From Euryarchaeota archaeon RBG_16_67_27 (GTDB taxonomy: Archaea > Thermoplasmatota > Thermoplasmata > RBG-16-68-12): 42,980 nucleotides of DNA. The position numbers and the translations under genes were made by a program. Of this stretch, positions 1 to 42,980 are shown piece by piece. The notes under the pieces were generated by a model. The model did not search any database. It worked only from the letters and a program-made list of their open reading frames with translations, and was not told the DNA's origin. Positions within the stretch are counted from its first letter, which is position 1; the number at the start of each line of letters is the position of its first letter. The stretch lies in assembly GCA_001800745.1 (NCBI GenBank), contig MGVZ01000047.1:1-42980 (forward strand), read 5' to 3'.

Positions 1-679
1 CCTCCGCGCCGCCGGTCTTGAACACGTCGACCGGCTTGCCGCAGTGCGGGCACACCATGCCGCTCATGTTCTCGACGATCCCCAGGATCGGCAGGTGCAC
101 GGCCTTCGCGAACCCGATCGACTTGCGGACGTCAAGGAGCGCGACCTCCTGGGGCGTCGCGACGACGACCGCGCCGTCCGCGTCCGGGATCTCCTGCGCG
201 ACGCTGAGCGGCTCATCGCTCGTCCCCGGCGGCAGGTCAAGGACGAGGTAGTCCAGGTCCCCCCATTCGACGTCGGAGAGCATCTGCTTGAGCGCCTTGA
301 TCTTCAGGGGGCCGCGCCAGACGACCGGCGAGTCGCGGTCGATGAGTTGCCCCATCGAGATGATCTTCACGCCCGCGGGCCCGATCGTCGGCTCCATGCC
401 CGTTTCCGTTGCGTTGACCTGCGCGTCCTCGACCCCCATGAGGAGCGGGATGTCCGGACCCGTCACGTCGGCATCGACGAGCCCGACCGGGCCGTCGGAG
501 GCGAGGGCGACGGCGAGGTTCGCGGCGACGGTGCTCTTCCCGACCCCGCCCTTGCCGGACATCACGACGATCTTGTGCTTGATCCGCGACATGCGCTGGG
601 CCATCTTCATCCGCTCGCGCATCGCGGCCATGATGTGCGGGGGGATCTGCGCGGTATCGATCTCGTCGGCCACGAACAT
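1..679 (-). CDS. Mrp/NBP35 (ApbC) family P-loop ATPase, Fe-S carrier; 3' end runs off window
   Basis: Reading the minus strand from ATG at 679 gives [60 protein letters not shown]...[20 protein letters not shown]...[25 protein letters not shown]. Deviant Walker A (GKGGVGKS), DLPPGTSD and CPHC motifs. Not in the supplied ORF track because it is open at the window edge. Confidence 0.93.
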
Positions 680-710
680 CACCCAGGGCGGGCGACGTCA
701 GCGCCGGGTC

Positions 711-720
711 CGTATTAAAG
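711..720 (-). promoter_or_regulatory. TATA-like box for the NBP35-family gene
   Basis: Minus-strand CTTTAATACG about 32-41 nt upstream of the ATG at 679. Confidence 0.4.
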
Positions 721-883
721 GTGCGGGATTCTCGCGCGCCCCGCCTCCGGAGGGACCACGGCGACGGCCCGGGAACGCGGCTCCGGGGGCGGCGCGACTC
801 TCTGGCCGTCCGGAGGCGGTTCGACGCGCGACGTGAAGGGGAACGACGTCCTTCCATGACGGCTCCGGACGGTATCTAGCGAA

Positions 884-891
884 GGTTTAAG
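884..891 (+). promoter_or_regulatory. BRE/TATA-like element for malic enzyme gene
   Basis: AGCGAAGGTTTAAG upstream of ATG at 934. Confidence 0.4.
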
Positions 892-933
892 CCGCGTCGG
901 AGGCTCTCGCGCCCCCGTCATTCTGGTGGTCCG

Positions 934-2322
934 ATGCCGAGCAAGAGAGGCGGCACGAAACCGATCAAGGTGCCCACCCCACAGGAGGTCGAGGAGAATC
1001 TGAAGCGGGCGAACCTCCCGAAGGAGACGTCCGCGAAGTACCATCCGTTCTACCAAGGCAAGATCGAAGTCGTTTCCCGCGTGCCCGTGCGAAGCCTCGA
1101 CGACTTCGCAATCTGGTACACGCCGGGCGTCGCGCAGCCGTGCCTCGAGATCAAGGCGGACCCGACCAAGGTGTGGAACCTCACGAACAAGTGGAACCAG
1201 GTCGCCGTCGTGACGGACGGGACGCGGGTCCTCGGGCTCGGAGACATTGGCCCCGAGGCCGGGCTGCCCGTGATGGAGGGCAAGGCGCTCCTGTTCAAGT
1301 ACCTCGGCGGCATCGACGCGTTCCCGATCCCGCTCAACACGAAGGACCCGGAGAAGATCATCGAGACCGTGAAGCTGATCACGCCGTCGTTCGGCGGGAT
1401 CAACCTCGAGGACATCAGCCAGCCGAAGTGCTTCTACATCCTCGAGCGCCTCCGGAAGGAGTGTGAGATCGCGGTCTGGCACGATGACCAGCAGGGGACG
1501 GCGACGATCAACGTGGCGGGCGTGATCAACGCGCTGAAAGTCGTCGGCAAGAAGATCGGCGACGTGGCGATCACCCTCGTCGGCGCAGGCGCGTCCGGCA
1601 TCCGCACCGCGAAGATCCTCCTCGCCGCGGGCGCGAAGCCGGGGCACCTCATCCTCGTCGACTCGAAAGGGATCATCTGCCCGCACCGGAAGGACCTCGA
1701 GGCGGTCCAGAAGGACTTTCCGGAGAAGTGGGAGCTCGCGAAGGTCTCGAACGAACGGGACCGCGAGGGCGGCATCGCCGACGGGATGAGGGACGCCGAC
1801 GTCGTGATCTCCGCGTCGAAGCCCGGGCCCGGCGTGATCAAGAAGGAGTGGGTCGCGGGGATGGCGGACGACGCCATCCTGTTCGTCATCGCGAACCCCG
1901 TGCCGGAGATCTGGCCGTGGGAGGCGCTCGAGGCCGGCGCCCGAGTCGTCGCTACGGGTCGGTCGGACTTCCCGAACCAGGTGAACAACTCCCTGGGATT
2001 CCCGGGGATCTTCCGCGGGACGCTCGACGTCCGCGCGAAGACGATCACGGACGAGATGTGCATCGCCGCGGCGCAGGAGCTCGCGAAGGTCGCGGAGGAG
2101 GAGGGACTGAGCGAGGATCACATCGTGCCGACGATGGAGAACACCCAGGTGTTCATCCGCGAGGCCGTCGCGGTCGCCATGAAAGCGATGGAGCAGGGGA
2201 TCGCGCGCCTGACGCGCACGCGGCAGGACCTGCACGACACCGCGAGCGCGCTGATCCGCCGTTCGCACGAACAGACGAAGTTCCTCATGCACGAAGGGTT
2301 CATCCGACCTCCGCCCCCGTGA
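934..2322 (+). CDS. NAD(P)-dependent malic enzyme (oxaloacetate-decarboxylating malate dehydrogenase)
   Basis: 462 aa; FAIWYTPGVAQPCLEI, EDISQPKCFYILERLRKECEIAVWHDDQQGTA, GAGASGI Rossmann motif, ATGRSDFPNQVNNSLGFPGIFRG. Confidence 0.95.
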   Translation: MPSKRGGTKPIKVPTPQEVEENLKRANLPKETSAKYHPFYQGKIEVVSRVPVRSLDDFAIWYTPGVAQPCLEIKADPTKVWNLTNKWNQVAVVTDGTRVLGLGDIGPEAGLPVMEGKALLFKYLGGIDAFPIPLNTKDPEKIIETVKLITPSFGGINLEDISQPKCFYILERLRKECEIAVWHDDQQGTATINVAGVINALKVVGKKIGDVAITLVGAGASGIRTAKILLAAGAKPGHLILVDSKGIICPHRKDLEAVQKDFPEKWELAKVSNERDREGGIADGMRDADVVISASKPGPGVIKKEWVAGMADDAILFVIANPVPEIWPWEALEAGARVVATGRSDFPNQVNNSLGFPGIFRGTLDVRAKTITDEMCIAAAQELAKVAEEEGLSEDHIVPTMENTQVFIREAVAVAMKAMEQGIARLTRTRQDLHDTASALIRRSHEQTKFLMHEGFIRPPPP

Positions 2323-2440
2323 GCATCCGCCCCCGTTCGGACCGGAGCCGGCAGGGCTTCCCGCCCCGATGAATCGAAGACGGGTCAGTCATCAGACCCG
2401 CGGATGTCCTGTCGCGCTCGACGCGCCGCTTCCGGGGGAT

Positions 2441-2713
2441 CTAGATGAGTCGCGCTTCGTCGCGCCGCGGTTCCGCCAGGTGTGTCTCCGCATCGACGGG
2501 GCCCTCCGCGCGGAGCCGTGCGACCTCGCGGTCCAGGTCGAACTCGAGGTCCTCGAGCTTCACGAGGCCCATGTCGAGCGTGGGGGGCAGGGTGAACTCC
2601 TTGCGGGGTGTCCCGGGTTCCGGTCGTGCCTGCGCGCGATAGCCTGCCACGCGACCGCCTAGCGGGGAGGTCCCGAAAAGGCCTCGGGTCTGGTAGTCAC
2701 TGCTGATACGCAC
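2441..2713 (-). CDS. hypothetical protein (~90 aa)
   Basis: Open frame with plausible codon usage and an acidic, helix-like C-terminal half (LVKLEDLEFDLDREVARLRAEGPVDAETHLAEPRRDEARLI). No family recognised; the opposite strand is also open. Confidence 0.4.
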   Translation of the reverse strand: MRISSDYQTRGLFGTSPLGGRVAGYRAQARPEPGTPRKEFTLPPTLDMGLVKLEDLEFDLDREVARLRAEGPVDAETHLAEPRRDEARLI

Positions 2714-2757
2714 CCGCGGGGGCCGACGGGCGTGCCAGGGCGGGGTTCCGCCGACGG

Positions 2758-2765
2758 ATTTATCC
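2758..2765 (+). promoter_or_regulatory. TATA-like box, probable leaderless transcript
   Basis: ATTTATCC about 25-30 nt upstream of ATG at 2789. Confidence 0.45.
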
Positions 2766-2788
2766 TCTCGGGCCGCATAGGTCGGGAC

Positions 2789-3001
2789 ATGGCCTCAGTG
2801 GAGGAGGTCAAGCGGCGGCACGAGCTCCGGCTCCTGGGCACGACGGGTGTCGTAGGGGTCGGGATCGGGACGAAGGACGGGAGGGAGTGCATCCGGGTCT
2901 ACGTGGCGGAGGACAACCCGCGGGTCCGGGCGGCGCTCCCGACCACGATCGAGGACGTGGCCGTGGAGGTCGTCGTCTCCGGGCGCTTCCACGCCCGATG
3001 A
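2789..3001 (+). CDS. small protein homologous to the N-terminal module of the downstream protease
   Basis: MASVEEVKRRHELRLLGTTGVVGVGIGTKDGRECIRVYVAEDNPRVRAALPTTIEDVAVEVVVSGRFHAR. The stop overlaps the next start (ATGA at 2998-3001). Confidence 0.75.
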   Translation: MASVEEVKRRHELRLLGTTGVVGVGIGTKDGRECIRVYVAEDNPRVRAALPTTIEDVAVEVVVSGRFHAR

Positions 3002-3939
3002 GGGATGCGATGCGCGTCGAAGAAGCGAAGCAGGTCTGCGAGTGCCTCTACCTCGGGGTCGCGGTCCAGGGGCTGACGCCCGCGAGGAACCCGAACGTCG
3101 TCGGCGTCGGGATCGGGAAGAAGCTCGCGCGGGGCGCGGAGACGGAGGACGTCGCCGTGAAGTTCTACGTGCGGCAGAAGCTCCATCCCCTCCTCGTGAG
3201 GGACGGAGAACGGATCCCTTCCGAGGTCGAGGGCGTCCCGACGGACGTCGAGGAGGCCGGGGAGTTCTCGATCTGGCGCCCGATCCCCCCGATCTACCAT
3301 CGGAAGGTCCGTCCCGCGATGGGCGGCCTCTCGATCGGCCACTACGAGATCAGCGCGGGGACGTTCGGCTGCGTCGTGCGGGACCGGGGGGACGTGTACA
3401 TCCTGAGCAACAACCACGTCCTTGCGAACGAGAACCGCGGCGTCGAGGGCGACCCGATCCTCCAGCCGGGCCGGTTCGACGGCGGGAAGACGGACCGGGA
3501 CGTGCTCGCTCGGCTCGACACCTACGTCGCGCTCGACCCGGAGGGTGCGAACCTCGTGGACTGCGCGATCGCCCAGCCGTTCAACGCTGAGGACGTGACC
3601 ACGGACATCCTGAACGTCGGCGGCCTGCGGGGCTCCCGCGATCCGACGATCGACGAGAAGGTCATGAAGAGCGGTCGGACGACGCGGCTCACGAACGGGA
3701 CGGTGGTCGACGTGAGCGCGACCCTCCGCGTCGGGTACGCGATGGGATCGATGATCTTCCAGGACCAGTTCCTCGTGCGGGGGGAGCGCGGATCGTTCAG
3801 CGCGGGCGGGGACTCCGGGGCCGTGATCGTCGCCCACGACGGGCATGCGGTCGGCCTCCTCTCCGCCGGTTCCCCCTTCTTCACCGTCGCGAACAAGATG
3901 ACGACCGTCGAGAAGGCGCTCGACGTGAAGGTCGCCTAG
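2998..3939 (+). CDS. trypsin-like serine protease (Nal1-like) with N-terminal VVGVGIG module
   Basis: SNNHVLA (His), LVDCAIAQP (Asp) and GGDSGAVI (Ser) give a plausible H-D-S triad. In frame with the track ORF 2887..3939; the start at 2998 overlaps the upstream stop. Confidence 0.8.
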   Translation: MRDAMRVEEAKQVCECLYLGVAVQGLTPARNPNVVGVGIGKKLARGAETEDVAVKFYVRQKLHPLLVRDGERIPSEVEGVPTDVEEAGEFSIWRPIPPIYHRKVRPAMGGLSIGHYEISAGTFGCVVRDRGDVYILSNNHVLANENRGVEGDPILQPGRFDGGKTDRDVLARLDTYVALDPEGANLVDCAIAQPFNAEDVTTDILNVGGLRGSRDPTIDEKVMKSGRTTRLTNGTVVDVSATLRVGYAMGSMIFQDQFLVRGERGSFSAGGDSGAVIVAHDGHAVGLLSAGSPFFTVANKMTTVEKALDVKVA

Positions 3940-5045
3940 CCCGTGCGGATGGGCTCCCACCGGGCGAGGGTGGACTGGGGGCCGACGCGGTCCGCGAGGT
4001 TCGACAGTCGGAGCCCGACGAGGCGGATCTTCCGGCGGGACGCGAGGAACTCCTTCATGATCATCTGGCTGAGGATGAGGATCGGCTCGAGGTCCGCGGT
4101 ATGGACGCGGAGACTGCGCGAACGGGTGTGCGTCTCGAAGTCCGAGAAGCGCACCTTCACCGTGACCGTTCGGTACGCGAGCTTCTCGTCGACGAGCTGG
4201 GCGTGAAGCGCGGCACCCATCGCCTCGACCTGGGGCCAGATGTGCTCATACGCGTCAAGGTCCTGCTCGAACGTCGTCTCCGTACCGATCGACTCCGGCG
4301 GCCCCACGGGCTCGACGACGTCGTCCGAGTCCCTCCCGAACGCGACGTCGTGCAGGTACTCCCCGAACGCCCCGAAGCTCTCCACGAGGTCCTGCCGGGG
4401 GAACGCCTGGACGTGCGCGACGAGCTCGATCCCGACCTCGCCCAGCCTCTCCGCGGTCTTCGGTCCGACGCCGGAGATCTTCCGCACGGGGATCGGGGCG
4501 AGGAACTCGACGACGTGGTCCGGCGGCACGACGGTGAGACCGTCCGGTTTCTCGAGGTCGGAGGCGATCTTCGCGACCGCCTTGCTCGGGGCGACGCCGA
4601 TCGAACACGTGAGGCGGTGCTCCGCCCGGACGGCCGCCTTGACCGCTCTCGCGAGGTCCTTCGCGACCCCGAAGTTCCCCGAGGTGCGCACGGACACATC
4701 GAGGTACGCCTCCTCGATCCCGGACGGCTGGAGGCGGTCCGCGAACCGGCGGAGGGTCGCCATGATCCCCGCGGACGCCTTCCCGTACCGCTCGAAGTCC
4801 GGCGGCACGAACACGGCCGCGGGGCACAGGCGGAGGGCCTCCGCGCAGGGCATCGCGGAGCGCACGCCGTACCGCCGGGCCTCGTAGCTCGCGGTCAGGA
4901 CGACGCCGCGAGAGAACTCCCGCGGATCCGGTCCCACGACGACGGGCTTCGATTCGAGCTCCGGCCGGTCCCGGATCTCGACCGCCGCGTAGAACGCGTC
5001 CATGTCTGCGTGCATGATTACACGGGGCCGCACCGGTGTCGCCAT
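3936..5045 (-). CDS. dinB: DNA polymerase IV (Y-family); start could be ATG nearer MHADMDAFYA
   Basis: MHADMDAFYAAVEIRDRPEL, ASYEARRYGVRSAMP, SIGVAPSKAVAKIASDLEKPDGLT, ISGVGPKTAERL. Confidence 0.95.
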   Translation of the reverse strand: MATPVRPRVIMHADMDAFYAAVEIRDRPELESKPVVVGPDPREFSRGVVLTASYEARRYGVRSAMPCAEALRLCPAAVFVPPDFERYGKASAGIMATLRRFADRLQPSGIEEAYLDVSVRTSGNFGVAKDLARAVKAAVRAEHRLTCSIGVAPSKAVAKIASDLEKPDGLTVVPPDHVVEFLAPIPVRKISGVGPKTAERLGEVGIELVAHVQAFPRQDLVESFGAFGEYLHDVAFGRDSDDVVEPVGPPESIGTETTFEQDLDAYEHIWPQVEAMGAALHAQLVDEKLAYRTVTVKVRFSDFETHTRSRSLRVHTADLEPILILSQMIMKEFLASRRKIRLVGLRLSNLADRVGPQSTLARWEPIRTG

Positions 5046-5106
5046 CGCACGCGTTCCAGGTCCTCGGGAGGGTAAATAGCTTCGGGGAGGGCGCGCGGAC
5101 GCGGGG

Positions 5107-6690
5107 CTAGAAGCCGAAAAACACGGTCGCGGCCTGCGTGAGGTAGGCCACGAGGAAGAACATGACGAACGACGCGAGCAGGACGACGGCCACGGCGACG
5201 AGCACGGCCGCGCCGATCGAGCGCGGGGCGTCGATGCGCGACGCGCCCGCCTCCGGTTCCAGGATGTACATGTACCAGATCACCCGCGCGTAGTAGTACA
5301 GGGACAGGGCGCTGTTGAGCACGCCGGAGACCGCGAGGGCGAGGTACCAGCCGTTGAACGGCATCGCGCTCACCGCGCTCGAGAACAGGATGAACTTCGA
5401 GAAAAACCCGCCGAGGGGAGGGATCCCTGCGAGGCTGAGGAGGAGGATCGTCATCGAGAACGCGAAGAAAGGCATGCGCTTGCTCAGCCCCCGGTACGCC
5501 TCCACGTCGTCCGGGATCCCGCGGGTCTCCACGCCTGCGACGACGAGGAACGCCCCTCCCTTCATCGCGGCGTGCATGAGGACGTGAAGGAGCGCGCCGA
5601 CGATCGCGGCGACCGCGACGTCCCTCGCGAGCGGATTCGAAGCGTCCTGGAGCGCGACTGCGCCGACGGGGAGAGCGATGAGGATGTACCCCGCCTGGGC
5701 GATGCTCGAGTACGCCAGCATTCGCTTCACGCTCCGCTGGGGAATCGCGAGGATGTTTCCGACGGTCTGCGTCGCGATCGCCAGCACCGCGATCGCCAGG
5801 ACCCAGTCGACCTGGATCCCGATGAGCCCGACGAGGAAGACCTTGAAGAGGGCGACGATTCCGACCTTCTTCGAGCCCGCGGCGAGGAACGCGCTCACCG
5901 TCGTCGGCGAGCCGTGGTACACGTCGGGCGCCCACATGTGGAACGGCACGGTCGCGACCTTGAACCCGAACCCAGCGATGAGGAAGACGAGGGCGATGAC
6001 GAGCGGAGCCTCGAACTCCTGATAGCTTCCGTACGTGAGGCTCGCGCGGAGCCAGTCGAGGTCCGTCGCGCGCGCGGACCCCTGGGAGTCGACGACGCCG
6101 TACAGGATCGAGATCCCGAAGAGGATGATCGCGGAGCTCACGGCACCGATGATGAAGAATTTCACCGCGGCCTCCGTGGCGTTCGCGTCCTTCTTTCGGA
6201 ACGCGACGAGCGCGAACGTGCTCAGGCTCGAGGTCTCGAACGCGAGGAACAGGACGATCAGGTCCGTCGCCGCCGCGGTGAACATCATGCCTACGACCGC
6301 GAGGAGCATGAGGGCGTAGTACTCCGCCTGGTGCGGTTCCTCCCGCTTCAGGAAGCCGCGGGAAGCGAGGATCGCCAGGATCGCCACGAACAGGAAGATC
6401 ACGTGGAAGAACAGGGAGAACGCGTCGACCCGCATCCGGAGGTTCGTCGGCTCCGCGGTGAAGTCGCCCTGCGCCGGGTCCGCGACGAGGTTCCACAAGT
6501 CCAGGCCGAGGGCGTGCGTGAGGCCGAGCCCCATGAGGTCGAAGGTCAGCACCAGGCTCACGACGGCGCCCGTGAGGGCGAGCCCCCAGAGCGCGGCGGG
6601 CCGCTTCGACCAGGCGAACCCGAGGAGCGCGGACGCGAGCGCGGTCGCGACGAGCACGGCCTCCGGGAGGAAGACGAGGGTGTTGCCCAC
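5107..6690 (-). CDS. nuoN: NADH-quinone oxidoreductase/F420H2-type complex I subunit N
   Basis: 527 aa polytopic antiporter-like subunit; VPFHMWAPDVYHGSPTTVSAFLAAGSKKVG; last gene of the operon. Confidence 0.93.
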   Translation of the reverse strand: MGNTLVFLPEAVLVATALASALLGFAWSKRPAALWGLALTGAVVSLVLTFDLMGLGLTHALGLDLWNLVADPAQGDFTAEPTNLRMRVDAFSLFFHVIFLFVAILAILASRGFLKREEPHQAEYYALMLLAVVGMMFTAAATDLIVLFLAFETSSLSTFALVAFRKKDANATEAAVKFFIIGAVSSAIILFGISILYGVVDSQGSARATDLDWLRASLTYGSYQEFEAPLVIALVFLIAGFGFKVATVPFHMWAPDVYHGSPTTVSAFLAAGSKKVGIVALFKVFLVGLIGIQVDWVLAIAVLAIATQTVGNILAIPQRSVKRMLAYSSIAQAGYILIALPVGAVALQDASNPLARDVAVAAIVGALLHVLMHAAMKGGAFLVVAGVETRGIPDDVEAYRGLSKRMPFFAFSMTILLLSLAGIPPLGGFFSKFILFSSAVSAMPFNGWYLALAVSGVLNSALSLYYYARVIWYMYILEPEAGASRIDAPRSIGAAVLVAVAVVLLASFVMFFLVAYLTQAATVFFGF

Positions 6691-8220
6691 TCACATCCCC
6701 CCGAGGACGATCCCGGTCCAGCGGTTCAGGAGCTCGAGGGCGAGGACCGGGAAGATCCCGAAGACCGCGATGGCGGCCACGAGCACGGCGAGGGGGGCGG
6801 CCTCGTAGCGCTTCAGGTCGGGCATCGATTCCCATCGCGGGTTCAGGGGACCGAAGATCGCGCGCTGCATCGCCCAGACGTAGTACGCGGCGGTGAAGAC
6901 GACGCTCAGGATCGGGACGAAGACCCACCATCCGAACGCCGCGTACACGCCGACGAACACGGAGAACTCCGCGACAAAACCCACGAGGCCCGGGAGTCCG
7001 AGGGACGCGAGGAAGGAGATCATGATGAACGTCGCCATCCACGGCGCGCGCTTCGCGATCCCGCCGAGGTCCGAGATGTTCCGCGTCCCGATCTTGTGGC
7101 CGAGCGCGCCGGCGACCATGAAGAGCGCCGCCGAGATCAGACCGTGGGCGAACATCTGGAAGATCGCGCCCGCGAACGCGAGCCCCGCGCCGGGCGCGGA
7201 TCCGGGTCCGGAGAACCCGTGGACCCCGGCGGCGATCCCGAGCGTCACGAAGCCCATGTGGCTCACGCTCGAGAACGCGACGAGCCGCTTGAGGTCATCC
7301 TGGGCGATGCACACGATCGCGCCGTACACAATCGAGATCACGCCGACGGCCGCGAGCGCCCAGAACATCTCCTGGGCCGCGTCGGGGAGCATCTGCACGT
7401 TGAACCGGACGAGGCCGTAGCCTCCGAGCTTGAGGAGGATGCCGGCCAGGAGCACGGAACCGCCCGTGGGCGCCTCCACGTGGGCGTCCGGGAGCCAGGT
7501 GTGCAGGGGCCAGGTCGGGAGCTTCGTGCCGAACGCGACGAGCATCGCGAGGAACATCAGGTTGCCGATCAACCCGATCGGCATGGGCGTCGTCGCGATG
7601 ATCTGGATCATGTCGAACGTGCCCGCGTAGAAGTAGAACGCGAACACACTCACGAGGAGGGGGAGGCTCGCGAGGAACGTGTACATGAAGAACTTCATCG
7701 CCGCGTACCGCTTCCGCGGCCCGCCCCAGACGGAGATGATGAAGTACATGGGGACGAGGCCGACCTCCCAGAAGACGAGGAACTGGAACATGTCGAGGCT
7801 GAGGAAGACCCCGTTCACCGTCGTCTCCATGAAGAGGAACATCGCGAAGAACTCGGGCACCCGGTGGTGCTCGTCCCAGCTGAAGACGAGCGCGAGCGGC
7901 GTGAGGAGCGCGTTCAGGAAGACGAGCAGGACGGAGAGCTCGTCCACGCCGAGGATGTAGCTCACGCCGACCTGCGGGACCCACGGGGCCCGCTCGACGG
8001 CGCGGTACGTCACGGGGCCGACCGTGAGGACGGGGAGCTCGATGAGCTCCGGCCACAGGAACCCGACGAGGACGAGGCTCGCGAGGGCGAGGACCGCGAG
8101 GCTGAAGCCCATCGCGATCCCCTTCGCGACGCGGTCGCTCGTCCCGAGGAGGAACGTGAGGACGGCCCCGAGGAGGGGCAGGAAAACGATCAAGGACAGG
8201 ATCGGGAACTCGATGAGCAC
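6691..8220 (-). CDS. nuoM: complex I subunit M (second copy)
   Basis: 509 aa; FWEVGLVPMYFIISVWGGPRKRYAA, LPTWPLHTWLPDAHVEAPTGGSVLLAGILLKLGGYG, ASLGLPGLVGFVAEF. Confidence 0.93.
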   Translation of the reverse strand: MLIEFPILSLIVFLPLLGAVLTFLLGTSDRVAKGIAMGFSLAVLALASLVLVGFLWPELIELPVLTVGPVTYRAVERAPWVPQVGVSYILGVDELSVLLVFLNALLTPLALVFSWDEHHRVPEFFAMFLFMETTVNGVFLSLDMFQFLVFWEVGLVPMYFIISVWGGPRKRYAAMKFFMYTFLASLPLLVSVFAFYFYAGTFDMIQIIATTPMPIGLIGNLMFLAMLVAFGTKLPTWPLHTWLPDAHVEAPTGGSVLLAGILLKLGGYGLVRFNVQMLPDAAQEMFWALAAVGVISIVYGAIVCIAQDDLKRLVAFSSVSHMGFVTLGIAAGVHGFSGPGSAPGAGLAFAGAIFQMFAHGLISAALFMVAGALGHKIGTRNISDLGGIAKRAPWMATFIMISFLASLGLPGLVGFVAEFSVFVGVYAAFGWWVFVPILSVVFTAAYYVWAMQRAIFGPLNPRWESMPDLKRYEAAPLAVLVAAIAVFGIFPVLALELLNRWTGIVLGGM

Positions 8221-8221
8221 G

Positions 8222-9832
8222 TCAGACCCCTCCGAGCCAGGGCAGGACCTGCCGCGCGAACTCGTCGATCATCGAGAGCCACCAGACGGGGAAGATCCCC
8301 ACGGCGAGGATGAGGCCCAGCAGCACGGCGTACGACAGGCGCTCGTGCCCCGGGAGATCGTGCGCGTCCTTGTACTTCTCCGGGACCTCCCCGAACAGGA
8401 CGCGCTGCATCGTGTACACGTAGTACGCGGCCGTGATCACGATCGAGACGAGCGGGACGATCACGAGGCGCCGCCAGGGTTCGAGCGTCGGGCCGCTGTA
8501 CGAACCCACGAAGACCATGAACTCGGACCAGAAGGAGTTGAACCCGGGGAGGCCGAGGGAGGCGAAGAACGCGACGATGAGGACGAAGGAGAACTGCGGG
8601 AGCGCCTTGCCGAGCCCCCGGAGCTCGGGGATGTTCCGCGTGCCCGTGCTGTGCTTCACGGACCCCGCGAGCATGAAGAGGACCGCGGTGATGAGGCCAT
8701 GGTTGAAGAGCTGGAAGATCGCGCCCTCGACGCCGAGGATGTGGAGGCTCGAGGCCCCGAGGAGGACGAACCCCATGTGGCCGATGGAGCTGTACGCGAT
8801 CAGCCGCTTCAGGTCGACCTGCGCCAGGCACACGAACGCGGCGTAGACCATGCTCACGATCCCGAGGATCCCCATGACCCACCAGAGGTCCCGGCTCGCG
8901 TCCGGGAGCATCCCGAAGTTCACGCGAAAGATCCCGTACCCGCCCATCTTCAGGAGGACGCCGGCCAGGAGGACGGAGCCCGCGGTCGGCGCCTCGACGT
9001 GCGCGTCCGGGAGCCAGGTGTGGAACGGGACGGAGGGGAGCTTGACGGCGAACCCGAAGAGGAACGCGATGAAGATCGGGACCTGCGCGCCGATCTGGAG
9101 GTAGCTCGCGGCCGGCGGGCCCATGTGCCGGATCGCGCCGTGGAGGAACACGGTCATGTCGAACGTCCGGGTGCTCGACCCGTAGATCGCGGCGTTCAGC
9201 TCCGCGCTGCCCGCCCAGTACATGCCGAAAATCGAGAGGAGCATGATCACGCTGCCCACGTGCGTGTACACGAGGAACTTCAGGGACGCATACCGCCGAT
9301 TCGGCCCGCCCCAGATCCCGATGAGGAAGAACATCGGGATGAGGACGAGCTCCCAGAAAACGAAGAAGAGGAAGAAGTCGAGGGCCATGAACACCCCCGA
9401 GAGGCTGAACTCGAGCAGGAGGAGGAGCGCGAAGAACTCCTTCGGGCGGCGCTCTTCGGTCCAGCTGAAGACGATCCCCAGCGTCGTGAGGAAGGGCGTG
9501 AGCCAAAGGAGGGGCACGCTGAGCCCGTCGACGCCGAGGATGTAGTTCATCCCGAGCTGGGGCACCCAGGGGTACCGCTCGACGAAGTACAGAGGGACGT
9601 ATCCGTCGTTCGCGTTCGGCGGCAGCTCCGCGACCCGCGGCCCGAAGAGGAAGTCGAGGCCCGGCGTGAGGAACGAAGCGAGGAGGATCGTCGCGAGGAC
9701 GGTCGCCGCGAGGCTGAACGCGAGGGCGAGCCACTTGGCCGCCTTCTGGTTCACGCCCCCGACCCACGTCACGATGAACCCGACGAACGGGATGACGAGG
9801 AGGAGGGAGAGGAGATACGACACGTCAGCCAC
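8222..9832 (-). CDS. nuoM: complex I subunit M (first copy)
   Basis: 536 aa; FWELVLIPMFFLIGIWGGPNRRYAS, LPSVPFHTWLPDAHVEAPTAGSVLLAGVLLKMGGYG, ASLGLPGFNSFWSEF. Confidence 0.94.
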   Translation of the reverse strand: MADVSYLLSLLLVIPFVGFIVTWVGGVNQKAAKWLALAFSLAATVLATILLASFLTPGLDFLFGPRVAELPPNANDGYVPLYFVERYPWVPQLGMNYILGVDGLSVPLLWLTPFLTTLGIVFSWTEERRPKEFFALLLLLEFSLSGVFMALDFFLFFVFWELVLIPMFFLIGIWGGPNRRYASLKFLVYTHVGSVIMLLSIFGMYWAGSAELNAAIYGSSTRTFDMTVFLHGAIRHMGPPAASYLQIGAQVPIFIAFLFGFAVKLPSVPFHTWLPDAHVEAPTAGSVLLAGVLLKMGGYGIFRVNFGMLPDASRDLWWVMGILGIVSMVYAAFVCLAQVDLKRLIAYSSIGHMGFVLLGASSLHILGVEGAIFQLFNHGLITAVLFMLAGSVKHSTGTRNIPELRGLGKALPQFSFVLIVAFFASLGLPGFNSFWSEFMVFVGSYSGPTLEPWRRLVIVPLVSIVITAAYYVYTMQRVLFGEVPEKYKDAHDLPGHERLSYAVLLGLILAVGIFPVWWLSMIDEFARQVLPWLGGV

Positions 9833-11924
9833 CCCTCTGGAGCCGGAGGAACCAGCTCACGCCGACGACGAGGACGATCACGATCACAATCCCGAACACG
9901 ACCATCCAGGCGTAGGTCTGCACCTGCCCCGTCTGCCGCTGCCGCAGGCGCCACGAGGCCCGGACCGTCTCGAGGCTGAGGGCGTTCACCGCACCGTCGA
10001 CGACGCGACGGTCGAACGCGTCCGTCCCCGCGGCGGCCGCGAGACCCCCTCGGCCGACGACGTTCACGACCCCGTCGACCACGTTCCGGTCGAACCAGTC
10101 GAGCGCCCGCGCGAGGCCGGCGACGGCCTTCGCGCCGATCGCGTCGTACAGGTCGTCGATCCCGTACCGCCTCGAGAGCAGCCGGTGGAGGAACGCCCCG
10201 GACGGGGCGGCGGTGAAGCGCTCCGCGGGGATCCGCCGGGTCGCGTAGACGCTCCAGGCGAGGACGATGCCGAGGAGGGCGACGCCGAGGGTGAGGCCTT
10301 CGAGCGCGTACTCCGCGAGGGGCACCCCGACGAGCGGCATCTGCGCGTGGGGCTCCCCGAAGAACACGAGGTTCCCGAACCCGTTCATGCCGTACGCGAG
10401 CAGGCCCGAGGCGACCGCGAAGCCCGCGAGGACGACGAGCGGCGCGGTCATCACGGCCGGGGACTCGTGCGGGTGGCCTTGACCGCGGTACTCGCCGTGG
10501 AACGTCATGAGCCACATGCGGAACGTGTAGAACGCGGTCAGGAGCGCGGTCAGGACGCCGAGCGCGTAGAGGAGGTAGAACACAGGCGCCTCGTGGGCCG
10601 CCTCGAACGTCGCGGACAGCACCTCGCCCTTGCTGAAGAACCCGCTGAACGGGACGATCCCCGCGAGGGCGAGCGACCCGACGAGCATGACCTTCGATGT
10701 GATCGGAAGGTGGCGCGCGAGGCCGCCCATCTCCCGCATGTCGTTCGTGTGGACCGCATGGATCACGCTCCCGGCGGACAGGAAGAGGAGCGCCTTGAAG
10801 AACGCGTGGTTGAACAGGTGGAACAGCGCCGCGGTGTACCCGAGGGTCTCGCCGCCGTGGGTGAGGAGCCACGCCCCCGCGCCGAGGCCGAGGAACATGT
10901 ACGCGAGCTGGGAGATCGTGGAGAACGCGAGGACCCTCTTGATGTCGTACGCGGTGAGGGCCATCGTGCCCGCGAAGAACGCGGTGAACCCGCCGACGAC
11001 GGCGATGACGAGGATCGCGACGGTCGGAGCCTCGAGCGGGAGCGCCGCGGGCGGGACGAGGAAGATGAACGACCGGGCGGTGAGGTACACGCCCGCCTTG
11101 ACCATCGTCGCGGCGTGGATCAGCGCGCTCACCGTCGCGGGGCCTTCCATCGCGTCGGGCAGCCAGGCGTGGAGGGGGAACTGGGCGGACTTCCCGATGG
11201 CCCCGCCGAACAGGAGCAACGGGATGATCGTGAGGAGCTGCGGGGCCGCGAGGAGCGCGGCGAAGCCCTCGCTCCCGGAGTCGGCCATCTGCGCGACGAT
11301 CTCATCGAAGACAAGGGTGTGGAACGTGTTCCAGATCACGAGGATCCCGACGAGGAAGATCACGTCTCCCACGCGGGTGACGAGGAACGCCTTCTTCGCG
11401 GCCTTCGCCGCCTCGGGCTTGTGGTACCAGAAGCCGATGAGGAGGTACGAGCAGAGGCCCATGATCTCCCAGAACACCATGAGCTGGAGGAAGTTGTCCG
11501 CGCTCACGGTGCCGAGCATCCCCGCGGAGAACAGGCTGACCTCCGCGTAGTACCGGTGCTTCCCCTCCTCCTCGCGCATGTACCCGAGAGAGTACACGAA
11601 GATCAGGAGGCAGAGGAACGAGACGAGGAGGAGCATGAGCGCGCTCAGGTTGTCGATGAGCAGCCCGACGTGGATCGCCTGGGACCCGGCGAGGCCCTCG
11701 ATCCCCGGGATCCACACGTACCCGTCGACCGTCGTGTGGACTTCACCGCCGAGCGCCCCCTGCCCGAGGACCTCCCAGAAGAGGTAGCCCGACACGACGA
11801 GGGATGCGGCGATCCCGCCGACGGCGACGTGGCCGCCTCCCTGCGGCAGGCGACGGCCGACGAGGCCGACGATCAGGAACGCGAAGAGCGGGAAGAGGAG
11901 GATGAGCCACGCGTACTCGAACAC
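9825..11924 (-). CDS. nuoL: complex I subunit L, with enlarged C-terminal lateral-helix region
   Basis: 699 aa; SADNFLQLMVFWEIMGLCSYLLIGFWYHKPEAAKAAKKAFLVTRVGDV, FPLHAWLPDAMEGPATVSALIHAATMVKAGVYL; C-terminal RQTGQVQTYAW before the last TM helix. Confidence 0.95.
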   Translation of the reverse strand: MFEYAWLILLFPLFAFLIVGLVGRRLPQGGGHVAVGGIAASLVVSGYLFWEVLGQGALGGEVHTTVDGYVWIPGIEGLAGSQAIHVGLLIDNLSALMLLLVSFLCLLIFVYSLGYMREEEGKHRYYAEVSLFSAGMLGTVSADNFLQLMVFWEIMGLCSYLLIGFWYHKPEAAKAAKKAFLVTRVGDVIFLVGILVIWNTFHTLVFDEIVAQMADSGSEGFAALLAAPQLLTIIPLLLFGGAIGKSAQFPLHAWLPDAMEGPATVSALIHAATMVKAGVYLTARSFIFLVPPAALPLEAPTVAILVIAVVGGFTAFFAGTMALTAYDIKRVLAFSTISQLAYMFLGLGAGAWLLTHGGETLGYTAALFHLFNHAFFKALLFLSAGSVIHAVHTNDMREMGGLARHLPITSKVMLVGSLALAGIVPFSGFFSKGEVLSATFEAAHEAPVFYLLYALGVLTALLTAFYTFRMWLMTFHGEYRGQGHPHESPAVMTAPLVVLAGFAVASGLLAYGMNGFGNLVFFGEPHAQMPLVGVPLAEYALEGLTLGVALLGIVLAWSVYATRRIPAERFTAAPSGAFLHRLLSRRYGIDDLYDAIGAKAVAGLARALDWFDRNVVDGVVNVVGRGGLAAAAGTDAFDRRVVDGAVNALSLETVRASWRLRQRQTGQVQTYAWMVVFGIVIVIVLVVGVSWFLRLQRGG

Positions 11925-11925
11925 G

Positions 11926-12228
11926 TCACCACCTCAGGAACCGGACCTTGTCGAGCTCGATCGTGCCGTGGGTCTGGTAGATGGACAGGAACACGGCGAG
12001 GCCAACGGCGGCCTCCGCGGCCGCGACGGCGATCGCGAGGAGCGCGAAGACGCCCCCGGCGGGGTCGCCTTTGTACGCGCTGAACGCGACGAAGTTCAGG
12101 ACGGCCGCGTTGAGGATGATCTCGATCGACATGAGGACGATGATCCCGTTCTTTCGCGCGAGGATCCCGTAGAGGCCAATCGCGAGGAGGAGGGACGAGA
12201 GGATGAGCTCATACTCGAGCGGGATCAC
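11926..12228 (-). CDS. nuoK: complex I subunit K
   Basis: 100 aa from GTG at 12228 (GTGA overlap with upstream gene): IPLEYELILSSLLLAIGLYGILARKNGIIVLMSIEIILNAAVLNFVAF. The track's longer ORF (to 12405) is N-terminally over-extended. Confidence 0.9.
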   Translation of the reverse strand: MIPLEYELILSSLLLAIGLYGILARKNGIIVLMSIEIILNAAVLNFVAFSAYKGDPAGGVFALLAIAVAAAEAAVGLAVFLSIYQTHGTIELDKVRFLRW

Positions 12229-12485
12229 GGGCCCACCTTCCCGGGCTCGTCCATCTTGGAGAGGTAGATCCCGCCGATCATCGCGCTCCCGAGGAGCAGG
12301 GCGATCAGGATCACGGCGATCGGGAACGAGTCGAAGAGAGCGTTCGCGATCCCCTGGTCGGAGACCGGATCGTACGCGGGGATCTCCGTCGGGTCCGAGG
12401 GCCACGGCACGTTGACGAAGGACAGGGCCATCACGAGGAAGAGCGGCGTGACGGCGGCGAGGGCGAGGATCCCGCGGCGGTCCAT
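12225..12485 (-). CDS. nuoJ2: complex I subunit J, C-terminal half (split NuoJ)
   Basis: 86 aa with 2 TM segments, FDSFPIAVILIALLLGSAMIGGIYLSK; position directly before nuoK. Confidence 0.8.
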   Translation of the reverse strand: MDRRGILALAAVTPLFLVMALSFVNVPWPSDPTEIPAYDPVSDQGIANALFDSFPIAVILIALLLGSAMIGGIYLSKMDEPGKVGP

Positions 12486-12760
12486 CAGGTCCCCTCCTCC
12501 GTCGACGGTTCGTCCATGATCTTCGTGCGGGTGAGCATGAGGCCGAAGACGAACAGGATGGGCACCGTGCCCGCGTAGACGAGGATCTGGATCAGGAAGA
12601 TGAACTCCGAGCCGAACAGCAGGTAGATCCCGCCGATCGTGACGAGGGTCATCGCGAGCCAGAACGCCGCGCGGACGAGCCGCTTGTTCGTGACGACGAG
12701 GATCGAGCCGACGACCTCGAGGACGCTCAGGACGAGGAACGCGACGAGCTCCCAGTCCAC
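12485..12760 (-). CDS. nuoJ1: complex I subunit J, N-terminal half (split NuoJ)
   Basis: 91 aa; VRAAFWLAMTLVTIGGIYLLFGSEFIFLIQILVYAGTVPILFVFGLMLT is NuoJ-typical; ATGA overlap with nuoJ2. Confidence 0.88.
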   Translation of the reverse strand: MDWELVAFLVLSVLEVVGSILVVTNKRLVRAAFWLAMTLVTIGGIYLLFGSEFIFLIQILVYAGTVPILFVFGLMLTRTKIMDEPSTEEGT

Positions 12761-12767
12761 GGCCGTC

Positions 12768-13997
12768 TCACCACCCCACGAGGCTCGCCCCGGCAGCGAG
12801 GAGGATCGCGAGCAGGGAGAGCGGGATGAGGCGCTTCCACCCGAGCTGGAGGATCTGGTCGATCCGGATCCTCGGGACGGACCAGGAGATCCAGATGAAC
12901 ACCACGCTGAGGAGGTACACCCGGAGCATGAACCAGACCTCCTCGGGGATGATCGGCACGGGGATGCCCGCGACCTGGACGACGGTGAACACGGGGCCCG
13001 TCCAGCCGCCGAGGTACAGGATCGAGATGAGGCCCGCGCCCGCGATCATCCGGAGCCACTTGAACCCGAACAGGAGCCCGAACCGCATCCCGCTGTACTC
13101 CGTCGTCCAGCCCTCGACGAGCTCCGCCTCCGCCTCCGGGATGTCGAACGGGATCCGCTCCATCTCCGCCATCATCGCGACCGCGAACACGACGGCGCCG
13201 AGCGCCTGCGGGCCGAAGAGGTTCCACGCGGGGATCGCGAGAGGGCCCAGGGTCACCAGGGTCCGCTCCTGCTGCGCGACGATCTCGTACACGTCGAGGG
13301 AACCCGTCGTGAAGACGAGGGCGATCACGCACAGGATCAGGGGGATCTCGTACGCCATGAGCTGGGCCGCTGCCCGCATGCCGCCGACGAGGGTGTACTT
13401 GTTGTTCGCGGACCAGCCCGCGATGAGGATCCCGAACGGGGCGATGGAGAACGCGGCGAGGATGAACAGGAGGCTCAGGTCGGGCTTCGCGACGACGAAG
13501 CCGCTGCTCCAGGGGAGCGCGACGAAGATCATGAGGGTGGACGAGGCGATGAGCACGGGGGCCATGTGGAACATCGCGGAGTCCGCGCCGCGGGGGGTGA
13601 GGTTCTCCTTCTGGAGGAGCTTCATGCCGTCGGCGACGTTCTGCAGGTAGCCCCAGCCCTTGTGCGTGGGGCGGTCCTTCCGGTTGAAGGGCCAGATCGG
13701 CAGGGACCAGATGGAGACCATGATGCCGTACCGGTCCTGGAGCCGGCTGTAGAACTTCCGCTCGACCCACATCATGGTAAGCAGGTTGATCAGCACGGCC
13801 CAGAGGAGCATGACCGTCATCACGACGAGCCATGTGACCGCGCTGACCACGGGGTCGCTCGCGAGCCAGTTCCCCAGGTCCTTGAGGGGCGGGATCACGG
13901 CGCCGAGCGCGAGGAGGATCTGCTGGACGACCCAGAGGATCGCGCCCGTGAGGACCTTGCACGTCGCGAACAGGTCGGGCACGAGGGGCTGGCTCAC
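12768..13997 (-). CDS. nuoH: complex I subunit H
   Basis: GTG start at 13997 overlaps nuoD stop; VERKFYSRLQDRYG, AAQLMAYEIPLILC, MAEMERIPFDIPEAEAELVEGWTTEYSGMRFGLLF, WISWSVPRIRIDQ. Confidence 0.94.
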   Translation of the reverse strand: MSQPLVPDLFATCKVLTGAILWVVQQILLALGAVIPPLKDLGNWLASDPVVSAVTWLVVMTVMLLWAVLINLLTMMWVERKFYSRLQDRYGIMVSIWSLPIWPFNRKDRPTHKGWGYLQNVADGMKLLQKENLTPRGADSAMFHMAPVLIASSTLMIFVALPWSSGFVVAKPDLSLLFILAAFSIAPFGILIAGWSANNKYTLVGGMRAAAQLMAYEIPLILCVIALVFTTGSLDVYEIVAQQERTLVTLGPLAIPAWNLFGPQALGAVVFAVAMMAEMERIPFDIPEAEAELVEGWTTEYSGMRFGLLFGFKWLRMIAGAGLISILYLGGWTGPVFTVVQVAGIPVPIIPEEVWFMLRVYLLSVVFIWISWSVPRIRIDQILQLGWKRLIPLSLLAILLAAGASLVGW

Positions 13998-15085
13998 TTG
14001 TCCATCTCCCCCACGCAGACGTCGATCGACCCGAGGATCGCGACGAGGTCCGCAAGCTTGTTCCCCCGGAGCATGAGCGGCGTGGCCGCCATCGAACAGA
14101 AGATCGGGCTCCGAATCTTCACGCGGTACGGACGGTCGTCGCCGTCGCCGAGGATGTAGAAGAGCGCCTCGCCGCGGGAGTCCTCCGTGCGCGCGAAGCC
14201 GTCCCCCTCCGCGCGACGCGGCTCCTTCGTCCGGTACGCGCCCGACGTCGGCATCTTCTCGAGCACCTGGAGGATGATGTCGCACGACGTGCGCATCTCG
14301 TTGAACCGGCACACGAACCGGGCGTACGAGTCGCCCGCACTGGACCCCTTCCAGACCTGGGCCTCGAAGTCGAGCTCGTCGTACGTCTCGTAGGGGTCGA
14401 GCCGCCTCAGGTCGACGTTCACGCCGCACGCGCGGAGGTTCGGACCCGTCACGCCCCAGTTGATCGCGTCCTCCGCGGAGATCCGTCCGACGCCGAGGGT
14501 CCGAAGGTGGAAGATCTTCGAGTCGTGGAGGAGCTTCTCGTACTCGTCGAGCTTCCCCTCGAAGTGCGTGATCACCCGGCGGCACATCCCGTCGAAGTTC
14601 TCCGGCAGATCGTTCCGGACGCCGCCGATCCGCGGGTAGTTCTGGTTCATCCGCGCGCCCGTGAGGAGCTGGAGAAGGTCGAGCCAGAGCTCCCGCTCCC
14701 GAAGGGCCCAGAGGAGCGCCGTGAGGAGGCCGAGGTCAGGCCCGTACGCGGCGAGCCACATCAGGTGGCTCGCGACCCGCTGGATCTCGAGGGCGAGCAC
14801 GCGGATCCACTGCCCGCGCACGGGGACCTCGAGGCCCATCATCTTCTCCGCGGCGAGGCAGTACGCGTGGGACCAGGTGAGGGACGACACGTAGCAGAGC
14901 CGGTCCGTGAGCACGACGTTCTTCTGGAACTCGCGCACCTCCATGATCTTCTCGTACCCGCGGTGGAGGTACCCGATCTCCGGCTTCGCATCCGTGATCG
15001 TCTCGCCGTCGATCTTCACCTTCATGTTCCAGAGCCCGTGGGTCATGGGGTGCTGCGGCCCCATGTTGATCCAGAACCCGGGCAC
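13994..15085 (-). CDS. nuoD: complex I 49-kDa-type subunit D
   Basis: 363 aa; INMGPQHPMTHGLWNMKVKIDGETITDAKPEIGYLHRGYEKIME, C-terminal ILGSIDVCVGEMDK. No NiFe-ligand CxxC motifs. Confidence 0.95.
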   Translation of the reverse strand: MPGFWINMGPQHPMTHGLWNMKVKIDGETITDAKPEIGYLHRGYEKIMEVREFQKNVVLTDRLCYVSSLTWSHAYCLAAEKMMGLEVPVRGQWIRVLALEIQRVASHLMWLAAYGPDLGLLTALLWALRERELWLDLLQLLTGARMNQNYPRIGGVRNDLPENFDGMCRRVITHFEGKLDEYEKLLHDSKIFHLRTLGVGRISAEDAINWGVTGPNLRACGVNVDLRRLDPYETYDELDFEAQVWKGSSAGDSYARFVCRFNEMRTSCDIILQVLEKMPTSGAYRTKEPRRAEGDGFARTEDSRGEALFYILGDGDDRPYRVKIRSPIFCSMAATPLMLRGNKLADLVAILGSIDVCVGEMDK

Positions 15086-15616
15086 TCACTTCCCTCCCTT
15101 CAGCTTCCGCCGGCTGATGTACTGGCGGTCGACCTCCTGGGGGAAGTCCTTTCGCAGGGGATGGAACTTGAAGTCCGCGGGCAGGAGGATCCGCTCGAGG
15201 TTCGGGTGGCCTTCGTACACGATCCCCATGAGGTCCCACGCCTCGCGCTCGTGGTAGTTCGCCGCATTCCAGAGGACGCACACGCTCGCGACCTTCGGGT
15301 CATCCTTCGGGATCCGGGCGTGGAGCTGGACCGTCACCCCGTTGTAGTAGTTCATCATGTGATAGACGCTCTCGAACCGGTCCGGCCACTCGACCGCGCT
15401 CACGCACGAGAGCTGCTCGAAGCCGAGAGCCTCCTTGAGATGGCGGCACACGTCCACGAGGTCCGCGCGGTCGATCATGACCTGCACGACGCGGGGGCGC
15501 GGGATCCCCGCCCGGACGACCTTCCCGCCGAAGCGGGACCGGACCTGGGCGAGGACCTCTTCCGCGGCCCCCTCCACGGGGCGGCCGCTCAGGACCGGGG
15601 CCGCGGCGCCGCTCAA
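15086..15616 (-). CDS. nuoC: complex I 30-kDa-type subunit C
   Basis: HEREAWDLMGIVYEGHPNLERILLPADFKFHPLRKDFP; TTG start at 15616 overlapping nuoA stop (TTGA) is the likely start. The track ORF extends further upstream into nuoA. Confidence 0.88.
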   Translation of the reverse strand: MSGAAAPVLSGRPVEGAAEEVLAQVRSRFGGKVVRAGIPRPRVVQVMIDRADLVDVCRHLKEALGFEQLSCVSAVEWPDRFESVYHMMNYYNGVTVQLHARIPKDDPKVASVCVLWNAANYHEREAWDLMGIVYEGHPNLERILLPADFKFHPLRKDFPQEVDRQYISRRKLKGGK

Positions 15617-15981
15617 AGGTGGATGACCTCCTCCTTCTTCAGCGCGTACTGGGTGGCGACGAACATGATCGCCAGGAACAGGAAGATCGAGTACTTCGCC
15701 ACCCCGGAGGAGCCGGACAGGTCGCCCCAGGCGAAAGCCCAGAGGAGGAGGAAGATCGCGGCCACGTCGAAAACGAGGAAGATGAGAGCGAACATGTAGT
15801 ACTGGAAGTGGAACTGGATCTGCGCCTCGCCCTCCGGGAGCTCGCCGCACTCGTACACGAGGTCCTTGAGCGGGGTCGGGTGGTCGGGCCGGAACAGGCG
15901 GGTCAGGAAGAACGTGAGCGCCGGGAACACGAGGGCGAGGATGGCGAAAATCGCGATTGGCCCGTAGGACTCCAGAGCCAT
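15613..15981 (-). CDS. nuoA: complex I subunit A
   Basis: MALESYGPIAIFAILALVFPALTFFL...YECGELPEGEAQIQFHFQYYMFALIFLVFDVAAIFLLLWA. Start chosen relative to the TATA box at 16006-16015. Confidence 0.92.
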   Translation of the reverse strand: MALESYGPIAIFAILALVFPALTFFLTRLFRPDHPTPLKDLVYECGELPEGEAQIQFHFQYYMFALIFLVFDVAAIFLLLWAFAWGDLSGSSGVAKYSIFLFLAIMFVATQYALKKEEVIHL

Positions 15982-16005
15982 TCGAGCGCTCGGAAAAATG
16001 GGCAT

Positions 16006-16015
16006 CCTATTAAAC
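16006..16015 (-). promoter_or_regulatory. TATA box for nuo operon (leaderless-type spacing)
   Basis: Minus-strand GTTTAATAGG about 25-30 nt before ATG at 15981. Confidence 0.45.
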
Positions 16016-16108
16016 CTTTGGCGGAGACGCGACACGTACTCCACAGGGAGAGAACGAGGCGCGGACCGCACCCGCGCGGACGGCCGCCCCGGGACGGGAA
16101 ACCCAACG

Positions 16109-16115
16109 CTTTAAG
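16109..16115 (+). promoter_or_regulatory. TATA-like box for MsrP-like gene
   Basis: GAAACCCAACGCTTTAAG upstream of ATG at 16142. Confidence 0.4.
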
Positions 16116-16141
16116 AGGGCCGCGCGGGTAGGCGCGCTCCA

Positions 16142-16705
16142 ATGGCGACGACGCGGGGCCTCCCACCCGGACAGCGCGAGGTGAGGAAGTGGCCCCGCCT
16201 CGACCTCGGGATCGTGCCTCGGTTCGATCCGCGGGAATGGGATCTCCGCGTCGACGGGGCCGTCGACCGGCCGCTTCGGCTCACGTACGAGGAGCTGCTC
16301 GCCCTCCCGTCTGCACGCGTGACGTCCCCGTTCCACTGCGTGACGGGGTGGACGACGTTCGACAACGCGTGGGACGGCGTCACGGTCCGCGAGCTCGCGA
16401 CGCGCGCGGGCATCCAGCCGGGGGCGAGGTTCGCGACGTTCTACTGCGGTGACGGCTACACGACCTCGCATCCCCTGGACGTCCTCTACGACGCCGATGT
16501 GCTGATCGTCTACCGCCATGACGGGAACCCCCTCCCGCTCGAACACGGCGGCCCGGTCCGGCTCCTCGTGCCGAAGCGCTACGCGTACAAGAGCGCGAAG
16601 TGGGTGCGGCGGATCGCGTTCACTCAGGAGGAGGAGCTCGGCTACTGGGAGGTCCGGGGCTACAGCAACACCGCGGACCCCTGGACCGAGGACCGCTACG
16701 CCTGA
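16142..16705 (+). CDS. sulfite-oxidase/MsrP(YedY)-fold molybdopterin-dependent oxidoreductase
   Basis: WDLRVDGAVDRPLRLTYEELLALP, PFHCVTGWTTFDNAWDGVTV (Mo-ligand Cys), DVLIVYRHDGNPLPLEHGGPVRLLVPKRYAYKSAKWV, GYWEVRGYSNTADPW. Confidence 0.9.
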   Translation: MATTRGLPPGQREVRKWPRLDLGIVPRFDPREWDLRVDGAVDRPLRLTYEELLALPSARVTSPFHCVTGWTTFDNAWDGVTVRELATRAGIQPGARFATFYCGDGYTTSHPLDVLYDADVLIVYRHDGNPLPLEHGGPVRLLVPKRYAYKSAKWVRRIAFTQEEELGYWEVRGYSNTADPWTEDRYA

Positions 16706-16808
16706 GCCCGCCCCCGGTTCGGAAAGTCCTTAAGGGGACCGGACCTTCGGCCGGATTCGCGGGGGTCTGGCCACCAAGCCCGAGGACGACGGGGTCGAGG
16801 AACGTCGG

Positions 16809-17600
16809 ATGACGTTTTTCGGGCACCTCGAGGAGCTCCGCCAGCGGCTCAAGGTCATCATCCTCGCGTTCGTCGTCCTGTTCCTCGTCTTCATCACGTT
16901 CAGCCTCCAGTACGGGGTGCTCGGCCTGCCGATGTACCTCCCGGTGCCCTCCCTCGACCCGAAAGCCTCCATCGCCTCCCAGTTCCTCGTCGCCCTCCAG
17001 GACCGGTACATCCCCGCGAACGTGACGACGATCGTCCTCACCCCCTGGGAGGCCGTCGTCGTCCAGTTCAAGACGGCGCTCTTCCTCGCCGCGGTCGCGA
17101 TCTCGCCGATCTCCACGTACGAGTTCTGGGCGTTCGTGCGGCCCGCCCTGAGGCCAAAGGAGCGGCGGCTCCTCGTCCGGATCTCCGCCCCGGTCGTGCT
17201 CCTGTTCCTCGCGGGCGTCGCGATGTCCTTCCTGGTCGTCCTCCCGTTCACGATCCCCTTCCTCTACGACATCGCCGGCGGCCTCGTGGACGAACCGTTC
17301 TTCCAGCTCCAGGAGTTCCTCGACTTCGTCCTGCTCTTCAGCCTCGCGTTCGGGCTCGCGTTCGAGCTCCCGGTCCTCATGTACGGCCTCTCGTCCCTCG
17401 GGATCGTCTCGCCGGAGTTCTGGGCGCGGAACTGGCGGTACGCGGCGATCGGGATCTTCGTGTTCGGGGCGTTCATCACGCCGGACGGCAGCGGGGTCAC
17501 TATGATGCTCGTCTCCGTTCCCATGCTCGCCCTCTATGCGGGGGGATACGGAGCGTCCCGGCTCCGCGAGCGCCGGAGAGCACGGGCGAAAACCTCATAA
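16809..17600 (+). CDS. tatC: twin-arginine translocase subunit TatC
   Basis: MTFFGHLEELRQRLKVIILAF, ISTYEFWAFVRPALRPKERR, AFGLAFELPVLMYGLSSLGIVSPEFWARNWRYAAIGIFVFGAFITPDGSGVTMMLVSVPMLALY. Confidence 0.96.
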   Translation: MTFFGHLEELRQRLKVIILAFVVLFLVFITFSLQYGVLGLPMYLPVPSLDPKASIASQFLVALQDRYIPANVTTIVLTPWEAVVVQFKTALFLAAVAISPISTYEFWAFVRPALRPKERRLLVRISAPVVLLFLAGVAMSFLVVLPFTIPFLYDIAGGLVDEPFFQLQEFLDFVLLFSLAFGLAFELPVLMYGLSSLGIVSPEFWARNWRYAAIGIFVFGAFITPDGSGVTMMLVSVPMLALYAGGYGASRLRERRRARAKTS

Positions 17601-17628
17601 GCGCGTCGACATTTGGTCGGTGTCGGCG

Positions 17629-18060
17629 ATGCCTCTGTCCGCGTACGGATTGCCGGACCTCACGGCCCAGATCATCGGAATCGAGTGGATCGTCGTGCTG
17701 ATCGTGATCGCGATCCTCCTCCTCTTCGGCCCGCAGAAGCTCCCGGAGCTCGCGCGAGGGATCGGCCGGGCGATGGGGGAGTTCCGCCGCGGGAAGGCGG
17801 AGGTCGAGCGGCAGATCTCGACGGAGCTCAGCGACTTCGAGCTCAAGGAGCAGCGGACCCGGGTCGAGAAGGCCGCGGCCGCGCTCGGCGTGCCCTCGAC
17901 GGCGAAGAGCGAGATGCAGCTGAAGCTCGACATCGCGCGCGCGGTCGACAAGGCGACGGACGAGCAAGTCGTCGCCGCGTCGCAGGCGATCGGGGTGTAC
18001 AGCAGCGGCGCGGACGTGCACCGCCTGAAAGAACAGATCGTCAAATCCCTCAACGTGTGA
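17629..18060 (+). CDS. tatA: Tat translocase subunit TatA/TatB-type with ~80 aa C-terminal extension
   Basis: IIGIEWIVVLIVIAILLLFGPQKLPELARGIGRAMGEFRRGKAEVERQI; immediately downstream of tatC. Confidence 0.9.
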   Translation: MPLSAYGLPDLTAQIIGIEWIVVLIVIAILLLFGPQKLPELARGIGRAMGEFRRGKAEVERQISTELSDFELKEQRTRVEKAAAALGVPSTAKSEMQLKLDIARAVDKATDEQVVAASQAIGVYSSGADVHRLKEQIVKSLNV

Positions 18061-18133
18061 TCCCCTCCGAGGGCGCGTCGTCATCTTTATGCGAGCGCGC
18101 CGTTTACGGCGCGTCAACGCAGGAGCCGGGAGC

Positions 18134-19654
18134 ATGGCGAGCCTCGACTACGCACACCGTCGCCTCGTGAACACGCTCGGCCCCGAGCGCGTCGCGCGCG
18201 GCGAGTTGGAGCGGATGGTCTACAGCCACGACTTCGCGGCGCTCCCGAAGCTCGTCCTTGCCCAGTGGCGCCTCTACCCGGACTTCGTCGTCCTCCCGCA
18301 GACGACGGAGGAGGTCTCCCAGGTCGTCCGCCTGAGCGACGAGACGGGCCTGCCGATCACGCCCCGGGGCGGCGGCACGGGGATGTTCGGCGCCTCCGTG
18401 CCGAACCGCGGCGGCGTCCTCATCGATCTGCGGAAGATGTCGAAGGTCATCGCATTTGACGCGGAGAACCGGACGGCGACCGTCGAGGCCGGCGCGACGT
18501 GGGCCGCGGTCGAGGGATACCTGCGCTCGAAGGGGTTCGCGCTCCCCGTCGTGCCCGCGGCCGCACCCGCGAGCACGGTCGGCGGGGCGATCAACGGCGG
18601 CGGCGTGGGCTACGGCTCGTTCCGCCACGGTCCGCTCCGCGCGCACGTCCTCGACCTCGAGGTCGTGCTGCCCGACGGGAGCGTCATGCGGACGGGGGAC
18701 GCGCGGGAGTCAGGGGGCGCATTCGCGGACCTCACGGCTGCGTTCTTTGGCGCGGAGGGCACCCTCGGGATCGTCACGAAGGCCGTCCTGAGGATCCGCC
18801 CGAAGCCGGAGGAGTCGAAGGCCGCTGCGTACGCGTTCCCGGACCTCGCGTCGGGCGCGGCGTTCCTCACACGGATCGTCGAGACGGGCGAGACCCCGTT
18901 CCACGTCGCACTCATCGATCGCGAGCATCTCACGTTCGAACGCGCGGTCCGCGCGGAGACGCCGGATCCCGCGGACATCGCCATCGTCACTTTCGAAGGG
19001 ACGAAGGACGAGATCCCCCTCCAGGAGAAGGCGATCGACGCCCTCGCGGCTGCGGGGAACGGGACGAAGCTCGCGTCCGAAGTCGCCGCGGACCTGTGGG
19101 CCCGGCGACACATCCGCTACGGCGCGCGGCGCCTGAGCCGCGGGCTCGTCGTCTCGTCGAACTTGGTGCCCGTCGCACGGCTCGGCGAGGCGATCGCCCG
19201 GACCCAGGCCCTCATCCGCCGGCACAAGGTCAACGCGGCGATCCAGGTCGCCCTCGTCGACTCGACGACCGCCGCCCTGAGCCCCTACGCCCTCATGGAC
19301 GACACGACGCTCTCTGGCGGGACGACGCTCGGTTTCGTGAAGAAGATGGGCGACCTCGCGATCGAAATCGGCGGCCACCCGATCGGCCTGGGCCTCCTCA
19401 TGGTGTTCAACCTGCGGAAGATGCACGGCCGGGCGACGGGCTCGATGGGGGCGGTGAAGCAGGTGTTCGATCCCGGCCGCAAGGTGAACGCGGGGAAGAC
19501 GATCGAGGTCTGGACGAAGTTCAACTGGCCCCTGATCAACGTGATCCCGCCGCCGTTCATGGAGTTCGGGTTGAACGTCGCCGCGGCCCTTCGCCGGGCG
19601 AAGCCATTCCGGGACAGGTTCCTGAAGGCGTACGAGCGGCAGGGAGGCGCCTGA
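18134..19654 (+). CDS. FAD-binding (PCMH-type) oxidoreductase, GlcD/D-lactate dehydrogenase-like
   Basis: LPITPRGGGTGMFGASVPNRGGVLIDLRKM, AAAPASTVGGAINGGGVGYGSFRHGPLRAHVLDLEVVLPDG, FFGAEGTLGIVTKAVLRI. Confidence 0.9.
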   Translation: MASLDYAHRRLVNTLGPERVARGELERMVYSHDFAALPKLVLAQWRLYPDFVVLPQTTEEVSQVVRLSDETGLPITPRGGGTGMFGASVPNRGGVLIDLRKMSKVIAFDAENRTATVEAGATWAAVEGYLRSKGFALPVVPAAAPASTVGGAINGGGVGYGSFRHGPLRAHVLDLEVVLPDGSVMRTGDARESGGAFADLTAAFFGAEGTLGIVTKAVLRIRPKPEESKAAAYAFPDLASGAAFLTRIVETGETPFHVALIDREHLTFERAVRAETPDPADIAIVTFEGTKDEIPLQEKAIDALAAAGNGTKLASEVAADLWARRHIRYGARRLSRGLVVSSNLVPVARLGEAIARTQALIRRHKVNAAIQVALVDSTTAALSPYALMDDTTLSGGTTLGFVKKMGDLAIEIGGHPIGLGLLMVFNLRKMHGRATGSMGAVKQVFDPGRKVNAGKTIEVWTKFNWPLINVIPPPFMEFGLNVAAALRRAKPFRDRFLKAYERQGGA

Positions 19655-19655
19655 C

Positions 19656-21086
19656 ATGGGCCTCCTCAGGGACTGGACCTTTGTGGAGGAGAGGACGCGG
19701 ATCCCCGCGCTGTCCGAGATCGTCCGCGAGGCGCTCGTCCGCGCCCTGTTCTGCCGGGACGACCGCGTCCTCCCGCGGGAGGTCATCGCCGTCCTGTCGC
19801 GGCCGCCCGCGGTGACCGTGAAGGTCCACGACGACGGCGAGATCCGCAAGCTCGTCGCGTTCGCGAACGGGGAGGAGACGTCCGCGAACCTCGGGTTCTC
19901 CGCGGAGGACTACCACTACTTCCGGAAGCAGCTCAGCGTCGGTCGCGCGACGGAGATCGGGTTCGCGCCGCGGCCGAAGACCCTCCTCACGTACGACTGG
20001 ATGATCCCCGAGCCCCGCGGGATCCTCCTCGACTTCTCCGCGTACGCAGGGATCGAGATCCCCGACCGGGGCGAACGGGCCGTGGCCCAGGTCGGAGCGA
20101 CGTGGAAGGCCGCGTACGACGCGGCGCTCGCGTCCGGCCACATCCTGCCGTTCGTGCCCGCGGTGCCCCTCGACTTCGCAATCGGCGACGGGATCTGGGG
20201 GGACGCCCCCTTCGTCGGGTACGACGCGGACTTCGCCTCCTGCGTCCTCGCCCTCCGGACGATCTCCGCGTACGGCCACCGCACCCAGGTGGGCTTCCAG
20301 GACGTGTCGAACGAAGGGACGGGGTACGATCTCCTGCACCTGATCCTCCCGCACGCGGCGGAGTTCTTCATCCCCGTCGCCGTGGCCGTGCGGCTCCTCC
20401 CTCGTCCCGCGGCACGCAAGACGCTGACGTACCGGTTCGACGACCCGGGCAAGCTCGGGCTCGCCCTGGACCGGCTCACCCGCTCAGGCCGCTCCGCGTG
20501 GTGGGCGAACCTCACGGACGCGGGCGCGTCCGCCCTCCTGTGGCCCGGCACGGCCCCTGAGCCGTTCACGCTCCAGGTCGCGGTGTGCGGCACGGAGGCG
20601 GCCCTCGCAGGAAGGGAAAAGGCGCTCGACGCGCTCCTCGCCGGGTTCAAGGCGAAGGCCGCAGACGTCCCGAACCCCTACGACGTGCCGGAGGCCGCGT
20701 ACCGGAAGACCGCGGACCGCATCGGGCGCGCCCTGTTCGTCGGAGAGGTCCGTCTGCCCTCGCGTGCCGTGCCGGACCTCCACGGGAAACTCACCGCGCT
20801 CGCCCAGCAGGCGGGGACGAAGGTCCACCTCTTCGCCGCACTCCGGGGGACGGGCACGGCGTCCGCGTTCCCCGCATTCGAGGCGCAGAAGGACCGCACC
20901 CGTACGTACGACCTCTCCAAGGGCGTCGACCGCGTCGCGGGGACGATCCCGGGCGCCCTATTCGCGTCCCGGCTCGCGCATCTCTGGCGGGAGGACGAGG
21001 AATACGTCCGACGGGTCCGTCTCCTCCGGGCCCTGAAGCTCGAGATCGATGCGGCCCACGTCGTCCAGCCGCTCGCGGCGGTCTGA
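19656..21086 (+). CDS. FAD-linked-oxidase-like paralogue with degenerate FAD-binding motifs
   Basis: 476 aa immediately downstream. Overall PCMH/GlcE-like layout (GATWKAAYDAALASGHILPFVPAVPLDFAIGDGIWGD...EGTGYDLLHLILPHAAEFFIPVAVAVRLLPRP) but no RGGGT-type loop. Confidence 0.65.
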   Translation: MGLLRDWTFVEERTRIPALSEIVREALVRALFCRDDRVLPREVIAVLSRPPAVTVKVHDDGEIRKLVAFANGEETSANLGFSAEDYHYFRKQLSVGRATEIGFAPRPKTLLTYDWMIPEPRGILLDFSAYAGIEIPDRGERAVAQVGATWKAAYDAALASGHILPFVPAVPLDFAIGDGIWGDAPFVGYDADFASCVLALRTISAYGHRTQVGFQDVSNEGTGYDLLHLILPHAAEFFIPVAVAVRLLPRPAARKTLTYRFDDPGKLGLALDRLTRSGRSAWWANLTDAGASALLWPGTAPEPFTLQVAVCGTEAALAGREKALDALLAGFKAKAADVPNPYDVPEAAYRKTADRIGRALFVGEVRLPSRAVPDLHGKLTALAQQAGTKVHLFAALRGTGTASAFPAFEAQKDRTRTYDLSKGVDRVAGTIPGALFASRLAHLWREDEEYVRRVRLLRALKLEIDAAHVVQPLAAV

Positions 21087-21087
21087 G

Positions 21088-21609
21088 TCACACGCCCGTC
21101 CACGGGACGCCCTTGTACGGGCTCATCACGATCTGGGACCGGACGTCCCGGATCCCGTCCATCCGCAGGTCGCGGTCGAGGAACGCGTGGAGCTCCGTCA
21201 TGTCCACGAAGAGCATCACGCACAGGACGTCGTGGTCCCCTGTCACCCGGTAGACGGCGACCGCACGGCTGTGCGCGCACAGGCGGGCGACGACGCGCTC
21301 CCGGTGCGAGGGATCGATCGCGAGGTGCACATACACCTTCACGGGGTTCTCGATCAGCTGGTAGTTCAGGTAGCAGGAGTACCCCTGGATGATCCCCTTG
21401 TCTTCGAGGGCCTTGATCCGGCGCCGAATCGTCGCCTCGGAGATCTTGAGCTGCCGGGCGATCTCGACGTTCGAGAGACGCGCGTTCTCGCGGAGCTTGC
21501 TCAGCACGCGGACGTCGACCTCATCGATCGGGAGCAGACGGAGGTCGAGTCCCTTCCACCGCTCCGCGAGGACGATGTGGTCGCGCACCTTTCCGATCGT
21601 GGGAATCAC
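21088..21609 (-). CDS. Lrp/AsnC-family transcriptional regulator
   Basis: IDEVDVRVLSKLRENARLSNVEIARQLKISEATIRRRIKALEDKGIIQGYSCYLNYQLI plus RAM-like domain (VVARLCAHSRAVAVYRVTGDHDVLCVMLFVDMTELHAFL). Start uncertain (GTG at 21609). Confidence 0.92.
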   Translation of the reverse strand: MIPTIGKVRDHIVLAERWKGLDLRLLPIDEVDVRVLSKLRENARLSNVEIARQLKISEATIRRRIKALEDKGIIQGYSCYLNYQLIENPVKVYVHLAIDPSHRERVVARLCAHSRAVAVYRVTGDHDVLCVMLFVDMTELHAFLDRDLRMDGIRDVRSQIVMSPYKGVPWTGV

Positions 21610-21707
21610 CCTTCCGTCGGTCCCGCGTCGTCCCGGGACGCGGCCGCGACGAAATCCGCCGGGACCGTGGAGGAATCCTGCGCGGTCGGATGAACCCTCG
21701 CCCCGGC

Positions 21708-22031
21708 TCACATCTGGGGCGCACCGCACGCGGGGCAGATCGCCTGCCCCGGCGCCAGGACGGTCAGGCACGCGATGCAGCGATCCGTGCGGATCTTGAC
21801 GGGAAACATGGAGACGAAGATCCCCAGCGGGATGAACACGAGGGCGAGCGCGTAGTTCGCGGTCACGATCCCCTCGAGCCCGATCGCGACGAGGAACACC
21901 CCCGCAATCTTCATGATCACGATCAGCCGCTGGACCTTCGGCAGGTTCTTGATCGTCGCGATCTCCTGCCGGTACGTCATGCGCGGGGCCTTGCGCGCTT
22001 TGCGGACGGTCTCCGTCGCGGGCGCGGTCAT
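21708..22031 (-). CDS. two-TM membrane protein with C-terminal zinc ribbon
   Basis: RLIVIMKIAGVFLVAIGLEGIVTANYALALVFIPLGIFVSMFPV then CIACLTVLAPGQAICPACGA (CxxC...CxxC). Adjacent to the ferredoxin gene. Confidence 0.75.
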   Translation of the reverse strand: MTAPATETVRKARKAPRMTYRQEIATIKNLPKVQRLIVIMKIAGVFLVAIGLEGIVTANYALALVFIPLGIFVSMFPVKIRTDRCIACLTVLAPGQAICPACGAPQM

Positions 22032-22517
22032 TCAGGCCCCCTCGGGTCGTGCCGCGGGCGCGGCCGGCGGCGGCGCGGGCTTCGCCAAGGGCGCGGCGGG
22101 CGGGGTCGTCGAGACGAGCTTCCCGTCCCTCATCTCAAAACCGTGCTTCGGGAGCATCGTGATCGCGTCGACGGGGCATACGATCGCGCACTTCTCGCAG
22201 CCCACGCAGTTGTCGTACACGATCACCGCCTTCCGCGAGGTGTAGGAGAAGTCCGGGAGGGCGAACTTCCGGTCCGCCATCGCGATCGCCTCGAACGCAC
22301 AGTTGTCGAAGCAGTGCGTGCAGCCCATGCACACGGCCTCGTCGACCTCCGCGACCGTCCCCCGGCCACGGATGAACTCCTGCGTCCGGCCCCGGTAGAA
22401 CGGCTTGTAGCGGTCCTTCGCAAGCTGCAGGTTCGCCTGGCGGATGCCGCGGTAGTACTCGACGACGGGGTCCAGGGGAGGAGCGTCGGCCGGCACCGCG
22501 CCGACGGGCGTCGCCAT
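22032..22517 (-). CDS. 2x[4Fe-4S] ferredoxin-type protein
   Basis: CMGCTHCFDNCAFEAI and CVGCEKCAIVCPVDAI; Pro/Ala-rich C-terminal tail. ATG at 22517 overlaps the upstream stop (ATGA). Confidence 0.9.
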   Translation of the reverse strand: MATPVGAVPADAPPLDPVVEYYRGIRQANLQLAKDRYKPFYRGRTQEFIRGRGTVAEVDEAVCMGCTHCFDNCAFEAIAMADRKFALPDFSYTSRKAVIVYDNCVGCEKCAIVCPVDAITMLPKHGFEMRDGKLVSTTPPAAPLAKPAPPPAAPAARPEGA

Positions 22518-23482
22518 CAGCCGCCTCCCTTCCGCCCCGGCGGCGGGGGCTGCGTCCGCTTCGGGTCCACGTTGCCCCCGGTCGGGTAGTCGCCGGGCAG
22601 GCTCTCCGCGAGGAACTGGGTGATGTCCATCACGCGGTACCGGAACCGCTCCTCCTCGGGCCGCCACTTGTTCTCGTGGTGGAGGCAGCCGAAGTGGGTG
22701 AGGCACTTCGGGCACGCGGTCAGGAGGACGTCTGCGTCGACCTCCGCGGCCTCGTCCATCCGCATCCGCGTGAGGCCCTTCGTCTTGTCGTTGCAGTACA
22801 TCATCTGCGCGACTCCACAGCACTGCGCGTCCGCGCGGAAGGTCTTGAGCTCGACGAGTTCCGCGTTGTCCACCCGCTTGATCAGCTCCCGGGGCTCCTC
22901 GTAGACGGGGTCGACGGGCATCTGCCGGCACGAGCGGCACGGGTCCTGGTACGCGACGCGGATTCGCTTCGCGGATTCCCCCCGCGGCGGGATGCGGAGG
23001 CCGCGCTCGTAGAGGATCTGTGTGATGTGCACGACCCTCACGCCGTCGAGCTTGTAGTCGAGCTTGAACGTCCGGTAGCCCTCCGCACACGACGTGACGA
23101 GGGTCTTCACGCCGAGCATCTTGATGATCTTCGTGTTGTAGTCGCGCATCTTCCGGAAGACGTCGACCTTCCCCTGCCACAGCTGGTCGTGGCCGCAGCA
23201 CTTCATGAAGGAGCGGTCGAGGATCATCGGCTCGATCCCGACGGCCCGGAGGAGCTTGATCGAGGAGTCGAAGATGATCCCGTGGTTCGTGTCCCCGTAG
23301 TTCGTGTGGGAGAACTGCATCTCCTGGTCGTAGTAGTCCACGCACCCCGGGTAGTATGCGTACTCCGACGCGTGGGCGACCTTGATCTCCGGGACCGTGG
23401 TGTCGTCCGCCTCCGCGTCCAGGAGCCGGAAGAGGACGGGATGCGGGATCGTCCGGCCGGGACCGTACTCCGTGTCCATCAT
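22517..23482 (-). CDS. HdrB-like protein with two CCG (cysteine-rich) domains
   Basis: AYYPGCVDYYDQEM...RSFMKCCGHDQLWQG and VAYQDPCRSCRQMP...RADAQCCGVAQMMYC...LLTACPKCLTHF. Confidence 0.9.
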   Translation of the reverse strand: MMDTEYGPGRTIPHPVLFRLLDAEADDTTVPEIKVAHASEYAYYPGCVDYYDQEMQFSHTNYGDTNHGIIFDSSIKLLRAVGIEPMILDRSFMKCCGHDQLWQGKVDVFRKMRDYNTKIIKMLGVKTLVTSCAEGYRTFKLDYKLDGVRVVHITQILYERGLRIPPRGESAKRIRVAYQDPCRSCRQMPVDPVYEEPRELIKRVDNAELVELKTFRADAQCCGVAQMMYCNDKTKGLTRMRMDEAAEVDADVLLTACPKCLTHFGCLHHENKWRPEEERFRYRVMDITQFLAESLPGDYPTGGNVDPKRTQPPPPGRKGGG

Positions 23483-24798
23483 TCGGGCTCACCGCCGTCC
23501 GCCGCGATCCGGCCCGCGCTCTTCGCCCTCTCCTCGAGGATGTAGTCGCTGTACTTGATGTCGAGCGGGCAGACCGCGCTGCACGCGTCGCACGCGAGGC
23601 ACGTCCAAAGCGGCACGCCGTCGTGCTGCTTCTTGAACGTGTTGTACACGAGGTTCAGGCCGCCGCGGGCGTCGTCCTCGACCTTGGTCACCGGGCACAC
23701 CGTGTGGCACTTGCCGCACTGGTAGCACTCGTTGAGGAGGTACTCGTACGTGCTGTACGGCCGCCGGAGGCCGAACCATGCGGTGAGCACGACGAACGCC
23801 GGAAGGAACAGGAGGGTGTTCATGTTCGGGTACAGGACGTACAGGACCCAAACCATCGTGTCGCCTCCCGTCGCGTCGTACCACGCGAACAGACCGAGGA
23901 ACCCCGCGAGGCCGGCGGCCCCGGTCAGGAGGACGGCCTTCCGGGCCGTCGCCTCGGGCAGCAGGACCACGGCGAGCGCGGTCACCCCTGCGGTCCCGCA
24001 GAGGACCGCGAGGAACAGGGAGAGCGGCACGAGGTGCGGCTGGCTGTAGAGGGGCAGGCTGCCGGGCTGAAGGAGCAGGAGGAGCGCGTGCAGGATGACG
24101 ATCAGGAATCCCGCGCCGGAGAGGGGCACGATCCAGCTGCGCATCGGGCGGAAGCCCAGCCGCCGCAGGCCGACGTAGGTCGCGAGCCCGACGAGGATCG
24201 GCGGGACGAGGAAGAACCACTTCATCGTGTCGTCCGGGATCAGCGGGAGGACCCTGCGGACGTCCGGGCTCGGGTCGATGTCGGGCGTGGACCAGCGCTC
24301 CGCGACGACCTCGCGGATCGAGTAGAGGGACGCGGTGAAGATCGAGACGATCCCCGCGAGGCCCACGGCGGACCGGACGGGCGCCTTCGCGGGGCGCGCC
24401 TCGCGACCCCGGTCAAGGAACGGGAGCAGGATCAGGGCGATGATCGGGATCCCGCTGAGGAGGTCCCCCCAGAGCTGCGGGCTGAACCGGACGGGACCGA
24501 GGGAGAACTGCGGGAAAATGTCCGCGACCTTGAGGAGGCCCCAGGAGAAGAGCAGGTACCAGTCCGGGACGATGAGCTCGGACACCTGGGGACTCCGCGC
24601 GGGGCCGAGGAACGGGGTCACGAACGCGGAGAGGAAGAACATGAGCGCGACGAGGAGGAAGATCACGACGAGGTCCCGCGTGGCCTCCTGGGGCCAGAGC
24701 GGGATCCCGGGCTGGTGGTCCGTCCGCGCGGGGCCGTACTGCCGGGTGAACCCGGGCCGGTCCTCGAACACCCGCTCCCGCACCTTCTCGAGTTCCAT
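23479..24798 (-). CDS. cytochrome b C-terminal (subunit IV-like) domain fused to extra TM helices and a C-terminal HdrC-like 2x[4Fe-4S] domain
   Basis: From ATG 24798: SELIVPDWYLLFSWGLLKVADIFPQFSLGPVRFSPQLWGDLL (Qo-site PDWY); about 8 hydrophobic segments; then CYQCGKCHTVCPVTKV and CLACDACSAVCPLDI. Confidence 0.88.
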   Translation of the reverse strand: MELEKVRERVFEDRPGFTRQYGPARTDHQPGIPLWPQEATRDLVVIFLLVALMFFLSAFVTPFLGPARSPQVSELIVPDWYLLFSWGLLKVADIFPQFSLGPVRFSPQLWGDLLSGIPIIALILLPFLDRGREARPAKAPVRSAVGLAGIVSIFTASLYSIREVVAERWSTPDIDPSPDVRRVLPLIPDDTMKWFFLVPPILVGLATYVGLRRLGFRPMRSWIVPLSGAGFLIVILHALLLLLQPGSLPLYSQPHLVPLSLFLAVLCGTAGVTALAVVLLPEATARKAVLLTGAAGLAGFLGLFAWYDATGGDTMVWVLYVLYPNMNTLLFLPAFVVLTAWFGLRRPYSTYEYLLNECYQCGKCHTVCPVTKVEDDARGGLNLVYNTFKKQHDGVPLWTCLACDACSAVCPLDIKYSDYILEERAKSAGRIAADGGEPE

Positions 24799-24806
24799 CG
24801 TGCACC

Positions 24807-25577
24807 TCAGTGGGGCTCCGCGACCCCCTGGATCCAGACGAGGGCCATGTGGAGGATCATGAGCACCGTCGCGACTAGGGGCAGGATGAAGACGTGGAGC
24901 CAGTACATCCGGAGGATGTAGATCCCCGACAGCGTGCCGATGTCCCCCCACAGCAGGGTCGCGGCCGCGTCTCCGATGAACGGGGTCGCCCGCGTCATCT
25001 CGATCCCGATGTTCGCCGCGCCCTCGCTCAGGTTGTTCCCGGGCAGGAGGTAGCCGGAGTACCCGAAGAGGATCGTGAGCAGGAGGAGGACGACCCCGAG
25101 GAGCCAGTTCAGCTCCCGCGGCTTCTTGTACGCCCCCGTGAAGTACACGCGACACATGTGAAGGAACACCGCGGCGACCATGATGTGCGCCGCCCAGTGG
25201 TGCATGCCGCGCACGATGAATCCGAACGGCACGTCGTTCATGATGTACAGCATCGACTGCCACGCCTTGTTCGTCACGTCGTCCTCAGGCCCCAGGAGCT
25301 GGTACGTGCCGTCGGGCACGTAAAAGAAGCCGAGGATGATCCCGGTGATCGTGAGGATGATGAACGCGACGAACGAGATCCCGCCGAGGCAGTACAGCGG
25401 GTACCAGTACCAGATCGTCTTCAGTTCGTACTTCTCCGCGTGGCTCCGCGGCATCTGGCGCTGGTCCGTCTCGATCGCCTTACGGGTGAGGTCCACCCAG
25501 GGCGTCGTGGGGAATCTGTCGCGGATCCAGCCGACGACGGTCCTCTTCCCTTCCTGCCGGAGCGAGCTTCCCGCCAT
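24807..25577 (-). CDS. cytochrome b N-terminal domain, b6-type
   Basis: WYWYPLYCLGGISFVAFIILTITGIILGFFY, RGMHHWAAHIMVAAVFLHMCRVYFTGAYKKPRELNWLLGV, GYSGYLLP, YWLHVFILPLVATVLMILHM. Heme His spacing 13 and 14 intervening residues. Confidence 0.92.
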   Translation of the reverse strand: MAGSSLRQEGKRTVVGWIRDRFPTTPWVDLTRKAIETDQRQMPRSHAEKYELKTIWYWYPLYCLGGISFVAFIILTITGIILGFFYVPDGTYQLLGPEDDVTNKAWQSMLYIMNDVPFGFIVRGMHHWAAHIMVAAVFLHMCRVYFTGAYKKPRELNWLLGVVLLLLTILFGYSGYLLPGNNLSEGAANIGIEMTRATPFIGDAAATLLWGDIGTLSGIYILRMYWLHVFILPLVATVLMILHMALVWIQGVAEPH

Positions 25578-25584
25578 GCTCCCC

Positions 25585-26376
25585 CTACCCACAGTAGACG
25601 TACCAGGCGGGGTCCGCCATGCCGCCGACGAGGTTGCCGCCTTCGACCTTGACCGCGATGATCGGGAGCGCTCGGTCCGCGGGGCCATGGGTGTGGAGCG
25701 CCCCGACGTACGTCGCGTTGTTCCGCGGGTTCACGTGCTGGACGAGGGTCATCGGCTCGTACTGCGAGCCATGGCATACGCAGTAGATGGGGTCCTCTCC
25801 GTACTTCTCGTATGTCGGCGTGGGAGCGATGTACCGCCGGTCCGGCGGCGGGTTGTCGACGACGTGCCATCCCGGATAGCAGCACAGGTGGACGCACCGG
25901 TCGAACGCGACGATGATCCGGACGCCCCGCGGCTGCCCCGTGTCCGGATCCACATCCGCGGTCGGGTCATCGTAGAAGAGCGAGAACCCCTCCGGCAGGC
26001 TGATGTCGTCCGGGGCCGCGAAGACGGTGTCGTCCCGCTTCACGCGGATCACGAGAACGGGGAACCCCGTGCCCGGCACGTGGGCGTCGTCCTGGAAGAG
26101 ACCGCGCCACACGCCCGTCGCGCCCTCCCACTCCTTGAAGTCGCCGACCTTCATGGGCGTGCCGACCTTCGAGTTCCACCACTGCGGGGTCGGGAATTTC
26201 GTGTAGAAGATCGTCTCGCGAATCTCGCCGGAGCGCTCGATCGGGGGCGGGACGAGCTGCCGCCCCGAGACGGCCCCGAGGGAGGCGAGCGTGCCGATTG
26301 CCCCGACGGTCATCCCGAGCTTGACCCACTCCCGACGGGTCCAGCCCCGGTTCCTCTCGCCCTCTTCCCAGCTCAT
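25585..26376 (-). CDS. Rieske [2Fe-2S] protein with twin-arginine-type N-terminus
   Basis: TRREWVKLGMTVGAIGTLASLG; CVHLCCYPGWH and YCVCHGSQYEP cluster-binding boxes. Confidence 0.92.
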   Translation of the reverse strand: MSWEEGERNRGWTRREWVKLGMTVGAIGTLASLGAVSGRQLVPPPIERSGEIRETIFYTKFPTPQWWNSKVGTPMKVGDFKEWEGATGVWRGLFQDDAHVPGTGFPVLVIRVKRDDTVFAAPDDISLPEGFSLFYDDPTADVDPDTGQPRGVRIIVAFDRCVHLCCYPGWHVVDNPPPDRRYIAPTPTYEKYGEDPIYCVCHGSQYEPMTLVQHVNPRNNATYVGALHTHGPADRALPIIAVKVEGGNLVGGMADPAWYVYCG

Positions 26377-26385
26377 CGATCTCCC

Positions 26386-26679
26386 TCAGCGGAACGTCCG
26401 CGGTGGAACAATCTTGGGCCTTCGGAGCTTGTGAATGAGCTCGTCCGGCATGAACTCTCTGCGATAAACGTCCGTCGCGACGGCCGCGAGGACGAAGACC
26501 ATGCCGAGGAAGAGCGCCATGTACGTGTCCGTGAGGCCGTCGGAGACGCCGGCGGACACCTGGAGCGCGAGGAGGATCGCGAGCGCGGTGAACCAGAGAA
26601 CACCCACGACGAGGCCGCCGATCGCGAGGGCGGCCATCGCGCTCCGGTGAGGCGGGTCCGTCCGGATGATCTCCGTCAC
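26386..26679 (-). CDS. small two-TM membrane protein of the cytochrome b operon
   Basis: 97 aa; ALAIGGLVVGVLWFTALAILLAL and YMALFLGMVFVLAAVATDVY. 4-bp overlap with upstream cupredoxin gene. Confidence 0.75.
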   Translation of the reverse strand: MTEIIRTDPPHRSAMAALAIGGLVVGVLWFTALAILLALQVSAGVSDGLTDTYMALFLGMVFVLAAVATDVYRREFMPDELIHKLRRPKIVPPRTFR

Positions 26680-27329
26680 GGGAGCCCCTTCCGCATGTGG
26701 TCCCGGTGGTCCCTGAACTTCGGGGTCGAGGACTTGATCACGAAGTAGCTCACGCCGATCCAGCCGATCATCGCCGCGATCCCGATCATCCCGATCCAGT
26801 ACGCGCGGATGAGGACGCCCTTGTCCGCAGGCCCTTCGTCGCCGCCCGTCGGCGCGCCCGCCAGGACGATCTCGCCGATCATTCCCGCGGCCTGCCCGCC
26901 GACGTCGATCCGGTGCGGGATGCAGTAGAACCGTATGCCGCGGGCGGACGCCTCTGGGGTGAACGAGACTGCCCCGTTCGTGACGTTCGTCATCGAGTTC
27001 ACGGTGAACTCGAGGAACGACCGGTTCCCCGGTCGGATGAACCCGCTGTCGACGAGGCCCCGGGAAGACCGGTCCTCGTTGTCGATCGTGAACGTGTGGA
27101 AGTTCAGCGGTTGCGTGTCGTTATTGATGAACGTGATGTTGAGGATGATTGGGACCTGCGGGATCGTGATTACGATGGGCACGAATACGGGGCCGTCCGC
27201 CCCCGTCGTGCCGACGACCTCGAGGGAGAGCTTCGGCACCGCGTTCTGGGCGGCCGCAGGAGGGAGGCCGGAAGGCGCAGCGAAAACGGTCAATATTCCT
27301 ATCGCTACGAAGAGTGCGATCCTCCTCAT
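26676..27329 (-). CDS. membrane-anchored cupredoxin (type-1 copper)
   Basis: N-terminal signal peptide; NFHTFTIDNED (His) and FYCIPHRIDVGGQAAGM (Cys, His, Met); C-terminal TM YWIGMIGIAAMIGWIGVSYFVI. Confidence 0.85.
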   Translation of the reverse strand: MRRIALFVAIGILTVFAAPSGLPPAAAQNAVPKLSLEVVGTTGADGPVFVPIVITIPQVPIILNITFINNDTQPLNFHTFTIDNEDRSSRGLVDSGFIRPGNRSFLEFTVNSMTNVTNGAVSFTPEASARGIRFYCIPHRIDVGGQAAGMIGEIVLAGAPTGGDEGPADKGVLIRAYWIGMIGIAAMIGWIGVSYFVIKSSTPKFRDHRDHMRKGLP

Positions 27330-27394
27330 CCGACGACCCTCTGACTCCCGATCCCGACGGGATTCAATCGGGCGGCAGCTCCAAAGTCCATTCC

Positions 27395-27403
27395 CTATTT
27401 ATA
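27395..27403 (-). promoter_or_regulatory. TATA box for cupredoxin-Rieske-cytb-Hdr operon
   Basis: Minus-strand TATAAATAG about 66 nt upstream of ATG 27329. Confidence 0.5.
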
Positions 27404-27573
27404 CGTTGTGCAGTGCGCCGATTTCGTCCGCGAAAACGCGCGCGGGACGACGGCATCCGACAGATACGGAGACCGTGCATCTTTGCATTCTCGATTTAAT
27501 ATAATTTTGTACATATTTATTTCCTCGGCGGCCCGTTGCGGGCGTCCGAATCCGACCCCGAACGGGTGAGGAC

Positions 27574-27586
27574 GAAACCTTTAAAG
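27574..27586 (+). promoter_or_regulatory. BRE + TATA for the A-ATPase operon
   Basis: CGAAACCTTTAAAGA; ATG at 27617 about 35 nt downstream. Confidence 0.55.
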
Positions 27587-27616
27587 ACAAGCCGAGACTC
27601 ACCGCGTCTGACCTTC

Positions 27617-27943
27617 ATGAAGAAGGAGGAAACCCTCCAGAGAATCAAGGAAGTGGAGGACCAGGTCCGGCGTTCCAAGGACGAGGTCCTCGCGGAGAGG
27701 GAGAGGGTCCTCCGGACCGCGCGGCGGGATTCGCTGGATCTCCGGGACGCGCTCCGGGCGCAGGCCGAGGGCCGAGGGGAGGCGATCCTCAAGGCCGCCG
27801 AAGCGGCGATCGCGAAGGAGAAGGAGGGGTTGCTCGCGGCGGGCCGCAGGGGAGCGGCGGACCTCCGTGGCCAGGCCGATGCGAACATCGACCGCGCGGT
27901 CGACCGGCTCATCGAGAAGTTCAAGGGTGCGCTAAATGCTTAG
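27617..27943 (+). CDS. atpH: A-type ATP synthase subunit H (peripheral stalk)
   Basis: MKKEETLQRIKEVEDQVRRSKDEVLAERERVL... coiled coil; first gene before atpI. Confidence 0.85.
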   Translation: MKKEETLQRIKEVEDQVRRSKDEVLAERERVLRTARRDSLDLRDALRAQAEGRGEAILKAAEAAIAKEKEGLLAAGRRGAADLRGQADANIDRAVDRLIEKFKGALNA

Positions 27944-29963
27944 GCCCGTGACGATGACCCGGGCCCTGATCGTGGGACCCCGGGAGCGGATGGAAGGCGT
28001 CATCGAGACGCTCTACGGGCTCAAGATCCTCCACATCGTCGACCATCGGGAAGGCACGGAGGGGCTCGACATTGGCAAGCCGCTGGGACGAGCGTCCGAC
28101 GCATCGGAGATCCTCGTGAAGCTCCGTTCGATCGCCGCGATTCTCCAGATCGATGAGAAAGCCGCCGGGGCCGAGGGGGAGGCCGGCGAGTTGCGCGAGA
28201 AGATCCTCGCCCTCGAGCTCAACATCTCCGAGGAGGACGCCGCGAAGAAGAAGACGCAAGGCCTCCTCGCCGATCTGCAGCGGAGAATCGAGGAGATCCG
28301 GCCGTTCGCGCTTCTCCCCCTGAGCCTCGCGGACTACCGCGGGTACGAGAGTCTCGAGGTGCTCGTCGGCAGGGTGCCCCGCGAGATTGCCGGGCTCGAG
28401 TCCGTCACGAGGGAGCACGAGGCGTTCCTCGCCCAGGACGTCCTCGCGGTCTTCGTCGCGAAGGCCTCGGCGTCCGCGATGCGAGAGCATCTCGCCCAGC
28501 GCGGCTTCGCGGCCCTCACGGTCCCCGAGGGGGACGGGAGCCCCGCGCCCATCCTCACAGAGCTCCTGGGAGAGAAGGACCGGTGGGAGACACGACTTGC
28601 GGAGGTCGAGCAGCGGCTCGTGACCCTCCGGGAGCGGTACGCGGGGTTCCTCGTGGCGGCGAGGGTCCGCCTCGAGGTCGAGGTCGAGAAGGCGGAGGCG
28701 CCCCTGCGCTTCGCAGTGACGGAGCACAGCTTCGTCGTCGAGGGCTGGGTCCCGTCGGAGAAGTTCGAGGCGATCCGGGCCGACCTCGCGAACGTCCCGG
28801 GGATCTTCGTCGACGACCTCGAGATCGACGAGCACGAGGCGGACCCGCCGATCCTCCTCCGGAACGTGAAGCCGTTCCGTCCGTTCGAGATGCTCGTGAA
28901 GCTCTTCTCGATTCCGAACTACCGGGAGATCGATCCCACGTTCAGCGTGGCCCTCGTGTTCCCGGTCTTCTTTGGCCTGATGATCGGGGACGTCGGGTAC
29001 GGGATCGCATGGTTCCTGTTCGGGCTCTTCCTCTGGAAGAAGGCGAAAGACCCGGGCGCCTGGCGCGACCTCGTGACGACGATCACCTGGGGCGGGTTCT
29101 TCGCCTCCCTGTTCGGGATCTTCGTGTTCGCGGAGGCGTTCGGGATCCCGTTCCACACGCCGCCCGAAGAGGTGGGCCACGCGGGCGCCCGCGGGCTGAG
29201 CTGGTCGATCGTCCTCGGGTTCGACATCCCGTTCCACGCTCGGATCGAGAAGCTCCACGACGTGCCCGCGTTCATCACCCTCTCGATTGTGGCGTCCTTC
29301 CTGCACCTCGGCATCGGATACGTGATCGGCTTCTTCAACGAGGTCCGGCACAACGTCAAGCACGCGGTCGGCAAGGTCTCCTGGCTCATGATTCTCCTCG
29401 GGCTGTTCGTCGTGATCCTCGTCCGTACGGCACGGTGGCCGGGGCTCGGCCAGGAGATATGGGAGGGGCCGATGGCCTGGTTCCCGCGCGGTGACCCGCT
29501 CGGGGTCCTCCCGGACAGCCTGATGGTCATCCCGACCGTCGGCTTCGTGGCGGAGAACGCGATCCCCGGCCTCGCGATCTACCTGCTGATCGTGGGGATC
29601 GTGCTCCTCATCGCGACGGAGGGCGGGCTCCACGTCATGGAGGTCTTCGGCCTCATGGCGAACATGATCTCGTACGCACGGCTCGCCGCCGTCGGGGTCG
29701 CGAAGGCCGCGATGGCCCTCGCATTCAACATCATCGCCCTCGACACCGCGGTCCTCCCGGGCCTGAGCGAGGGCAACTACGTCCTGGTGGCGATCGGCCT
29801 CTTCGTCGCGTTCCTGTTCCACATGATCGTGTTCCTACTCGGCGCGATCTCCGCGTACATCCAGGCGATCCGCCTTAACTACGTCGAGTACTTCCTCAAG
29901 TTCTTCAAGGGGGCCGGGACGGAGTTCCGGCCCTTCGGTGATCGAACGAAGACGGAGGTGTGA
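27936..29963 (+). CDS. atpI: A-type ATP synthase subunit I (a)
   Basis: 675 aa; FSIPNYREIDPTFSVALVFPVFFGLMIGDVGYGIAWFLFGLFLWKK, HVMEVFGLMANMISYARLAAVGVAKAAMALAFNIIA, NYVEYFLKFFKGAGTEFRPF. Confidence 0.96.
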   Translation: MLRPVTMTRALIVGPRERMEGVIETLYGLKILHIVDHREGTEGLDIGKPLGRASDASEILVKLRSIAAILQIDEKAAGAEGEAGELREKILALELNISEEDAAKKKTQGLLADLQRRIEEIRPFALLPLSLADYRGYESLEVLVGRVPREIAGLESVTREHEAFLAQDVLAVFVAKASASAMREHLAQRGFAALTVPEGDGSPAPILTELLGEKDRWETRLAEVEQRLVTLRERYAGFLVAARVRLEVEVEKAEAPLRFAVTEHSFVVEGWVPSEKFEAIRADLANVPGIFVDDLEIDEHEADPPILLRNVKPFRPFEMLVKLFSIPNYREIDPTFSVALVFPVFFGLMIGDVGYGIAWFLFGLFLWKKAKDPGAWRDLVTTITWGGFFASLFGIFVFAEAFGIPFHTPPEEVGHAGARGLSWSIVLGFDIPFHARIEKLHDVPAFITLSIVASFLHLGIGYVIGFFNEVRHNVKHAVGKVSWLMILLGLFVVILVRTARWPGLGQEIWEGPMAWFPRGDPLGVLPDSLMVIPTVGFVAENAIPGLAIYLLIVGIVLLIATEGGLHVMEVFGLMANMISYARLAAVGVAKAAMALAFNIIALDTAVLPGLSEGNYVLVAIGLFVAFLFHMIVFLLGAISAYIQAIRLNYVEYFLKFFKGAGTEFRPFGDRTKTEV

Positions 29964-29969
29964 AACCGC

Positions 29970-30203
29970 ATGGTAGTGGCAGAAAGCGCGCAGGGAATGG
30001 TCGCCCTGTCCGCGGCCCTCACCATCCTCGGGACGGGTGTGGCCACGGCGTGGGCGGAGAAGGTGATTGGTGCGGCGTCGGTGGGCGCCCTGGCGGAGAA
30101 ACCCGAGCTGTTCGGCCGGGTGCTCCCGCTGGTCGTCATCCCAGAGACGATCGTCATCTTCGGCCTGATCATCGCGTTCCTGATGCTGGGCCAGCTCGGG
30201 TAG
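29970..30203 (+). CDS. atpK: A-type ATP synthase proteolipid subunit K (c)
   Basis: 77 aa, two TM segments, TGVATAWAEKVIGAASVGALAEKPELFGRVLPLVVIPETIVIFGLIIAFLMLG (PET glutamate). Confidence 0.93.
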   Translation: MVVAESAQGMVALSAALTILGTGVATAWAEKVIGAASVGALAEKPELFGRVLPLVVIPETIVIFGLIIAFLMLGQLG

Positions 30204-30219
30204 TCGGGGCGAGTCCCGA

Positions 30220-30792
30220 ATGACCCTGGAGACCGTCGTCCAGGCGATCCTCGAGAAGGGGAAGTCCGAGGCCGGGGAGATCCTCCAGCAGGCGCGCGCG
30301 GAGCGCGAGCGCATCCTGGCGGACGTCCGGGCCGAAGGCGGGAAGTCGATCGAGGAAGAGGAACGCCGCGCCCACGAGGCCGCCGCTCGCCGCCGCGTGC
30401 AGGAGCTCGCGCGCGGGGAGCTCGAGGCGAGGAAGATCGTCCTCGCCGCGCAGAAGGAGGCGCTCGATCGCGTGTACGAGCGCACGCTCGTGCGGCTCGG
30501 GGAGCTGAAGGAGAACGCGGAGTTCCTCCAGCGGCTCCTCAAGGCGAACGAGGCGGAGTGGCGCGCGGGCGGCCAGGTATACTCGAATGCGAAGGACGAG
30601 GCCGCCGTGCGACGGATCGTCGGGGAGCGCTACGCCGGCCGCGTCGAGTGTGCGGGTGGCGTCGTGATGGAGACCGCGGACGGCACGAGGCGGGTCGACC
30701 TCCGGTACGAGTCGATCCTGCGGGACGTCTGGAACGACAGCGTGAGGGAGGTGGCGGAGACTCTATGGCCCTCGAAATCCTCAAAGGCGTGA
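30220..30792 (+). CDS. atpE: A-type ATP synthase subunit E
   Basis: 190 aa; coiled-coil N-terminus and YAGRVECAGGVVMETADGTRRVDLRYESIL. Confidence 0.92.
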   Translation: MTLETVVQAILEKGKSEAGEILQQARAERERILADVRAEGGKSIEEEERRAHEAAARRRVQELARGELEARKIVLAAQKEALDRVYERTLVRLGELKENAEFLQRLLKANEAEWRAGGQVYSNAKDEAAVRRIVGERYAGRVECAGGVVMETADGTRRVDLRYESILRDVWNDSVREVAETLWPSKSSKA

Positions 30793-31889
30793 CGCTGCCC
30801 CCGGCGCTCGAAGGGGCCGTCCGGCGGTACCGTTGGGTCCGCGACCGAATCCCGCTCGACATGGGGAACTACCCGTACGTCACGGCGAGGATCAAGGCGA
30901 AGCGGGCGCACCTCCTCCCGCCCGAGACCTACTCTCGGCTACTCCAGATGGACATCCCGGAGATCGCGCGGTTCCTCGGCGAGGGGGAGTACAAGCAAGA
31001 GATGCTCGCCCTCGGCGCGCGGTACGCGGGCGTCGACCTGATCGAGATGGCGACGTCCCGCAACCTCGCGAAGACGTACAATCAGATCTACGAGTTCTCC
31101 GAGGGCCAGCTGCGGACGATGGTTGCGCGGTACCTCGACCGGTACGACCTCCAGAACGTGAAGACGATCGTCCGCGCGAAGACCTACGGTGCGACGGAGG
31201 CGGAGGTCGAGGAGGACCTCGTCCCCGCGGGGAGCTTCAGCGAGGAGTTCCTCGACCGGCTCGCGGAGGCGGACACCCTCGCGGAGGCCTTCGGCGCCCT
31301 CGAGGGGACGATCTACGCGGCGGCCCTGGACACCCTCGGCGAGACGCCCGAGCGTGTGACGAACTGGGCGGAATGGGAAGACCTCGTGTCCCGTCTGTAC
31401 TACCAGGACCTCCTGTCGTCCGTCCCGCCGTCGACGGAGGCGAACCGGTTATTCCGGAGTTTCATCCAGAAGGAGATCGACATCGTCAACCTGAAAACCC
31501 TCCTGCGGACGTGGTTCGCCAAGGCGAGCTTCGACCGGGACATCTTCGTGAGCGGCGGCATCGAGACGGCACCGGAGGAGCTCGAGGAGGCGACGCGCCT
31601 GGAGTACCCGGACCTCGTCGCGCACCTCCAGGACTATTCGTTCTACGACGACATCGCCGCGGACCTCGAGCAGGCGCAGACCCGCGGGGTCGGCCTCCTG
31701 ATTCGGCGCGTGGAGAAAGTCCATCTCATCCAGGCCGCGCGATACGCGCACCTGCACCCCCTGTCCATCCTCCCGATCCTCGACTACATCGTCCGGAAGG
31801 ACCGCGAGGTCCAGAACATCCGGCTCATTGCGCGCGGGAAGGAGAGCGGCCTCTCCACAGGCGTGATCCGCGACCTTCTGGTGGTGTGA
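30765..31889 (+). CDS. atpC: A-type ATP synthase subunit C (d-like)
   Basis: NYPYVTARIKAKRAHLLPPETYSRLLQMDIPEIARFLGEGEYKQE, EKEIDIVNLKTLLRTW-type region, RKDREVQNIRLIARGKESGLS. Start at ATG 30765; track ORF is over-extended. Confidence 0.92.
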   Translation: MALEILKGVTLPPALEGAVRRYRWVRDRIPLDMGNYPYVTARIKAKRAHLLPPETYSRLLQMDIPEIARFLGEGEYKQEMLALGARYAGVDLIEMATSRNLAKTYNQIYEFSEGQLRTMVARYLDRYDLQNVKTIVRAKTYGATEAEVEEDLVPAGSFSEEFLDRLAEADTLAEAFGALEGTIYAAALDTLGETPERVTNWAEWEDLVSRLYYQDLLSSVPPSTEANRLFRSFIQKEIDIVNLKTLLRTWFAKASFDRDIFVSGGIETAPEELEEATRLEYPDLVAHLQDYSFYDDIAADLEQAQTRGVGLLIRRVEKVHLIQAARYAHLHPLSILPILDYIVRKDREVQNIRLIARGKESGLSTGVIRDLLVV

Positions 31890-31890
31890 T

Positions 31891-32187
31891 ATGGAGATTG
31901 CCGCGGTCGGCCGGGACGACTTCGTGCAGGGATTCAAGCTCGTCGGCGTGCGGAAGACCGCGTCCGCGACGAAAGAGGACCTCGAGGCCAAGGTCGCCCG
32001 GATGCTCGAGGACCCCGCGGTCGGCATCCTCGTCCTCGACACGGGCGACGTCCAGAGGCTGAGCCACGCGATGCGGCGACGGCTGGAGACCGTCGCCCGG
32101 CCCGTCGTCATCGCGGTCGGCTCCACGGAGTCCGAGGACCTCCGCACGAAGATCCGACGGGCCATCGGTGTCGACCTGTTCAAATGA
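31891..32187 (+). CDS. atpF: A-type ATP synthase subunit F
   Basis: 98 aa; IAAVGRDDFVQGFKLVGVR...RRAIGVDLFK; position in operon. Confidence 0.92.
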   Translation: MEIAAVGRDDFVQGFKLVGVRKTASATKEDLEAKVARMLEDPAVGILVLDTGDVQRLSHAMRRRLETVARPVVIAVGSTESEDLRTKIRRAIGVDLFK

Positions 32188-32196
32188 GGTGGGCGT

Positions 32197-34512
32197 GTGG
32201 CAGCGAGCGCGAGGACGGAGACGAAGGCGAAGGGCGTCGGGGCGATCACGCGCGTCGCGGGCCCCGTGGTGACGGCGACCGGCCTGATGCCGCGGATGTA
32301 CGACGTCATGCTCGTGGGCGCGGAGCAGCTCATGGGCGAGGTCATCCGGATCACCAGGGAGAAGTGCACGATCCAGGTGTACGAGGACACGTCCGGCGTG
32401 CGCCCGGGCGAGCCCGTCGTGGACACGGGACATCCGCTCACCGTCGAGCTGGGACCCGGCCTCCTCGGGAACATCTACGACGGGATCCAGCGGCCGCTTC
32501 CCGTCCTCCAGAAGGTCATGGGAGACTTCATCAAGCGCGGGGTGCAGGCACCGGGCCTGAGCAGGGAGAAGCTGTGGGACTTCGTGCCAAAGGTGAAGGA
32601 GGGCGCCACGGTCCAGGGCGGGTCCGTGCTCGGGACCGTCCAGGAGGCGAAGAACGTCGAGCATCGCGTCCTCGTGCCACCGAAGGTGAGCGGGAAGGTC
32701 GTCCGCGTCCGGAGCGGCAAGATGAAGGTCGACGAGGTTGCCGTCGAGCTCGACAACGGCCGCGCGCTCATGCTCAAGCAGGACTGGCCCGTGCGGAGGC
32801 CGCGGCCCGTCCTCGAGCGGCTCATGCCGACGGTCCCCCTGATCACGGGGCAGCGGGTCATGGACTTCCTGTTCCCGATCGCGAAGGGCGGGACCGCGGC
32901 GATACCAGGCGGGTTCGGAACGGGGAAATGCGTGGTCGGAGACACCCCGGTCTACCTGACAGATGGGGAGCGGCGACCGATTCGGGAGCTCTACGAGGCC
33001 GCCCGCGGCAGCTTCCCGGATGAGGGACGCGAACAATTCATCTTCCTCCGAGAACCGCTGAACGTCTGGACGTTCGACGGAGAAGGAATCCGTCCGGGGC
33101 GTGCGACCGCGATGTATCGAGGTCGGACGGCCCGGCTCACCGAATTGGTTCTCGGAAGCGGGAGACATGTCCGGCTCACTCCCGTCCACAGGTTGCTCCG
33201 GTCCGAGAATGGATTGCTTATGGACACCGCCGCGGAACAGCTGCAACCTGGAGATCTCATCGCAGTCCCGACATGCGTCCCCGCCCACACCGCCGCGCAA
33301 TCGCAATCGGTCGCTTCCGACGCCGTCCAGCAGGTGGAGCTGCCGGTGACAGCCGGGGTTGCCCTCGATCCCGTGAAGGAGGTCCGCACCTGGAGTGAAT
33401 CGACCGACGTCTACGACCTCACCGTCGAGGACACGCACAACTTCGTCGGCGGCGAGCTGCCAATGATTCTGCACAACACAGTTTCCGAGCAACAGCTCTC
33501 AAAGTGGTGTGACGCGCAGGTCGTCATCTACATTGGCTGCGGCGAGCGCGGCAACGAGATGACGGAGGTCCTGACGACGTTCCCGAAGCTCGAGGACCCG
33601 TACACCGGCGCGCCCCTCATGGAGCGGATGGCCCTGATCGCGAACACGAGCAACATGCCGGTCGCAGCACGGGAGGCGTCCGTCTACACGGGCATGACGC
33701 TCGCGGAGTACTACCGGGACATGGGCTACAACGTCGCCCTCATGGCCGACTCGACCTCCCGATGGGCCGAGGCGATGCGCGAGCTCTCGAGCCGCCTCGA
33801 GGAGATGCCCGGGGAGGAGGGCTTCCCCGCCCACCTCAGCGCCCGGCTCAGCGAGTTCTACGAGCGTGCAGGGCGCGCGAAGACCCTCAACGGTCTCGAG
33901 GGCTCCGTGTCCGTCGTCGGCGCGGTGTCGCCGAGCGGCGGCGATTTCTCCGAGCCCGTGACCCAGGGGACCCTGCGCATCGTCAAGGTGTTCTGGGCGC
34001 TGGACACCGCGCTCCGCGCGCGGCGTCACTTCCCCGCGATCAACTGGCTCACGTCGTACAGCCTGTACGTGCAGACCCTCGACGACTACTTCCGGACGAA
34101 AGTGAACGAGGAGTGGCCGAAGCTCCGGAAGTGGACGCAGCGGACGCTGCAGGAGGAAGCGGAGCTCGAGGAGATCGTCCGCCTCGTCGGCGCGGACGCG
34201 CTCCCGCCCGAGCAGCAGCTCACCCTCGAGGTGGCGCGGATGATCCGGGAGATCTTCCTCCAGCAGAACGCGTACCACCCCGTGGACACGTTCTGCCCGC
34301 CCGAACGGCAGTTCCGGCTCATCTCCGCGATCCACCGGTATGCGGACCTCGGCGCGAAGGCCGTCGCCCTCGATGTGCCGCTCAAGGATGTCGCGAGCCT
34401 GAAGTCCCGCGAGCTCCTCACCCGCGTGAAGTACGAGGAGAAGTTCGACGCAGAGCTCGAGAAGACCCTGGGCCAGATGGAGGACGAGTTCAAGCGACTG
34501 GAGGTGCGATGA
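32197..34512 (+). CDS. atpA: A-type ATP synthase catalytic subunit A, interrupted by an in-frame intein
   Basis: [32 protein letters not shown]|intein|[68 protein letters not shown]. Confidence 0.97.
32929..33477 (+). other. mini-intein (183 aa) in AtpA Walker A P-loop
   Basis: Starts [22 protein letters not shown] (block A), LTPVHRLL (block B TxxH), [23 protein letters not shown] (blocks F/G) then Thr+1. No LAGLIDADG motif seen. Confidence 0.95.
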
Positions 34513-36989
34513 TGGCGAAGGAATACCGCACGATCACGGAGGTCGCTGGGCCGCTGATCTTCGTCGAGAGGACGGAGCCCGTCGGGTACAACGAGCTCGT
34601 CGAGATCATGCTCCCGGACGGAGCACGGAGGCGGGGCCAGGTCCTCGACTCCTCGACGGACGTCGTCGTCGTCCAGGTCTTCGAGGGGACCGCGGGGATC
34701 GACCGTCAGGCGAGCGTGAAGTTCCTCGGGGAGACGATCAAGCTCTCCGTGTCGCGGGACATGCTCGGTCGCGTCCTCACGGGCTCGGGCGAGCCCGCGG
34801 ACGGCGGCCCGCCGATCGTCCCGGAGATGCGTCGCGAGATCACGGGCGCAGCGATCAACCCGTACTCCCGCGAGCACCCCGCGGAGTTCATCCAGACCGG
34901 GATCTCGACAATCGACGGGCTCAACACGCTCGTCCGCGGGCAGAAGCTCCCGCTCTTCTCCGGTGCGGGGCTGCCCCACAACGATGTCGCGCTCCAGATC
35001 GCGCGGCAGGCGAAGGTCCTCGGTTCGAAGGAGCCGTTCGGCGTCGTCTTCGCGGCGATGGGGATCACCCACGAGGAGGCCCGCGTGTTCATGAACGACT
35101 TCGAGCGCACGGGCGCCCTCAAGCGCGCGGTCCTGTTCCAGAACCTGGCAGACGACCCCGCGGTCGAGCGACTCATCACGCCTCGGATGGCGTTGACCGC
35201 CGCGGAGTTCCTCGCGTACGAGGTCGGCATGCACGTCCTCGTCATCCTGACGGACATGACGAACTACGCGGAGGCACTGCGGCAGATTGGCGCGGCGCGG
35301 GAGGAGGTGCCGGGTCGGCGCGGCTATCCGGGGTACATGTACAGCGTGGATGCAAGTCGAAACGTTGTTGTTCGAGATCCCAGAGGTTGGCTTCGTGTCG
35401 TTCCCATCGGCGAGTTGTTCCGAGAAATCTCTGCCACGGCTCCCGTGCGCAATTGGGGCGGCTTCGAGGAGCGGATTGATGTCGCAGGATGGAGTGCACT
35501 CAGTGTCACGAGAGGGGGCAAGAGCGTCTTCCGCCCCATCAGACAGATCGTCCGGCATCGCTACGGTGGCAAGCTAGTCAGGCTTCGGACCCGCCACGGT
35601 GAAACGATCGTGACACCGAACCACTCGGTCTTCACGATTCGCCGAGGAAGGATCGAACCGATCCAGGCAGCAGACATGGTTCCTGGGGCGTTCCTCGCGC
35701 ATGTCAACCGGGTGCCCGAGGTCGAGACAGCGCACCTAGATCCGAGGCTGTCAGCGCTCCTCGGCTACTACGTTTCCGAAGGACACGCAACCCGTTACTC
35801 AGGGGGAAAAAGACTCTGGTGGAACCACTACATCCGAATTGACAATAACGACCCGGCAATCATCGGCAGAATCGAGCAGGCATATCGGACCGTGTTCGGG
35901 GCGAAGCCTTCGATGTTCGTGTCCGACAAGAGGTCGGGCACGATCCGCACTTCTATCGGTGGGAGGCGGTATTACGACATGTTTGTCAAAGAAATGGGAT
36001 GTGGAACGCGCTCGGCGACCAAACGAATCCCGAGCCAAGTCCTGTCCGCGCAGCCTGCAGCGAAGCAGGCGTTTCTCAAGGCATACTACGAGGGAGATGG
36101 AAAGGCGACAGACCCGCGATACAGGATTACACAGTATGACATGGTTACAGTCAGCCCGGGTCTGCGCGATGACCTGACGATCCTTGCCAAGCAGATGATG
36201 CCGGAGCGTGTGCCGTCCATCTACAAATGGAAGGGAAGGAACGCATGGAAGGTGTACCTCTCGACCTACATCCGAGCTCCCTCGGTCGCGTTGAGCGACT
36301 CTTTTGCGGCGGAGGTGGCGAAAGTGGAGATGGTTGATTCGACGGAGGAGTTCGTCTACGACCTCTGTGTTGAGGGGACAAACAACTTTGTGGACGCCTG
36401 TGGTGGCGTAATCCTTCACAATACTGATCTCGCGACGCTCTACGAGCGCGCGGGCCGCATCCACGGCAGGCCCGGGTCCATCACTCAGATCCCGATCATG
36501 TCGATCCCGGACGATGACTGGACGCATCCGATCGCGGACCTGACCGGCTACATCACGGAGGGGCAGATCGCGGTGAACCGGGACCTCCACCGGAAGGGGA
36601 TCTACCCGCCCGTCGACCCGCTCCCGTCCCTGTCGAGACTCATGGACGCGGGGATCGGGAAGGGGCGCACGCGGGAGGACCACAAGCAGGTCTCCGACCA
36701 GCTCTACGCCGCGTACGCGGAGGGCAAGGACGCCCGCGGGCTCGTCTCGATCGTCGGGAAGGAGGCGCTGTCCGAGAGGGACCGGAAGATGCTCGACTTC
36801 GCGGACCGCTTCGAGCAGGAGTTCATCCGGCAGGGGCCCGAGGAGGACCGGACGATCGAGGAGACCCTCGAGATTGGCTGGAAGCTCCTCGCGACCGTCG
36901 ACGTCGCCTGGCTCACGAAGATCGACCGGAAGACCCTCGACGCGTACCACCCCGCGAACCGGGGGAAGGCGGTACAGGTGAGCGCATAG
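34509..36989 (+). CDS. atpB: A-type ATP synthase regulatory subunit B, interrupted by an in-frame intein
   Basis: [46 protein letters not shown]|intein|[25 protein letters not shown]. The track ORF 33762..36989 is over-extended at its 5' end. Confidence 0.97.
35343..36422 (+). other. full-length intein (360 aa) with LAGLIDADG endonuclease motifs in AtpB
   Basis: Ser1 start ([26 protein letters not shown]), VTPNHSVF (block B), [11 protein letters not shown] and [12 protein letters not shown] (dodecapeptide motifs), [23 protein letters not shown] then Thr+1. Confidence 0.95.
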
Positions 36990-36990
36990 G

Positions 36991-37611
36991 ATGGTCCTCG
37001 CCCAGTACAAGCCGACACGGTCGCATCTCCTCCAGCTCCGGCGCACGCGGCGCATGGCGGAACGCGGCCATCGGCTGCTGAAGCTGAAGCGGGACGCCCT
37101 GATCGTCGAGTTCTTCCGCGTCCTCGAGCGCGCGAAGACCCTCCGCTCGAACCTCGCGGACAAGTACCGGGTCGCGGAGCAACGGATCGCGATCGCCCGC
37201 GCGATCGAGGGGTCGATCGGGGTGAAGTCCGCCGCGTTCGCCTCTCGGGAGACGCCGACCCTCGAGCTCCGCACGAAGAACGTCATGGGCATCATCGTCC
37301 CGAAAATCGACGCGAAGAGCGTGACGAAGAAACTCGAGCAGCGCGGGTACGGCGTCGTGACGACGTCCGCAAGGATTGACGAGGCCGCGGAGGCGTACGA
37401 GGCGCTCGTCGAAGACGTCATCGTCGCCGCGGAGATCGAGACGACGATGCGCCGGCTCATCGAGGAGATCGAGAAGGTCAAGCGACGGGTGAACGCGCTC
37501 GAGTACCGCGTGATCCCGGAGCTCAAAGCGACGGAGACGTTCATCCGCCAGCGCCTCGAGGAGCTCGAGCGGGATAACTTCATGCGCCTGAAGCGGTTCA
37601 AGGCGATGTGA
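36991..37611 (+). CDS. atpD: A-type ATP synthase subunit D (central stalk)
   Basis: 206 aa; PTRSHLLQLRRTRRMAERGHRLLKLKRDALI, RRVNALEYRVIPELKATETFIRQRLEELERDNFMRLKRFK. Confidence 0.95.
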   Translation: MVLAQYKPTRSHLLQLRRTRRMAERGHRLLKLKRDALIVEFFRVLERAKTLRSNLADKYRVAEQRIAIARAIEGSIGVKSAAFASRETPTLELRTKNVMGIIVPKIDAKSVTKKLEQRGYGVVTTSARIDEAAEAYEALVEDVIVAAEIETTMRRLIEEIEKVKRRVNALEYRVIPELKATETFIRQRLEELERDNFMRLKRFKAM

Positions 37612-37742
37612 TCGACCGCCTCGCACGGGCGTGGGAGGACCCCGCGTCACGCACGCGCCTGCTGAGGTGGCTTTGGATCGTGTCGACCGGTTTCACCCTC
37701 CTCGGGTTCGGGATCATCCTGTACCTGGTCGTCCTCGCCTGA
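37608..37742 (+). CDS. 44-aa single-TM membrane protein, GTGA-coupled to atpD
   Basis: GTG at 37608 overlaps atpD stop; VIDRLARAWEDPASRTRLLRWLWIVSTGFTLLGFGIILYLVVLA*. Too short for the supplied track. Confidence 0.6.
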   Translation: MIDRLARAWEDPASRTRLLRWLWIVSTGFTLLGFGIILYLVVLA

Positions 37743-37746
37743 GGGA

Positions 37747-40356
37747 TCAGGAGGCGCGGTTCCGCATCCGGCGGTACTTCGTGTGGGCGACGAAGCGGTC
37801 GGTGAGCTCCTTCAGCCCGGCGAGGTCCTCGGGGGATCCGGTCCAGGTCGCCAGGGCGGCGCCGTGCGCCGACTCCAGGTCCGTGAGGAACGCCCGAAGG
37901 CCCTTCGCGGACCATCGGGGCACGCGGCCCCGGTACATCGCGGCGACGAAGACGTCCTTTCCCCGTTCCACGAGCACGGTCTTCCCTGCGAAGTCGAAGC
38001 GACGGAGGTGCCCGTCCTCCTCCTTCGAGATGTCGCGGACGAACGCGGAGATCGCGGTGAGCATCGCGGCGAGGATGTCCTCATCCCGGTCCGCGCGCAT
38101 CCGGCGGGTGTTGTGGAGGATGAGCCGGCCGTCCCGCGCGACCAGGAAGACGTCCTCGACGGAGAAAAGGCGGCGGCCCGCGTACCTGTAGGCGAGGTAT
38201 CCGGTGCCGACGAGCACGGCCATCGCGATCACGAGCGGGTTCACGATCAATCGGGCGACATCGAACGGGACCGCGGTCACGGTCACCCGCAGCCGTTCGG
38301 ACAGGAACGGCGTCGACGCGGTCACGTTCCACACCCCGGGTTCTCCCGCGACGAAATACCCCGTCACGTTCACGTGCCCGCCGGGATTGTCCGTCGCCCA
38401 GTAGACGACCCACGCGGGCGACGTGTGGTTCCCCGCGTCGAGGACGGTCGCGTGGAACTGGATCGCGCCTCCGACGGGAGCGCGGAGGTCCCCGTCCGCC
38501 CAAACGCGGAGCCGGATCGGGGTCCCGAGGTAGTCGTACACGACACGGACCTCATCGATCGCAGGGGCTTCGAGCGGGTCCGACGTCGACAGCGTCGCAC
38601 GGAGGCGCACGGTCCTCCCCTGGACCGCGGAGAGGTTCCCGCCCGGCGTCGCCATGCGCCAGCCGGTCGCATCCTCGATCTCGTACGCGACCCCGGTGCC
38701 CTCGGGCGTCGACGCGACGGCCTCGAACCGGCGCCAGAAGAGGAAATCGGCGTCCGCGGAGACCGTCGACGTCAGGATGGCGCCGCGGTCCGGATGGCGT
38801 TCGGCTTCGATGCGGAAGGTCGTGAGGAGCGGGGTCACGCTCGCGTTCGTCGTGTTCAGGTCCGCCCGGACGCGCACGAAGCGGGCGGAGTCGGCGACCA
38901 CCAGCGGACCGGGGGTCGTGCCCACCGCGAGGACCCACCCGTCATCGGGGACGGGAGTCGATCCCATCCGGACCTCCAGGCGGGCGGACGTGCCCGGGGG
39001 CAGGCTCGCCTCCCATGCGACGGAGGCGAGCGAGACGAGGGAGCCGAGGTCGATCGTCGAGGACACGAAGGAGCCGTTCCGCCGGTCCGGGATCTCGAGC
39101 GACACGTTGTCGAGGAGGGCCGTGACGTTCACCGCGGAAGGCGTCGCCACGGCCACGTGAAGATCGAAGAAGACGGAATAGGTCCCCGGGGCGGCAACGA
39201 ACGCGCCGACCTCTCGCTCGAAGCGCGTCCCCGACGAAGGGGCGGATGGAAGGGCCCACGCCATCCACGCGCCGCCGTCGCTCAGGGTCGCGCTCAGCTC
39301 GACCGCGTCCGCACCGGACGCGTTCAGCACGCGATAATCGAAGCCGAGGGTCGCGCCGCCGGGGGCCGCCGTCGTCCACTTTGTCTTTCCGAACACCTGC
39401 GAGAGACGCGCGGTCTCGTCGACCCGCTTCGCGTTCGCGAGCCGCAGGTCGTCGACGTAGAAGGTGAGGACGTCCTCCGGGGTGTTCCGACCCGTGAAGA
39501 GGAGGGTCACCTGGGTGAGCGCGGTCCGGGCGGGGCCAAGCTCGTCGAGATCGACGAGGACTCGCTGCCACTCCGGGCGGAGAGGGATCGGCGTGGTCGC
39601 CACGAACGCGGGGCCCGCGAACGCGGTGACATTGAACGACACCTCGAGGTCAGGAGCCGCGGGGGAGCGGATCCACACGAGCAGGGTGTCGAAGCCGGAC
39701 CAGTCCACGGGGCTCGCCGTCGGCTTCCGCTCCGGGCCGATCGAGAACGCCGGCGAGGATCCGAGCCGGATCTCCGCCTGCATCATCCCCGTGCCCTCGA
39801 TCGGCTGCCAGGAGTAGTTGCTCACGACGACGGACAGGTCGACTTCGGAGACCCCGCGCCACGTCGAGACCGCGTCATCGAGGGCATCGAAGGGACTCGT
39901 AGGGACCTCGGGCGAATCGTGCGCGAGCCGCGCCACGCGATCCGTCGGGTTCCACGAGGCCGTCACCGCGCCCGCGGTCCCGTTCTCGTACGTCCATGGC
40001 GCCGGGACGTCGAATCCGCCCGACTCGACGTACGCGCGTTCGTCCGCCGCGAGCACGAGCCCCTCCTCGACGGCCTCGACGGTCGCGTCGGCGGAGCCGT
40101 TCGTGAGGAAATCCGGCCCGCGCGCCCACGCGAACCCCGCGGCCGCCCAGGGCAGCGTCGCCATGCCGTCGTTAAGGGTCGCGTTCTCGAGAAACAGGTC
40201 GTCCGGCGCGTCGAAGGACCAGACGAGCGTCCGGGTCGCGGAGGGTCCCGGGACGACGACGGGAGCCGCCGAGGTGGAGCCTCCCAGGATCCCGCCCGCG
40301 CCGAGAACGAGGAGGACCACGAGGGCGAGGCTCTGCATCCGGGTCCTCGGGTTCAT
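37747..40356 (-). CDS. large secreted/surface protein with one C-terminal TM helix and cytosolic roadblock/longin-like domain
   Basis: 869 aa from ATG 40356 (MNPRTRMQSLALVVLLVLGAGGILGG signal); repeated beta-sandwich-like ectodomain rich in N-x-S/T; TM LIVNPLVIAMAVLVGTGYLAYRYAG; tail VEDVFLVARDGRLILHNTRRMRADRDEDILAAMLTAISAFVRDIS...KTVLVERGKDVFVAAMYRG. Confidence 0.8.
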   Translation of the reverse strand: MNPRTRMQSLALVVLLVLGAGGILGGSTSAAPVVVPGPSATRTLVWSFDAPDDLFLENATLNDGMATLPWAAAGFAWARGPDFLTNGSADATVEAVEEGLVLAADERAYVESGGFDVPAPWTYENGTAGAVTASWNPTDRVARLAHDSPEVPTSPFDALDDAVSTWRGVSEVDLSVVVSNYSWQPIEGTGMMQAEIRLGSSPAFSIGPERKPTASPVDWSGFDTLLVWIRSPAAPDLEVSFNVTAFAGPAFVATTPIPLRPEWQRVLVDLDELGPARTALTQVTLLFTGRNTPEDVLTFYVDDLRLANAKRVDETARLSQVFGKTKWTTAAPGGATLGFDYRVLNASGADAVELSATLSDGGAWMAWALPSAPSSGTRFEREVGAFVAAPGTYSVFFDLHVAVATPSAVNVTALLDNVSLEIPDRRNGSFVSSTIDLGSLVSLASVAWEASLPPGTSARLEVRMGSTPVPDDGWVLAVGTTPGPLVVADSARFVRVRADLNTTNASVTPLLTTFRIEAERHPDRGAILTSTVSADADFLFWRRFEAVASTPEGTGVAYEIEDATGWRMATPGGNLSAVQGRTVRLRATLSTSDPLEAPAIDEVRVVYDYLGTPIRLRVWADGDLRAPVGGAIQFHATVLDAGNHTSPAWVVYWATDNPGGHVNVTGYFVAGEPGVWNVTASTPFLSERLRVTVTAVPFDVARLIVNPLVIAMAVLVGTGYLAYRYAGRRLFSVEDVFLVARDGRLILHNTRRMRADRDEDILAAMLTAISAFVRDISKEEDGHLRRFDFAGKTVLVERGKDVFVAAMYRGRVPRWSAKGLRAFLTDLESAHGAALATWTGSPEDLAGLKELTDRFVAHTKYRRMRNRAS

Positions 40357-40541
40357 GCTCCTGCCTCCCGCGTCCGCGGGCGCGCCGTTCGGATCTCCCC
40401 CTGGCTCCCGGCCCGAGACCCCTTCCCCCACCCGCCTGCGTTGCAGGCACCGGGTCAGGGAGCGCGTCCATCGGACGGAGCCTACTTAACGATTTCGCGC
40501 GCGAGCCCGATGCCCGCGGCCTGTGCACGGGGAATCCAGGT

Positions 40542-41093
40542 CTACGCGCGCTGGAGCTGGGCCTTCGCGACGACATCCGCGAGCCGCCGGAAGGCCTCCT
40601 CGACGCTGCCTCCCGTCTTCGCGCTCGTGATCACGTAGCCGCATTCGAACGCCTTCGCGACCTGCTGGACATCGAGCTCCGAGAACTGGGCTTCCGTCGA
40701 GAGATCCGTCTTGTTCACGGCGATGAAGATCGGGACCTTCCCGACGACCTGCTCGACGCCATCGATCCAGTCGTCCAGGTCGTCGAGCGTCCGGCGGCGG
40801 GTGAGGTCGGCAACGGCGAGGATGCCGTTCGCGCCGTAGAAGTACGCGTCCTTAAGCAGCTCCCGGAACCCTTTCTCGCCCATGATATCCCAGATCGTCA
40901 TGTCGACGTCCACGACGAGGTCCTTCTCCGGGTCGAAGACGCGGACCTCCTTCTTCGAGACCTTCGTGCCGATCGTCGTGATGTAGTGGTCGTCGAACAT
41001 GTTCAGGACGTACCTGCGGATCAGGGACGTCTTGCCGACGGCTTTCTCGCCGACGAGACAGATCTTCGACTTCAGGTGCTTCGTCGTCGTCAT
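40542..41093 (-). CDS. Ras-superfamily small GTPase
   Basis: CLVGEKAVGKTSLIRRYV (G1), TIGTK (G2), DMTIWDIMGEKGFR (G3 variant), NKTD (G4), TSAK (G5). Confidence 0.93.
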   Translation of the reverse strand: MTTTKHLKSKICLVGEKAVGKTSLIRRYVLNMFDDHYITTIGTKVSKKEVRVFDPEKDLVVDVDMTIWDIMGEKGFRELLKDAYFYGANGILAVADLTRRRTLDDLDDWIDGVEQVVGKVPIFIAVNKTDLSTEAQFSELDVQQVAKAFECGYVITSAKTGGSVEEAFRRLADVVAKAQLQRA

Positions 41094-41175
41094 CGCACAC
41101 GACCGGATGTGGGGGAGGTTCGTTCCATATGACGGGGTTACTTAGTCGTTTTGGACCATTTTTCTTGACCGGGAA

Positions 41176-41739
41176 TCACGCAGAGGCTCGGATCCCCTCC
41201 TTCGCGAGGATCATCGCGCCGATCCGGCGGAACGCGGCCTCGACGTTGTCCCCGGTCTTCGCGGACGTGTAGAAGTGGGGCGCGTCGAAGGCCCGCGTCG
41301 CCTGACCGATCTCGCGCTCGCCGTAGAGGATCTGGACCTGGTCCTTCAGGTCGATCTTGTTGATCGCGTAGACCACGGGGACCTGGCCGACGACGTTGAA
41401 CACGCTCTGGACCCAGTCGTCGAGCTCCTTGAGCGTGGAGTACCGCGTGAGGTCGGCCACGGCGAGGACGCCCTTCGCGCCGTGGAAGAACGCCTCCTTC
41501 AGGAGGTCCCGGAACCCTTTCTCGCCCATGATGTCCCAGACGGTCATGTCCATCCGGACGGAGGTCGACGGCTCGGGGACGTCGTAGAGCTGCTCGCGCT
41601 TCGACACCTTCGCGCCGAGGGTCGTGATGTAGCGGTCGTCGAACTCGTCGAGCACGTAGCGCCGCACGAGGCTCGTCTTCCCGACGGCGGCCTCCCCAAC
41701 GAGGCAGACCTTCGTCTTCATCCGCACGACGTCGGACAT
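41176..41739 (-). CDS. Ras-superfamily small GTPase (paralogue)
   Basis: CLVGEAAVGKTSLVRRYV, TTLGAK, DMTVWDIMGEKGFR, NKID, TSAK. Start ATG 41739. Confidence 0.92.
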   Translation of the reverse strand: MSDVVRMKTKVCLVGEAAVGKTSLVRRYVLDEFDDRYITTLGAKVSKREQLYDVPEPSTSVRMDMTVWDIMGEKGFRDLLKEAFFHGAKGVLAVADLTRYSTLKELDDWVQSVFNVVGQVPVVYAINKIDLKDQVQILYGEREIGQATRAFDAPHFYTSAKTGDNVEAAFRRIGAMILAKEGIRASA

Positions 41740-41767
41740 CGGGGCCGGCGTCCGATTCGCCCCGGGA

Positions 41768-41779
41768 TTACTTAAAGGT
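41768..41779 (-). promoter_or_regulatory. TATA-like box for GTPase gene
   Basis: Minus-strand ACCTTTAAGTAA about 30-40 nt upstream of ATG 41739. Confidence 0.4.
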
Positions 41780-41834
41780 ACTGCGGTGAATCGCAATCCA
41801 CGCGAACCTTTTTCCGACCGCTACCGATGCGGAC

Positions 41835-42491
41835 GTGATGCGCGCGGAGCGCGGCCTCGTCCTCGCCCTCGACACGACGGACCTCGCACGGACGCGCTTC
41901 GTCGCGGGCGCCGTGCGCGGGGAGGTCGACGCGATCAAGGTCGGCTGGCCCCTCGTCCTCGCCTCAGGGATCGACATTGTCGAAGAGCTCGCGCGGTCGA
42001 GCTACGTGCTGTGCGACTTCAAGGTCGCGGACATCCCGAACACGAACCGGCTGATCGTCGAGCAGGCGGTCGCCCGCGGTGCGTCGGGCGTGATCGCCCA
42101 CGGGTTCCCCGGGGAGGACTCCGTTCGGGCGTGCGTGGAGGCCGCGAGAACCGCGGACGTGTTCGTCGTCGCGGAGATGAGCCACCCCGGGGGCGAGGAG
42201 TTCACGTCGCGGCACGCGGAGGAGATCGCGCGGCTCGCCGTCCGCGCGGGGGCCGCGGGGATCATCGCGCCGGCGACGCGGCCAGAGAGGATCGCGGCCC
42301 TCCGGGGCATTCTAGGCTCCCGCCTCATCCTGTCCCCGGGCGTCGGGGCGCAGGGGGGCACGGCGACGGACGCGATCCACATGGGCGCGGACGCGGTGAT
42401 CGTCGGCCGGTCGATCTACGAGGCGGCAGACCCCGCGAAGGCCGCGGCCGCCCTCGCGTCCGAGGTCGCTCGCGCGCGGCGCGGGAGATAG
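41835..42491 (+). CDS. pyrF: orotidine 5'-phosphate decarboxylase
   Basis: LVLALDTTDLART, VDAIKVGWPLVLASG, LCDFKVADIPNTNR, ILSPGVGAQGG, ADAVIVGRSIYEAADPAKAA. Confidence 0.93.
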   Translation: MMRAERGLVLALDTTDLARTRFVAGAVRGEVDAIKVGWPLVLASGIDIVEELARSSYVLCDFKVADIPNTNRLIVEQAVARGASGVIAHGFPGEDSVRACVEAARTADVFVVAEMSHPGGEEFTSRHAEEIARLAVRAGAAGIIAPATRPERIAALRGILGSRLILSPGVGAQGGTATDAIHMGADAVIVGRSIYEAADPAKAAAALASEVARARRGR

Positions 42492-42517
42492 ACGCGAAGC
42501 TTATCCGGGGAGAGCCC

Positions 42518-42980
42518 ATGCGCGCCCCCACGGAGCCGATTCGCGTCGACGACCGGGAGCGCGTGCGGTCGTTCCTCGAGACAGACCGCGAGGCGAACGC
42601 GGTCGTGTGGAACCGGGTGTACGAGCACCCGGGCTACCGGGAGCTCTGGATCGACGACCCGTCGCCCAAGGCGCTCCTCGCGATGGACCGCGCGACCTCG
42701 ACGGACGGAACGACGGGGTTCGTCCTCCACGCGATCGACGTGAGCGCCGCGAGGGAGCTCATGCCCCTCCTCCCCGCGGGGGACGTGCACTTCCATCTCA
42801 CGGAGGAATGGCAGCTCGGCGCGGTGGAGGAGCGCGCCTCGGAAATCCACGCGCGACCCGCCTGGCTCTTCCGGCTGGACCCGAAGCGTTTCGTCGACCT
42901 CCAGACCCACGAGGTCCATCCGGTCCCGGAGGACCGGGCGCCGATGATCGCGGAGCTCTGGGAGCCGGACTCGCCCGCGG
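42518..42980 (+). CDS. GNAT-acetyltransferase-like protein, 3' truncated by window end
   Basis: MRAPTEPIRVDDRERVRSFLETDREANAVVWNRVYEHPGYRELWIDDPSPKALLAMDRATSTDGTTGFVLHAIDVSAARELMPLLPAGDVHFHLTEEW... open to window end. Family assignment tentative. Confidence 0.55.
   Translation, partial: MRAPTEPIRVDDRERVRSFLETDREANAVVWNRVYEHPGYRELWIDDPSPKALLAMDRATSTDGTTGFVLHAIDVSAARELMPLLPAGDVHFHLTEEWQLGAVEERASEIHARPAWLFRLDPKRFVDLQTHEVHPVPEDRAPMIAELWEPDSPA

What the first reader, a model, noticed from the sequence alone, without database searches (positions are those of the whole stretch)
21708..27329. Hybrid operon: cupredoxin + Rieske + cytochrome b6 + HdrC-fused cytochrome b half + HdrB-like CCG protein + ferredoxin
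Seen: eight collinear minus-strand genes with mostly overlapping or near-adjacent starts and stops. The p-side half of a bc-type complex (membrane-anchored type-1 copper protein, Tat-type Rieske, split cyt b) is in one transcription unit with n-side modules of heterodisulfide-reductase type (HdrC-like dicluster domain, two-CCG HdrB-like protein) and a further dicluster ferredoxin. Known: Rieske/b complexes bifurcate quinol electrons at Qo; HdrB/HdrC-type modules move electrons between Fe-S chains and thiol/disulfide or flavin partners. Inference: one complex that couples a cytosolic Hdr-type redox reaction to the quinone pool and, via Rieske, to a periplasmic copper carrier. I do not recognise this as a described enzyme.
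Basis: partly seen in the sequence, partly recalled or inferred. Interest (0 to 1): 0.87.

Follow-up and report, generated by a model that had tools for sequence, protein, structure and literature searches.

The report
Complex III with built-in Hdr module
In a large group of uncultured archaea, a respiratory complex related to mitochondrial complex III carries an extra iron-sulfur 'plug' on its inner side, and in many of their genomes the plug is fused into the complex's own membrane protein, so electrons from inside the cell could probably enter this proton-pumping machine directly, most likely from ferredoxin.

Summary
Confirmed. An eight-gene operon encodes a cupredoxin, a DUF7318 protein, a Tat-type Rieske protein, a b6-like cytochrome b, a subunit-IV-like half fused to an HdrC dicluster domain, an HdrB-like CCG protein, an RnfB-like ferredoxin and a small membrane protein. 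It is not unique to this assembly: gene order and fusion recur in 23 of 37 genomes of the order. CCG is the most conserved product. In other classes of the phylum the cytochrome b half, HdrC and CCG are one ORF of about 600-950 aa (24 of 29 loci read). That is strong evidence for one complex. The RnfB-like ferredoxin lies within 1.2 kb in 25 of those 29 loci (three misses are contig ends). Six related operons without HdrC/CCG also lack it. Module-bearing cytochromes b almost always have the Cys that binds heme c_i in b6f; the four complete module-free ones read do not. Best reading: the module is an n-side electron entry, probably for ferredoxin, near heme c_i/Qn. Direction and donor are inferred. 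Prior work: Diamond et al. 2022 (PMC9038741) noted hdrD-like and rnfB-like genes beside this complex III and suggested ferredoxin entry. In the papers searched I found no report of the fusion, its phylum-wide spread or the c_i link.

The parts
27396..27403 (-). archaeal TATA-box-like element (TATAAATA), putative operon promoter
   Evidence: read in the sequence; not tested
26676..27329 (-). membrane-anchored cupredoxin (217 aa), ligands H78/C136/H139/M150, C-terminal TM helix
   Evidence: invariant ligands in 9 homologs; no Pfam hit
26386..26679 (-). DUF7318 small two-helix membrane protein (97 aa)
   Evidence: Pfam PF24002 E 2.3e-9; conserved in order
25585..26376 (-). Rieske [2Fe-2S] protein (263 aa), Tat-type N-terminus (TRREWVK)
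   Evidence: CVHLCC ... CVCHGSQY boxes invariant in ligand residues; TIGR01416 E 8e-6
24807..25577 (-). cytochrome b6-like subunit (256 aa), heme ligands H126/H140/H228/H243, heme c_i-type Cys63 (YCLGG)
   Evidence: Pfam PF00033 E 1.4e-35; aligns to Cys35 of cyt b6 2zt9
23479..24798 (-). fusion: cytochrome b C-terminal half / subunit IV (Qo motif PDWY, residues 78-81), further TM helices, C-terminal HdrC-like 2x[4Fe-4S] domain (355-427)
   Evidence: Pfam PF00032 and Fer4_8; invariant Cys and PDWY; about 8 TM helices in a low-confidence model
22517..23482 (-). HdrB-like two-CCG protein (321 aa): C182/C221C222/C257xxC260 complete; C47/C95C96/C132 with Gly135 in place of the fifth Cys
   Evidence: PF02754 E 2e-22; fold match to HdrB 5odc_B
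22032..22517 (-). RnfB-like 2x[4Fe-4S] ferredoxin (161 aa) with Pro-rich tail
   Evidence: co-occurs with the module across the phylum
21708..22031 (-). small membrane protein with C-terminal zinc-ribbon-like CxxC pair (107 aa)
   Evidence: weak DZR match; conserved in the order and present in L190
18134..19654 (+). GlcD-like FAD protein (convergent neighbour, possible order-specific partner)
   Evidence: PF01565/PF02913; metal-site motif lost; order-specific
19656..21086 (+). second, degenerate GlcD/GlcE-like protein (possible order-specific partner)
   Evidence: weak PF01565; in the order, full-length orthologs are confined to the families that carry the fusion

Best explanation
The operon encodes one Rieske/cytochrome b complex with a hard-wired cytoplasmic electron entry. 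[quoted passage not shown] Menaquinol is then oxidised at Qo (PDWY), with one electron going to Rieske and the cupredoxin and one returning through b_L and b_H. Net: ferredoxin:cupredoxin oxidoreduction with Q-cycle proton translocation. Well supported here: the gene set, the fusions, conservation and co-occurrence. Inferred: cofactor occupancy, order of transfer, donor identity and direction.
For: (1) One complex: the cytochrome b half and HdrC share an ORF in 29/29 module loci read outside the window's class, and CCG is in the same ORF in 24/29; 125 of 380 sampled phylum genomes have the CCG ortholog. The bc-linked CCG is a clade (99/98) apart from soluble HdrD-like proteins. (2) Ferredoxin is the constant partner: within 1.2 kb of CCG in 25/29 module loci (three of four misses end with the contig) and in 0/6 sister operons without HdrC/CCG; it is typed RnfB/RsxB. 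(3) The cytochrome b has the b6f heme c_i cysteine; heme c_n is the postulated ferredoxin entry in b6f (PMC9342900). (4) In EtfD, CCG clusters pass electrons to HdrC-type clusters and a membrane heme (PMC13083937). (5) Diamond et al. proposed ferredoxin entry here (PMC9038741).
Against: No protein was tested. Direction cannot be read from sequence. Two f36 cytochromes b have Ser instead of the c_i Cys although they carry the module. One near-complete genome (G313, L187) has the fusion but no ferredoxin gene nearby. In its own order, complex I (no NuoEFG) is another possible ferredoxin oxidase. The predicted model of the fusion is poor (pLDDT 54), so cluster-to-heme distances are unknown.
Confidence: 0.5

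Rival explanations
1. Reverse direction: electrons of menaquinol oxidation are bifurcated at Qo, and the low-potential electron leaves via b_H/c_i -> HdrC -> CCG -> ferredoxin to make reduced ferredoxin for biosynthesis, as proposed for NAD(P)H in anammox Rieske/b complexes.
For: Anammox complexes with b6-like cytochrome b and n-side reductase are proposed to work this way (PMC12954380). The same gene set allows it. Rieske box CHGSQY keeps the residues of high-potential Rieske proteins in the window (residue rule from general knowledge).
Against: The window's operon has no n-side NAD(P)/flavin reductase gene. These aerobic heterotrophs should make reduced ferredoxin from 2-oxoacid oxidation and need to re-oxidise it (established physiology, not tested). 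In f36 and f47/f55 the box has Phe instead of Tyr.
Confidence: 0.17
2. The donor is a flavoprotein (an ETF, or in this order the adjacent GlcD1/GlcD2 pair): the split GlcF/EtfD-like module (HdrC + CCG) oxidises it and feeds quinone, like an ETF- or 2-hydroxyacid:quinone oxidoreductase built into complex III.
For: CCG plus dicluster is the Fe-S part of GlcF, TfrB and EtfD. In the order, full-length GlcD2 orthologs are confined to the three families with the fusion and absent in all 11 genomes of the families without it. A GlcD-CCG-Fer4 fusion protein lies near a module-free bc operon (L198).
Against: GlcD2 is absent from all 29 module loci outside the order. GlcD1 has lost the HxGDGN metal motif of 2-hydroxyacid dehydrogenases. 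Its genes are in a separate, convergent unit. No ETF gene was seen near.
Confidence: 0.18
3. Thiol/disulfide enzyme: the noncubane clusters reduce or oxidise a low-molecular-weight thiol couple, as in HdrDE.
For: Both CCG motifs are complete in f47, f55, f52 and f54; a glutamate-cysteine ligase-like gene lies near one locus (L186).
Against: Window-order proteins lack the Cys81-equivalent at site 1, and two f36 proteins lack one Cys of the CC pair. The GshA-like neighbour is not conserved.
Confidence: 0.1
4. No single complex: ordinary bc-type complex plus neighbouring soluble Hdr-type proteins that act elsewhere.
For: Related families have the p-side operon without the module.
Against: Fusion of the cytochrome b half with HdrC, and in many genomes with CCG, in one ORF across five families outside the window's class as well as three families of its order; clade-specific CCG.
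Confidence: 0.05

Closest known systems
Angelarchaeales 'complex III-like' locus (Diamond et al. 2022, PMC9038741)
   Same: [quoted passage not shown] ferredoxin entry already suggested.
   Different: In the passages read, no mention of the HdrC-cytochrome b fusion, its conservation, the CCG residue pattern, heme c_i, or the wider phylum.
Anammox Rieske/b complexes (Kuste4569-4574, Kustd1480-1485; PMC12954380)
   Same: b6-like cytochrome b with subunit IV, n-side Fe-S redox module, heme c_N discussed.
   Different: n-side module is an FAD/NAD(P) reductase, p-side has multiheme cytochromes c; here HdrC/CCG/ferredoxin and a cupredoxin.
Cytochrome b6f complex
   Same: Split cytochrome b, heme c_n cysteine, plastocyanin-like acceptor, postulated ferredoxin input at heme c_n.
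   Different: b6f has no permanent Hdr/ferredoxin subunits; has cytochrome f, absent here.
EtfD / ETF:menaquinone oxidoreductase (PDB 9ojn, PMC13083937) and HdrDE
   Same: CCG clusters -> dicluster domain -> membrane b heme -> quinone on the cytoplasmic side.
   Different: Membrane part there is a single-heme 5-TM domain without Rieske/Qo; here it is a bc-type cytochrome b. Glu134 replaces EtfD His583.
MGII cytochrome b/Rieske and orphan RnfB (Tully 2019, PMC6336850)
   Same: Same components reported separately in marine Thermoplasmatota.
   Different: Not linked there; our f47/f55 loci (probably the same group, an inference) show them in one locus with an HdrC-CCG fusion.

Membership tests
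Rieske/cytochrome b (bc1/b6f) complexes | Rieske 2Fe-2S ligand boxes and Tat-type anchor | tested here: met
Rieske/cytochrome b (bc1/b6f) complexes | four b-heme His ligands on two helices | tested here: met
   H126/H140/H228/H243 in all module loci
Rieske/cytochrome b (bc1/b6f) complexes | Qo motif PxWY in subunit IV half | tested here: met
   PDWY invariant
Cytochrome b6f | heme c_i/c_n Cys (Cys35 of b6) | tested here: met
   Cys63 aligned to Cys35; heme itself not testable
bc1 / b6f | cytochrome c1 or f subunit | tested here: not met
   no such gene in the operon; a cupredoxin is encoded instead
Heterodisulfide reductase HdrBC/HdrD | dicluster domain with two CxxCxxCxxxC motifs | tested here: met
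Heterodisulfide reductase HdrBC/HdrD | two complete five-Cys CCG sites with bridging Cys81 and Cys234 | tested here: not met
   site 2 complete, site 1 has Gly135 in the window's order; complete in f47/f55/f52/f54
Heterodisulfide reductase HdrDE/HdrABC | partner HdrE or HdrA | tested here: not met
   none in the operon
Heterodisulfide reductase | thiol/disulfide activity | not testable with these tools
   needs biochemistry
EtfD (ETF:menaquinone oxidoreductase) | His583-capped D2 cluster and 5-TM b-heme domain | tested here: not met
   Glu134 at that position; membrane part is bc-type
Glycolate oxidase GlcDEF type | flavoprotein with HxGDGN metal motif linked to the Fe-S module | tested here: not met
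   motif lost in GlcD1; GlcD2 absent from module loci outside the order
Rnf complex | RnfACDEG subunits with RnfB | not tested
   only the RnfB-like ferredoxin is in the operon; absence of RnfACDEG reported for MGII in PMC6336850

The most novel reading that the evidence does not exclude
A hard-wired ferredoxin-fed Q-cycle: one electron from ferredoxin (through CCG and HdrC) and one from heme b_H meet at heme c_i/Qn to make each menaquinol, so the complex works as a ferredoxin:cupredoxin proton pump. This is a permanent, genetically encoded form of the ferredoxin-quinone reductase activity long postulated for cytochrome b6f, used in respiration by a whole archaeal lineage.
Probability: 0.3. 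Interest if true: 0.9.

Novelty: new variant of a known kind. Interest (0 to 1): 0.74.

Why it matters
It would add a second electron entrance to complex III. It would also explain how aerobic archaea that make much reduced ferredoxin re-oxidise it, and give a place to the orphan 'RnfB' reported in marine Group II. Because the module is covalently joined to a cytochrome b whose partner subunit has a heme c_i cysteine, it offers a direct test of the old question whether ferredoxin can reduce quinone through heme c_n in b6f-type complexes.

Tried and rejected
A unique or chimeric assembly: rejected by conservation in many genomes. An Hdr cluster that merely sits next to bc genes: rejected by the one-ORF fusions. 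GlcD1/GlcD2 as universal donor: rejected, absent outside the order, kept as an order-specific rival. The AlphaFold model of the fusion was too poor for a fold search; the CCG model was moderate (pLDDT 61) and matched LutA/LutB and HdrB at E <= 0.001, with unrelated racemases also listed. Plasmid records: cytochrome b matches were to weakly similar bc operons, and the one haloarchaeal locus opened had no HdrC/CCG. Complex I: the window's nuo operon lacks nuoB and nuoI, so I considered the operon ferredoxin as a NuoI substitute; a NuoB homolog next to a NuoI-like polyferredoxin lies elsewhere in several genomes, which makes this unnecessary.

Full report
OBSERVATION. The window is G000:C47:1-42980 of an archaeal genome about 75% complete. 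Related loci carry record titles of Angelo-soil 'Euryarchaeota' MAGs (EA_*) and RBG_19FT_COMBO_69_17; I take the lineage to be Angelarchaeales or close to it (inference; compare PMC9038741). Eight minus-strand genes between 27329 and 21708 overlap or abut (gaps -4 to 9 bp) with coding-type third-position GC. Domains: cupredoxin, DUF7318, Rieske, cytochrome b6-like, cytochrome b C-half plus HdrC dicluster, CCG protein, RnfB-like ferredoxin, small Zn-ribbon-like membrane protein. Flanks: complex I operon, a molybdopterin protein, TatC, TatA, two GlcD-like genes and an Lrp regulator on one side, the A/V-type ATP synthase on the other.

CONSERVATION. The fusion protein is found at 44-70% identity in 14 aligned relatives from three families of the order and in 23 of 37 genomes of the order. 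The whole neighbourhood is syntenic. Mean identity to the window proteins is highest for CCG (87% in genus, 85% in family, 81% in f5, 62% in f4), above cytochrome b6 (79/71/69/62%) and far above Rieske (59/34/39%). The n-side module is thus under the strongest constraint. Genomes of families f2, f3 and f6 of the same order lack the fusion.

FUSIONS ELSEWHERE. A profile search of the phylum, followed by reading of loci, showed the same operon in other classes. In f47 and f55 the product is about 920-970 aa: cytochrome b half with PDWY, TM segments, HdrC, then two CCG motifs. In f52 it is 789 aa and in f54 about 606 aa. In f36 the HdrC-fused half is separate from CCG. Over 29 module loci read outside the window's class: cytochrome b half and HdrC in one ORF 29/29; HdrC and CCG in one ORF 24/29; RnfB-like ferredoxin within 1.2 kb in 25/29, where three of the four misses (L197, L216, L217) run into a contig end and one (L187) is a real absence nearby. 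The CCG ortholog is in 125 of 380 sampled phylum genomes, in families f1, f36, f47, f52, f54, f55. Six related operons (L191-L194, L196, L198) have the p-side genes but no HdrC, CCG or ferredoxin.

RESIDUES. Cytochrome b6-like: four heme His and, in the window's order, an invariant Cys63 in YCLGG that aligns with Cys35 of cytochrome b6, the heme c_n ligand. The Cys is in 14 of 16 module-bearing sequences; two f36 sequences have Ser; the four complete module-free sister sequences have Ser or Thr. PDWY is in all. CCG: site 2 is complete everywhere in the bc clade; site 1 has Gly in place of the Cys81-equivalent in the window's order but Cys in the other families; two f36 sequences have Ser for the second Cys of the CC pair; Glu134 stands at the EtfD His583 position throughout. 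Trees: bc-linked CCG form a clade (99/98) apart from soluble HdrD-like proteins; module-bearing cytochromes b group together (95/93) apart from L197, with the module-free operons as sister. Some joins involve long branches, so a single gain with loss, or two gains, remain open.

MECHANISM. Shown by sequence: gene set, fusions, conserved ligands, co-occurrence. Inferred: HdrC lies on the n-side (about 8 TM helices in the window protein, Arg-rich end after the last one; the model is poor). By homology to EtfD, electrons run CCG -> HdrC clusters -> membrane heme (PMC13083937). Heme c_n is the postulated ferredoxin entry in b6f (PMC9342900). The constant partner is the RnfB-like ferredoxin, so ferredoxin is the likeliest donor, as Diamond et al. 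already suggested. The net reaction would be ferredoxin:cupredoxin oxidoreduction with Q-cycle proton translocation. The reverse direction, as proposed for anammox complexes (PMC12954380), cannot be excluded from sequence.

NEIGHBOURING FLAVOPROTEINS. GlcD1/GlcD2 are convergent to the operon and, within the order, full-length GlcD2 occurs only in families with the fusion. GlcD1 resembles D-lactate dehydrogenase and LctD but lacks the HxGDGN motif. GlcD2 is not near module loci outside the order, so the pair may be a lineage-specific extra input at most.

NOVELTY. The hdrD-like and rnfB-like genes near complex III were noted in 2022, and MGII 'RnfB' and Rieske/cytochrome b in 2019. In the searched library I found no description of the cytochrome b-HdrC(-CCG) fusion, its phylum-wide spread, or its association with the heme c_i Cys; the library lacks many subscription papers. 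I class it as a new variant of the Rieske/cytochrome b complexes.

LIMITS. The quinone type (menaquinone) is assumed, not tested.

Noticed in passing
window 5107-16071 (-): Complex I operon has A, C, D, H, J, J, K, L, M, M, N but no nuoB or nuoI in place; in G000, G060, G199 and G044 a NuoB homolog next to a NuoI-like or polyferredoxin gene lies on another contig (L160-L163).
   Followed up: partly
window 32197-34512 and 33762-36989 (+): ATP synthase A and B subunit ORFs appear to carry intein-like insertions ending in HNT (GKC...HNT at the P-loop of subunit A).
   Followed up: no
L198:9308-12856 and L192:12001-15516: Near module-free bc operons lie about 1180 aa FAD_binding_4 proteins, one fused to CCG and 4Fe-4S domains, the other to a Fer2 domain.
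   Followed up: partly
L156:4103-6116 and L157:3602-5447: Two genomes of the window's genus (G083, G175) have a second, ordinary full-length cytochrome b plus Rieske pair without HdrC/CCG; the fourth b-heme His position aligns with Lys.
   Followed up: no
L151, L152, L153, L155: Families f2/f3 of the same order have b6-like cytochromes with YCLGG; in L151-L153 these sit next to multiheme c-type proteins (8-12 CxxCH); no Rieske motif was found near them.
   Followed up: no
L183-L198 cytochrome b, window H127 and H131: Two extra His near the first helix-B heme ligand (HHW..H): the first is in all module-bearing cytochromes b and the second in all but L197; both are absent from the four module-free ones (HFW..M).
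   Followed up: no
L187/L186 fused protein, about residues 190-520: A roughly 300 aa insert, apparently extracytoplasmic, lies between the cytochrome b half and HdrC in the f47/f55 fusions, without a Pfam match.
   Followed up: no
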